Assembly: GCF_008831285.2 (NCBI RefSeq)
Contig: NC_045147.1
Coordinates: forward strand, 4,118,001 to 4,182,000
Length of the DNA: 64,000 nt
Origin: Nymphaea colorata
Lineage: Eukaryota > Streptophyta > Magnoliopsida > Nymphaeales > Nymphaeaceae
Direction: 5' to 3'
Under the pieces are notes generated by a model that ran no database searches, was not told the origin of the DNA, and saw only the letters and a program-made list of their open reading frames with translations. Positions within the stretch are counted from its first letter, which is position 1. Every line of letters begins with the position of its first letter. The position numbers and the translations under genes are program-made. Of this stretch, positions 1 to 64,000 are shown in pieces.

Positions 1-140
1 TTTATAAAACCTTACTTATGAACCATATGAACTTAAGTTAGCTTTTCATGTAAATTTTATAAATTTGGTGAGCTTGAGCCTAGGCTCAACCTAATCCAAT
101 TTCCCATTAAAACTGAATTTTCCAAAGATAACACCTAGGT

Positions 141-341
141 CGAGCTTGCGCGCCCAGCCTATGTCTGAACCTAGTTTTTCAAAACTGAACCTAACTCGGG
201 TCTAGTCCATGTCATACAACTTGAGCCGAACTCACCCAACTCGAGCTTGCTCCCAGCCTATGTCTGAACCTAGTATTTCAAAACTGAACCTAACCCGGGT
301 CTAGTCCATGTCATACAACTTGAGCCGAACTCACCCAACTC
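141..341. repeat. Two-copy tandem repeat, about 101 bp unit
   Basis: Two adjacent near-identical units (141-241 and 242-341) each begin with CGAGCTTG and contain CAGCCTATGTCTGAACC and TCATACAACTTGAGCCGAAC. They differ by a few substitutions and a 1-2 bp indel, and a third copy starts (CGAGCC) but diverges at once. No coding function is apparent; any ORF across it comes from the repeat. Confidence 0.85.
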
Positions 342-359
342 GAGCCAGGTTAAGGTCTT

Positions 360-560
360 TGCTATTTTTAGGTCTCCATTTCATATTTTTGATCCATACC
401 ATATATCCAAGTCTTATTTTTATGTTTGGATCTCATATCCAAGTCATATATCTGATTTATGTTTATAAATTTAGATCCATTATTCTCATTTTAGATCCTA
501 AATACCAAATCATAATCCAACTTCCAATACCACATTTAGATCCATCTTCTAGAATTTTTC
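360..560. repeat. AT-rich degenerate GGATC/GATCC-word DNA, left block
   Basis: The stretch is built from loosely repeated words such as TTTAGATCC, ATATCCAAGTC and TTGGATC, with no fixed period. The same vocabulary recurs in longer form further right (about 2080-2740), so this is probably an eroded low-complexity or satellite-like sequence. No domain is recognisable in any frame. Confidence 0.5.
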
Positions 561-1975
561 AAGATCCACATGTGAGCTTAATGTACTTATATCTCAAAAA
601 TGCAGATTTTCTCACTCTACGTTTAATGTGTATTAGCACATAAGCACTTGAAACGTACAGAATTCTTTGCTGAGCACATTGGTGCAAATGGAATCAAAAT
701 CATTATTTGTATGTAGCAGAAATGAACATTTTCCTAATTTTAGGATGAGGTTTTAAAAGTGTGTTTCCTACTCTTCATATTCTTGTGCCATTTGTCCTTC
801 ACACTCAATGTCGATGTGAATGGTTTAGCAAGAACCAATTAGCACTTCTCCATGCACACGTAACTTTTCGCAAAATCGAATTTGGGGTCCAAACTAGATT
901 GCACAAGCAAAATTCGATTGAAAATATGCTTTCAACCTATGGCTTGTGATTTTGAGAGAGGAGAAAAGTTTAGGCCTATATTGATCATGGAAGAAAAATC
1001 TCCTATCCCAAGCCACTATAAATAGAGGTCCACCCCATCTCACTACACACTTTGAGCTATTTTTTTGAAAAGTTCAAAAGGTTGATAAACTTCAACTGGG
1101 TGCTAAAAGAAGGTATAGCTCAAAATAAGTTAAAACTTTTACGAGTCTTGGTCTAAGTCTTAGTTCGAGCTGCATTAGCACTCAACCTAAACCCAACCAC
1201 ATTCAATGTGGGAGTCGTGGGAGTGGGTTTAGCTAGGGAGCTTCAGGTAATTTCTTTTTCCCTCTTATTTCTTTTCTTATTTGTAACTTAGTTCTTTATG
1301 CATGTTTAGTTTAGTTTTTGCTTTCAAGCATATTTAGCTTAGTTTTCTCTTTGTTTTTAGCATATTTAATTTAATTTATTTTTATCAGTTGCTTTAATAA
1401 TGTCATAGGTTAGATGTTTATTTTCTAAATTAGATTTATTTTAATGTCTTTAGGATAGCATGGTGGCCAGGTATACCCCTCTCTTCTTTGTTTTGTTTTT
1501 TCTAATTTCAAGTTTTTGGTTATGTATTTTTACTTAAGTCATGCATATAGAATATAATTTTCTTTCATATTTTCTTTAATCATGCTTTGTACCTCTGTGT
1601 ACCTCTGTTTTGACATACACTGAACCACTTTGCACCTCTTTCCTAAAACCATACTAGGTCAGTAGAGCAGCACACCCAATGTGCATCGGCCCAGGTATGT
1701 GAAAACATAAATTTAGCCTGGTCCTCATACATGAATCATTTTCAAACCATAGTTTTCTCTAAAATGTTTTAAAATGCAATCTCCTTAAATAATTTGAAAA
1801 ACCCTAGCTCATGTAGACATAGAGTCTAAACCAAGTTCATTTCTTTAAGACCTTGTTCAGACCAGTTTTAGAGCCTACTACTTATAAGTCTAGTCCCATA
1901 GCCTAGGTCTAGTTAAACTTTAATAAACACTCATTCATATAAAAAGAATGTAGTGTATATCATATACCTCATGAT
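561..1975. other. AT-rich non-coding stretch with a possible core promoter
   Basis: No ORF here resembles a protein family. A TATA-like CTATAAATAG lies at 1016-1025, and a splice-donor-like CAG/GTAATT lies near 1236, so this could be an old LTR or an untranslated first exon. No matching repeat end is visible. Confidence 0.3.
1016..1025 (+). promoter_or_regulatory. TATA-box-like sequence
   Basis: CTATAAATAG followed by AGGTCCACC matches the plant TATA consensus, with a CTCACTACACAC-like possible start region about 20-30 bp downstream. No gene or retroelement body can be tied to it, so function is inferred from the motif alone. Confidence 0.3.
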
Positions 1976-2079
1976 TTGACTAAGACCAAATACACTTGCT
2001 ACAGTCAAACCCACGTAGATTCTAACCCAGTTTACGTAAAATTGAACCCAATCACTTTGACCAACTTACCCTTATCCCA

Positions 2080-2740
2080 TTTGGATCTTGGATCTCAATT
2101 TGAAATGTTGGATTCAACTCACAAACCTCATATTGATCTAAACATGGATCTTCAACCCAATTTTAACAAACTTAGATTTGGATTTAAAATATTGAATTAT
2201 GGGTCTCGATTTATGGATTGGATCTTGGATTTTAGATATTAAATCTTAGATTTTGGATCTTGTACATTATAGCTTGGATTTTGGATCATATTTTCACTTA
2301 ATGGGTTTTTTATCATAAATCTCAAATTATGGTTATCATATTATGGATTTTGGTGTATTGGATTTTAGATTTCAAGCCAAATATTTTGGATCTTTGGTTT
2401 CATATTTTGGATGCAAGATCTCAAGTTTTGAATTTGGGATTAGATTTGACCATGAACATTGGATTATCAATCTTAGATCAATATTCACATAATCAGATCC
2501 AAACACAAGATTTTAAACATGGTAAACATCAGATTTGGATCTATCCTTTTAGAATTTGGACTTTAAGAAGATCCAATCATGAATACAAGATCAAACCTAC
2601 TGGATTTCTGACCTTCCTTGTTGGATCAAGAGTCCTATTGACAAAATATGATTGGATTTCTATGACATCTCTAATTTCAAACTTAAAACAAGAATCTTAT
2701 AAACCTTTTAGATCCTGAATTCAATTTTTGGATTCAAATC
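2080..2740. repeat. AT-rich degenerate TTGGAT/GGATC-word DNA, right block
   Basis: Words such as TTGGATCTTGGAT, TTTTGGATC, TTAGATTTTGGATC and AGATCCAA recur dozens of times without a constant period, on both strands. This looks like a decayed low-complexity array rather than a coding region. It shares its vocabulary with the block at about 360-560. Confidence 0.5.
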
Positions 2741-3784
2741 TAAATTTCTTTGTTATGTCTATGTCCTACATCCAAGTCTCAATAAAGACTGGACTCCAGG
2801 TTTATATGACCTAGTTTTTGCATGCATCATATTAAAAATCAAGATATCGATTTGCATTGATCTATGATGATCCAGATATGAACTGACTTCATATTAATTT
2901 CTTGTTTTTCATCATTCCATTTCTAAGATCTATTTAGATTTTAAAACATGTGTGATTTTAAAATTAGGGTGTGTTTGCTTTTTTAGGTTTTGGATGACAT
3001 TTAAATTTGAGAAATAGAACATTTAGCCTTGGTCTGATTACCACTAATAAATACATCAGGAATGGTTGGACCTCGTACCAACAGGTCGGGTCTTGTCACT
3101 CGATATCCCACACAAAACAGAAGCCAGAACTAGTAATTACATCATATTTATATGGTCTACATGTAATATTTGATAAAAACTTTGCATATAAACAACCACC
3201 ATCATAAACCTATCTGTTTTGTATATGTTACAATTTTTTGTTTACAGAAAACACGAATTCTAGCAGGCCAGTGTGACCTCCAACTCTCGTCTATAATAGA
3301 TATACTCTATCCAACATCTTGGTATCTTTTCTTCATAAATATGGAAGGTTGAGACTAATTTCCATGATATCTAAGTTCATTTTATGGATAGTTTAGTGTG
3401 TCATCATGTTTAGCATATACTGTGTTTTAGTTTTATAACAAGTTAGGCATTGTCCTTCTTGATTACTCTTTCTTGGATTTTAGGTAGGATTTCAACTTGT
3501 TCTCATTGAACTAGGCTCCTTCCACGTGGCAAGTAGACTCTAATCAAGTCTAGGGTCATACTAGGATATTTTAGTTGTTCTTCAATAGTCTACCATGTTA
3601 TGTTCCATCTTAGTAAACCCATAACATGTATCATTTGCATTTATCTAACATGCATTCATATTGGATTTCTAAGCATGAATTTTCACATGTTATCATTAGA
3701 TAGTGCATTTCATTCATGTTTACCATGTTGTTATTCATTTTCACATGATTTTGTCCACTTTGGCAACTGCTATTGGTGTTTTTG
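2741..3784. other. AT-rich non-coding stretch
   Basis: Short ORFs only, with no recognisable protein motif, RNA gene or repeat. It ends at the left boundary of a copia LTR. Confidence 0.4.
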
Positions 3785-4076
3785 TTGGATTAAAGTGTTA
3801 AAGTGTAAAGAAGAAGAACATAGGGAGGAGAGAGAATAAAATCCATTGCATTAAACCCTAATCCCACATCAAAAGGGATTAGGAGGTGGCAATACAAATC
3901 ACAAAATCTGTCCACCCTATCAAGCATAAATATTAAAGAGGTCCACCCCATCAAGCATAAATATTAAAGAGAACCTCTCACACTAATAAATATAAACCTG
4001 CAACTTATAATTATTGACAAAAATAGGCCTACAACTATTAGTTCTTTTACTCAACAACTAATATTGATGGTCAACA
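3785..4076 (-). mobile_element. 3' LTR of a decayed Ty1/copia element
   Basis: Read on the minus strand, the segment begins TGTTGACC and ends ATCCAACA, the TG...CA ends of an LTR, 292 bp apart. It directly follows the end of a copia RNase H coding region on the same strand, which is where a 3' LTR belongs. A 31 bp tandem duplication lies inside it. The matching 5' LTR, expected near 5.5 kb or beyond, was not found, so the element is truncated. Confidence 0.7.
3911..3972. repeat. 31 bp tandem duplication inside the LTR
   Basis: TCCACC(C)TATCAAGC...AAAGAGG is repeated at 3911-3941 and 3942-3972 with one clear substitution. It is a local duplication specific to this LTR copy. Confidence 0.85.
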
Positions 4077-5420
4077 CTCCTGAAACTGGAGCATGGAGCA
4101 TAGATGTCAACCATGCTCAGCTTGTTGTAGCATCTTGTAAAAACAACAAAAACTTAGTAAGCATGTCAGCTACTTGATCTTTAGAGGACACATGAATGCT
4201 TGAAATAATTCATGCTTGAACCATACCATGAATGTAGTGGCAGTCAACCTTTATATGATTGGTTCTCTCATGAAACACATGATTGTTGGCAATATAGGTG
4301 CCCACCTTATTACCATACTTCATCTCCATAGGTAACTTCATCTATACTCCCAAGCTACTAAGTATTGTCTTTGTCCATGTCATTTCAAGATCTATTTGAG
4401 CCTAATTCAAAAGTGGATCTGGCTACAACAACTTACTTCTTGCTTCTTCGTGATATCAAATTCCCATTAGCAAACACAAAGGCTAGTAGTAGACTTCTTA
4501 TCTTCGACAAACCTGCATACTCAACATCGAAGTATGCTTCAACCATTCGAGATGACCCCTTTTGAATTAACAGTCCCTTACCTGCAGAAGGCTTTAGACA
4601 AGTTATAACCTTCAAGGTTGCATCCTAGTGAATTTTCCTTGGTTTTACTTCTTAGTCATTATCGCCATAAAAAATAATATCATCCACATAAACTGCCATT
4701 ACTACCACACTCTTTTTGATAAATAAAACGTGATCAATAGGAAAATCAGACCATGACATCACCTCAAATAACATGAACCAGGCACATGGCCTTTTGTTTC
4801 AACCTATAAATACCTTTTTTAAACTGCACACCTTTCCACACTCCTCCTGTCTCTCAAATACAAGTTGTTATTGCATAGACACAATCTTAGATTGATCACC
4901 ATATAAAAATACATTGTCAAGATCAAATTGGGATATACTCCAACCAAAATGTACTACAATAGAAATAACAAATCTGAGAGTACCAAGTTGAGCAACAAGA
5001 GAGAAGATTTCAAAAAAATCCATGCCATAAATTTGGGAATAGCCTTTGGCCACTAGGCAAGTCTTGTATCTCTACACCAAGCCATAAAAACGATACTTAA
5101 TTGTAAATGCTCATTTTGAGTCAACAATATCAATATCAGGATGAGGATTTACAAGTTCCCACGTGCCTTCGGATACAAACACATCCATCTCATCCTACCA
5201 GGCCTACCTGCACTTAGGGTCTAGTTGAGTCTGTTGATAATTGATAGGAATGGATGTTGTAGGCAAAGCGAAAGTAAAGTACTGCATGTTCTTTCTAAGT
5301 CTGTCAATATAAGCAAACTTAGAGATAGGATGAAGAATACATTGGTGCTTCCTTTTCTGAATAAAATAGGTGAACCATCTTCTACTTTAGATTTGTCTAT
5401 AAGACAATCAAGAACAATAT
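4077..5420 (-). pseudogene. Ty1/copia pol remnant (RT and RNase H)
   Basis: Minus-strand translation gives ordered copia landmarks with frameshifts and stops. Near 5150-5200 it reads EGTWELVNPHPDIDIVDSK, then KGYSQIYGMDFFEIFS and QFDLDNVFLYGD (4900-5050), the start of the copia reverse transcriptase. Next come GKGLLIQKG and VEAYFDVEYAG with WRSKK-like RRSKK (4433-4615), the RNase H start. Then HERTNHIKVDCHYIH and QVADMLTK (about 4150-4260), its C-terminal end, just before the LTR. The central RT including the YVDD region is missing, so the copy is internally deleted. Integrase and gag were not seen. It is certainly non-functional. Confidence 0.85.
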
Positions 5421-6800
5421 AGGGGCATCAATGTTGTCAATCATACTTACTGTTTAAGAAAGAGTTGATGGAGGTCCATGAGAGGGTTGGTACCCGTTAT
5501 GCACCAGTAGAAGGTCATGAACACGAGCAAGACACCCATTAGCATTTAGATGAGGATAAAGAACAAACACTAACTCTCAATAGAGGGTTGCTAACTAGCA
5601 TGAAACAAGAGCGGAGCAGAACAAAGGTGTTTTCCTATTCCTTTTGCTCAAACATGTATATTTTTTTTAACATGTTATGATGGTAAAACCTTTTGAGGAA
5701 AACCTTGTAACTAATGTTAAATATATTGAATATTTGAGTTATGCTAGAACACTAATGAATATAAAACAATGTAACTAAAGGTTAAGGAAACCTATAAATA
5801 GTGGAAGCAAACTGGTGGTCTCATGGCCAAGTGAAAGATGTTGGATAGTGGTCAAGATCCCTATCCCTTTATCTCGGGAGCCCACTTGCAGTTACGAGCT
5901 TGACTTGCAAACATTTCTTAAACAAAATATTTTTATTAACAAACTTGAGATTTACATTACCCGTTTCTCCAAAAATCTCTCATTGGCTGTAATCATGAGC
6001 TAGACGTGAAGAAAACCTATGAGGCTGGTTATTTAAGCCCAACACTACTCAATCTAGGGTTTCATCCGATGGGATTACCCTAGTCGAACCTCATAGAAGC
6101 AAACCACTTAATCTTTGCTTTGCTTTTTCTCCTTTGTCTCTTCTTTTTCTCTTTAGCTGCTGGAGCAGCTTCTTGGCGTTCATGTGTAGACCTTGGTGCC
6201 TCCACTAGTGACTTGCTGAGATGACAGATGAAGCTACTGAAGTCTTGTGCTGCTTCAGATCCTACATGAAGTCATTCACATGATGTATGCATACTCTTTT
6301 CCAAGTGAAGGAAAAATGAAGAGGCAAGAAGCAAAGACTAACTTGCTAATCTTCCTCAACAACAACAACGACTAGGTTTAGAACTCCACAAACACAAGAC
6401 TGACCAAGCTGGAGAGGAATCTTCTCCAAGCTCGAGAGGAAGTAAAAGTCAAAGGCTTTGGCAAACCTGTGAATAGGGGGAAGCAGTGGGAAATATTTCT
6501 TGGTGGCATTGAAAGTACAACCCAATTTCTTCTTAAGTGGCGTTCATGCAACCCCTTAGTTTCATCTTCAATGGCTTCCGAGAGACGCCCTAATTTCTTT
6601 TCTTTAATGACCTTTATTATATGCCATAATTGATTTCAACTTATTTTGCCATTCCAAGCATGCCAATGTCTTAAACCATCATGATGACCCTACCCAAGTG
6701 CCATAGGTGGCCTTCGGAGTGGTACACATTGTGGAATGCCATAAAAGGTTGGTCTTTAATGGCCCGTCATGGACCCACATCATTGAATCCCACAAATATT
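5421..6800. other. Non-coding stretch between two copia remnants
   Basis: It may contain unrecognisable ends of both flanking copia elements. A TATA-like CCTATAAATAG lies near 5790, just before a tRNA-like block. A pyrimidine-rich tract lies near 6115-6160. No protein family is recognisable. Confidence 0.35.
5809..5915 (+). repeat. Possible tRNA-derived SINE remnant
   Basis: TGGTCTCATGGCCAAGTG resembles a pol III A box in a tRNA-like 5' end, and GGTCAAGATCCCTATCCC some 30 bases later could be a decayed B box. The following text does not fold obviously into a tRNA, and no poly-A tail or target-site duplication was seen. It could equally be chance. Confidence 0.2.
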
Positions 6801-6814
6801 GTAGTGAAACCAAT

Positions 6815-9185
6815 TGTGATGGCACACCACAACAAAATGGTGTGGCTGAAACGCAAGAATCGATACTTGTTCAACATGGCTCGGGCGTTAATGTTTCATA
6901 TGAATGTTCTACCTAACTATTGGTTGGTGCAGTTGCTATTGCTTGTCACATTATCAATAGGCTTCCAAGTGAAAATCTGGACAAAATGGCTCCTATGCAC
7001 ATTCTTACACAAAAACTAGTCTCCATTAATCATTTAAAATCTTTGGTTGTAAGTGTTTTGTCCATATCCTAGAGCCATTTCGAAACAAACTTCAGAAATG
7101 GGCTGTCAAGTGTATCTTCGTTGGTTGCTCCTCTTATAAAAAAGTTTCAAATGCTTTGATCCAACCTCTAAGAGACACTATATTCATGGGATGTAAAAAT
7201 TTTTGAACCTTTTTTCAAGACACTCTTCATTGGGAGAGGGAGACCTATAGATGCCATGATGAATCTATCCAACCAGTTCTACCATTTTTTTGATGTTTTT
7301 AGCCAGTCGCCCTTGCCATGAACTCTATCCATACCATTGTCATCACCTACGCTACCTTCACCCAATCAAGAATTGAATGATCCAATAAACTATGAACCCT
7401 CCATTCTAGAACCTCAAATCCAACCAGCTTATCCACACAGTGAACCCACACTAGAGTCACCGCTTTAGAGTTCACCCATTGTCCATGGTCATGAACCTCC
7501 TGTAGTGAGAAGATCTAGCCGTGAGAGTTGACCCCTACTTACTTTAGTGACTTCTATCCTTTTTGTTCTCACCTATGGCAGTCACCCACCAAACATCCCA
7601 TTGAGCATCAAGTTTATTTTAAAAAATTGTCATCCATTTATCAAAATTATGTCCTCAACACTTATTCTCACCAAAACCATCTACTTTTGAAGAAGCCAAT
7701 TCTGATAAAAAGTAGAGATATGCTATGAGCGAAGAATTGAAGACTCTAGAAAAGAATTAGACACGGATTATGGTTCCACTCCCACCTGACAAGCAACCAG
7801 TTGGACGTCAATAGATATACAAGATAAAATATAATAGTGATGGTATAGTAGAAAGGTATAAAGCCCATCTAGTCACAAAGGAGTATATCAACATAAAAGT
7901 ATTGACTTTATAGAAACATGTGCCCCAATAGCAAAAAATGAATTCTATTAGAATTTTACTATCAGTTGCAACAAACAAAAATTTGGATATGTTTCAATTA
8001 GACATGAAAAATGTCTTCTTACATGGTGATTTAGAAGAAGAGGTGTATATAGATCCACCTCCAAGCATCAATTATCAACAAGGCCTTGTATGCAAACTAA
8101 AAAAAATTATTTATGGCCTCAAACAATCTCCAGAATTGTGGTTCTCCAAGCTAAGCAGTGTTTTGATAGAAAATGGATTCAAACAAAACAGCTCAGATTA
8201 CACCATGTTCACCTCTCACTCACCTCAAGGTACACTCATACTCATTCTATACATTGACGATATAATTGTTACATGTGAACAAGGATGAGAGGACGAGATA
8301 AAGAAAGTTCAAAGTTTACTACATGACCAATTTGAAATCAAGGATCTAGGCAAACTTTGGTATTTTTTGGGAATCGATTTAGCTCATTAAAAACAAGGTA
8401 TATTTTTATGTTAAAGAAAGTACACTCTTGATTTGCTCAAAGACATAGGTTTTTTAGGAGCTAAGCCAGTGTCAACTCCACTAGATCCTAATTGAAAGCT
8501 CAGAAAAGACGAAGGTGAAACTCTACTGAAATGTTCAAAGTTTTCAAAGATGGTTGGGAAATTAATTTATCTGTCACCAAACTGGACATTACATGTGCTG
8601 TCAACCTTACCAGTCAGTCCATGCAGGATCCTTCGTCGACGCATTTAGAAGCTGCTCGTCGTATATTAAGATATTTGAAAGCTAGTCTAAGTAAAGGAGA
8701 ACTAACGTTGATTGGGTAACATGTTTGACATCATTGGGTATACTGACGCTGATTGGGCTGAAGACTAGAATGATGAATAGTCTACTACCAGATATTGCAC
8801 TTTTGTTGGAGGGAACATTGTCTCATGAAAAAATAAAAAAAATCAGTGGTGGCAAGATCAAGTGCTGAAGCCTAGTACAGAGCAATGTTGGTTTGTACTA
8901 GTGAATTAGTTTGGGTCAAGACACTCCTTCAAGATATAGGAATTAAAGTTGAAAAACTTATGAAACTATTGTGTGACAATATGGCAACTATCTATATTGG
9001 AGCTAACCTAGTATTTTATGAACTAACAAAGCATATTGAAGTAGATTGTGACTTCGTTCGAGAAAAAATTTGAAGTAAAATTATATGGACTCCTCATGTG
9101 CAAACTGAGGAACAGCTGGCTGACATATTCACTAAAGCAATAGGGAAAGATCGCCACCATTGGATCACTACGAAGTTGGGGCTGA
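6815..9185 (+). pseudogene. Ty1/copia pol remnant (integrase, RT, RNase H)
   Basis: Plus-strand frames give copia domains in order, with many stops and frameshifts. Integrase end: GTPQQNGVAE at about 6818, then RKNRYLFNMARALMFHMNV. Reverse transcriptase: PPDKQPVGRQWIYKIKYN (about 7785), FQLDMKNVFLHGDLEEEVYI and GLKQSPELWFSKL, with the intact active-site stretch LYIDDIIV near 8250. RT connection: LGKLWYFLGIDLAH and AARRILRYLK. RNase H: YTDADWAED (about 8740), LLCDNMATIYIGANLVF and HIEVDCDFVREKI, ending EEQLADIFTKA near 9140. Gag and the front of integrase are not recognisable. It is unrelated in detail to the minus-strand copia remnant at 4.1-5.4 kb. Confidence 0.9.
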
Positions 9186-9216
9186 TGGATATCAGCTTAC
9201 CAACTTGAGGGAAGAT

Positions 9217-9540
9217 TGTTAGTAACTGTCTCCACCACTTGACAAGGAAAGTGTGTCATTGCCTTTCCTGTGTCAAGGCATTAAGATGGAAGGTGTAGCG
9301 CATGTTGCCATGATAGTTGTGCACATTGCCTTTGTCATCTTCATCCCTACCGTTGAAGCAAAAATTATATATAGTGTCTCAGTTGAAAAACGAGTAATGA
9401 AAAACATCTGTGTTGTTCTTCCTTCATGGATGTAGGCCGTAAGCCGAACCAGGTAAAAACTTTGTTCTCTTGTGTGGTTTATGTGAGTGTGAGTGAGTTT
9501 CATAATAAAAGATACATTCGTGGCAAAGCAACTGGTAACA
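9217..9540 (+). mobile_element. 3' LTR of the plus-strand copia element
   Basis: Directly after the RNase H end and a purine-rich GAGGGAAGA tract, the sequence begins TGTTAGTAAC and ends TGGTAACA, giving TG...CA ends with TGTTA/TAACA inverted termini and a length of 324 bp. A TATA-like AATTATATATAG sits mid-way (about 9363). No matching 5' LTR was found upstream, so the element is 5' truncated or too decayed. Confidence 0.75.
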
Positions 9541-10435
9541 AGTTGCCAATACACCTTTAGCGACAGCTTTTAGCTGCACAAAATAGAAAATAACCATCAG
9601 CCATGGAGATAGCCAACTGATTTCAGTTGCCCTCACAATATACAAAATGGAGCTGCATAAGTCGAGAGTTCATATCAATTAATGACTCGGATTACAAAAA
9701 ATTGATAACTCACAAATTTAGATTTGCTCAGGTTGAAGAACATGTCTCTACATTAATGCTATGGAAATTAACCATGTGACTGCATCTACGGTTCAGATTA
9801 AGCCAATACAACTTGCACACAAGATTTAGACCTGGACAATTTAATCTATACCCGATAAATGTTTTCTACCTAGAGCTCCATGAAGGGCATGCACAACTTA
9901 ATTTGCAAATTACAATCCTGATGAATTAATTTGCTTCTCTGAGTACATGATCAACACAGTGAACTATACAGATCATACTGAAGCAGAGACCAGATTTATA
10001 ATTCCACACCATGGCTTACAAAAACATAAATGCTGCCTTACAAGAGAGAGAGAGAGAGAGAGAGCAGCTGACGCTTCTTGAGTGGATAAAAAAGTATGTA
10101 CACTGACAGTGTTTGTCGGGTAGCAGCAATTAGCAGCTAGTTGACGCTACATATATGTATAGGTATATATTATGCAAATGTAAATGTTCACTCCTCAAGA
10201 AATTAATTTACAGTAAAAGAAACTGGCCAACTGAAGCTATATGAAAATAATGACAGACTTTCTCGTTATTTTCTGAAAAGCCAACAAGAAGGAAAAAACA
10301 AAAGTTCCATCTGCCTGGTTGGGACCTTCGACTTAAGATCATCAAGCTAAAGGAAATTGGGAGTAATAACGCTCGGGGTGTGTATTTGGTGATAGAAACT
10401 AGTTTGCCTAGTAGAAAATTAAGGGAGTGCTTGGT
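9541..10435. other. Non-coding stretch, 3' flank of the membrane-protein gene
   Basis: No conserved ORF. A (GA)n microsatellite at 10043-10064 is the only clear structure. The right end probably includes the 3' UTR of the minus-strand gene next to it. Confidence 0.4.
10043..10064. repeat. (GA)n microsatellite
   Basis: Uninterrupted AG dinucleotides, about 11 units. Confidence 0.95.
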
Positions 10436-10747
10436 TTAATGGAGAAAGGCAAGGATGAGAAGGAAGAGAACAATGGCAATGCCCCAGGCGGAGCTTGTAA
10501 CACCCGCGGTGGCTCGATGGGCAAGGTGGGAGTCAGGGAGGAGGGAGAGCCAGTGCACCACCACCATCAGCAGCAAAGGGGACACCACCAGGAGTCTCTT
10601 CAGCTGCTCTGCCGCAGCCACCACCATGGCCTCGTACAGCACGTACCAGCAGAAACCCATCAAGGTCATCATAACGAAGGTGCACAACAGCTGCTCATCA
10701 TCTGTCGTCTTCTGATTCCCGGAAGTGCAGGAGTGGAAGGCAGCCAT
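10436..10747 (-). CDS. Small membrane protein, unknown function (103 aa)
   Basis: I do not recognise the family. The minus-strand frame encodes 103 residues with a polar N-terminus (residues 1-20, containing QKTTDDEQ) and three hydrophobic segments, roughly residues 21-46, 52-70 and 87-102, the last running to the C-terminus (LFLLILAFLH). This suggests a small integral membrane protein, compartment unknown. I chose the ATG at 10747: the frame stays open 30 codons further upstream, but that part is largely a Ser-Leu run translated from a CT microsatellite, so it is more likely 5' UTR. The composition differs from the surrounding repeats, and a CT-rich leader is common in plant genes. No homologue was searched; a chance ORF cannot be excluded. 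Confidence 0.5.
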   Translation of the reverse strand: MAAFHSCTSGNQKTTDDEQLLCTFVMMTLMGFCWYVLYEAMVVAAAEQLKRLLVVSPLLLMVVVHWLSLLPDSHLAHRATAGVTSSAWGIAIVLFLLILAFLH

Positions 10748-10748
10748 A

Positions 10749-10777
10749 AGAGAGAGCGAGAGAGAGAGAGAGAGAGG
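10749..10777. repeat. (GA)n microsatellite in the presumed 5' UTR
   Basis: Mostly perfect GA repeats with one GC interruption, lying immediately upstream of the chosen ATG. On the gene's strand it is a CT run, a frequent feature of plant 5' leaders. Confidence 0.9.
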
Positions 10778-12238
10778 AAAGGTGGACGGAAGTTTGTCAC
10801 ATAAAAAGACGGTGAGGCGGATGGGTGCGGTTTTCACTGGTCATTCGATCAGCAGCGTCCAAACATGTACTTGTCACTCATAACCATCGTTATAAATATC
10901 ATTTTCTGGTACAAAACTACGATGTTCTTCTCGGATATAATATGGTAAACTTGTTTTTTCAGAAAAATTACACAAAATTTAAAAAATAAAAACTAAAATA
11001 AAACGTAAAAATAAAAATCTGGTAACTGAAAAGTGTTGAAAACACAAAAAACTGCGAATAAAACTTGTTTTTTGGAGTTTTTTTGTTTTGACGTTCAAGA
11101 AACACGTCTTTTTTCTTTTTTGTTTTAACTGTATTGTTTTTTTTTTCTCTTTGTTATTTTTTTCGAATAAAACGTGTATTATGTGATACTGGGACTCATA
11201 ACTAACAAGTATACACTAAAACTCGACCACCTGCATAACTAGCCATAAAAAACTACGGGTCAATTAATTGATCGATCTGGTCGTTGGCTGCCACCAGAGT
11301 TTGATTCCAAAACAGGATCCTATACAGTGGTAAACCCATAACTCAGATTCATATCATTAATCATCTATCGGGTCACTGGGTCAGCGAGTTAACTTACCGG
11401 CTCAGTCAAATATTCCAGTAACCAAAATGTAAATCACAGCAGTTAAATAGGCCAAGTCAAGAGCAAGTTAGGCTGAGTCAAACTGGGCCAACATTGACTC
11501 GTAGCCGGATTTGTTAACGATCCAAGCTGACCGAGCGATTCCCGAGTCAACTCAATGAGTTTGCCAACTATGCTATTCAGCAACACTGGACCAAGTTTGG
11601 CCTGGTGACTGAGGACAATATTCCCTTTTAGCTTGTTCAAATACCACCTGCGTTAGGAACGGGAAAAATCTACATGTTCTTAGTTGGGGGCCAATTGGAC
11701 TCCAGCATGATATTTGTCTCCCGTGAACACCTTCAAAATTTTGTGTTTGCAGGAGTGAAATTATAGTTTCAAACTTTTAACAGGAACCAAAATGTAATTT
11801 TTTTAATTTTTATACCGGTTCAACTAAAATTCTTAAAATTTACAAGTAAAATTTTATTTTGTAAAAGAATGAGGGTGGGTCATCGCTCAAATACTCATTG
11901 CTCAAATACTCATGTCGCTTGCTTTACGCTTTCCGAAGTGTGCTTTGTCTCATGGATATGTCGTGTACTTCGATATGAGAACTTCTCTTGATGCCGTGAC
12001 TTCATGAATTTCCTCATGCTATCACTCATCTTTTGTTTGCAATACCTTGTCCATCCCCGGAAACGCTCCGATCATTCAGTAGGAGTGAATGGAGTCATTG
12101 TCACAAGTGATGAAGCATCATGACCTTCATCGATCCCTTGTCGCAGGGTTCAAGTTGGTTGCACATATAACTGGAGGACTAACAATTAAATGCAATCACA
12201 GTGATTATGGTGGATCTAGATCGTGCCCGGGATCATAA
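10778..12238. other. Non-coding stretch with an A-rich/T-rich block
   Basis: From about 10970 an A-rich segment is followed at 11090-11170 by a T-rich one, so the strand could fold back on itself, but clear terminal repeats are lacking. At 11884-11911 GCTCAAATACTCAT is repeated in tandem. No coding region is recognisable. Confidence 0.35.
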
Positions 12239-12556
12239 AGGGGGCGTTTGATTGCTCCTGATTAAAATCCTCAGGATTTGAAAACAGTTGATTTAATATC
12301 AGACCCTCCTCCTCTGATCTGAATCCAACTTTTTTTTTTCCCAATACAAAAAGATAAAATAAGGATTCCAACTTTTTTTTTCCCAATACAAAAAGATAAA
12401 ATAAGGATTTCAAGTGTGGATCTCTCAAGCCTGGCATACAATCCTTAGTTGATAAACCATGGATTTTGCCATAGATCCTTTGCCACAGCAGCAAAAACAT
12501 GCCACAGATCTACATCAGATCCTTGGATCTTAAATTTGAAATAATCAAACACCACC
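12239..12556. mobile_element. Tourist-like MITE
   Basis: The segment starts AGGGGGCGTTTGATT and ends AATCAAACACCACC, imperfect terminal inverted repeats of about 14 bp of the G-rich GTTTGATT type seen in PIF/Harbinger-derived MITEs. It is flanked on both sides by TAA (12236-12238 and 12557-12559), the expected 3 bp target duplication. It is about 318 bp, non-coding, and has an internal 42 bp tandem duplication. The 94-residue minus-strand ORF across it is a by-product of that duplication. Confidence 0.7.
12324..12408. repeat. 42 bp tandem duplication inside the MITE
   Basis: TCCAACTTTTTTTT...ATAAGGAT occurs at 12324-12366 and 12367-12408, almost identical except for the T-run length. This is a recent local duplication. 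Confidence 0.9.
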
Positions 12557-13158
12557 TAAGTCTCCAGACTTGTGCATGGCTTAAGGCAATTCTCACCTTG
12601 AAATCAAAGAGACATATTCAGTAGAGACGCACATTTGAAACTCAAAATTAATATTCGTTGAAGCCATGGTCCATGGAAGGACTGTGGATAGCTAAATATA
12701 TCAGACTACCGCTTCGAATTACCCGCTTGAAGAAGAACAAAAAAATTTTGCCTCAGATCCAACCTGCCGTAAGTAAGAGCTTATCTACGCCTCATGGTTT
12801 ACATGGTGAGGTTTGACCTAACTAGACTTCAAGGGTTTGATGTTGAAGGTGTTCCTACACAAACTAGTAGAGAAGGTTGTCTCCCTCTCTCCAACTTTCA
12901 GTCAACCTGCTGGAATTACAGTTAGAATTCGATTTTCCGAACACCATGTTCTGGCTGGGGTGAAGGCCACATCTAACATTTTAGATTATGCAATTTGTTA
13001 GCTAGTGAATAGTTAAGAATGAAGATCATGAACACCAGAAGGATCAGATTGTGCCCCAGCAGAAGTTATAATTCTTCAAACAACAGTCCCTGAATAAGCA
13101 TTAAATGAGAAATTGGACTTTTTGTATATATTATTCCCTGCTGTTCCCTCTCCCTCTG
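12557..13158. other. Non-coding stretch
   Basis: No conserved ORF, RNA gene or repeat end was seen between the MITE and the compound microsatellite. Confidence 0.4.
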
Positions 13159-13205
13159 CACACACACACACACGCACACACACACATATATATATATATA
13201 TGTAT

Positions 13206-13237
<32 letters not shown>

Positions 13238-13241
13238 AGAG
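13159..13241. repeat. Compound (CA)n(TA)n(GA)n microsatellite
   Basis: A run of CA with one CG interruption passes into TA repeats, then into GA repeats. ORFs crossing it in both directions are low-complexity artefacts. Confidence 0.95.
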
Positions 13242-15269
13242 AACAACACAAGGGAAAATCTCAGAAACAGAATCAGGGTTAAGACTTGATCTTAGTCTCG
13301 ATAAGTATCCCTCTTAATCAAGTAAGTGCACAAAATGATATATCTCATCAATTCAGGTGTTTACATTTGACATAGGTCCAAAAGCTTTTGCATGGTTTTT
13401 GAAATCTGATCTTAAGGGTACAATTGCTGTGCAGCTGCGGTGGAAAGTAAAGTCCTAGACTTTAGGTATCTTTTCGTCAGCATAACTGACAAATGAGTCA
13501 TATATTTAACATTTAACGCTTTACATTTACCACAGAAACTGGGTCCCTTGGATTCGTCCTCTTCCATTTGTGCCTGCTAATAAAGAATAGGCATTTCCCC
13601 TATTGTCACTTCTTTGGCTTTTCTCAACCCGCAAGGAAAAGCAAATAAAGTGGGCCAATAGCTGCACAAAGAACGAGACCAAGACACCCAACCTTACCAT
13701 GTGAGCACAATCATGACGCACCACATAAAGAAATGTTGACAGGAACGTGTGATTAGCCAAAAAGAAAAAAAAATGGCACCTGAAAAAGATGAAAATTTTG
13801 TTTCCCTGTGGGGGTGGGGTACGAGAGGCTCAGCTCCAGAGTCATCTCAACTGTAATTGTCAAAAGACTGTTATGACCTTCTAAACTGAACTCTAATATG
13901 AGAAACACCAGTTTGAACGAGCTACTAATTAGTAGAAAGAGAACACATTATGGCATTAAGCAGCAGCCAGTGCATTCAGCAGTTGCAGCCAGTCATTCTC
14001 AAATAGGTTCCAGAAACAAGATGTACTGCTCCTGGCTTGGCCCCTGTTCTCTTCAGAATAAGATCATTTAGACTTGTTAAATAGGCTTCACAAACTTGTT
14101 ATGATGAGTAAGTGTTCAGCTTGGCTTGTATGGGGTCTTAAGCATGCTATCGGGTCCGTTTATGAGTCAGTTTAAATTTGAATATTCAACAGGTGGAGCT
14201 TAAATTTCTTGTATCTATTAAGAGATATGCACTTTTACGAAGTACTGAGGCACCCAACTCCGGGTTGACGTGCTCTTCAGCAAAGACCTCATCTCGTCAA
14301 GAAAGAATAAGCCAAGCATGAACACAGAGCCGGAGCCCGAAAATTTTGTTTAAGGTCCATCAATATGTAAATGAGAAAAACAAACCCGAAGTATCAATAA
14401 GAACATACGCATTTTTTGTGGGTCTATGTGGGCAATTGCCTACACCTGCCTCTGCCCCTGCTTGAACCATTTAACAAAGTTCATTCTTGAAGCTTGTTGC
14501 CACTATTCTAAAGGGACTTACCTATATAAGGCAATGCCAATGAAGCTTAATCTCGGTGAATTATGCACAACAGAAGAAAGCGTTTATTCTGCATAGTGAA
14601 GAAGACACATGAAGTTTCTATGTATGGCACAGCTTATCAGGAATGCACGCATTCAATTCCATCTCCATGATCAACCCAAGCGCCAAATAAGACAATAACC
14701 ATCCGACCCTGATGTATGGCTCTTATTATCTTTATTGACCTCTAAGCAATCTGACTTACGTGGAAGGTTGAGTTAGATTTACACAAAGGGTCACATCTTC
14801 TTCAGGTATATTGTCGAAGAACCTTGCCCTAATGAATTCTACTTCATTCGTGATAGCTTGACAAAGCACAAGCACACGAGACTACTTTGGTTGCAAACAA
14901 ACCTGACGTCACATGCACAATAATTTTCTAATTTGGAATTCCAGCTTCTCTAGATTTAATCAAAGTTGCATCTATACTCAACACAGTAGGATCAAACAAA
15001 ATCTACTAATTTGTGATGGACGATACAAGTCTAAAAGGGACCAAACTAGGAAGATTAACGCTATGAATGTGTAGCTAACTTTTTCTCTAATTTCAACACA
15101 ATCCTTATAATTGCAGTTGTATGAGGATTTGTTAGAGTCAGTTACAAGTTATATATAATAGGGCTGAATCAAAAAGTTAAAATGTTTATATAGGCTTTAA
15201 ACTGAACCAATGGATGCATTCCCTTCCATGGGTAAATTAATCAGAACTTTTTCTCACTCAAGCAGGCAG
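13242..15269. other. Non-coding stretch
   Basis: No protein family was recognised. A minus-strand ORF of 77 codons (13527-13760) has a hydrophobic stretch but no other support. The sequence looks like ordinary intergenic DNA before the LINE. Confidence 0.4.
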
Positions 15270-18200
15270 GGGAATGTCCCCATCCATTTATTGATAAGAA
15301 CAACATAGGAATAAAGAATAAAAGAATAAAAAACAAGAGAAACAGAAGTTCAACAAAGCTCATCAGAGCTGAAAAACAACATAAGGGAGAAACTCAATCA
15401 ACAATATCTGCTAGCAGTGAAATAACGTCTTTACAAAGGGTGCCAATTGAGAAAATGAAAGCTCCCAATCTTCTACAAAGATCAGAGAATCTGACCATTG
15501 AGATATGAGAAGAAAGTGTTTCATCTTGAAATAATCGTTTCCAAACTCCATTGTTTCAATTAAGCACGATCGAACTGACAGATGCAGGAATGAAAGACAC
15601 CACCGGCTCCAATAGAGCAGCCTGTCCCAAAATCAAGCAGTCTTATGAGGAGTCCCAAAAATTTTGGATCATTGTCTTCTTAAAACAAAGAACAACAACA
15701 CCAAGTCAAACATCCTTCATCATAGAGGAGACTAATTCGACCATTCACCCATTCACTGGAAGATGGCACCAAAAAGGGCTAAATACCTTAGTAGACAACC
15801 ACCATCTTATAGCTTTAAGGGCAGGTTCAGACCATTGTGAATTCAGAATGGCCTCAGACCAAGCATTCCAAATTTCAGATTTTGCATGGTCAAGTGACCT
15901 GAAAACACCATTATGGACTGCCTGATTATGGAAGCACCAACCGCAGAGTTAAAGCAAAGTCGCTAACATTTCCTTAACTCTTTGCAACAAAACTTTGTTC
16001 CGAACCACCATAAAAAGATTAAGCAGAAATCACCATATGGAAACCTGGCCACTCCAAACCATAAAAGAATGAGCATCCAAATTCTTCTTGCAAAGGTACA
16101 TATAAAGGGTAAGTAGTTCTGATCTTCAGTTGCCCACCAACATAGACTGCATCGAGACCCTAAAACGAGTCTAATTCTCTGGGCTTCGACTTCTGTTGAA
16201 AGTCAGCCAAAACTAGCTACATAAGAGACAGCCAAATCTAGCTAGATAAGAGAAACAAGATATGCAAGGCAAAGATCCACCAATCCACATTCTGTGCCTT
16301 CACCCCATAAAGCCTTTATATCTGATCCATTGCCAATTTTGAGCTCTAGATTTCACTGGGTTACAATTCCTTCCAGATGAGTGTGTCCTGTCCCAGGCTG
16401 AGCTGAACATTAAGTCTATCAATAATAATTGGATTATTTATCCATCTTAAATCATCAAGACAGAATATCCTAAGAGCTTCTTCTACCAAAACATTCAGTT
16501 GTTTCACCACCTGACCATACACATGGCTAGGAATTAACTGCTGTAAAACACTGTTATTCCAAAGGTCACTCCAAAAAATTTCCATTACTATTAAAAGCAA
16601 GTATGGGGATAGTGGATCCTTCTGGTGCAATCCCCTCTCACTATCAAAAACTTCACTCTCGCTCCCATTAATCAAAAGATCATACAAAGAGGCGCAAATA
16701 CTAGTCATCACCTTTTCCACCCATAAAGAATGAAATAAAAAAAACTTAAAGGGACAGTCCAAGAGCTTCTAGTTTGCCCCAGCGTATGCTCTTCGGTGAT
16801 ATCAATTTTTGCAAAAAAACCAGGAAATGCTGAACAGCCATGGAATGGTACATCTCTTGTGCAAGAAGATAACTATCGTGGATGATTCTATGAAAGAGGA
16901 AAGCATCTTGACAGCTGGAAATGACCTTATCAAGAATATTCTTCATTCAAGAACCATGTCCATTGAAATGAATTTAAAGATACTATTCCCAAAAGCAATA
17001 GGCCTAAAGTTAGAGATGTGCCTCGAATCTCCTTTCTTGGGAAGTAACACAATGTGATTTTGACCCACTTCTTCAATTTGCCTTTCGAGAAGAAGTCTGT
17101 TACAGCCTGAGACATCCACCCCCACTACATCCCAATGCTTTTTGAAAAAGGCTATTTGTGGAAACCATTTGGACCAGGAGAACTATCATGATTAGCTTTT
17201 TTAACGCAGCCCAAGCAATCTTTCAGCCTAAATATGTTTAAGAAGACTCTCATTTTCTTTTGAAGAAATCAATGGGCCATTCCATAAATGGGCAGGCAAC
17301 ATCCCTGAAGAATTATCTTTAGAAAAGGACCTTTTAAAGTGCCGGTAGCGGGCTGCATGAATCTCACCTGTATCCTCAAATAAACCCTCATTATTGTCAA
17401 TGTTTTCTATAGATTTTTTCTTTCTTTCACCATTAACAACAGAATGAAAAAATAAAAATAAAATAAAATATTTCCATTATTGTGCTGAGCCAACGAATCC
17501 TCGCCTTTTGCCTCCACATACATTCCTCATCTTTAAGGGCATGAAGCAAGGAGTGTCGAAGATCTTCTTTTGAAGCCCATGAGGGAGAATCATGAACACT
17601 TTCTGCATTGAGCTCCTCCAATCCTGCTGAAGTTTGGAAACATGAACATCAACCCTCTCCAAATCATAATTATTCCATTGAGCAAATCTTCCGACTCTAT
17701 TCAGCTTAGAAGTCAGTTGGACCATAGGACAACCTTTAACGGAAGAAGCCCAAGCACAAGCAATAATTCTTTTACATGGTGGGTACTCCTCCCAATAGTG
17801 GAAGTATCTAAATGCCCTTGCCTACTTCTCTGAAAGTAGGACTGCTAGTCTAAAACATCAATATCCCATGATCAGATGGCACTATATTCTTAAATAAGCA
17901 GTTATTCATTTCATCCAACCACAAGCTATTGACAAAGCACCTGCCTATTTTGCTTTCGACCAGGGCTTGTGAACCTATTAGACCGAGTGATTTTTTTCTC
18001 TGCATCTCTTATTTCATTTAGACCTGCATACTGAGAAAAAGTGATAAAAGAGCAGCAAGTAATGGAGGTCAGTGCCCTCTGTTTTCTCTGACTGGACCAC
18101 AACTGTATTGAAGTCTCCTAATATAACAGTAGGAATCTGTATATTAGCAAAAACTGCTCTATGCATGAGTAGCTACCCTCTCTGATGTCTGAAATCAATG

Positions 18201-18720
18201 TGTAAGTAGATGCCCACTGCGTCAAACTTTCTCCCTGAAGAAATCATTCGAACTGCAGTCCACCTAGTAAGAACTAAACCTACAGCTGGTGAGATTGTAG
18301 TCACGCCTTTTCCACTAAAAACCAATATGGCCCAATTGCCCTCAGCTTTGAAATTGGATCCATATCATAATCTCTATGTCTGAACACAAATCTACCAAAT
18401 CTCTCCTATGAAAGCATGGTGTCGAATAGGAAAAGAATTATCTGGATCATAGTATCTAACAAAGTGAAAACATTCTCTTTGGGCTGCACTGTTTGCAAGC
18501 CCTCTGACAGTCCATACTATGATTTTCAAGATCAGGAAGTGTCAGATTATCTTCCACACTCCCTCAACCAACATTGATCAAGGAGGCCTCCTCAGAATCC
18601 ACCATATCCACGGGCTGTTCTCCCGGGCCAAACTGAACCTCAACAAACTCAGTGGATAAGGACAGGCCCTTCTTTTTCAAAGTACTTACCTGCTTGATCA
18701 AAGTGAACGCTTTTTACCAA
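15270..18720 (-). pseudogene. L1-type LINE remnant (endonuclease and reverse transcriptase)
   Basis: Read on the minus strand, the order fits a plant L1 ORF2. At 18480-18540 ILKIIVWTVRGLANS is the start of the AP-type endonuclease, and VILGDFNTVV near 18120 is its conserved GDFN motif. The linker region follows at 17480-17725 (LTSKLNRVGRFAQWNNYDL, then WRQKARIRWL). RT motifs come next: VLLPKKGDSRHISNFRPIA (about 17030), ISSCQDAFLFHRIIHDSYLL (about 16900) and GLHQKDPLSPYL (about 16610; the family usually has RQGDP). The FADD catalytic region is missing and many stops are present, so it is dead. The 3' part (15270-16300) is aligned only loosely and no poly-A tail was seen. Confidence 0.85.
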
Positions 18721-19488
18721 TGAAAGTATCTAAAACCCCCATCTTCCAAAAGCAATCGGACTTATCAGTTATATAAAGAAAGCAACCCAATTGTTCCAAG
18801 CATTACATTTACCCACCTGCCTTTGCATTTTTGAGGATGAGACACATATCAGGTTAGGCAGAAACTTGTACATATCCAGCTCACAGTCTAAAAGTTTACA
18901 CTAAGTCAGCAAGATTTTGATACCCCAACTCTATCGGATGAATAAGAAACAATATTGGTGAACGATTAAACCGCTGATCAAGTTGTACATAGGTCCAATT
19001 CAAACTATAAGCTTGATACAGCCTCAGAACTCGAACGAAGTTGACATTTGTAGACGAATTCTACATTTTTTAGGTCAGTCTTTCCTCTTCATGTACAGTT
19101 ACAAGACAGAGATTAACATGGTAGAGCATGACGTCACACTCGAATCGCATGATCCACCCATGTGTACAACTAGAATTACTGCATCCGATTGTTTTAGCTG
19201 TTTCAATGCATTTTCGGATACCTCCTCTATGCAGGAGGCAAGTTTTTGATCCTCCTTTTCTTGGCCCCGCGTGACCTTGACAAGGACGCAAAATAGCAGT
19301 AGTTTTGTATCCATATTTGCTGCCATTAGGCAAATCCATGGCATTAAATGAATCCTTTATTTAATCAGTCTCTTGGTCGTTGAACATTCTGTAAAGATTT
19401 TATCTTCCTTGATGGCACACTTAGTCCTCCTGTGCATATCCTTGACACGGTCCTAAGCCATGCAGCATGCCTGTAAACAAATTTTTTT
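18721..19488. other. Spacer between LINE and PPR gene, probable PPR 3' UTR at its right end
   Basis: Minus-strand ORFs at 19070-19344 overlap each other in two frames; one begins with a hydrophobic stretch (MDTKLLLFCVLVKV) but shows no family motif. Part of this interval is likely the 3' UTR of the PPR gene, given its position directly downstream. Confidence 0.35.
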
Positions 19489-20865
19489 TTACAGTTTAAC
19501 CAAACTACACCCAGCGGTCTTTTTCAATTTCTTCTCTTTCATAATTCTTCTATACTTAGTCGTGTTATCCCAACGGCCTGATAGAGCAGCAATGTTTGCT
19601 GCAAGCACATAATTTGCTCCAAGATCTGGGTCCACTTCAAGAAGTTTCATCATGCCTTCATCAACGCCAACAAACCGACTATGGCTTCTACAGGAACCAA
19701 CGAAACTTCTCAGTATAACACTATTAGGTTTGAATGGCATCTTCATCATGAACTCATATGCTTCATCTAACATCCCAGCGCGCCCCAGCATGTCTACCAT
19801 GCAACCGTAATGCTCCATTGTGGGCTCAATATTAAAAGTGTCTCTCATATTATCAAATAATCGGCGACCTTCTCCTACCAAACCAAGATGACTGCATGCA
19901 GAAAGAATAATTGTGAAGGCCATACTATCAGGTTCAAAATTTTCAAGTTGCATTCGTGAGAATAATGCAACGGTTTCTTCTGCCCGACCATGTTTAGCGG
20001 AAGCACTAATCATGGCTGTCCATGTTGCCAGATTCTTCACAACCAAACCATTGAAAACCTGAAAAGCACTATTAACTTTTCCACAAGAAGCATACATATT
20101 CAGAAGAGCAGTGCCTAGAGGAGCATCCAGACCAATGCCATTAACAATAATCTGATTGTGAACGCTTTCACCTAATCTCAGACTATCGAGACCAGAACAG
20201 GCCGACAAAAGGCTTACATAGGTGATAGAGTTCGGCATGACACTCGCAAATTTCATATCACAAAATGCTAATAATGCATCAGCATATAGACCACGATGCA
20301 CGTATGCCGCCATAATGGAGCTCCATGACACCGTATCTGTCTCAGGTATTTCATCGAACACTTTCCTTGCTTCTTCAATGGAGCCGCACGCCCCATACAT
20401 GCCAACAAGAGTATTAAGAACATGCAAATCTCGCGCAAAACCCATCTTCAGAACGACAGAGTGAATCTGTTTCCCTACTCCCAACATGAGCGAAGAAGAA
20501 CATGCCTTGAGAACGAAGGGAAACGTGAAGTTATCGGGCAGAACACCGCTTCTTCTGAACTGGTTGAACAATTGGATGCATTTCGTTGAGCTTGAAAACA
20601 CAAGTGAAGACGGTGATAATCGGTTCCTGGAATAGCCTCTGAACAAGGCGTTCCAGGCGAAGAGGGAGGATCGCCCATGGCTGTGGTCGAAGATGGAGCG
20701 AGCATAGTCGATGAGGCCAACAAGCGACACCGCGCAGAGGTGGATGAGGCCGGCGAGCGCGTCGGGTTCTCGATCGAGGGCGGATTTGATGAAGAGGGAG
20801 TGAAGCTGCATTACATGGTGAACGTTGGTGCACCGTCGGAGGTGGCCACGAGGGTGGCTGTGCAT
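19489..20865 (-). CDS. PLS-class pentatricopeptide repeat protein, E subgroup
   Basis: PPR proteins bind organellar RNA in mitochondria or plastids and act in editing, splicing or stability. The intronless minus-strand frame has tandem PPR units, recognisable from PDNFTFPFVLKACSS, LHVLNTLVGMYGACGSIEEA, DTVSWSSIMAAYVHRG, PNSITYVSLLSACSG, LGTALLNMYASCGKV, NLATWTAMISASAKHG and PDSMAFTIILSACSHLG. The C-terminal part (HYGCMVDMLGRAGMLDEA ... NYVLAANIAALSGRWD ... GCSLVKL) is an E domain that stops before any E+ or DYW domain. A longer frame opens at 20991, but its first codons lie in a transposon end at 20912; I therefore prefer the ATG at 20865, giving 458 residues. An older start could lie beyond the insertion. 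Orthology and targeting cannot be settled by eye. Confidence 0.88.
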   Translation of the reverse strand: MHSHPRGHLRRCTNVHHVMQLHSLFIKSALDREPDALAGLIHLCAVSLVGLIDYARSIFDHSHGRSSLFAWNALFRGYSRNRLSPSSLVFSSSTKCIQLFNQFRRSGVLPDNFTFPFVLKACSSSLMLGVGKQIHSVVLKMGFARDLHVLNTLVGMYGACGSIEEARKVFDEIPETDTVSWSSIMAAYVHRGLYADALLAFCDMKFASVMPNSITYVSLLSACSGLDSLRLGESVHNQIIVNGIGLDAPLGTALLNMYASCGKVNSAFQVFNGLVVKNLATWTAMISASAKHGRAEETVALFSRMQLENFEPDSMAFTIILSACSHLGLVGEGRRLFDNMRDTFNIEPTMEHYGCMVDMLGRAGMLDEAYEFMMKMPFKPNSVILRSFVGSCRSHSRFVGVDEGMMKLLEVDPDLGANYVLAANIAALSGRWDNTTKYRRIMKEKKLKKTAGCSLVKL

Positions 20866-21581
20866 CGCCAGCGCACGTTCAACAGTAGCGGGAGCAGCTG
20901 GAGATCGTTGAGGGGCCGTTTGATGGCTTGATGAAAATATAAGATATGAAAAAATGAAATGAGAAAGATTTTTTTCAAAATATATTTTCAATTTTATATT
21001 TCTGAGTTTGATGGTACAAAAATATATTTTCGGAAAATTAATTCTGTATGATGATAAGGAAACATTTATCCAGATTTACAAAAATATGGCAAGAACATGG
21101 TTATGAATGTATGGATGTATAGACCGGATATAATCGCCCACACAATCGATTATAACAATTCTGATTTGCTGACCTTCTGCCCTTTTTCTAGTTGACATCG
21201 ATTTGAACCTTTCGGTTCAAATTCACCCACCTGTCTAATGATGAACTCATTCACCCGGTTGAGAGGATCCATCTTCCTCAACCGTAAGGATTGCATGAAA
21301 ACAAAATCACAATTTTAACATTCTAAATTGAGATATTCATTACGAAGTACTGAATTGTTGCTCAATTGCATCTCACGCTCCATTACGCGGATGCAACAAC
21401 TCAATTATAAGGAACATATAACAAATATGGAAGCCATAAAAAAACCAAAATTCAACAACACGTCAATAGACTATCAAACATACCATACAATTCAACAACA
21501 AAGCGCAACGACAACACGACAGAGCGAATAAAGAGGACCGTATAAAGCAGGACAAAGTGAATAAAGAAGGATCGGATCATT

Positions 21582-21720
21582 GTTCCCATCAGTGATAAAA
21601 TACTAAACATAGTCCCATCAATGATAAAATAAACATACATAGTCCCATCAGTGATAAAATGCGCATCAAACCACATACAAAGTCCCATCAGTGATAAAAT
21701 ATTTACATATTCCCATCAGT
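21582..21720. repeat. Dispersed short direct repeats (CCCATCAGTGATAAAAT)
   Basis: TCCCATCAGTGATAAAAT or close variants start near 21584, 21613, 21643, 21683 and, partly, 21711, with irregular spacers. This is a subterminal repeat array within the DNA element and could be a transposase or accessory-protein binding region, by analogy with other DNA transposons. Confidence 0.75.
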
Positions 21721-21883
21721 GTTCACTGTTCAGAAGAGCTTCAATGTTCAATAGAAAGCCAAGTGCATGTGTCGAGTATCCATAGAAGCAAATACATATG
21801 CAGTGTCTCTGCACCATAAGAAAACAAAAAACTCAAACAAAATCAAAATTTCCCCTTGCACGACCTTCAAACATTCGTCACAA

Positions 21884-22156
21884 TCATGTCAGTGCTTCAT
21901 CTTCCATCAGTCCTGAAAACATAAACAAAGACATCACATTTTCGAAGAGATTAAAGCGTAAAAAGCGATAAAATGAAATTGTTATTGTACTTGACTTCAT
22001 GCCAGGGAGTCTTGTTTGCTCAACTAGAAGATGTATAAGATGATCTAGTTGAGCGTCACTCCAGACAAGACTATAATTTCTTGAGCTTGATCCTTCCATA
22101 GGTACTACAATATGGGAAAAAACATCAAGTAAATGCAAACCCCAAGATAGGAACAA
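21884..22156 (-). pseudogene. SANT/Myb-like accessory ORF fragment of the PIF-like element
   Basis: The minus-strand frame contains WSDAQLDHLIHLLVEQTRLP, which looks like the start of the Myb/SANT-like DNA-binding domain encoded by ORF1 of plant PIF/Harbinger elements (W-x-D, then a helix ending in EQ). It is only about 90 codons, without the rest of the domain, so it is a fragment or a single exon. The assignment is from pattern recognition only. Confidence 0.4.
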
Positions 22157-23139
22157 AAAACAATGGCTAGCAGCATAAATAGTAGAGCAACTGAGACATT
22201 CATTCCTATGGTGATTTGTTTCAAGAAGATGTTTGGATGGGGTTTACAACAACTCGAAGAGTTGATCAGCTTCTTGTCAAGCAATGTTTATTTAAGTTGA
22301 AGCACCAAAACAAATGAAGAACATGCATAAGAAAATAACTACACCAAGACAAATGAAGAACCTGCATAAGAAAATGTCTACCATAGCAAATGTGAAGTCA
22401 CCTTAATCAAAATAAGGGTGCCTCCTTTACAACTGAAGCAATTGAAACAAAGAAAACATTCATATAAACACTGAATATGTGCATGATGCCCATCCTTCAA
22501 TTTTGTTCCCTACATTTGAGATGTAACTATGGCATACACATTCATACAGATGCATAATATGTGCATTGTGCACTTTTTCATTTTTAACACCTACAGTACA
22601 TCACAATGTAGAAGCTTTCGAACAACCCACAAACTGATATCTAGTGGAAGAACTAAGTCAAACGACATCCAACTAAGTCAAATGAGATCTTCCTACATGA
22701 CACAAATAAGGTATAGAAACTACAAGATCACACCATTGGCCATAACACGATCAGTACATGTAACTGTAGAAGCTATCAAGCAAAAGGGGATTCAGAACAT
22801 ATAGGACAAAATCATGAGAACTTGAAAAAAAAAAGGGATTGATGCTCACAAACAGGGAAACAAAAAGTTTATGAAACCAAATGCTCACTAGAACAGTACG
22901 AGCTTTTCTCAGTAGAACACAATCAACATAATAAACATGCGTGCAGACATCACCTGAGAAGAAATCAGGAAAATATACGAAAAGAAAAGGGGATTGATGT
23001 TCACGGCAGAGATCCAACAAGCAATACAAAAAAGAAATGAAAGAGGGATAAACAACAGTGCAGACATCAGAGCTTCGTTTTCAGTTGACGCACCCACAGG
23101 GATTCAAAACGCCTACTTGGAGAGGGGAACAAGAGAAAG

Positions 23140-23141
<2 letters not shown>

Positions 23142-23172
<31 letters not shown>
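23142..23172. repeat. (GA)n microsatellite
   Basis: An uninterrupted GA run within the right part of the PIF-like element; the Ser/Leu-rich minus-strand ORFs here derive from it. Confidence 0.95.
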
Positions 23173-23174
<2 letters not shown>

Positions 23175-23499
23175 CGGGAGGCTAGCGGCTGCACTGAGAG
23201 GAGGCGTGGAGGTGTCGAGCTCTGATGCGGAGAGGGAGAGGAGGCATGCGAGGGAGTCTTCTGCGGGTGCGTCGACGAGAAAGAAGAGGGAGCGGCTGCG
23301 GCACATGAAGGAAAAGAAGAAGACGCGAAGACGCGCTCGCGTGCCCTAACGGGCAAAAATAAAATTCCGGAAAAAAATTCCAGAATTCGACTTCAACGGT
23401 CAAAAAAATTTTTCCATGTTTGATACGATGGAAGAAATTTCAAATTTTTGAATTATTTTTCTCGATGAACAGTTCTTTTCTGGCACATCAAATGCCCCC

Positions 23500-24181
23500 T
23501 TAAGGAGAATGTTCGGTCGTGATCATCAAACCCCTTTTAACAAACAAACAAACAATAAAATCCTTTTATTGAAATCTCGCTATAAGTGAGGTCGTTTTAG
23601 AAGTAGGTTCGTGTCACATAGACGAATTTTTCTTTCATTTTTCACCTACGTACGTCTCCTCGCTAGACTTACCTCACCACCCATATGAAAATTCAAAGAA
23701 CAAGGGACAACCAGGCTTGCCTCAACTCAAGGACTTAATCTTTTTCTTAATAGTAGAACTTTACAAAGACTCAAAGCAGACACATGACATCCTACTATAC
23801 AACGCTCGACTCGATTTAAATACTCGGCCAGAACATTCAAGTTTCAAGCACTAGGCGGCAACACTATTCCGCTGACATTCAAATTCAAAACCAAGGTGCC
23901 ATGGCCATCCTGCGGAAGTTCAAATTCAAACTAAGGCGCCAGGGCCATCCCGCAGAAGTTCAAATGTGGCGACAGGCCTAAACCGCCCGTCAGCCACCTG
24001 TCCCACAACCGCTGCTGCACATGCCAGTGGTTGGCCACGGGCCCTGCTACCCGCGAGCCATCTGTGCTGCAGAACCATCACCTGCCACGTTCCCTCGGCC
24101 TGCAACTGCTAGGTGCTGCCTGGCACCACTGCCAGCTGCCATCTAGCAATATATGTTCCCTCCAAGGCACCACATTCAAAT
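23500..24181. other. Spacer between the PIF-like element and element B
   Basis: No protein family is recognisable. The right half is GC-rich, with GCCAC/GCAGC words resembling LTR interiors seen later in the window, so it may be an eroded LTR piece. It includes a 40 bp tandem duplication. Confidence 0.35.
23878..23958. repeat. 40 bp tandem duplication
   Basis: TTCAAATTCAAA...GGCCATCC...AGAAG-type units lie at 23878-23918 and 23919-23958 with several substitutions; a third copy starts and breaks off. Confidence 0.8.
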
Positions 24182-27100
24182 TGTAATACGTGCCAAGAGC
24201 ACTACCAAGAACAGCCAAAGCCGAAGTGAGGCTAACTTTTGGGAGGCATCCGCAAGCGCTAGCGTCAACATTTTAAGTGAGGCTAACGGGCAGCGAAGCA
24301 TAGCAGTGGCGATATGCGTTGAAATCCTTAGGGAAGCTAAGGCGGAGGAGTGCCTTGAGGGTGCCAAGAACCGAAATCATAGTGAGGCTACCATCCTTGT
24401 AGTGATGAGTCATGGACAAAGCGAGGCAGCCAAGGCCGAGCCTAGTGAGTTAGCCGCAAAGGGTATTAACGCCCAAGAACTCCTACACGGTGAAGGTATG
24501 AGGCAGCTAGGTGCGATGAAGGTCAAGAGCCAACTTGAAGAAGGATCCGAACTTAGTAATAGGACGAGTCAACAAGAGGTTCCGATGAGCAGCACCAAGT
24601 CGGTCCAAGGTCAAAGCAAGCTCAACGTGTACATGGTTGAAGATTTCATATGGGACCCGGGAGGACCGCGCCTAGCCATCTTCTACAACAGCCTATGGAC
24701 AACCTAGGCAAGGTGGGCGCAAGTCCAATCACGTGCCAAACACTTGCAAGTAGATTTGGATCACGGGTCAAGCGCCCAAAGCATTTCTAGTTCATGTTCT
24801 TTATTTTTGAAACAATTTACTTGTGTATTGTCTCAAACCGAGACAAGCTAGGAACCGGTTCAGCCCAAGCTATAAATGCTAGAACTGAGTCAATGTACAT
24901 ATGCTTTTCGAAATATTGAATCGAGAGTTTCTCTCTCTTTCTCCCGCGTGAAGTTTCTTTGGCCCCTAGGGTGTGGCTTCTTAGAAGCACTACAACGCAA
25001 ATGCTCTACATCGTGTGAGTAGTATTGTGAGTTCAACTAGAGGGATGGCACTAGAATCTGTCACCGGACGAACCACTAACGAGCAGCCCATCTGACAGTG
25101 CATTCTCTCAGACCACGAGAAAGTTTAGAGGTCAAGGAGTAGGGTACGTGCATAGGAGGAGAGGCGCTCCTGGCTCTGGCGGTGATTTCCAGCCTTGCAC
25201 ATCAACCACCAGCGACAAGTCTTACCCATTATCCTAGGTACTTACGGTAGTTTTGTTGGTTTGCATCTGATCTAGTAGATCAACAAACGAGCGATTAGAG
25301 GAAGATCTGGCGCATTTACTCATCTCTTCGACGAGGTTCTAACACCGGGACTGTCTTTGGTTGGTCGTGGGTTTGACACAGTCATTCATGCCATTTGATT
25401 GATTGATTTTGGGCATTAACATTGGCGAGAGATCAAGGACAACCTAAGGAGAAGAAAGGAGAAGAAGATCAAAGCAAGAAGAAGGTCGCGGTTTTCTGTA
25501 GGAAACCGCAGTAGAGGTGTCTGATTAAAAGGTCATATCCGGCAATCCGTCGAGAGTTAGAGGATGAACCTGGTACCGTTGGAATCATCTAGAAGTCCTC
25601 TACAACATATTCAAATTTGGTGGTGATCGGAGATCCTTTGCATGGTCAAGTCAGTGGCGGAACATATCAAATATCGCCTACTGCAACTCTGCTACAACCA
25701 GCGGCAAATCTGCCCAATCAGAGGCAGTTTTCCGGTGATCTGTCAAGAGCTTAGAGGAGTTCTTGGTACCATTGAAATCATCTCGATGTCCTATACAACA
25801 TACTCAATTTTTGTGGCAATTAGACTCCATTGGTGGACGAACCAATAGCAGAATCATGACTATCTGCACCAGCAATCTTGATGGAATCTGAGCTACATTT
25901 GGTGTCACCGGTCATTATTCTGACCAATTTCAGTCCATACAATGGTTCAGTGAATTATTTCCATTTTACCCATGGATTACAATAATTTCATTATTATTAT
26001 ATCAAAATTATATGAGGGTATTTTGGTCTTAAGGAAAAGGATAACATCGTAAGAGAAGAGGACAAACCTTAGCGCTGCACCTCAGAGTCATCTCTTTCCT
26101 ATTCCATCTCCTATCAAATAGAAAAGGTGGGACTCGTGGCTAGGTCGTGAAGAGCTGCTTAAACTGGCTCACACCAATTGAGGAAGGTGGAGGAACACGT
26201 GGCAGGCCGAGGAGAAAGGTGTCATCTAGAGGGGCAACTAATTTGGGACGATTTTGAATAGAACATGGAGGGTGCGCTACATGTCCCTCGTCCCTAAAGG
26301 CAAGGAGCGCACTTACACAATTCGTCCCTAAAATATTTGGGAAAGTGCTTTATTGCCCTCTACGTTCATTGAACCTAGACTTGGGCGGACAAGGAAGGAG
26401 TCTTGCGCAAGATTAGGTAAGGATCTTGGCCCACACTGAGATAGGAAGGTGATCACGTCCAACTAGGAGATATTCTTGGAAGGAGATCATGAACAACCAG
26501 CGCATTGAATCTAGACGGCACCTAATTTGAAAGGTGAGGAGGAGTCATGCATGCAAGTGGGACTCATCTCTCTTGATGTGTGAACTTGGTGCCATCTTTA
26601 GGAGGAGCTCAAGTCGGCAACTAAGGAAGGGATTGACCTGGCCTAACCGTGACTCATCTAGTCAACCTTCCTTACACGAACCGGGTGGAGTCAAAGCTTG
26701 ACTAGGGGTCTCAACCTAGCCTTGACCAAGAAGGCTCGAACCTACCAAGTCCACCGCCAGACCTATCCTGAAGGAACTGCGTCTGCCAAGCAAGATTGGC
26801 GATTGCATCCCCAAATCGACTTGTTTACATCTTGGGGTTGAACGTGAATCCGGTGAATGCATCTACCTTCTCACATCTCACTGGTTTATCTTGATTGAAT
26901 AGTGATATCTTGCCATCTGATTTAGCAAGGTGTGCATTGGCATGTGGCTGAACTCTCGTGGAGGATCGTTGAATACCAAGGAGTAGCTAAGGCTACGGTG
27001 TTCATCCTTGGTGATAGCTAGAGGAGACCTCGGGCGTGGCCCCGAGAGGTAAAATTCATATCACCTTATAGTAATCAGGGTTGGGCATCTGATTCTAATT

Positions 27101-27549
27101 AGCCTTTGGGCTAAGTCAGCAACCGTGAGTTCCTCTAAAGCTCTCTTTGGCTGAAGACACAATCTCGGGCTGAGAAGACTACCTAAGGGAAATTGATATG
27201 GTTTGCATATGCTTAGACATAATTTAACAGGGTGGTTTGGTGATTGGATGTGATTGCTTGAGTGAGGAGTGCTGAAATGTATTGCTTACATTTGTAATAA
27301 GCCTCACAACCTCTTAGCTTCTTTAGTAGGTTATACTTGGGCAGGGTTAACCTTATATGTAAATTTATCCTATGGGTTAATTTTTAGCTGGGGTTGCTGT
27401 CCAGCAAAGGAGAAATTTGTATAACCCGACTATGAGAAATTTGTATAACCCGACTATTCTTGGTTCTAGTGCGCCTCCCTCCATAGATCTTGAGAGTAGG
27501 TTTGGCCTTCGGCAGCGAAATTTTATCCACTACAAGATTGACCCTAACA
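24182..27549 (+). mobile_element. Element B, 5' LTR (about 3.4 kb)
   Basis: It begins TGTAATACGTGCC and ends GACCCTAACA, two bases before the primer-binding site TGGTATCAG. Its sequence recurs along almost its whole length at 31272-34894, and the pair bounds a 3.7 kb internal region. The U3-like part carries a long open frame (24153-24707 on plus) matched in the other copy. A TATA box with flanking inverted motifs lies near 24871. The two copies differ by many substitutions and indels, so the insertion is old. The left flank is CAAAT; no matching right flank exists because element C abuts the other LTR. Confidence 0.85.
24828..24891 (+). promoter_or_regulatory. LTR promoter of element B
   Basis: TTGTCTCAAACCGAGACAA (24828-24846) is a perfect 7 bp inverted repeat. 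The palindrome GAACCGGTTC (24852-24861), the TATA box TATAAATGCT (24871-24880) and GAACTGAGTC (24882-24891) follow. The same order stands in the 3' LTR near 31960-32021, where GAACCGAGTC replaces GAACTGAGTC. Transcription would start some 25-30 bases after the TATA box. Confidence 0.6.
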
Positions 27550-27550
27550 G

Positions 27551-27990
27551 TTGGTATCAGATCGAGATGGAGATCTAGGTGCAACTTATAGTCAGCCGAA
27601 AATATCATCCGTAGCCAGGCTTTCCAGCAGGTTTTTTTTGGTAGATTCAAGTAGCATTGGTAAAGATATTATACTCTACCGATACCAACTTAATGATTGG
27701 TATCAGAGCAAGATAGAGATCTAGGCGCAGCTTATATTCAACCGAAAATATCAACAACAACCGGGACTTTCCAGCAGGTTTTTTCCAGTAGATTCAATAG
27801 CATTCAGTAGAGATATTGGACTCTACTGGTACTAACTTAACAGTTGGTATCAAAGTGAGATGGAGATCTAGGCACAACTTATATTCAGCTGGACATATCA
27901 GCCGTAACCGAGACTTCCTAACAGGTTTTTTTTGGCAGATTCATGTTGCAATTCGGTAGAGTTATTAGAGCATTGTGGGGGACTCAGACT
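27551..27990 (+). repeat. Three tandem copies of a 146-147 bp primer-binding-site unit
   Basis: TTGGTATCAGA/TTGGTATCAAA starts at 27551, 27697 and 27844, so the periods are 146 and 147 bp. Each unit contains GAGATCTAGG, CAACTTATA/CAGCTTATA, a TTCC(A/T)(G/A)CAGGTTTTTT block and an AGATATT/GAGTTATT segment. The middle copy has TGGTATCAGAGC, the exact sequence complementary to the 3' end of plant initiator tRNA-Met; the first and third have changes in it. Only the first stands directly next to the LTR, where a primer site is normally used. Confidence 0.8.
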
Positions 27991-28526
27991 CATCCTAATT
28001 CAGTTGGAAGTATCAACCATAGCAGGGTTTTCCTGCAGTGGACTTCTAGATTACATCGAGTTATCACTTATATGGCTAAGTAGCAGTCTGCAGAAAACAG
28101 GTCGTTGCAGCCAGCAGAAGAAGAAGGTGAAGTTCCAGAGGTAAACGGTCTCGGATTTCTCTAAAAATTGATAGAGAGACTCATAATTATTGTGGCTTCG
28201 AGGGCATATAGGACACTGGAATTGATTCTCCCAGAAAACTTGGATTTCTGACCTTATATCAGTTCAACAAGCTGGGTGGACAGAATCTGTCTGGAGTGTA
28301 GTCTGCCTGACCGATCGAGGAGTTTCAGTGGGCTAGCCATATCGGATCAACCTGAAATTTTGTGGAGAGTTAGATAAATATTAGATCTTCGTGCTGACCA
28401 AGTTTGAGGTCTGAATTCCATCGTCTAGTACAGTTGTGTTTTAGGCTACCATATGCCTATTGTTACACTTAGAACTGCGGTTATGCACAAGGCATAACCT
28501 TAGGGTGATTGAACCCGAGGTATGTT
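27991..28526 (+). other. Leader (5' untranslated region) of element B
   Basis: Between the primer-site repeats and the first long frame there is no recognisable coding region. Similar text stands in the leaders of C and D, notably around the conserved duplicated GC-rich motif just downstream. Confidence 0.5.
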
Positions 28527-28620
28527 GCCGAGGTGCCATGTGAGCGCGGCAGCTTAGGTCCCACTTTTGGACTTGACTAAGGGTGAGAGGCAGCTACCGA
28601 GGCACCAGGTGGGTGCGGTA
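28527..28620 (+). promoter_or_regulatory. Conserved two-copy GC-rich leader motif (element B)
   Basis: GCCGAGGTGCCATGTGAGCG at 28527 and ACCGAGGCACCAGGTGGGTG at 28596 are variants of one motif, exactly 69 bp apart. The same pair with the same 69 bp spacing occurs in the leaders of C and D. A third partial copy (GGCACCAGGCGGGTGG) lies at 28700. Position between primer site and ORF suggests a role in RNA packaging, dimerisation or translation. Confidence 0.6.
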
Positions 28621-28766
28621 GCAGGCAAACCCATTTCGCCTTTATTGTAGAAGACCAATCTCGGGCTGGCCTAAGTCATTAGACCAGCACACTAACATTG
28701 GCACCAGGCGGGTGGGTTGGTAAAAGTTTGGAGGGTTGCATCTAAAAGCAGCCAAGGCTGATCTAG

Positions 28767-30455
28767 GAGGAGCAGTCCCCACTAGTTCAGTCCATAAAAG
28801 ATTCATTTCAGACCTTAATCCCAATCCAGAACAAAAATTTGAGAACAAAAATATCGGATTGGGAATATCAAGATCCATGGGAGAACTCACCCCATGGATA
28901 CAACTCATACGATGAAAATAAGTGTTATGAGGATGAGAAATACTCCGACGATAACAACTATGGTCAATCATGTGGAGAATAGTATGATGAAAGGGACCAA
29001 GGTTATAGAGAGCAATCCCAAGATGAACGTTCCGAGAGGTCCTACCAATTTAGTTATGGGGCAACTTGGGTCGATCCAACAAGATACCACCCTCAAACCA
29101 CCTATCCCTCATCAAGTTATACAAACAAGAATAGAAGTAATGAGAAGCAAGAGCAATGCCCAAAGCAATATCATGATCCTTATGGTCAAACAGTCCCCAT
29201 TCAAAAGGAAGAAAAAGATCTAGTTTTTGCTATATACGAACAAGGTATACATCAGAAGGACATCCTCTTAATACGTGGAACCGACATGAGAAAAAGACCA
29301 AGAAAAGAGTATTTCATGGCTGGGAGAAGTTCAGATTGTGTCATCGTGTTCAGAAAGCCAAGTGTTCATGCATATCATTTTGAGCTATGCATTGACAAAG
29401 GATACCAGAAGTTTTGGGTGACAAATGTAACATGAAATGGTAGATTGAGTGTCTCCAAAGATAATATTAGTCCACAACAAACTGTATAAATCTACATGGG
29501 AGAAATTTTTTAGGTAGGGGACTCAAGTAAAGAGTGGAAGCTGGAATCGGTATCCCAAACTTCAAACGAAACCCATCTCTCAAAGTCAAACACCAAAATG
29601 GAGCACTTAGAAGTAAGGAGAGATGCCGACTTGTATTTGAAGAATGACCAGCTACCAAGATCCTCAAACACCCCCTCGAAAGTCCCCTCAAGTGAAGCAC
29701 AAAACTCATGGTTGGTAGCTTCGAGATCCCAAAATCCAACAAAGGAGTTACGGTTGGAAAGGAAGAAAGGATGGAATGAGTATTCTCAGATGAAGCAGCA
29801 ATTTGAAGAATTGGAGAAGTCCATTGTCGAATTGGTGAATGAAAAAAGGGCACAAGAGAAACCGATTCCAAAAGGATCAGAAACCCTTAAGAACAGAGAG
29901 AAAGTATTCCAGACTCCCAATGAGTACAAGGAACAAGCCCAATCTAATCCGACCAAACTTAAGCCAGCCAAGAAGAATAAGAGGGCTTTCCATATTTTCA
30001 AAATTAAGACCCAAAAGCCCAAAACAAAGACTCGTTCCCTTGCCAATGAAGGAGCCATGGTTTTCCCTACGTCCTTCAAGAAGGAAGCTCTTATGGATAT
30101 GCCAACACAATGATTTGAAAATATGGAGGGTTACAACCGAGTCTATATGGAACTCGAGTGGCACGAGGTGGCTGAAGAAGACGAGGGTCTTTCTGTGGAG
30201 AGTAAGTTGTCACCTAAGGAGGGTGGGGATATATCTAACCTCAATGAGGAAAGCATAGAACCAACCGGCCTATGCATGGCAACTTGTCACAAGAAGATGG
30301 TTCTCCCTCAAGCGGTTAAGTCGTTGCCCAAGGAGGGTGTACCCGTGGCATATGGAATTGGGCAGACCAATTCTTGGCAGCTTCTAAAGCTGCCATCCCC
30401 ATTCGTACAATTCTACATGAGGAGCCTAACCATGAGCATAATGGAAGCACGGTGA
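28767..30455 (+). pseudogene. Element B ORF: Tyr/Gln-rich region, FHA-like domain, Lys-rich tail
   Basis: One reading frame runs through this interval, interrupted by stops at 28980, 29433, 29487, 29511 and 30111. It begins with a region rich in Tyr, Ser, Gln and Asp (28854-29160). Next comes an FHA-like domain (about 29295-29520): EYFMAGRSSDCVIVF matches the first strands and the GR-S motif, KPSVHAYHFEL the conserved S/H turn, FWVTNVT followed by NGRLSV the later strands. FHA domains bind phosphothreonine peptides. Then follow a predicted coiled coil (QFEELEKSIVELVNEKRAQE) and a Lys-rich tail. No protease, RT or integrase is present. The start codon is unclear. Similar in plan to the ORF of element D; the FHA call rests on motif reading only. 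Confidence 0.6.
30213..30226 (+). promoter_or_regulatory. Internal polypurine-like tract (element B)
   Basis: CCTAAGGAGGGTGG is nearly the same as the tract next to the 3' LTR (TGTAAGGAGGGTGG). A weaker copy (CCAAGGAGGGTGT) lies at 30328-30340. In frame it encodes Pro-Lys-Glu-Gly-Gly. It could act as a second priming site for plus-strand synthesis. Confidence 0.4.
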
Positions 30456-31254
30456 AGAAATAACAAAGCATGATTCATAGCCCACGCCCATTCAATCTTG
30501 AACCACCCCACACCAGCCAAGTGAGTGTACCAACTTGGGGAAAAAGAATTCCTTCTTGATGAAAGGAATGCAACTTATATTGGGTTTTCCTAGGACGACT
30601 TCCACCAATCTCAATGGTCTTATTGACAAGGTCGACATTGAGGATGATAAAGACGCATGTCAAAGAAGAACTTGGATCACTTCCTCTCTACACAGGACGG
30701 CTATTGAGCACCAACGTTTGAACAAAGCATGGGTGCAAGTTCGAATGATCTTTGACCTAGGCAAACATATTCCAAGGATGGATAACCGAAGGAGACTTAA
30801 GTGGCTTCATATGCAACTTAAGTCCCAACTTGGCATAGTCCCAAGGGACTATGGTTTGAAATTTGTCCAAGGAACATATGAAGGAAAGATGGATTAGAGT
30901 GGTGCAGAGGAAGCATGGAAGAAACAAATTGCCATAGGAGATAACTGGCTACCATCATTCTTTACACCCACGACTCAAATTGTGCAAGAAAACAACTTCG
31001 TTGAGCAGCATGTAGTTAGATCTAGACGACTACAATGGCAGGTATATAATCATAGGAAGTCTTGCCCAAACCTAATTTGGGGTGACCACACATGGCCCGA
31101 ACATCTTCGAGGACACCAAGAGTTCTTGCTTGGGTGACTCCCAAGAGATTATGGACCTCACCCGAAGCTTGAATGTTGGGTGGGTCAGTTGATGAATAAG
31201 TGGGCACAATCTACCCTAGAAGATTGTGAAGGATGAGCTTGGGGTCAAACTCAA
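30456..31254 (+). pseudogene. Element B ORF, 3' continuation in another frame
   Basis: A frame at 30535-30897 (120 codons) ends with PRDYGLKFVQGTYEGK; PRDYGL also occurs in the 3' ORF of element D (at 50090-50662), so this was coding in the ancestor. Beyond 30897 the frame decays to short pieces up to the polypurine tract. No known domain is recognisable. Confidence 0.5.
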
Positions 31255-31268
31255 TGTAAGGAGGGTGG
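31255..31268 (+). promoter_or_regulatory. Polypurine tract of element B
   Basis: TGTAAGGAGGGTGG ends three bases before the 3' LTR start TGATATATGCC. It is the expected plus-strand primer position. Confidence 0.7.
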
Positions 31269-31271
31269 AAT

Positions 31272-34200
31272 TGATATATGCCATAGTTGGACTTCGTCGA
31301 GGAATACCTAGAGCACTACCAAGAGCGGCCAAAGCTGAAGCTAACTTTTGAGAGGCAACCACAAGCGCTAACGTCAACATTTTAAGTGAGGCTAATGGGC
31401 AGCGAAGTGTAGTGGCGGCGATGTGCATTGAAATCCTTGGGGAGGCTAAGGCAGAGGAGTGCCTTGAGGGCCCCAAGGACCGAAACCATAGTGAGGGTAC
31501 CATTCTTGTAGCGACGAGTCATGGGCAAGGTGAGACAGCCAAGGTTGAGACTAGTGAGTTAACCGCAAGGGGTATTAACACCCAAGAACTCCTACATGGC
31601 GAAGGTATGAAGCAGCTAGGTGCGATGAAGGTCAAAAGCCAACTTGAAGAAGGATCCAAACTTAGCAAGAGGATGAGTGCACAAGAGGATCCGATGAGCA
31701 GCACCAAGTCGGTCCAAGGTCAAAGCAAGCTCAACGTGTACATGGTTGAAGATTTCATATGGGACCCGGGAGGACCGTGCCTAGCCATCTTCTACAACAG
31801 CCTAGGGACAACCTAGGCAAGGTGGGCGCATGCCCAATCATGTGCCAAACACTGGTCAGCAGATTTGGATCACGGGACAAGTGCCGAAAGCATTTCTAGT
31901 TCCTGTTCTTTGTTTTTGAAACACTTTACTTGTGCATTGTTTTGATTTGCTTTTGCATCGTCTCAAACCGAGACAAGATAGGAACTGGTTCAGCCCAAGC
32001 TATAAATGCTGGAACCGAGTCAATATACATATGATTTTTGGAATATTGAATCGAGAGTTTCTCTCTCTTTCTCCCGCGTGGAGTTTCTTTGGCCCCTAGG
32101 GCGTGGCTTCTTAGAAGCACTACAACCCAAATGCTCTCTATCGTGTGAATAATATTGCAAGTTCAACCAGAGGGACGACACCAAAATCCATCACCAGATG
32201 AACCAACAATGAACAGTCCATCCGATGGTGCATTATCTCTGACCACAGGAGAGTTTAGAGGCCAAGGAGTAGGGAACGTGCGTAGGAGGAATGGCATCCA
32301 TGGCTTTGGTAGTGATTTTCAGCCTTGCACATCGACTACCGACAACAAATCTACAAGATAAGTACCGATTCACTTAGGTACTTACGATAGTTTTGTTGGT
32401 TTGCTTCCGATCTAATAGATCAATGCAAGAATCAACCTAAGTATCCGGGAGAGATCTCGCCTAAATTAGGTTGAATCAAGTGGTATCGATCTAGATTGAA
32501 GGTTGAACCAGACGAGCGATTAGAGGAAGATCCGACGCATTTACTCATCTCTCCGGTGAGGATCTAACACCGGGACTATCTCGAGTTGGTCATGGGTATG
32601 ACACAATCATTCCTGCCATTTGATTGATTGATTTTGGGCATTAACATTGGCATGGAATGAAAGACAACCTAAGGAGAAGAAGATCAGAGCAAGAAGATGA
32701 GCCTACAGAAGGCCATATGTGGTGATCTGTTAGGAGCTAGAAGATGAGCCTAGTACCGTTGGAATTGTTTGGAAGTCGTCTACAACATATTCAAATTTTA
32801 GAGATCGTTTGCATGGTCAAATCAGCAGTGGAACAGATCGAATATCCCCATCGCAACTCTGCTGCGACCAGCCACAGATTTGCCTGATCAGAGGCACTTT
32901 CCTGGTGAGCCGTCAAAAGTTTGGAGGAGTTCTTGGTACCGCTGGAATCATCTCAATGTCCTCTACAACATGCTCATTTTTCATAGCAATCAGACTTTGT
33001 TTGGCAGGTGAACTAGTAGGAGAATCAGGACTATTTGCACTAAACAGAATTCGACTTACATTTGATGCCGCCGATCATTATTCTGACCAACTTCAGTCCA
33101 TACAATGATTCAGTGAATTATTCTCATTTTACCATTGGATTACAATAATTTCATTATTATTATATCAGAATTATACGATGGTATTTTGGTCTTAAGGAGA
33201 GGACAACGCCGTAAGAGAAGAGGACAAACCCTAGCGCGACACCTTGGAGTCATCTCTTTCCTATTCTGTCTCTTATCAAATAGGAAAGGTGGGACTGGTG
33301 GCTAGGTCTTGAGGAGCTGCTTAAACCAGCTCGCACCAATTGAGGAAGGTGGAGGGACACGTGGCAGGCTGAGGAAAAAGGAACCGTCTAGGAGGGGTGA
33401 CTATTTTGGGATGATTTTGAATAGAGCATGGAGCACGCGCCACACATCCCCCGTCCCTAAAGGCAAGGGGCGCCCTTACCCAATTCGTTCCTAAAGAATT
33501 GGGATAGTGCTTTATCGCCCTCTAGGTTCATTGAACCTAAACGGCCTTGAATACGGAAGGAGCTGAATAAAGAAGGTGCCGCCACCTAGGTTCATTGAAT
33601 CTAGACGACACCTAACTTGGAAGGTGAGGAAGAGCCATGCGTACAAGTGGGACCCATCACTCTTGACGTGTAAACCATGCAGCCGAATTCGACCCACTCT
33701 TTTGGAAGGAAGATCAATGAGCCAAATCGGGGAGGACTACTTGCCCATTTGGAAGGTGATCTTGGCGTCATCTTGGGAGGAGCCCTAATCGAAAAGAGGA
33801 AGAAAGGGAAGGTATTGCCAGCTAAGAGGAGATCTCGCTCAATTCGAAAGGTGACCCTCGTTACCTAAGTGGAAGGACTTTGATTGGAGGAATCTTGGCC
33901 CATGCCAAGATTGGAAGGAGAGCTTGTGCCATGATTGGATGGAAGGCTAGACCTAGTCAACCTTTCCTAACCCGGTTTGAGTGGAGTCAACATGGTCAAC
34001 ATAACCAAAGAAGCTTGGACAAAGATAATTAGTCAGCTTTGACCAAGTTGGACGTGGACCAGTGGCCAGATCAAGGAGGCGTGGACCCACCTACATGCGT
34101 GGATCTTGAAGGCTCAAACCTACCTAGCCTAGCACCATACCTACCTTGAAGGAACCACGTCCACCAAGCGATATTGGCGATTGCTTCCCCCAACTCTCTT

Positions 34201-34894
34201 TTGCAACTTGGGGTCAACTAGGGTTCAGGTGAATGCATCTACTTTAGTACTCATGCTTGTTATACTTGATTGAATGATGATTCTTTGTCACTTGACTTAG
34301 CAAGGTGTAAGGAGCGTGTTGCTGGACATATCTCGGTGGCTCGTAGAATACCAAGGAGTAGTTAAGGTTGTTGGATTTCATCCTTGGTGTTAGCTAGAGG
34401 AGTCCTCGGGCATGGCTCCAAGAGGTAAAATTCTAATCACTCTATAGTAATTGGGGTTGGGCGTGTGATTGTAACCAGCCTTTGGGCTGAGTTAGCAACC
34501 GTGGGTTTTTCTAAGACTCTCTTTGGCCGAAGACACAATCGTGTGTTGAAAAGACCACCTAAGAGAAATGGGTATGGTTTGCGTACGCTTAGGCATGGTT
34601 TGACAGAGTGGTTTGTGAATGTGAATTCTTGATTGAGTGAGGAGTGCTATTCATGTATCGCAAATGTTTGTAAAAGCCTCACATCCTCTTAGTTTCTGTA
34701 GTAGGTTATACTTGGGCATGGTTAACCTCACTTGTAAATCTGTCCTACGGTTATCATTTAAGCTAAGGTTGCTATCCAGCAGGGAAAAAATTGTAGAAAT
34801 CTAATTAAGTTGGTTCTAGTGTGCCTCCCTCCAAGGATTTTGGGAGTAGGATCGGGCTTTGGCGGTGAAATTTTTACCGCTACAAGACTGACCC
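31272..34894 (+). mobile_element. Element B, 3' LTR, lacking its last five bases
   Basis: It begins TGATATATGCC and follows the 5' LTR closely, including the U3 frame (31412-31816), the TATA region near 32001 and the 3' end module. It ends ...GACTGACCC where the 5' LTR reads GATTGACCCTAACA; the terminal TAACA is absent and the LTR of element C begins at the next base. Internal indels make it about 250 bp longer than the 5' copy. Confidence 0.85.
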
Positions 34895-37844
34895 TGTTAT
34901 AGACCAACCTAGGGGTCCACTGAGCATTGTCGATGAGGCTGTTGAGAGCAGCCGACACAACCGAAGGGCATCGGCTAGATGTGTGGCAGTGGTCGGCCAA
35001 GGCATAGAGATGCCTAAGGAGGTTGACAGAAGACTTGGAGATGCGATAGTGGGTGGTGTGGGCACAGCATCAACGGCCAAGTGCGAGCAGCTAATAGTGG
35101 AGCTTCAAGGTGGTCCAGAGCCAAGACAAAGACTTAAACCCAGTCGAGATTTGATCGAACTAGTGTCATGTTCAAAACCCACTTCGAATGAGGCAGCCTA
35201 AGGCCGAACTTGGGCAAGTCAACAGGCTGAACCTACCAGGTGAGGCCAAGCTACTATTGAAGACCGAGCCTGGGCAGCACCCAGACAAGTCCCCCTCGAG
35301 CTCACAAGGCTCGAGACAACTTTAAACTCTTGAGACATCTCGTCTCGTTTTGATTTCATGTTATTTGCTTTTGCATGGTGCGACATCTTGGTTCAATGCT
35401 TTAGTGAACCAGAACAGATTAAGACTGCTTAATTTTGTTTTTTAGAGTTTAACCCTAAGCATGTTTATGTTAATGAAAGTTTTATTCTCTTTCATCTCCC
35501 GCCTTTCCCCCTCTCTTCACCTCCCATATGCTTCTGCTTCTTCTCCATTCCATGCACGGAATTCGATCGGCGCCGCCAGTGGTCTCTCGAAAAATATGAC
35601 GGTCTTCTCTTCTCTTCCCCGATCATGATTCCCTTTCTCAATCCCTCGACCGAAGGACAACAGTTGAAGGTGTCAAGGTGAGCTCCGACGACCTGCGATG
35701 ACTTCAGCCCTGATTTACACCAGCTAGCATGGCAAAGTAGATATTGGTGCATTCCCCCGCACACCCACAGAGGTTTAGAGGCCAGATCTACAACGAGAAG
35801 GCTGTTTGGCGAAAGATTCACCTATGGTTCTGGTGTATTCTCTCTAAGAGCAGCGTCATTCGACTCCTTGACCCCAAGGCAAGTGTCCAACCCGACTTCG
35901 GTCATCTTCTTGTAGGATTAGGCAGTAGAAGACAGATTTGATCAAGGTTTCCATCTAAGGAGATTGGGCATCTCCCCTTGGCCACCACTGAGTGTAGCTT
36001 GTCTAGTTCCACCAATAGAAATCTGAGTTTGTTCTATTGGTTTGTCCATGACTGATTTCGTTTGTGAATCCTTGTTGACGATGAGTGTTGGAGAGCATTG
36101 CGATAGAGGAGACGACAACCCGTGTGGAAGGCATCTCAATTTAACAATTTTCTCCCGCCAATTGCTGAATTCTCCATCTCGACAGACATCCTTTTGTTAC
36201 AGTCAACTAATCAGATGGTTCACTCAGCAACTCCTCGCCAAGTCTCATCGATTTATCCTAGGGGAGACTAGATCTCGAAACGACCAAAGTTTCACCTTCA
36301 ATCAGCTGTTTCGGGTAACTTAGGCCGATAGTGCCTTCCGTGACCGACCCCTCATTTCCGACCAGTTAGTGCAATTTTGGTGACATATCCGGCCAGTTGG
36401 TGCAATTTCGATGACATCCCCATTTTACCCTTGTGTTCAATTGATATTTGATTAATTAATCTCGTGCTTGTGAGGGTAATCTAGTCATTCGAGAAAGGAC
36501 CCGCCTAGGGCTCCAAAAACATAGCCACTGGCTCTTGGCTCTCTTTCCTTATCCGTTCCCAACCAAATTGGGAAGAGTTTTAGGCACCCAACCTCGGTCA
36601 ATGTCAGCTCTCCATCGGTGACGTGTGGCAGACATCGAGAATAAGAAGGCCAGGTAAGAGGTCCACCTTGTCCACTTTCCTAAGAACATGCAACATCAAC
36701 CACGCGCCCTCCTCCTCTAAAAAAAGGAAATCGCTACCACCTCATCCCCTCTCCTTCATTTTAGGAAGCTAACTACCTGTCCCTAAAAAGTAACCCCCTC
36801 TCTCACACCAAGTGTCCCCTCTTTTCCTATAACCATCCCTATTGATTAGGAAACCCTGCCACCTCTCCTCCCCCACTTATCAAAACTGTTCCTTCCATTT
36901 AGGAATGTTCCCACGTGCCACAGCCAGCCTCCTTTCCTTACAATAACCGCCCGAACCCTAACTGCTCCATTAGCCTATCTGACCATAGCCGGAACCAAAC
37001 CTATCCCGTGCACCCTAACCTCATCTAGTCATGTTGACCATCCTAGACCCAAGCCTCACAACCTCGATTCACCTTCCCTTACCCTGCTTAGCCTCCCTTG
37101 GTCAACTTCATTAACCCGGATCGAGACCCTCCAACCCCTTGGCGGACTCGGCGCTCTCAGCAGTCGACCTCAGCAAGGTGACTCCTCAACAGCTGCAGCA
37201 AGCACTCCGGCAGCGATAGGGTTATCGGCAACCACCGCCAACGACCGCAGATGATCTCGGCCACCTCGGCCGAGAGCCGTCAGCCTCATCTCCTTCTGTA
37301 GCTATCGGTAATCACCTGGTGTCTATTTGCTGGTTTAGCCGAGAATCCTCGGCTGGTAATCTCTCCACCCCCTATAGATACGTGGGTTAATGGGTGTTTA
37401 TTGCATGTTTCCATTTGAACTCAACTTTGCCTTTGCATCTGGTAGCGATCCCTTGGAGGCCTTCTAACCAAAGACATGGTTGCGGGATTGCTAAGACCAC
37501 CTACAGGCTGGGTGTGGTTTAGCCAATTTCTAGGTTGTGGTTTGTAAATTGTTTGCTATAAATGTGCATGGTTTGTGAGTGAGTTGTGAGAGTTTCTTTT
37601 GTACCGCTCGCAGTTGTATGGCCTTGAACCCCATTTTTATAGTAGGCAGCAGGACTTTCAGGAGGGTTAAACTCTACTTGTACCGTTGTCTTAAGGGTTT
37701 TTTGCGCTGGACTGCCTGTTCGGCTAGGTAGTGTCTTGTAATAACTTGTCCTTATGGTTGGTTCTACAGCTTTCCTCTAGAGATTCAGGCGTAGGATTGA
37801 CACTCGGGTCACGGTCTGGTCGACGCTGGGGTTAAGTCCCATCA
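34895..37844 (+). mobile_element. Element C, 5' LTR (about 2.95 kb)
   Basis: It begins TGTTATAGACC and ends TCCCATCA, followed by GT and the primer site TGGTATCAAAGCC. Its first 1.6 kb recur at 43106-44740 as the 3' LTR. Its 3' end module (GTGTGGTTT, GAGTGAGTTG, GTAGGCAGC, then GGCTAGGTAGTG) is shared with all other LTRs in the right part of the window. A splice-donor-like AAG/GTGAGC lies at 35678. Confidence 0.85.
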
Positions 37845-37846
37845 GT

Positions 37847-37859
37847 TGGTATCAAAGCC
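37847..37859 (+). other. Primer-binding site of element C
   Basis: TGGTATCAAAGCC differs by one base from the sequence complementary to initiator tRNA-Met (TGGTATCAGAGCC) and lies two bases after the LTR end. Confidence 0.85.
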
Positions 37860-38061
37860 ATCTTGAGGAGTAGCCGACAGTTGTCAATTGGTTTTCTTTG
37901 GGGTTTTTCAGTTTTTGGTTGGTAGAAGTCAATAGTAGCAGATTTGGCATTGTAGTCGATGTTTTGTATAGGTGTAGCTCACGACCGAGCTTGCTATCCA
38001 TAGTAGCAAGGCACGGGTTGTGTGCACAACACAACCGAGGTAGCCAAGCTCGAGGTGAATT

Positions 38062-38156
38062 GTCGAGGCGTCAGGCGGACGTGGTAATTAAGGCTCCATC
38101 TTAGAGCCCAGCCGAGAGCAAGGTGTTGCAGCCGAAGTGCTAGGGGGCCGCGGCTA
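38062..38156 (+). promoter_or_regulatory. Conserved two-copy GC-rich leader motif (element C)
   Basis: GTCGAGGCGTCAGGCGGACG at 38062 and GCCGAAGTGCTAGGGGGCCG at 38131 are 69 bp apart, as in B and D. The copies are more diverged here. They sit in the leader before gag. Confidence 0.55.
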
Positions 38157-38355
38157 TAGGCAGGCTATTCCGTCTCCCTTGTCGACAAGCACACGGGCAG
38201 CAGTTGTAGCAAAGAAGGCAGAAATTGGAGTTTGGTAGCTTTAGTTTCCTCAGCATAACTGTGGCAGTATTCGGGTCTTGGGCAGTCTAGCTGTGGTGGT
38301 AGTTGTAGTTGGGATTTCGGTGAAATTGGTGACTTTTGCTTAAAGTGATTAACCC

Positions 38356-39690
38356 ATGTATAAGGTTTTTGTAACAATGGGCAAGAAAAACAAGCAGCCC
38401 ATCATAGACTTTCCCGAACAAGAGGAGGAGATGTCTAGCCATGAAGAACAACAAAATAAGGGTTCTGTAGAAATACAAACCTATAATATTGAGTGTATGG
38501 CCATCCTTGAGAATGAGATGATGCGAATGAGGCACAAAATCATAGGATATAAAAATCAACTCAACAAACTTAGTGAGTTGGACAAAATTAAGGAAATGAT
38601 TTGACCCATATCTGCAAATCAACAAGACACGAGAGCTCAAGGAGAAAGAACGGCCCAAGGGCCTAATCCTGGGTTAGATTAAGGAAAAGGCATACTTGGC
38701 AGAACTCCTAGTCCCCCTTCGTTCCCCAATGGAAATGAATCGAATCCTCCACTTTCCCATATTGGCACAAGTAGAGCGAGTGGGACATTGAATGGAGAAT
38801 GGCAGCACATGCCCGAGCCCGAAATGCATATCATAAATGGACCCCCAAACAGGCCTCCAAATGGGCATAACCGAGTACGATTGGGACAGCCCCCATTCGC
38901 TCACATTAGCAAGAACAGACCTTGGGGAAATCAAGTAGATGATGATGACCCATTGATGTGGAAGCAAGAAAGGATAAGAGCAATAGGTAGCCAAATCATA
39001 CGAGAGGCATCTCAGTTAAAATCAAATTCCCATGCTTTAAAGGCTAGGATGTCAAGGATTTGATTTTCAAAGCTGAGCAGTATTTTATCTGTCAGCACAT
39101 TCCTGAGCATGAGTGGGTAATGATAGCGGATATGTATCTTGAAGACGAGGCTATGTGTTGGTATCACTGGCTAAAGCATACCCACCCGATGATTGTATGG
39201 GATCATTTCAAACAAGCCTTACAAGTCTGATTTGGTGACTCTTCTTACACTGATTTTGACATCGAGTTGAAGAACATATCTCAGACATCCACAATACAAG
39301 AATACCAAAGCAGGTTTGAGAATCTATCATGTATGGTTGAATGGCCGAACAAGGCCTTAATTGTGCTTTCATTGGAGGACTAAAAGAGGAAGTACAAATA
39401 GAAATGAGATCCCAGCGCCATACTGATCTAGTGGAAGCAATGTCAAATCCTTGCATTAAAAAAGTCATATAGAATGAATGAGCCCAGCAGGAATAGAGCA
39501 CCTCCGCCTAGAAATCCTCCACCCTTCAAAAAGGAGGAACCTAAACCTATTTTCTGTGATAGGGTGCCTACTGCTTACATAGTAGGCAGGAACGAGAGGA
39601 AATTCTTAAGAAGAATATGTGCTTTTATTGCAAAGAGAAATGAGAAAAAAGACACAAGTGCAAGAGTTATTGAGTATTTGAAGTCATAGA
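38356..39690 (+). pseudogene. Element C gag
   Basis: Broken into several frames. The N-terminal part (38390-38600) is a likely coiled coil ending YKNQLNKLSELDKIKEM. A linker follows with KGILGRTPSPPSFPNG (about 38690), a motif also found in the ORF of element D. The capsid-like part (39060-39470) is recognisable from IGGLKEEVQIEMR. A zinc knuckle CFYCKEK*EKRHKC (about 39618) keeps both cysteine pairs and the histidine, with a stop where a Trp codon is usual in this family. Gag would form the virus-like particle in the cytoplasm. It cannot be expressed intact here. Confidence 0.75.
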
Positions 39691-39769
39691 CGACAGTGAT
39701 AACAAGGAAGAGCAAGTTCCTCAAGAAGAAAACCCACCACATGAAGAGTAAGGTGACACAGAACCTAGA

Positions 39770-40018
39770 GTGGAGAGTGAGAGCACATGTCACTTGATGA
39801 TGGACTCCAATAGACCCAACGCAAGGCGGGTCATGGGAACAGTTGGAGGAAAAAAGGTGCTGGTATTGCTTGACTCTGGGGCAACGCACAATTTCATGAG
39901 TATAGAGGCAGCAAAATCTATAGATTGCCCTCTGACTTTACAAACTCCAATCACGGTTATGGTTGGCTATGGTTCTCGTTTGTTTGTACTCATATGTGCA
40001 AAGGAGTCGAATTGGTAA
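39770..40018 (+). pseudogene. Element C aspartic protease
   Basis: [17 protein letters not shown] contains the D-S-G catalytic triad of retroelement aspartic proteases, intact. The frame is lost at about 40018 by a frameshift, and the following spacer contains KEGG encoded by a purine-rich tract. The protease normally releases Gag and Pol products. Confidence 0.8.
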
Positions 40019-40250
40019 TGCAGAAGTTACCATTTACAATGGATCTATTGGTTTTACCAATCGGAGGGGTACATATCGTTCTTGGAGTCAAATAGTTGGA
40101 GACCCTTGGTGTAATTTCTTGGGACTTCAAGAACATGAAGATGAGCTTCGCCAAGGAGGGAGGTGACAACCCTGTCACCTTGACTATGGTCAACACTAGT
40201 GTAGATCCCAAGGCTACACTTAAATCCATCATTGCACAACAACCAGCTTT

Positions 40251-40990
40251 TTGGGTAGTAGCAATGGCATCAGATGTGCCACCATGGAAAAGGAAGATGA
40301 AAAAGAACCTACTGAAATTCAGCAAGTACTTGGGAAGTTCGAAGATGTGTTTGAAGAGCCTAAAGGTCTGCCCCCGAAGAGGGCCTATGACCGTTGGATT
40401 GTTATGGCCCAAGGGGACAAACCTATAAATGTGCACCCATACAAGTACGGGCATGATCAGAAGGCAGAAATTGAAAGATTGGTAGTAGAGATGTTGAATG
40501 GGGGAATTATACAACCTAGTTGTAGCCCATTTTTATCACCAATTCTTCTTGTAAAAAAGAAGGACAACACTTGGCGCTTCTGGATAGATTACAGAGCGCT
40601 AAATGAGGCCACAGTAAAGGACCGACATCCCATATCGGTTATTGATGAACTGTTAGATGAATTGACTAGTGCTACTGTGTTCTCAAAGATAGACTTACGG
40701 GTCGGGTATCATCAGATCAGAATGGACAAGGCAGATCTCAAAGACCGCGTTTCGAACTCATGATGGACATTATGAGTTTCTGGTTATGCCATTCGGTCTA
40801 ACCAATGAGCCTACAACCTTCCAAAGGTGTATGGTGTATGAATGATGTATTCAGACACCATCTTCACTATTTCATCTTAGTCTTCATCGATGATATCCTC
40901 ATTTGCAGCTAGTCTGTCGAACAACATTCCGTACATCTCACCATGACCTTACAACTCTTGATAGGGAACCGCTTATATGCAAAAAGGTCT
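40251..40990 (+). pseudogene. Element C reverse transcriptase
   Basis: The N-terminal part is open for 170 codons (40251-40763): [40 protein letters not shown] and [15 protein letters not shown] are standard Ty3/gypsy RT motifs. After a frameshift come [16 protein letters not shown] (about 40780) and the catalytic VFIDDILICS (about 40880) in other frames. Motif order and spacing are normal; only the frame is broken. Confidence 0.9.
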
Positions 40991-41039
40991 TAGTGCAGCT
41001 TCAACCAGTCTTCGATCATGTATTTAGGACACATTGTGT

Positions 41040-41700
41040 CCACATAAGGGGTAAAGGCTGATCCAGAAAAGCTGAATGCAATGCATAAATGGCCCTTGCC
41101 GAAAGATCTAAAAAGCTTGTGAGGATTCCTGGGGTTAAGAAGTATAACAAGAGGTTTATCCAGGGCTATGGAATTATAGCCACCCCGTTACCCCAAATGT
41201 TGAAGAAAGGGGCCTTTGTGTGGACTGAAAAGACTCGGGCAGCATTCGATAGATTAAAGTCGACCCTCATGTTAGTGCCCGTGTTGACACTCAACAAGCC
41301 CTTTATCATAGAGACAAATGCATGTGATATTGGCATCGGGGCAGTCCTCCGCCAGGATGGTCACCCCATAGCATATATGCTCGAAAGCGTTCACCAGCCA
41401 GGCTAAACCTCTATCGACATATGAGAAAGAACTTCTCGCCATTGTTCTCGCAGTAGAAAAGTGGCGGCCGTATCTCATTGGCTGCTAGTTTATAGTAAAA
41501 ATAGACCAAAATAGCCTGAAGTATATGCTGAAGCAGAGTATCCCCTCCAACCCAACAAAGGTGGTTGGCAAAACTTCTAGGCTATGATTTTGACATCGAG
41601 TATAAATATGGTGCAGACAATACTGCGGCAGACACCTTGTTGCGCTTGAATGAGCACCTGTCAACACTATCGGTCGTACAAACAAACTTGTGGGAGTGAT
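41040..41700 (+). pseudogene. Element C RNase H region
   Basis: Continuation of pol: FDRLKSTLMLVPVLTLNKPF and ACDIGIGAVLRQDGHPIAYM (41230-41385), then LSTYEKELLAIVLAVEKWRPY in another frame (about 41410-41470). These match the RNase H domain of Ty3/gypsy pol. Frameshifted, non-functional. Confidence 0.85.
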
Positions 41701-41839
41701 TGGCCGTCGAGCAGCAAGAGGATGGGGGACTAAGCCTTATCAAAGCCTCTCTCCACCAAAATCCAGGGTCAATCCCACACTACTCCCTGAAAGGAGGCTT
41801 GCTGCAGTGGAAAAATCATGCATTGGTTCCCCCGGAATC

Positions 41840-42760
41840 AGTTCTTAAATAGGTTCTACTGCACCACTTTCACTCGACTCCCTTAGTGGGCCACGAAGGG
41901 GTTGCCAAGACCCTCAATTGAATCAAAGGACAGTTCTGGTGGCAAGGATTAAAAACAGACGTGTAGAAGTATGTGTGGAGTGCCAACGAGAAAAATACGA
42001 GGCAATAAAGCCTCTCAGTCACTTAAACCCACTACTTATACCTACTACGCCATGGACCAATATCACCATGGATTTTATTGATGCAATGCCCAAATCAGAG
42101 AACAAGGAAGGGGTCCTAGTGGTAGTGGATAGGCTGACCAAGTACGACCACTTTCACCCTTGCCAAAGATGTATCAAGAGCCAATGGTGTCAACAATCTA
42201 CCAGGAGTACGTAGGAAAGTTGCACGGCATGCCACAGTCAATAGTCTACGACAGAGACTCAATTTTCTTGAGCTCTTTTTGGAAAGTGTATATGAAGTTA
42301 ATGGGCATAACTATCTAATTTAGTGCAGCTCACCACCCTCGGACGGGTAGAGTGAGATTGTTAACCGGTCCTTAGAAATATACCTAAGGTGCTTTGCGGG
42401 AGAACAACCGAATATGTGGGTGAGATTTTTACCATGGGCTGGATGGTCCTACAATACGAGCTGGCACTCATCCACGGGCACCACACCTTATGAAGCCCTC
42501 TACGAGTTTCCACCATCCGTAATTCCGAGGTATGAAGGAGGCATGGCTATAGATGATGGAGTAGACTGTGAATTGCACACTAGGGAGGAGGTGTTGGCCT
42601 CTCTCGAGCAAAGCATCTCTAAGGCACAAAACCGCATGCAGCAAACGTACAACAAGGCCCGTAAAGATCGAGAATTTGAAGTAGGAGATTATGTTTGGCT
42701 TAAAGGGCTTCTAACGAGGCAAAAATCTCTCTTGGGATAGCCATATTCAAAGCTTCTACC
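41840..42760 (+). pseudogene. Element C integrase
   Basis: A zinc-binding H-H pair (HHFHSTPLVGHEG, about 41860) precedes VCVECQREKYEA carrying the C-C pair. The catalytic core shows TNITMDFIDAMPKSENKEGV (about 42058), with the first Asp, then VYDRDSIF with a second Asp (about 42245) and FSAAHHPRTGR (about 42320). The C-terminal part (42414-42740) has NTSWHSSTGTTPYEALYEFP and FEVGDYVWLK. Several frameshifts break it. It would insert the element cDNA into chromosomes. Confidence 0.88.
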
Positions 42761-43196
42761 CAGATATTATGGGCCATATCCTGTGCTACAGAAGATTGGA
42801 AAAGCTATGTATAGACTCAACCTCCCACAAACAGCCATGGTACACCCAGTATTCCACGTTACCAGGCTAAAGCCTCACTGTGGAGAAATCCCAACACAGA
42901 TTCAGTAGGTCCCTAATCAACTACCTACTCCCTACCACATATTGCACCACCACCATGTCCAAGGAAATGGTAGGCTAAGGCATGAGATTCTGGTGGAATG
43001 GGAGGGCTCTGATAGTGGAACTTCATGGAAAGAGTTTGAGCAGATCTCTCATCGATTTTTGGATGCACGTGCATGGGGACAAGCTCGATTTAAGGTGGGA
43101 GGATCTGTTACAGACCAACATAGAGGTCTGCCAAGCATTACCGAGGAGGCTGCTGAAGCAGTCGACACAGCCGAAGGGCATCGACTAGATCGGTGA
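42761..43196 (+). pseudogene. Element C pol C-terminus, chromodomain-like, running into the LTR
   Basis: KLLPRYYGPYPVLQKIG and MVHPVFHVTRLKPH are the usual end of a chromovirus integrase. After a stop, EILVEWEGSDSGTSWKEFEQ is a chromodomain-like segment (V-x-W-E-G ... TSWE-type), as in plant chromoviruses, where it directs integration to marked chromatin. The frame continues ARAWGQARFKVGGSVT and passes through the polypurine tract into the first 90 bases of the 3' LTR. Confidence 0.75.
43092..43105 (+). promoter_or_regulatory. Polypurine tract of element C
   Basis: The purine-rich AAGGTGGGAGGAT lies immediately before the 3' LTR start TGTTACAGACC. Confidence 0.7.
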
Positions 43197-44740
43197 CGGT
43201 GGTTGAGAAAGGCATAGGGATGCCTAAGGAGGTTGATAGAAGACTTGGAGATGCGACAGTGGGCAGTGTGGGCAGAGCATCAACGGTCAAGTGCCAGTAG
43301 CTAATGGTAGAGCTTCAAGGCAGTCCAGAGCCAAGACAAGGACTTAAACCCGGTCTAGATCTGATCAAACTTGTGTCATGTCCAAAACCCACTTCAAATG
43401 AGGCATCCTAGGGCCAGACCTAGGCAAGTCAACGGGCTGAACCTACCCAGTGAGGCCAAGCTACTATTGAAGACCGAGTCTAGGCAGCATCCAGACAAGT
43501 CCCCTTCGAGCTCACAAGGCTCGAGGCAACTTTAAACTCTTGAGACGTCTCATCTCATTTTGATTTCATGTTATTTGCTTTTGCATGGTGTGGCATCTCG
43601 GTTCGGTGCTTTAGTGAACCGGGATAGATTAAGAATATTTAAGTTTGTTTTTTAGGGTTTAACCCTAAGCATGTTTATGTTAATGAAAGTTTGATTCTCT
43701 TTCATCTCCCGCCTCTCCCTTTCTTCTCCTTGCATCTGCTTCTTCCTCATCTTCTCCATTCCCTGCACAGAATTTGACCGGCACCACCGGCGATCTCTCC
43801 AAAAATCCAACGGTTTTCTCTTCTCTTCCTCGATCCCGATTCTCTTTCTCAATCCCTCGACCGAAGGACAACGAATGAAGGTGTCAAGGTGAGCTTCGAT
43901 GAACGGTAGTGACTTCAACCCTGATTGACCCCAGCTAGCAGCCTAGCACGACAAAGTAGATATTGGTGCATTCTCCGCACACCCACGGAGGTTTAGAGGA
44001 CATATCTACAACGGGAAGGCTGTTAGGTGAAGGATTCATCTGTGGTTCTGGTTTATTCTCCCCAAGCAGCAGCGACATTTGGCTCCTTGACCCCAAGGCA
44101 AGTGTCCAACCTGACTTCGGTCATCTTCCTGTGGGATTAAGCGGTAGAAGACGGATCTGATCAAGGTTTCCATCTGAGAGGATTGGGCATTTCCCCTCAG
44201 CCACCATCGAGTGTGGATTGTCTATTTCCACCCATAGAAATATGAGTTTGATATGTTGGCTCATCCACGATTGATTTCATCCATGAATCCTTGTTGACAA
44301 TCGATGTTGGAGAGCATTGCAATAGAGGAGACGACAACCCGTGTGGAAGGCATCTCGGTTTAACAATTTCCTCCTACTGATTGCTAACTTCTCCATCTTG
44401 GCACACATCCTTTTGTTACAGTCGACTAATCAGATGGATCACTCAGCAACTCCCAGCCAAGTCTCACCGGTTTATCCTTGGGGAGGCTAGATCTAGAGAT
44501 GACCAGAGTTCCACCTTCGATCAGCTGTTTCGGGTAACCCCTAGGCTGATTGTGCCTCCGGCGACTGACCCCTCATTTTCGGCCAGTTGGTGCAATTTCG
44601 GTGACATCACCATACACTTGCATTCAATTAATATTGATTAATTAATCTCATTCTTGCGAGGGTAATCTGGTCATTCGGGTAAGGAACTGCCTAGGACTCC
44701 AAAACCCTAGCCGCCGACTCTTGGCTCTCCTTCCTTAGCC
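43106..44740 (+). mobile_element. Element C, 3' LTR, truncated
   Basis: It matches the 5' LTR from its first base (TGTTACAGACC) for about 1.6 kb, including the splice-donor-like AAG/GTGAGC at 43889. The match stops at 44740 (...CTTCCTTAGCC); the remaining 1.3 kb is missing and a reversed element fragment begins. Confidence 0.85.
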
Positions 44741-45636
44741 ATGGGTGGTTCCTCTACATGACAGCCCTTGGCGCCTAGTACGAGCTCATCTCGAAGTGGA
44801 CAATGGATCAACTCTGTCCTATCATTCGGCAGTATACTCTCAAGTAGATCAAGCTCACATAACCCTTTTTTTTTTATATTCCGTCAGTTCAGCTAGAGCT
44901 TGACACATTGCCTCAATTTTGTTGAGTATCTCCTTATCAGTGATAAGCTCTATATTGTTGAAACTTTCAGCCTTTTCTTTCATTGGCTTTGGCTGGTTAC
45001 TAGATGTAACTGATTTTGGATCAGCTCGACTTTTAGGGGCTTGAGTGACACTATTTGCAACCATAACCGTATTGGTCACCACTTCCTTCTCTTACATAGG
45101 GGGTTCGTTTGCCATAGATACATTCTTCACAGCATAAGCCTGCCGATAAGCTTTTGAATCACCCATTTTCCATGGTGGAGGTTTATACACGCTGCTGGTT
45201 TCTGCTTCACCACTTATGCCCAGCCTTTCAACACCTTGGCATGAGAAGGCCTGCATGATAGGTTTTTGTGTTTCCTGTCTTCCTTGGGTGGCGATCCATA
45301 CTAGCTGATGGGGCTGTATTGCATGTGGTACCCGTGGAATTGGAGTTACCATTCATCTTCTTCATTTTGCCTCCTTGATCCTTGGAAGAAGAAGGGGTCA
45401 TGGCCCTTAACATTTCCCTGATTTCTTCTTGTTCATCGAGTTTTCGAAGTCGTAGTTGGCACTCCAAGAACTCTTGACTCATCTGGTGTATTTCCTTCTC
45501 AAGGAATGAGACTTTCTCAATATAAGATGTCCCCAACTTGTGAGGAGTTGTATACGGCTCACTTGATGGATCCGATTTGTCACCATCTTCACTAGATGTC
45601 ACTAGTAAGGTATGAGACTTTCTCAATATTGCTTTT
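44741..45636 (-). pseudogene. Reversed fragment of a third D-type element ORF
   Basis: On the minus strand this encodes a piece homologous to the middle of the D ORF. SKAYRQAYAVK...MANEPP matches NAKAYRQFYAVK...IANKPN of D. KIEAMCQALAE matches LLMCQALAS. After a frameshift, ESILPNDRTELI...AKGC matches QSILPKEKVELI...SKGC. The 5' part (45228-45665) has a coiled-coil segment ending CQLRLRKLDEQEEIREM that resembles element C gag. It has no LTR of its own at either end, so it is a broken, inverted remnant. Confidence 0.75.
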
Positions 45637-46061
45637 CGCATTTGCTTTAGCTTGGCCTTGGCCAATCATTGAACTCAGTGGTACCTCGACGGCCCTTGGT
45701 CTAGACACGACCACTAGTCAACAATCCTACCTAGGGGAATTGGGTGTGGTTTGCTTCGACTAGGAATAGTTTGTATGGTTTGTTGAGTGAGTTGCGAGAG
45801 TTCTCTTGTATCACATGTGCTTGTACGGCCTCACATCCCTCTAGTCATCTTGTAGTAGGTGTTACCATAGTTAGGATTTTGGGGATACCCCTGCTTGTAC
45901 ATCTGTCCTACTGGGTTTGCACCGGGGTCCTGTCTGGCCAGGTAGTTCAATTGTAATAACTTGTTTAGGTTTTTGGTTTACGGTTACCTCAGGAGATCTT
46001 GGGAGTAGGATTCAACGATTGGTTTAGGCTTTTCTAGTCCGTCGAAGGGTTGGTCCTAACG
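45628..46061 (+). mobile_element. Element D, 5' LTR, only the last 434 bp
   Basis: From ATTGCTTTTC onward it is nearly identical to the end of the LTR at about 53356-53788. It ends GGTCCTAACG, followed two bases later by the primer site. The first 3 kb of this LTR are missing, replaced by the reversed fragment upstream. Confidence 0.85.
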
Positions 46062-46063
46062 AT

Positions 46064-46076
46064 TGGTATCAGAGCC
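46064..46076 (+). other. Primer-binding site of element D
   Basis: TGGTATCAGAGCC is an exact match to the sequence complementary to plant initiator tRNA-Met. Confidence 0.9.
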
Positions 46077-46375
46077 ATCTTGAGGTTCTATCGTCAGTTG
46101 TGAAGACTTGGATATCGAAGATTCATCTGAAGAATTTTGTCACAGCTTTGGGCAGAGTCGTGTTTTCATATTTCAGCTTTCATGCTCTTAGATTTCTTTA
46201 GGCAGTTTCAGTATTCAGCTTTTGATTAGTCATGACAGTCGTGGGTTAGCAGCAGTTTGGACTTCGTAGGAGTAGAAGTAAGTGGTGTGACTCACGGCCT
46301 AACCTGCTATTCATAGCAGCGGGTATAGGGTTGCGTGCTTTACACAACTGAAGGTAGCTGAGCTCGAGGTGCGTC

Positions 46376-46470
46376 ACCGAGGCACCAGGAGGGTGCGGTG
46401 ATTTATGCTCTACCTTTGAGCAAGGCTGAGAGTGAGGTGTGGCAGCCGAGGCGCCAGGCGGGCGCGGTTG
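46376..46470 (+). promoter_or_regulatory. Conserved two-copy GC-rich leader motif (element D)
   Basis: ACCGAGGCACCAGGAGGGTG at 46376 and GCCGAGGCGCCAGGCGGGCG at 46445 are 69 bp apart, the same as in B and C. These are the best preserved copies. Confidence 0.65.
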
Positions 46471-47600
46471 CAGGCGGGCCAACCCATCTCCTTTGCCAAA
46501 GGGTGCACGGGCAGCAACAGCGTAGACAGCAGCAGCACGGGCAGTTGATAGTTTAGGGTGATTTCAGTTGGTAGAGTTAGTGTTAGTTAGCCATTTGCGG
46601 ATTTTTGGACTGTAACAGCCAGCAGCAGTAAAACAACAATTTTCAGGGCAAACAGAGTTCGAACAACCTCAAATTTGTTGAAAAGCTTCATAATTAAATG
46701 TTCTTCAAGAGTCATTTAGACCACCAGACTTGAATTTACACGAAAAGTTCCATTTTTGACTCATTAGTGGCGAATCAGACTGGGCGGACAGAACCCGTCC
46801 GAGTGACAGTCCACCAGGAAGAAGGCGTTGGTTCAAAGGCTTCCCGAGGTCCAATTGAGTTGAATTTTGGAGGGTAGTTAGATAACTATCCTATCTTAGT
46901 GCTAACCAAAGTTGGTATGAAAAGAAGTTAATTTAGCGATTCAGAATACAAATTTCCATATCTCCAGCCTATGGACTTCAGATTCTGTGAAAACAAAACC
47001 TTCACCGAATTCTGGCAACCGGCGCTATTAGCTCAGACGTCGGAATACGTCAAGCATAGGCACGTTGGAAGCACCTATGTTGAGAATCTCCATTTCAAAT
47101 TTCAAAATTTTTGGAATTACGGATCATAAGATATGAATTTTTGAGTGGACCCCTATCGCTGGAGAGTTTCCTGCGTAATTTACAACAGGCAGCGTCTGAA
47201 CACAACCTGTCTAGGCGTAACTTTCATAAGAACGAGTGCAACACTGGAAATGAGTTAGGAGTTGAATTTGGTGGCGTTGAATTTCTTATTGAGTCTAGTA
47301 TTTTACCACCAAATTTTAGGATTTTTGGAGATCTGGTTAGAAAGATATCGTTTTTACAAGTAGAACCACTTTTCTGGAAAATCAATGCGACTAGTTCAGT
47401 AACCGCAACACCTTAGTATTTTGTTTGGCAGAATTGTGTAAAGCAGTTTTTGACGTGTTCTAGTGTCAGGATAGATAGTTGATTTCAACAGTTACAGTGC
47501 AGCAGTAGTTGTTTTAGCAGTTTGTGGCGTGTTCTTTACTTCAACAGTTTGCTTCAATAGAATAGAAGACAAATTAAGGTGTTGTCTTGTAGAGCCAACA
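46471..47600 (+). other. Leader (5' untranslated region) of element D
   Basis: No conserved frame was found. The leader from the primer site to the first likely ATG is about 1.5 kb, long for a plant gypsy element. An ORF at 47111-47416 shows no family motif. Confidence 0.45.
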
Positions 47601-49244
47601 ATGGATATTTTTCTTAGCACCTATGAAAACAAAGTTTGTGTGGAGAGAGAATGGTTGGTTCAAGGAACCAACTGGGACCAAGGTTCAAGAAAAATCTTTC
47701 TCAAAGTTGGTAGTGATCCCTACTGTAAAGTTGTAATCCAGCACACTAGTGTGATGGAATGGCATTTTGAGTTAGTCATTAACAAGGACACCTGTAAGAT
47801 GTGGATCATCAATGTTACTCAAATGGGTAGACTTGTTGTGGCGGGAAGCAATGTGGGACCATACCAATGGAGAAAAATATCTCCCGGAGATAACATCCAT
47901 GTAGGAATCATGAGCTTGAAGATTGTGTTGGAGGCAATACCGCTGCCAAAGGCCATAATGCCAGAAGAGCCTGATACGGAGTCCAGCAAAGAAAGTGAAG
48001 AAGAAACCTCGTCAAAGCCCAATGATGTCAGTAGCAGTATAAACTCTTCGAGTGATGGGGAATCAGATTTGCCAATTGAAAGATGTGTCAATCTTAACAC
48101 CATCAAGCCTTCGAAGTGCAAAAAAGTTTTCTCGGAGGAAAAAGGGATACTACAGATCCCTAGTCCTTCCTTTCCAAATGGCAGCACGTCTGTGGCTCCG
48201 GGCCAAACCTTTCTAAAAGATAAGAAAGGTATACTTGGTCTGGCTAGTACGTTCTTCCCTAAGGGCATCCCTTGTATGAATCAGAAAGAAGAGGCTGGGT
48301 TGAATATCACACCTAAGCCACCTTCAGTTAAAACTTAAAAGGGACTACTTGATACTCCTCGATCTTTGGAAGAACTAGCCCCGAAGAAAGATAGTGAAGA
48401 AACTAAACCAGTAGCATCATACTCAGTTCCTCCACCACGGTGTACGGGTAATGCAAAGGCATATAGGCAGTTTTATGCAGTAAAACCGCCAATAGCAAAC
48501 AAGCCTAATCCGAGTATTGCAAATTGCAATGCCGATAAGACGGCATGGGCCTTAAAACGGGATAAACCTATAGAAGGAACGCAAGTTTCCATGTCCCATG
48601 CCCACCATAAAGATCTGGTTGGACTGACAGATAGTAGACTCAGAACATTTTTAGAAGATAGGATCAACCGTAGAGGTCTTTTACCTCTGAAAAAGACCAT
48701 TTATTATTTGATACACTCAAGCGACAACTATGAAGGTTTACTTCCCGTACCTGAGCCTACCAAAACATCAGATTCATGGACAACCCAAGAAGTTTTGGAA
48801 GAAATCAATCGCTTAGGCGAGAGCTCAGAGGTAAGTGCAGGGCACTTACCCAACACAGTGCAATCGGTATCACATGATACTAGGGCTACACCTCCTGTAA
48901 GTCAGATGATTGAAACCAGTCCTAGATCGACACCGAAACAAAATCAAGATGAACTTTTAATGTGTCAAGCTCTAGCTTCGAACATAGAAAAGAAGGAAGA
49001 GCTATATGAACCGGAACCCATTCAGAGCATACTTCCGAAAGAAAAGGTAGAGCTGATTCGTCGTCAACTACAAAGAAGGCTCATCATAAGAAGCAAAGGA
49101 TGTCCTAAGAAAGAATCACTTGTTGCTTCGAGTATAGGGACCAATACCCTTGACACTACCCTAGCTCCGTTGGAAAAGGGTAAACCCACCTCTGAAGAGG
49201 TGACACAGTTACCAACGTCCCACTCTCAAGAGGATATGTTGGAA

Positions 49245-49258
49245 TCTAAGGAGGGTGG
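49245..49258 (+). promoter_or_regulatory. Internal polypurine-like tract 1 (element D)
   Basis: TCTAAGGAGGGTGG is identical to the tract beside the 3' LTR of D and is in frame as Ser-Lys-Glu-Gly-Gly within the ORF. Confidence 0.45.
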
Positions 49259-49760
49259 TACAGATCTACTTGTTCACACTCAGCCAAGAAGGAAACTTCA
49301 AAAACAGGCAATTCAAGAACTAGTAGGTCACTCTTCCGAAGTGGACCTAATCCCAAGCAGGGTACCAACACCCAAGGATGGTGAGACAAGGAAAAGGAAC
49401 AAATCCGAACGGTATTCAACCTCTCTCAGCAGAAAGAGCGTAACCAAGCATGGATGTAAACAGAGAACGAAACCACTTAACATCCATGAAATGTTAGAAG
49501 AGGAGTTGTTAGCCGAGTGTGAAGGGATACTTCCGGAGTCAGAAGACGACAAAATAAGCAGCACAGAGGGGCTGCATAGTCCTGCTTCGAGGTTAAAACA
49601 ATCCCAGGATAAGATGAAGAATAACCACATCACGCACCAAAACGAACAAAAATAACGTTATGAGATGCAAACTATGTGCGTTCATGGGGAAGAAGAAGTT
49701 GAGTCCACATTCAGAGGTTATTCAAAGGCCACCTTAGTCTTTCCTCAACACCAGCTGTAT

Positions 49761-49774
49761 TCTAAGGAGGGTGG
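49761..49774 (+). promoter_or_regulatory. Internal polypurine-like tract 2 (element D)
   Basis: A second exact TCTAAGGAGGGTGG inside the ORF, again read as Ser-Lys-Glu-Gly-Gly, 516 bases after the first. Confidence 0.45.
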
Positions 49775-50089
49775 CCACAACCAGTATAGGAAACCGACTC
49801 TGGGACACTATATAGAGAAACTTTACCCAGAGAGGTGGAGAGCCTATCAGTTTCCAGACTCTCCTAACTATAGCCGTGAGTTGAGGGATCCTCATAGCTC
49901 CCTTAAGGCTATCGTTTAAGGGTCACCTTTACCCTACAACCTCAACGGAACCAGTGCAACAAAAGCGCAGTGGGCTGTACAAAAAAACAAGTGATCCATG
50001 CTTTGGCACCACGTGCACCATTGACGGGCAGTAAACTGTGGCAAGCCCATGGTCACGGGAAGGCCACCACCTAGAATAAGGGCGCAGAT

Positions 50090-50662
50090 TTGAGAAAACA
50101 GCTGCAAGGGCAGCAAAGGCTTTCTATTGGGCAGCTACCACGTGACTACGGTCTAGAGCAGCTAAAATTAAAACAACAAAGGAATCGGGCGATTACCAAA
50201 GTCTACTCTAGGGGCCCAAGAAGATGTTTGCTCTACTTAAGAAACTCATTGGAAACGTTACTCAAAGATTACGGACTAGAGAGAAAACGGAAGTGGCAAG
50301 ATGATGTTGAACGGAACCACTCGAGAAAACGTTTACTAAGAGCTTGGGGACAAGCTCATTCTAAGGAGGGTGGATCTATTACGAGCCAAAGTTCGGGCAT
50401 GTCTACAAGTGCCAAACCAACGACCAAGGTAGGTCGATCTGGACTCGTGAAGGCAAGAAGCGAGTTTGCCATGGTGTTTGGGCCATGTGAAGAGGTTAAT
50501 ATGAAGCTTGGAGCTATTGCAGTGGGCGGAGCAATTAGGTCCAAGTATGTGCAACAAATTGATAATCCTCAAGACCAATCTGAACCGATTCTAGGACATC
50601 CCGGTCTAGAAGAGTCTAAACCCAATGTGAGTCCAAACCCACGGTCCATTGAGGTGATCTAG
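50090..50662 (+). pseudogene. Element D 3' ORF, pol-like C-terminus crossing into the LTR
   Basis: A 190-codon open frame with no known enzyme domain. LPRDYGLEQL matches the 3' part of element B, and LLRAWGQAHSKEGGSIT matches the end of element C pol (ARAWGQARFKVGGSVT). It crosses the polypurine tract and LTR start and continues about 95 codons into the LTR, ending PNVSPNPRSIEVI; LTR E encodes a similar stretch ending PNVSPVLPALETEAV. Frame conservation across the LTR start suggests that the ancestral protein ended inside U3. Confidence 0.5.
50360..50373 (+). promoter_or_regulatory. Polypurine tract of element D
   Basis: TCTAAGGAGGGTGG lies three bases before the LTR start, the usual plus-strand primer position. 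Confidence 0.7.
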
Positions 50663-53600
50663 GATCAAAGAACCTACGCAAATCGGCTAGACCACTCAGG
50701 TCTAGCACAGCACCAACAAGAAACCGAAGTTCAGGCGGCAACCCGGACAAGGTCCCCACCTTGGGCTCACAAGGCTCAAGGGCTTTTATTAGAGTTAGGG
50801 GCGTCTCGCCCAGGTTGATTTCGATTGTTCTTTGCTTAAGTCCTTATTTGATTTACATTATAAATATCAAGACGGGTTGTGTCTCATTAGTTGGAATTTA
50901 GTTTGAACCGGTTCGGTCTATCTGTGAACCGAGTCACCCTAGTTAGTACTTACGCTTTCTATAATTTGAATTTCGTATGCAATGAAGAGGAATTGAGTTC
51001 ATTTGGCGGAATGCATTCTCTCTCCTCTCTCTCGGGTCACCCTTCTCCCTCGGTGGTCGTCTTCCTCAACCGTGCCTCCCCTCTCCCCCGTGGTGCTCCT
51101 TCTCCCTCATGTGTCCCCTACCTTGAGGCGCCTTCACCTTCTTCTCCCTTTGCCTCCTAAGTTCTCTCTTTTACCTAGCATCATCTTCCTTGTGGCGTCC
51201 TCTATCCCCTTGTCAACCTCTTGGTGAAGATCCGACGACGACAACAACACCATCTCCAACCGAAGGTCATCTTCCCCTCGTCCCTTGTTCTCTTTGTCTA
51301 ATCTCTACCCCTCGACCTAAGGATCATGGCCTAAGGAAAAGCGGCAAGCTCCTGCGCGCGGCGTCTTCGACCGGTCCACAAAATACCCCAAAAGCAAGAA
51401 TATTGATTTCGGTGCCTCCTTTGCAAACACCCAAAGGTAGAGAGGCTGACATCATCTCGGGAAGGCTGCAAGCGATTTGGGCAACCAAGAAGCAAGCGGC
51501 ATTAGACATTTGAAAAAGAAACATCAAGGTGAGTCTATAAATCTCATAGTGGCTATTGAGCAACATGTTGATTTGTTTTAGGATTGAGTTTGTCTAAGAG
51601 AAGAACTTCATACCCTCGGTGTAAACCCGAGAGTTTGGGATTTATTCTACGGCTGAAAACATCCCTAAACCACTTCTTACGAGTCTCTAGCGCCCTAGGC
51701 CATTCCGACTCTCATTCTCTAAGTTGGTGCGAGATTCCTTGAAAAATCGTACTCAATTGTCTTTTGGAGACTCTCAGTCAAGTAAGCTTTGTTCACAAGA
51801 ATCCAGCAAGCAAAAGTCACCAATTCAAGCAAAATTGAGGCGTGATATCAGTAGAGAAGAATTTAACAAGCATTGCCCAACTAAGAAGATTCATTGTGCA
51901 AAGTTCAGTAGCGATCCGTTGAGAAAATGGACTGATTGGGGCCTCGGCCTGAATTTGGAGATTCTGGTGATCGCTGCTATTATTCTGGCCAACCATTGGG
52001 CAGATTCCGGTGTGGACCAGATTACCCTTCATCCTCTACGAGGCACATTTCAGAACAAGGGTAAATTGGACTTTGATCGGAGGAGCGCACTAGGGTTTCC
52101 AATCCCTAGCCACCGGTGCAAGATCGCACCTCCTTAGCCACCGGTCCGCTTTTGGTAAGTTCCATTTCCTACCTTCTTGCGATTAATCTGGACCATAGCT
52201 ATTGCCACGTGTCAGCCATCTGAACCACCTTTCTCCACGCATCCTCTCCCTTAATCTCCAGCCCTTCCCTAGTCCACGTGTCCTCATCCAAGAGAAGGAG
52301 AAGATTCTGGCTAGACCAGCTAGCCACTTACCAAGTTGGCGCCCACTCTTCGTGCTCATCTCTTCCTACACATTAGGAAAGAAGTCCACGCGCCAACCCC
52401 TTCCTCCCTTTTTGGAAGGAAGATCCTCACGCCATCTCCCTTGCCTTTTTGGCAATTGGCGTCTTCTCATCCCCTCTCTTAATTAGGCAACTCACCACCT
52501 AGCCTCCCCTTCCCTTTAGGATACCCTTGACCTGCTCGCCTCTCCCCTACCAACTAGGCAAGCCCCCACCTCGCCAGCCTTCACCCGCTTAGGCAACTCC
52601 TAGAGGCGCCTTGCCTTGCTTCTTTTTGGGCAAGTCTCTACCATGTCCACCCTTAGCCACCTCATCATAAAACGTGTCTCCCATTTTGGCTACCCATTCC
52701 CACGAGCCTCCTTTCCTCTTCCTTTGGAAAGTAGCCCTACCGTCCTAAGGCAACTTGAACCCACGTTGCCTCTTCCCATTTCTCTTACCTTCCTAATCCG
52801 GCTAGCCCTAAGCCATCCTTTACTCTCACTCTTACCTTCCAAATTGGGTCTTTGACTTGAACCAAGTCAACCCCAGCCACATCTGAACCTAGACTTAGTC
52901 TTAGTCAACCAAATCCCGACCTAGCCTAACCATCCCTACCTTGACCCACCTATAGCTAGGTTTGCCCAAGCTCTAGACCGAGCTCATTCCCGTAGCTAGG
53001 TTCACCCGGGTTCTAGACCGAACCCTTTACTACAACAAGGACTTTCCCATCCGCAGCGGAACCAGTCCAACGGTAGCATACATCTTGCTACTACTCTTGC
53101 CGAAGGCCAGGAGGGCCGATTTCCGCAGCCATCTTCGGCACCCATTGCCGACCATCTTGAAGACTTCCAGCGAAGGCTACACCATTCCCCGCGGTCCCCA
53201 CCAGCGGCCATCTTCAGCCCGGAGTTCTTCCCTCCTTGTTGCTGCATTGCCCGAGGATTGGACTTCACCTCGTGGCCCCTTTGCGGATCATAGCCAAGCA
53301 CAGCTTGGCTGGTAAACTCTTCTACTCCCACTATAGAGACGAGGGCAGGGCATTATTGCTTTTCACATTTGCTTTAGCCTGGCCTTGGCCAATCGTTGAA
53401 CTCAGTGGTACCTCGACGGCCCTTGGCCTAGACACGACCACTAGTCAACAATCCTACCTAGGGGAATTGGGTGTGGTTTGCTTCGACTAGGCAAAGTTTG
53501 TATGGTTTGCTGAGTGAGTTGCGAGAGTTCTCTTGTAACGCACGCACTTGAAAGGCCTTACATCTCTCTAGTCATCTTGTAGTAGGTGTTATCTTAGTTA

Positions 53601-53788
53601 GGATTTTGGGAATACCCTTGTTTGTACATCTGTCCTACTGGATTTGCGCCAGGGTCTTGTCCGGCCGAGTAGTTCAATTGTAATAACTTGTTTAGGTTTT
53701 TGCTTTACGGTTACCTCAGGAGATCTTGGGAGTAGGATTCAATGGCCGGTTTAGACTTTTCTAGTCCGCCGAAGGGTCGGTCCTAACA
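50377..53788 (+). mobile_element. Element D, 3' LTR (about 3.4 kb)
   Basis: It begins TATTACGAGCC (a TG-to-TA change) after the polypurine tract and ends GGTCCTAACA. Its last 430 bp match the 5' LTR piece at 45628-46061. It has a TATA box at 50859, splice-donor-like sites at 51529 (AAG/GTGAGT) and 52155 (TTG/GTAAGT), and a C-rich interior with repeated CACGTGTC words. The end module is shared with the other LTRs. Confidence 0.85.
50859..50935 (+). promoter_or_regulatory. LTR promoter of element D
   Basis: A TATA box TTATAAATAT (50859-50868), the palindrome GAACCGGTTC (50905-50914) and GAACCGAGTC (50926-50935). The last two boxes also occur in the LTRs of B and G, though in B they flank the TATA box rather than follow it. 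Confidence 0.5.
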
Positions 53789-53874
53789 AATACCCCTCGC
53801 CCGGCTCTTCTATTCTGACTTGGCCATAACCTCGGTGCTCGGCGACATGCCTGCAATTTGGCACGTATTAGGTC
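53789..53874. other. 86 bp spacer between LTRs D and E
   Basis: A short sequence not matched elsewhere in the window; probably old target DNA in which the elements landed. Confidence 0.5.
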
Positions 53875-56800
53875 TGTTACGGACCTACTTTGGGTATGAA
53901 CCTAGCAGACACAGATCAACCTAAGTCCAGTAGCGGCAGGCATAGATTCACCATGATAGACACTCGGGCACTAGCAGGAGGTTCAGCAAAGCCTAGGGAG
54001 GCTAAGGAAGCACTTAGTCATGTTGCAGTGGGTGGAGCAACAAGGTTCGAGTACGAGATTGATCAGGATGACCCTCAAGGTTCCTCTAAGCTAGTTGTTG
54101 GACTCACCAAGCTAGATACGTTTGAACCCAACGTGAGTCCAGTCCTTCCGGCCCTTGAGACAGAGGCAGTCTAGGACTAAACGTCTTAGGCAAATGGCTA
54201 AGTCAACCAGACTTAGCTCTTGATCCAAGTCCGAAGTGTGGGCGGATCACCGCACGAGGTCCCCACCCTGGGCTCGCATGACTCAGGGGCGATCCAATTT
54301 CATATTGGGCACTAGGCCCGATTCTACTTAGCACTTTATCTTTTTGCTTTTGGATTTGGATTCTAGTTTAGACCTAGCGGAGCGGGTTGTGCTCCGATTT
54401 AATTTGTTAATTGGGTTTGGGTAGCAGAACCGGATTGAGGCTTGTAAACTGGTCCAAATAGGATTGCATATATTCGATTGGATCTTGTAATTCGATATGC
54501 AATTTTGAGAAATAGAATTCACTCTCTCCTCTTGTGCTCTCTTCTCTCTCGCACTCCGACCATGGTGTGTTCTCCTCCCCCATCACGTCCCCTACCTCCA
54601 CGGTGCTCCTCCCCTTTCTGAACCTCATTTGGTGATTCCCGGCGTCCTCAACGGCAACGGCTTCATCTTCTACCAACCGACGGCCTCCTCCTTCTTCTTA
54701 CCCCGTCTTACTTTGTACTCTCTACCCCTCGGCCCAAGGATCGACGGCAAAGGACTCCTCCATTGCTCCGACGGTGAAGACCTCCCTTGACCACGTATTA
54801 CCCCATCGGATCGAATAGGAGACTAAGGTGCCTTCACTCAAAACCCCCACGGGTTTTGAAAGATCACTCTCCTACCGGGAAGCTTGAAGAAAATCGCTCC
54901 GGCGAACGCTTCAAGAGCGACGCAACTAGGTTAGTCTTTTGATTCTTGAGTGTTTACAAGAGTCGTGTTGGGAAGACCCTATTGCAGAAGTCATCCCCAG
55001 CCTAGGTTCCTCCCACGGCATACCCGAGAGTTGGATCAACCAGCTCTATGGTGAAAGCTCATCTAGATTGACCTTAACGTACATTGGAAATGCCTAATAA
55101 TCTCTAGGCTCAACCCAAGCTGGAATCAAGAAGTTTGGGCGGTGGAAGTTGCTTAAAAATCCAAAAAACCACCTTCGGCTTCAAGAAGTGCAATTTGAAT
55201 TCCAGCAACCTAAACAGCTCCAAATCTCATGGTTCTGGACGAGAGTTGTTCTCAAGAAATAGCTCAAAAGAATCGCCCTATCAAGAAGTTCATCATAATC
55301 GACTTTGGGCTCATTTGGACATCTACAAGCGAAGTTCGGCCTTTGGCCAGAATCCTGAAAATTCCGGTGACCGCTACAAGTTTTTCAGCCACCGCTGCAC
55401 ATTCTGGCATTGAAGACCAGATTACCCTCGGCTTTAGCAAAGTCCCATTCAGTTTTCTTAAGGGCAAAGTGGTCAAATTCATCTTGAAGGGAAACCCTGG
55501 CCACCGGCGCTAAAGAGGAAGTTTCATCGCCGCCAGTCGCCAAATCTGGTAAGTTCCCAATCTTTTCCTCTCCTCCTTCCATCCAGCCACGTGTCATCTA
55601 TCCAGCCCCTTGCCACTTTCTAGTCAGCCACCTGTCCTCACCCGAAATCTTGGTCCCAGCCATCACACCTCCCAAATCCGATCGCTCCCTACATTTTTGG
55701 AAGATATCCCCTTACGGCCAAATCTTTCCATTTTGGTGTATTCTTCGCCGAGTCAACCCTAAACTGCAGCTCGCCTTAGCTCTCCATCCATCCATGTGTC
55801 AACATCCCATGTATCCTCTCGCCAACTCAACCGCCACCTCACCAGCCACGCGTCCTACATGGTCCCACGTGGTGCCACGTGTCCTCCACGCGTTTTCCCT
55901 CCTTCACTTTTGGAAACCTCCTTTGCGCGTCCTTAGCCTTTCCTATTCCACCTCCGAGCTATCCTTGACTGATCACCTTGCCAAAACCGGTCCTCTTCAC
56001 TACCCTTCATCTCCGCCACGTGCCTTCATCCCGAATGAGAAGAAATCTCGAGAGTATACCCTTGTCTCCCTTCCAAATCGCCAAGGATCATTGCCGATTT
56101 TCCCTCCTTCCACTTAGGAAGGAATTGGATTTCCTTGCCTTATCGCTAGCTCTCCCTAGCGTTTCTCTCATCGCTAGCACCATCCGAGGTGTCTTCCCAC
56201 TAAGCAAGACCAGCTTAGACCTAACCCTAGGCCAGCCACCACATTGGCCCTTCTCCGATTAGGAATTCCCCTAGCTGCGCGACCCTCTTGTCCGAATTAG
56301 GCAACCCATCCGACTGTCCACTTCCTCCAAGTTAGGAAACTCCTTAGCCGCCGCTCCCTCATTCCCATAGTCATCCTTAGCAGCCACGCGCATAGCACGT
56401 GGGCCCCACATACCCTAACCTCACTCATCCTAAACCCTAGTCAACCGAACCCACCTAGCTCAGTCTACCCGACTTGCCCTTGGTCAACCCTTGGCCGAAC
56501 CGATCCGAAGCCTCATTCATGCGAGCTCGCCCCTTAGTCTAGGTTGCCCACTACTCACACCGAAGCCCTTGACTCAGCCAACCCCAGCCCTCAACCTCTC
56601 TTCATCGACCGGACCTACCCATAGCGCCCTATCCAACCAAGCCCTCCTAAGCCTTAGTTAGGACTAGGTCTTGGCCGACTGAGCTAGCTTATCCGCTAGG
56701 TCATTCGGACCCCTCCTCGACCTACCCCCTCTCCGACGTACGTGGCCGAGCCACATCAGGCGCAAGGCAGGTAGGTGTTGCCGATTCTCAGCTTCAGCCC

Positions 56801-57643
56801 CCCTCGGCATTCTCGGCCGCATCTCAAGCCGCAGCCCTTAGCGACAGGCGGTCGCCATTCTCGGTAGGCGCTCCTAAGCACGGAGCTACGTTTCCTCGGC
56901 GCTAGGCAGGAGGCGGCTGTCCTATACCCGCCCGACACCTTGGCAGCAGGTGGCAACGACGACCGGTGGCCTCGGCCCTTCTCAGCCCGAGACCTTGGTA
57001 CTCCTCGGCCCTCCTCTGCGGGTCCTGACTACAGGCGGTAGTCTCTTGCGGCCAGCTACGTGGAGGCTCTCCTCATACCGAAGCTGCAATACCCGGGGCT
57101 AGGTTCTTCTCCCCGTGGTCACATTATCGGCATAGCCAAGTTTGAACTTGGCTGGTATCGTTCCCTTTTTCCCCTTGTAACTTCGGGGAGGTTGTTCTTA
57201 GGTTCCTATTAGTTTGTTTTTGAATTTGCTTTAGCCCGGCTTCGGCCATAGTCCCTGTTCGTGGTACATCGGAGGCGCACGCTCCAAAGACATGACCACA
57301 GGGGGCTTGACCTTCCTATTTGGGAATCAGGCGTGGTTTGGACGTTAGATCGTGGTTTACGTGGTTTGTTGAGTGAGTTGCGAGTGTTTCATTGTATCGC
57401 TCACGTTTGTACTTGCCTCACAACCCCGTAGTTCATTTGTAGTAGGTTTGGCTTAGATAGGTTTTTGGGTTACCCCTACTTGTACTCCAGTCCTATTGGA
57501 TTTGCGCCGGGGTCCTGTCCGGTCGGGTAGCTCTTTTGTATTAATTTGTTTAGGATTTTTGGTTTTTAGACTTTCCTCAAGTAGGTCTTGGGAACTAGAA
57601 TCCACGATTGGTTCGGACTTTCTAGGCACAACCGGTGTGGTCC
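53875..57643 (+). mobile_element. Element E, LTR only, lacking its last five bases
   Basis: It begins TGTTACGGACC and ends ...GTGTGGTCC, where the family end would be GGTCCTAACA. The next LTR starts at the following base. It has splice-donor-like sites at 54930 (GTTAGT) and 55549 (GTAAGT) placed as in LTRs D and G. No internal region or primer site follows. Confidence 0.8.
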
Positions 57644-59061
57644 TGATACGGGTCAGCCTTTGACTTGGCCTAGAGCAGCCGCTAATAAGGCTGAAAGCAG
57701 CCCTAGAGGGCGGGGCAAGGCTGCCCTTCATACAGTCGGCACCCAACGAGGCCGAGTTGACCCAAGCACGGGTCAAGAGGGAGGAGTGGGAGACTTAGAG
57801 CAGCAAGGTCCGACCGATGATGGGTTCACAGCCGAGCTTAGAGTTGAAGCAGAGGGAGGAGCAGGAGGAAGTGCAACGACTCTAAGCGAGGCTCTTGAAG
57901 ACCAGGGCGGTGGGTCTAGTCCGGTCCAGGTCAGGTCCAGCCCAGGTCGTGGTTAAAACCCGGTCACTTAGGGTCAGTCTAGGGCGAGCCTAGGCAATTC
58001 GAGGTCCAAGTCAAGCCCAAGCACGCGCGGGCTAGAGGAGGACCGGTTTTAGGGATGAGACTCTAAGTCTCGAGTTTGCTTTTGTGCGTTTTTGCTTTGG
58101 ATTTGGAGTGCGCCATTTGCTTGAGTTATTTTGATCAAGTTCTAATCTGGATCAAGTGTTACATCCGTTTTTCTTAGTTCAGTGCTGTTGGCCTTGTGCG
58201 CCTCACCAGTCCAGCGCGTGGCCAGGCTGACCGCGCCCATCATCCATCTCTCTTTCGTGCTTGGCCAGGAGGGCCGAGCCTTCGCCTTCAGCTGCGGCCA
58301 GGAGGGCCGCCTCGTCTGCCTTTGCTGCCAGCGTCTGTGGTCTCCTTGCAGCCCGTGACAGCAGCCATGTTCTGCCTGCTACCCGCGGCCTGACAGTCCC
58401 TGCCCTTGGACAGCGACTAGGCCACCTTCTTCCTTGCGGCAGCCGATCCCCTACACGTTCCAGCCAGCTTGCAGCCGTGGTTGCCTTAGCTACATCCGAC
58501 GCTTGGACCGGGAGATCTCTGCCCTGTAGCTGTGATACCCGAGGGTGGAATCTCCCCTCGTGGTCTCAGGGTTTCATACGCCAAGCAAGCCTTGGCCGGT
58601 ACCTTCTAACCCCCCTATAGATTCGTGGGTGGTAGTTTTTGCTTATGCTTTTGATTTCAGCCCGGCCTTGGGTCGTTGTTGTGCATTGAGGGACCTCCGA
58701 GGCACTGCGCCAAGGACACGACCTCGTGCCAACCTAGCCTCCTATGGGTGGGTGTGGTTTGATTCGATTAGGTTTGGTTTGATTGTTTGTTTGAGTGAGT
58801 TGAGAGAGTTTTAATTATTGTATCGCTTCCGCATTGTACTAGCCTCACAGTTTTTAATTCTTTATAGTAGGTTTGGCTTTTGGGTTTGGGATAGCCTAAC
58901 TTGTATTCCTTTCCTATTTGGGTTTTAGGTCGGGGTTCCTGTCCGACTGGGTAGTGTCCTTGTTTTGATTTGTCCTAGGAAAGTCTTCAGGTTGGTCCAA
59001 GGTGATCTTGGGGGTAGGCACGGCCGTCGACTTTGGACTTTGGTCGGCCGTGGGCAAGATC
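57644..59061 (+). mobile_element. Element F, short LTR, lacking its last five bases
   Basis: It begins TGATACGGGTC and ends ...GGGCAAGATC. It keeps the U3-like start, a promoter-like segment and the 3' end module (GTGTGGTTT, GAGTGAGTTG, GTAGGT, GGGTAGTG) but lacks the C-rich 2 kb middle present in E and G, so it is 1.4 kb long. It lies directly between E and G. Confidence 0.75.
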
Positions 59062-62000
59062 TGATACGAGCCAAAAATCCAGCCCGTTCGTAAGGGCTGA
59101 ACCAAGGACCAAGCAGGGTCCGAATAGGCTCGTAAGGGCTGGACGCAAGTCCAGCAAGGCAGCTAGACCAGCTACAGAGGAATACTTACAGCTTGGAGTT
59201 CTTGCAGTGGGCGGAGCGGGCGGAGCAACAACGGCCAAGCGTGGACGAAACTGGATTAAACCTCAAGGTGGCCTTGATCCGTTTTTAGGACTTTCCCGAA
59301 CTTGAATGGTCTAACCTATGGTCGAGTCCTAATCCGAGTTCACACGAGGTAGTCTAGGTCGAACCTAGGCATGTGGGGGTTGAGCCGATCCAAGCTCAAC
59401 CAAGCGCCCAAGCGAGTGGATCCAAAAGATCCACGGATATCTACTTAGGAGTGAGACGAGTAGTGTCTCGTTTTTTATTTCTTTGAGTTCCGTTTTTGTT
59501 TGAGTTGATTCTTTAGTGAACCGGTTCGGAATGTGAACCGAGTTGCTTAGGAGGTTATTTAAGTGATTGAGTCCTTGTAATTACCATGCTTTGAAGAATA
59601 ATGAATTGAGTGGATTGGTGTTGGGCGGAATGCCCCTTTTTCTCTCGTTTTCCCCTTGGCTCACCCCTCTCCCGCGGTGGTCTCCCTTCTCTCCTTGGCG
59701 TCCCTCCTCACCTATGGCGCAAAGTCTTCTTCCTCCACTCGTCCTCAAGGATTCTCCACGCCCTAGCGTCACTCTTCATGGCGTCCTCTACAATCCAACC
59801 CCCTAGGTGAAGGACGGCATCCCTTTCACCCTCTATCCAGCCGAAGGTCTCCTCTTCCCTACCTTATTTTCTGGTTTCTTCCTCTTCCCCTCGACCTAAG
59901 GAACACGGCCAAAGGAAAGCAGCAAGCTCCGGCGCGCGGCGTCTCCAAACGGACCACGAATATACCCCACGAGCGATTTGTAGAAGAACGGTGCCTTCCT
60001 TCTCAAACACAAAGAAGGTTGTGAGGCTGTCTTCTTCCCGGGAAGGCTACAGCAGCTTGGGCGACCTGGTTTCTGCAGCAAACGACATCAAAAGTAACGC
60101 AAGAGAATAAGGTTAGTACGTAGAGAAAACAAGAAGAGTTGGTGAGCAACACGTTGCTTGGATTTAGTATTGAGTTCGGCTAAAAGGAAGACTTCACTCC
60201 CTCGGTGCACACCCGAGAGTTTGAGCTCTATCCCCACGGTTGAAAGCAGAATTAAATCCTCTCTTACGCGTCTCAAGAACTCCTTGGAATTTTCGAGTTC
60301 TTTCCCTCACGCTACGCACGAAGGTCTCCAACGAGCGTCCTCAAAAGAGCTCTTTGGCTGCCTCCGTTTTTATCAAGGCTGACACACAAATCCAGCAAGC
60401 AAAAGGCTTGCAAACGTGCAGCAAAGGGCGTCAAAACAGAGAAAATAATACATAGAAGAAGACGCCCCATCATAAGGAATCAAACGGCGTAATTTGGTCT
60501 TCATCCGGGTACTTTAGCGCAAGATAGGCCTCGGCCTGAATTCTGCAAATTCCGGTGAACATCTAAGTGATTCTGTCCAGATTTTGGTCAATTCCTTCGT
60601 GGTCCATATTACCCCTGATCATAGAAGGAGTCAGCTTCAGCTTAAGGGTATTCTGGTCCGTTGATTGGAGGAGCGCACTAGGGCAAAACACCCTAGCCGC
60701 CGGTACTTCATGCGTCTTCCTTGGCAGCCGGTTCTTCATTTGGTAAGTCAACCTCTTCCTTTGTTTTGTTTAATCCCAACCTTTGCCTTAGCCACGTGTC
60801 AGTCATCCCCTTGGCCTTCCTGATTGACCCCGCCACCTGTCCTCCTTGATTGATCTCGTCCTATTCGCATATCCCATTAGCCTTCATCGCATCCCACCGT
60901 TTTAGGAAATCCATCCTTAGCGCCACACCCTTACCGATTTTGTTGCCTTGCCTTTTGTCAACCGAGATCCCTCTTTGATCCTAACCCTTGGTGTTGCCAC
61001 ATGTCCTAATCCTAGCCTACATCCCCTGCCACCTCACCAGCTAGCTCCTCCCTCATCGAGTAGTCTGGCCCCACACGAGCTTCCCCTTCCATCGCCTAAG
61101 CCTTTACCGAATTCTTAGAGATCTCACGCGTTTCTACTTTCTAAGTGGAGCCTTGAGACCTCGCCACCTCCTGCTTGCCTTACCCGTTCCCTACTTCATC
61201 TCCTTCCTTTTTGGTAGCTCACCCCCACACGCTTTCTCCCTTCCCCATCGTCAAGCTCACTACCGAATTCAAAGGGATCTCACACGTCTTCCCTTTCTTG
61301 GTGGAGTTTTGAGGTATCGCCACCTCATCCTTAACATAAACCAACTCCTACCTTGATGCCAGCCAGCCCAGCTCATCCCCACCTAAGCCTCTTTCCACCT
61401 CGTGCACCCTCATTATGACCCCACCTAAACCGAGCCAGCTCCTTCCTTCCACTTCGTCAACCATTTCCTTGTAGGGCCCACACGTCTCCACTTTTAACTT
61501 TTTTAGTCAACCTTTGTCTCGCATCTCCCTTTCCCTTTACCCCACCGTCCCAAGCACCTCTCACATGGAGTCTTCTCCTCTCGCCACCTCGTGCTTCTTC
61601 CTTTAGTAAAACCCAGCGTGACCCTTAGCCCCCATCTTTCCTAAACCTTACCCGGTTTGTCCCCCTTGTATCCGTTGCAAAGAAGAAGAGAAGAAGAACT
61701 CGAGCACTAACGTGAAGACTTATCATTTTGGCCTATGCCACGTGCCTCCCCTTCCTTACGAATTAGGAAGGAAGCCGAGCCAATTCCCTCCTTATTCTTT
61801 AGGAAGGAAATTGGAGTCAAATCCTAATTTGCTAGTCTCTCTCTAGCAACTCTCTTAGCTCTAATTTCATTTTGGAATTGGGCGCCCCTTTCCCTCCTCT
61901 ATCTTAGGAAGGAAATCCCACGTCAACCCTTACCCCTTGGTAGTTGACGTCCTCTCATCTCACTCTTTCTTAGTTAGGTAGGCCACCACCTGGCCACAAC

Positions 62001-63306
62001 ATCCCTTAGGAACCCACGACCCACTCGTGTCAACCTTCACTAGTTAGGCAAGCCAGCACCGTATCCTCCCTTGCTCTCCTTTAGTCAAGCCCTTAACGCA
62101 TCACTCCTTAGTCAACCTCTCTAGGTCGACCTCACCCATGTTGGCAACCTAAACCCTTGAGCCTCCTTTCCTCTTAATCTGGAAAGTAGCCCACGGTCCT
62201 AAGGCAGCTAACATCTACGTTGCCAAGGTGACTCGAACCTACCTTGCACGGCTAGACCCAAGCCGCCACCTCTCTTCCGCACCTTCCTCATTCCTTAGTG
62301 TCTTGACTTGATTCAAGTCAACCCAGCCGCATTTGAACCTAAGCCAGCCCTTAGTTAACCTTGTGCAGCTGACCCTAATCAACTCAGCCATCCCATGCCT
62401 TGACCTAGCCAGCCACCCTTAACCGGACCCTCTCGTAGCTAGGTCTGCCCGAGCTCTTCTCCTTCCCGTAGTTAGGTTCTCCCGGGTTCTAGACCGAACC
62501 CAGCCCTTCCGAAGGACTTCCCCACGCACAGCGGGACCCTTCCAGCTTCGGCACACCTCTTGCTGCCATGCTCCCTTCACGGCCAGGCGGGCCTATTACA
62601 GCAGTAGCACGACACTTGCTACTGCCTCTTACTCACGGCCAGGAGGGCCGTATTGCAGCAGCTAGCCGGCATCCCTAACCGGCCATTTGAAGACTTCCGG
62701 TGTAGCTTCCACCTCGTCGCGGGATCCAGTCCGCTACCTTCCTCATCTGGCACCCTCCTCATTTGTTGCTGCATTGCCCGAGGTCAGGAATTCACCTCGT
62801 GGCTTCCTTGCTGACAGCCAAGAATAGCTTGGCCGGTAACGCCCTCTCACTCCCTTGTAGTTTCGCGGGTCGGGTGCACTTTGCTTGTGTATTTGCTTGA
62901 GCCCGGCTTCGGCCTTGGTTGATTCCAGCGGTACCTCGACGGCCCTTGGCCTAGACATGACCGCTAATCGACGAGCCTACCTAGGGTATTGGGTGTGGTT
63001 TGTTACGAGTAGTTATGGTTTGTGTGGTTTGATGGTTTGCATTGAGTGAGTTGCGAGAGTACTTTTGTATCGCGCACGCTTGTACGGCCTCACATCCCAC
63101 GTAGCTTTCTGTAGTAGATTTTTCTTTAGTTAGGTTTTTGGGATTACCCTTCCGTGTATTCACGTCCTATTGGGTTTGCGCCGGGGTCCTATCCGGTCGG
63201 GTAGTTCCTTGTATTGATTTGTTTAGGTTTCTTTGGTCTAGATTCCTCGAGGCGATCTTGGCAGTAGGACCTCGACTCCTTGGGTCGGCCCGTTAGGGTC
63301 GGGTTC
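59062..63306 (+). mobile_element. Element G, LTR only, lacking its last five bases
   Basis: It begins TGATACGAGCC and ends ...GGTCGGGTTC; an inverted LTR follows at the next base. It has GAACCGGTTC (59518) and GAACCGAGTT (59535) near a TATA-like TTATTTAAG, and splice-donor-like sites at 60112 (GTTAGT) and 60743 (GTAAGT). At 4.2 kb it is the longest LTR in the window. The interior is C-rich with GCCACGTGTC words. Confidence 0.8.
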
Positions 63307-64000
63307 TGTTAGGATCCACACCGGTTGGCCTACAAAAGCCCGAACCAAATGCGATCCTACCTTCCCAGGACCTTCTTGAGGCCTATGCTAAAAACTGAAA
63401 ATCCTAAACAATTAAATACACAAAGCTACCCAGCCAGACAGGACCCCGGCGCAATCCCAAATAGGTAAGGAAATACAAGAGTCGTGTACCCTTTCTCCAA
63501 AAACCTAACTAAGGTCTTCCTACTACAAGAAAACTAAGAAGGTTGTCGAGGCCTTACAAAACGTGAGTGATACAAATTCAATTCCCTCACAACTCACTCA
63601 CAAACCACGCAAACCACTTCTAACGGCCAAACCACACCCAGTGAAAGCAAATAGGTGGTCGGCTCCTTGTAGTCGTGTCTTGGGCAAAGTGCCCTCGAGG
63701 TACCACAGAGAGGAGCAAGGCCGAAGCCTGGGCTAAATCAAAACAGAAAACAAAACTAGATGCTGCCCTAATACAAGCAAAAGCAAAACCCGCCCGTCGC
63801 TACAAGGGGGAGCAAGAAGATACCGGCCAAGGAGAACTTGGCGTAGCTGGATGACGCACCCGGGGTGAGAACCAACCCCCGGGTATTGCAGCTCACTGTT
63901 CGAGAAAGCCGGTTGAGGAGAGCCTCCTCGGATGCCTGCTGCACAAGTTCAGACCGCTGGCCGAAGGTCGCTGGACGAAGAGTTCGCCGCTGATTTCCTG
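63307..64000 (-). mobile_element. Element H, LTR in opposite orientation, 3' end part
   Basis: The plus strand starts TGTTAGGATCC, and its reverse complement ends GGATCCTAACA, the intact 3' end of the family LTR. The reverse complement carries the end module in the expected order (GTGTGGTTT, GAGTGAGTTG, AGTAGGA, GGCTGGGTAGC). It continues beyond the window, so its 5' part and any body are unseen. Confidence 0.85.

What the first reader, a model, noticed from the sequence alone, without database searches (positions are those of the whole stretch)
28767..30455. FHA-like domain encoded by an LTR retrotransposon without pol (element B)
Seen: between two 3.4-3.6 kb LTRs, one frame (with stops) reads EYFMAGRSSDCVIVF, KPSVHAYHFEL, FWVTNVT and NGRLSV in the order and spacing of an FHA domain, including the G-R and S/H positions that contact phosphothreonine. 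Known: FHA domains read phosphorylated proteins in DNA-damage and cell-cycle signalling; I know of no described plant LTR retrotransposon that encodes one. Inferred: the element captured or evolved a phosphopeptide-binding protein, perhaps to hijack host kinase signalling or to target chromatin.
Basis: partly seen in the sequence, partly recalled or inferred. Interest (0 to 1): 0.88.

Follow-up and report, generated by a model that had tools for sequence, protein, structure and literature searches.

The report
Retrotransposon family encoding an FHA-fold protein
A family of plant jumping elements with no recognisable copying enzymes of their own carries one gene for a protein with a forkhead-associated (FHA) domain; selection keeps the domain, but the residues that would let it read phosphorylated proteins are mostly gone.

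Summary
The finding is real and larger than reported. The B frame matches Pfam FHA above its cut-off (25.7 vs 20.7 bits), and the same window holds a second, better-preserved copy (element D, 47475-49655; 23.8 bits). The genome holds a large family: 125 and 158 matches with the two queries. One fetched copy has 99.83% identical 3.53-kb LTRs, an AAACC target-site duplication, a PBS, a PPT and one intact 658-aa ORF in which FHA is the only Pfam match. The domain is under purifying selection (dN/dS 0.32); 39 of 40 stop-free domains match PF00498. LTR ends, PBS, leader and PPT resemble those of a gag-pol-bearing Ty3/gypsy element in the window, so I infer trans-mobilised non-autonomous elements. 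Reading of phosphothreonine, the proposed mechanism, is not supported: in 60 distinct copies the phosphate-contacting Ser is in 0, Arg in 21 and Asn in 5, while structural Gly and His are in 53 and 50. The likeliest role is phospho-independent docking or assembly (inferred). Seven literature searches pairing FHA and retroelement terms listed no such element (titles and abstract starts seen).

The parts
24182..27549 (+). Element B 5' LTR (TGTAATAC...CCTAACA)
   Evidence: Direct repeat with 31272-34894, 82.5% identical over 3189 aligned columns
27552..27563 (+). Element B primer binding site (TGGTATCAGA..., initiator-tRNA-Met type; tRNA assignment recalled)
28767..30455 (+). Element B protein frame (N-terminal Q/Y/D/E-rich stretch, FHA, charged tail); 5 internal stops
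29217..29552 (+). FHA domain of element B
   Evidence: PF00498 25.7 bits; 38 of 112 residues identical to the element D domain without gaps
31258..31271 (+). Element B polypurine tract (AAGGAGGGTGGAAT)
   Evidence: aligned with elements C and D
31272..34894 (+). Element B 3' LTR, cut at its last bases by element C
34895..44740 (+). Element C: gag-pol-bearing Ty3/gypsy element (Retrotrans_gag, RT, RNase H, integrase zinc domain, SH3_Tf2-1; protease match below its cut-off), coding frame broken, 3' LTR truncated; shares LTR end, PBS, leader and PPT features with B and D
44741..45623 (-). Reverse fragment F, collinear with the tail of the element D protein (third relative in the window)
45624..46061 (+). 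Element D 5' LTR remnant
   Evidence: 45624-46060 is 91.5% identical to 53351-53787
46064..46075 (+). Element D primer binding site
47475..49655 (+). Element D FHA protein frame, 1 internal stop (48336-48338); ATG before the domain near 47601
47604..47939 (+). FHA domain of element D, no stop
   Evidence: PF00498 23.8 bits on the 125-aa stretch, 21.5 bits on the 287-aa ORF, 18.6 bits (below cut-off) inside the 1667-aa frame
50363..50376 (+). Element D polypurine tract
50377..53787 (+). Element D 3' LTR

Best explanation
Elements B and D are decayed members of a large family of non-autonomous LTR retrotransposons related to, and probably mobilised in trans by, Ty3/gypsy elements like element C in the same window. 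In place of gag-pol the family carries one long ORF, in the copies read mostly some 600-900 codons: an N-terminal FHA domain followed by a long charged tail. Shown: the FHA homology, a recently inserted intact copy, protein-level selection on the domain, shared LTR ends, PBS, leader and PPT features, and no recognisable gag-pol domain in the frames tested. Inferred: trans-mobilisation, and that the FHA fold works as a phospho-independent docking or self-assembly domain, most likely tying the element's RNA or protein to partner particles or to a host nuclear protein, rather than as a phosphothreonine reader.
For: FHA: B; D; 39 of 40 distinct stop-free domains match PF00498 at E <= 0.01, best 1.3e-8. 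A profile of the 40 domains finds 23 PDB sequences at E <= 1, most of them FHA proteins: NIPP1 E 0.0023, 2n84, CHFR, Rad53, Ki-67, Arabidopsis DDL. Mobility: the copy on contig C2 has a 3532-bp LTR repeat 99.83% identical (4 mismatches, 2 gap openings), AAACC on both sides, PBS, PPT and one intact 658-aa ORF. In 10 long frames tested Pfam found FHA in 9 at E <= 0.01 (7 above the cut-off) and no gag or pol domain in any. Selection: codon model dN/dS 0.321, lnL -6144.2, against -6297.7 with dN/dS fixed at 1 on the same tree; all 113 pairs with dS 0.15-1.0 have dN/dS below 1, median 0.34 (pairs are not independent). Partner: PPT and PBS alignments of B, C and D; leader C-D 148 bits and B-D 101 bits against a background maximum of 25.4 in 60 segments; genome copies L061, L063 and L067 match element C at leader, LTR end with PBS, and PPT respectively. 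Pocket: Gly 53, Arg 21, Ser 0, His 50, Asn 5 of 60 distinct copies. PMC4037201 (passages) says Arg, Ser and Asn bind the phosphopeptide while Gly and His stabilise the structure.
Against: No function was tested. The two structure models are low confidence (mean pLDDT 52.9 and 53.6) and fold comparison was never available. The tail is weakly conserved: one D-F block is indistinguishable from neutral (865 of 3000 simulations reach the observed identity), the other weakly constrained (51 of 3000). B-C leader similarity alone is only slightly above background (29.7 vs 25.4 bits). Copies found with the B query keep Arg in 21 cases, so weak phosphate binding there is not excluded. A role for the host rather than for the element cannot be excluded, and no autonomous element with closely matching LTRs was looked for in the genome.
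Confidence: 0.6

Rival explanations
1. The domain is a working phosphothreonine reader that recruits phosphorylated host proteins, with unusual pocket residues doing the work.
For: PF00498 matches; Arg kept in 21 of 60 distinct copies, all of them found with the B query, and Asn in 5.
Against: Ser is in 0 of 60. The recently inserted copy (99.83% LTR identity) has Ser, Gln and Thr where canonical FHA has Arg, Ser and Asn. Structural positions are mostly kept while contact positions mostly are not.
Confidence: 0.12
2. The ORF serves the element as a Gag-like or Gag-associated assembly protein: FHA joined to relics of the partner's Gag N terminus and Pol C terminus, so that it co-assembles with partner particles.
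For: L063 tail versus the region before and at the start of element C gag: 36.2 bits against a maximum of 29.6 in 100 shuffles; a stretch near the L063 C terminus versus the Pol end before the PPT (21 residues, 62%), E 0.003 (the latter also). FHA folds without a conserved pThr site occur in PrgH/YscD, ring-forming proteins (PMC3635987, passages), and 31 of 40 members match Yop-YscD_cpl at E <= 0.01; every such score I saw printed is below that family's cut-off.
Against: The gag match disappears with low-complexity filtering and composition correction, where only L063 of 26 ORFs gave any match; the element D tail versus C was no better than 60 shuffles. No capsid domain is recognised.
Confidence: 0.25
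3. Passive transduction: each element picked up host FHA gene pieces independently and they have no role.
For: Plant LTR elements do capture host genes (PMC7264820, passages).
Against: B and D domains match each other at 70 bits but Pfam FHA at only 24-26 bits; 40 distinct copies align over one domain with dN/dS well below 1.
Confidence: 0.05
4. Chance or a non-FHA beta domain.
For: Low-confidence structure models.
Against: 39 of 40 members match PF00498; most of the 23 PDB profile matches are FHA proteins; 9 shuffles gave no Pfam match.
Confidence: 0.02

Closest known systems
Non-autonomous LTR retrotransposons of plants (LARD type; type name and definition recalled)
   Same: LTR pair, PBS, PPT, no gag-pol domains found, dependence on a partner inferred
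   Different: A conserved, selected FHA-domain ORF fills much of the internal region
Orchid Ty3/gypsy elements with an AlkB-type m6A demethylase ORF (PMC9289625: abstract, one section and passages)
   Same: LTR element with an extra domain of host type kept over rounds of replication
   Different: Those were found by using reverse transcriptase as the marker; here no pol is recognised, so such a screen would miss it. FHA has 0 occurrences in that paper's main text
Retand elements with antisense TRP28 ORFs (PMC11963269: passages)
   Same: Extra conserved ORF, some members non-autonomous
   Different: Antisense, between pol and 3' LTR, different domain
FHA domains of NIPP1, PDB 2n84 (TbPar42; that name recalled), kanadaptin, and plant PSL proteins
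   Same: NIPP1 and 2n84 are the best profile matches in the PDB; PSL/PS1 is a recalled lead, not a test
   Different: PSL FHA domains keep Gly, Arg, Ser and His (PMC3071787, passages); the element domains lack the Ser
PrgH/YscD cytoplasmic FHA-type domains of type III secretion
   Same: FHA fold with a poorly conserved pThr site (PMC3635987, passages)
   Different: Bacterial structural protein; the Pfam match here is weak and, where a score was printed, below the cut-off

Membership tests
FHA domain (PF00498) | Sequence match above curated cut-off | tested here: met
   B 25.7, D 23.8, L033 31.6 bits vs 20.7. Of 10 long frames, 7 are above the cut-off; L048 17.9 and L023 18.7 are below it and L056 gave no match at E <= 0.01
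FHA domain (PF00498) | 11-stranded beta sandwich | tested here: inconclusive
   B model shows 11 strands, D model 10, but mean pLDDT is about 53; fold search unavailable
Phosphothreonine-binding FHA | Arg, Ser and Asn contact residues | tested here: not met
   Arg 21, Ser 0, Asn 5 of 60 distinct copies; B itself keeps Arg and Asn but not Ser
Phosphothreonine-binding FHA | pThr-peptide binding | not testable with these tools
   needs a binding assay
Non-autonomous LTR retrotransposon | LTR pair, PBS, PPT, target-site duplication | tested here: met
   All four in the C2 copy; LTRs, PBS and PPT in B; D has only a 5' LTR remnant. Target-site duplication not testable in B or D (3' end of B cut by element C, 5' LTR of D truncated)
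Non-autonomous LTR retrotransposon | No gag-pol in the internal region | tested here: met
   Six frames of B and D and 10 long frames of relatives
Non-autonomous LTR retrotransposon | Mobilised by a partner | tested here: inconclusive
   Shared ends and leader with element C; mobilisation itself not observed
Derived from plant PS1-like FHA genes | Closest to a host FHA gene in a tree | not tested
   genome search for PF00498 was asked 15 times and never answered

The most novel reading that the evidence does not exclude
A plant retrotransposon lineage has replaced gag-pol with a protein built on an FHA fold that no longer reads phosphothreonine, and uses it as an assembly or docking module to parasitise a partner element or a host nuclear complex.
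Probability: 0.35. Interest if true: 0.85.

Novelty: new variant of a known kind. Interest (0 to 1): 0.72.

Why it matters
Non-autonomous LTR elements are usually seen as passive passengers (general knowledge). Here one family keeps a protein domain under selection while no copying enzyme is recognised in it, so the protein probably helps the element, or the host, in some specific way. A screen that uses reverse transcriptase as its marker, such as that of PMC9289625, cannot see such elements. Intact, nearly identical copies make the question directly testable.

Tried and rejected
Three protein-database searches (3796 candidates, none E <= 1; 202 candidates, none E <= 1; 22 candidates, none E <= 10), two viral-contig scans and one genome-contig scan found no relatives; one plasmid search gave only two short chance-like matches. 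NCBIfam gave nothing; Rfam and tRNA scans of the window gave nothing. A KGIL...FPNG motif shared by D and the element C gag region was first rejected as no better than shuffles; it returned more strongly in L063 but did not survive filtering, so it is only suggestive. A 3917-aa open frame at contig C321 is an artefact of an N run. In one search the two protein comparisons printed nothing, I think because of an unsupported option; D-F was redone, B-F was not. The host-gene search (PF00498 in the genome) was asked 15 times and never answered.

Limits of the counts: the 60 distinct copies are the 63 loci then held less 3 overlaps (L041, L028, L045); L038 aligns badly and reads a stop at the Ser position. 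They are mostly the best-scoring loci, not a random sample. About 40 places list an open frame of 600 aa or more without a stop (my hand count); only a few were read, and the C321 case shows N runs can inflate this. The 40 domains exclude copies with stops, which biases dN/dS downward. The 3000 simulations compare with the best protein alignment of B and D, a favourable choice. Of the ten literature searches, seven paired FHA and retroelement terms; one search listed 30 of 45 and one search listed 20 of 33. Three had other aims.

Full report
What is there. Element B is bounded by LTRs at 24182-27549 and 31272-34894 (82.5% identical over 3189 aligned columns, K80 0.205), with a PBS at 27552 and a PPT at 31258-31271. 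Between them one frame, 28767-30455, runs 562 codons with 5 stops. A simulation of neutral decay since insertion expects 6.8 stops (95% range 2-12), so the frame was probably open when the element inserted. The FHA stretch 29217-29552 scores 25.7 bits against Pfam FHA (cut-off 20.7). The other two plus frames and all three minus frames of the internal region have no Pfam match at E <= 0.1; in the FHA frame the only other match is a weak one, far below its cut-off.

A second copy in the window. Element D (5' LTR remnant 45624-46061, 3' LTR 50377-53787, the 437-bp pair 91.5% identical) carries a frame 47475-49655 with one stop in 726 codons (neutral expectation 2.8, range 0-6). Its FHA stretch, without stops, scores 23.8 bits alone, 21.5 in the 287-aa ORF and 18.6, below the cut-off, in the 1667-aa frame. 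The B and D domains share 38 of 112 residues without a gap. None of 3000 neutral simulations at the same DNA divergence kept that many (mean 24.1, maximum 35), though the stretch compared was the best protein alignment and so a favourable choice. A reverse fragment at 44741-45623 is collinear with the tail of D.

A genome-wide family. The genome (407.8 Mb, 783 contigs) gives 125 matches with part of the B protein and 158 with part of D (lower bounds, and some places give several pieces). Many lie at 28-31 Mb of contig C3. The domains of L061 (contig C2), L029 and L062 (both C3) are identical. The C2 copy is a textbook element: an LTR repeat of 3532 bp, 99.83% identical, AAACC on both sides, PBS directly after the 5' LTR, PPT before the 3' LTR, internal region 2639 bp, one intact 658-aa ORF. 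A second (L063) has LTR pieces 96.3 and 97.2% identical and an 867-aa ORF. In 10 long frames tested (8 of them with X at stops) Pfam found FHA in 9 at E <= 0.01, 7 of these above the cut-off, plus sub-threshold Yop-YscD_cpl matches, and no gag or pol domain.

It is an FHA domain kept by selection. Of 40 distinct stop-free domains, 39 match PF00498 at E <= 0.01. Their profile retrieves 23 PDB sequences at E <= 1, most of them FHA proteins, led by NIPP1, 2n84, CHFR and Rad53, with Ki-67 and Arabidopsis DDL further down. The codon model gives dN/dS 0.321 and is 153.5 log units better than with dN/dS fixed at 1. All 113 pairs with dS 0.15-1.0 have dN/dS below 1, median 0.34 (pairs are not independent, and copies with stops were left out). 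The structure models are of low confidence but all-beta, with 11 strands for B and 10 for D.

It is probably not a phosphothreonine reader. PMC4037201 (passages) names five conserved FHA residues: Gly and His hold the structure; Arg, Ser and Asn touch the phosphopeptide. In 60 distinct copies Gly is kept in 53 and His in 50, but Arg in 21, Asn in 5 and Ser in 0 (alignment to solved FHA domains). Two further copies read later (L067, L068, not in the count) also lack Ser by eye. All 21 copies with Arg were found with the B query. FHA folds with a poorly conserved pThr site are known in PrgH/YscD of type III secretion (PMC3635987, passages), and 31 of 40 members match Yop-YscD_cpl at E <= 0.01.

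How it moves. Elements B and D share PBS, PPT and LTR-end features with element C, a Ty3/gypsy element with gag, RT, RNase H, integrase zinc-domain and SH3_Tf2-1 matches, its reading frame broken. Leader similarity C-D and B-D is far above background (148 and 101 bits versus at most 25.4 in 60 background segments); B-C alone is marginal (29.7). Genome copies repeat this: L061 leader with C 70.8% over 209 columns, L063 LTR end plus PBS with C 65.9% over 592, L067 PPT with C 87.8% over 41. I infer that gag-pol elements of this kind supply the enzymes; no mobilisation was observed. The L063 tail resembles the region at the start of C gag in an uncorrected comparison (36.2 bits, 100 shuffles at most 29.6) but not after filtering; a short stretch near the L063 C terminus matches the Pol end beside the PPT (E 0.003, both calls). 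This hints, no more, that the ORF is an internal-deletion product of gag-pol with FHA in front.

Host. A PPR gene with an E motif lies at 19492-21075, so I take this for a plant nuclear genome. Its size and number of long contigs resemble the 409-Mb, 804-scaffold, 14-chromosome Nymphaea colorata assembly (PMC7015852, passages); this is inference, not identification.

Literature. Seven searches pairing FHA and retroelement terms listed no LTR retrotransposon that encodes an FHA domain, judged from titles and abstract starts; subscription journals and preprints are not held. The review of additional ORFs (PMC7264820, passages) has no occurrence of FHA, and the 121-genome screen (PMC9289625, abstract, one section and passages) used RT as its marker, so RT-less elements would be outside it. 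Its supplements were not seen.

Noticed in passing
window 27545-27969: The PBS and the start of the leader of element B are repeated 2.9 times (147-bp unit), giving three PBS-like copies at 27552, 27698 and 27845.
   Followed up: no
window 50377-63769: A cluster of related LTR stretches: about 53873-57644, a tail at 58508-59018, about 59062-63269 and an inverted tail 63308-63769, sharing LTR ends with each other and with D.
   Followed up: partly
window 19492-21075 (-): Open 528-codon PPR frame with E motif.
   Followed up: no
window 7932-8285: Copia-type RVT_2 relic.
   Followed up: no
G000 contig C3 28.4-30.9 Mb, C6 22.5-22.6 Mb, C12 5.2 Mb and many small contigs: FHA-element matches cluster there, some 5-8 kb apart with equal scores, perhaps a pericentromeric array.
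   Followed up: no
L067 and L068 (contigs C10, C4): A further subfamily with 880- and 770-aa frames, two PBS-like sites upstream, Gln in place of Arg and no pocket Ser.
   Followed up: partly
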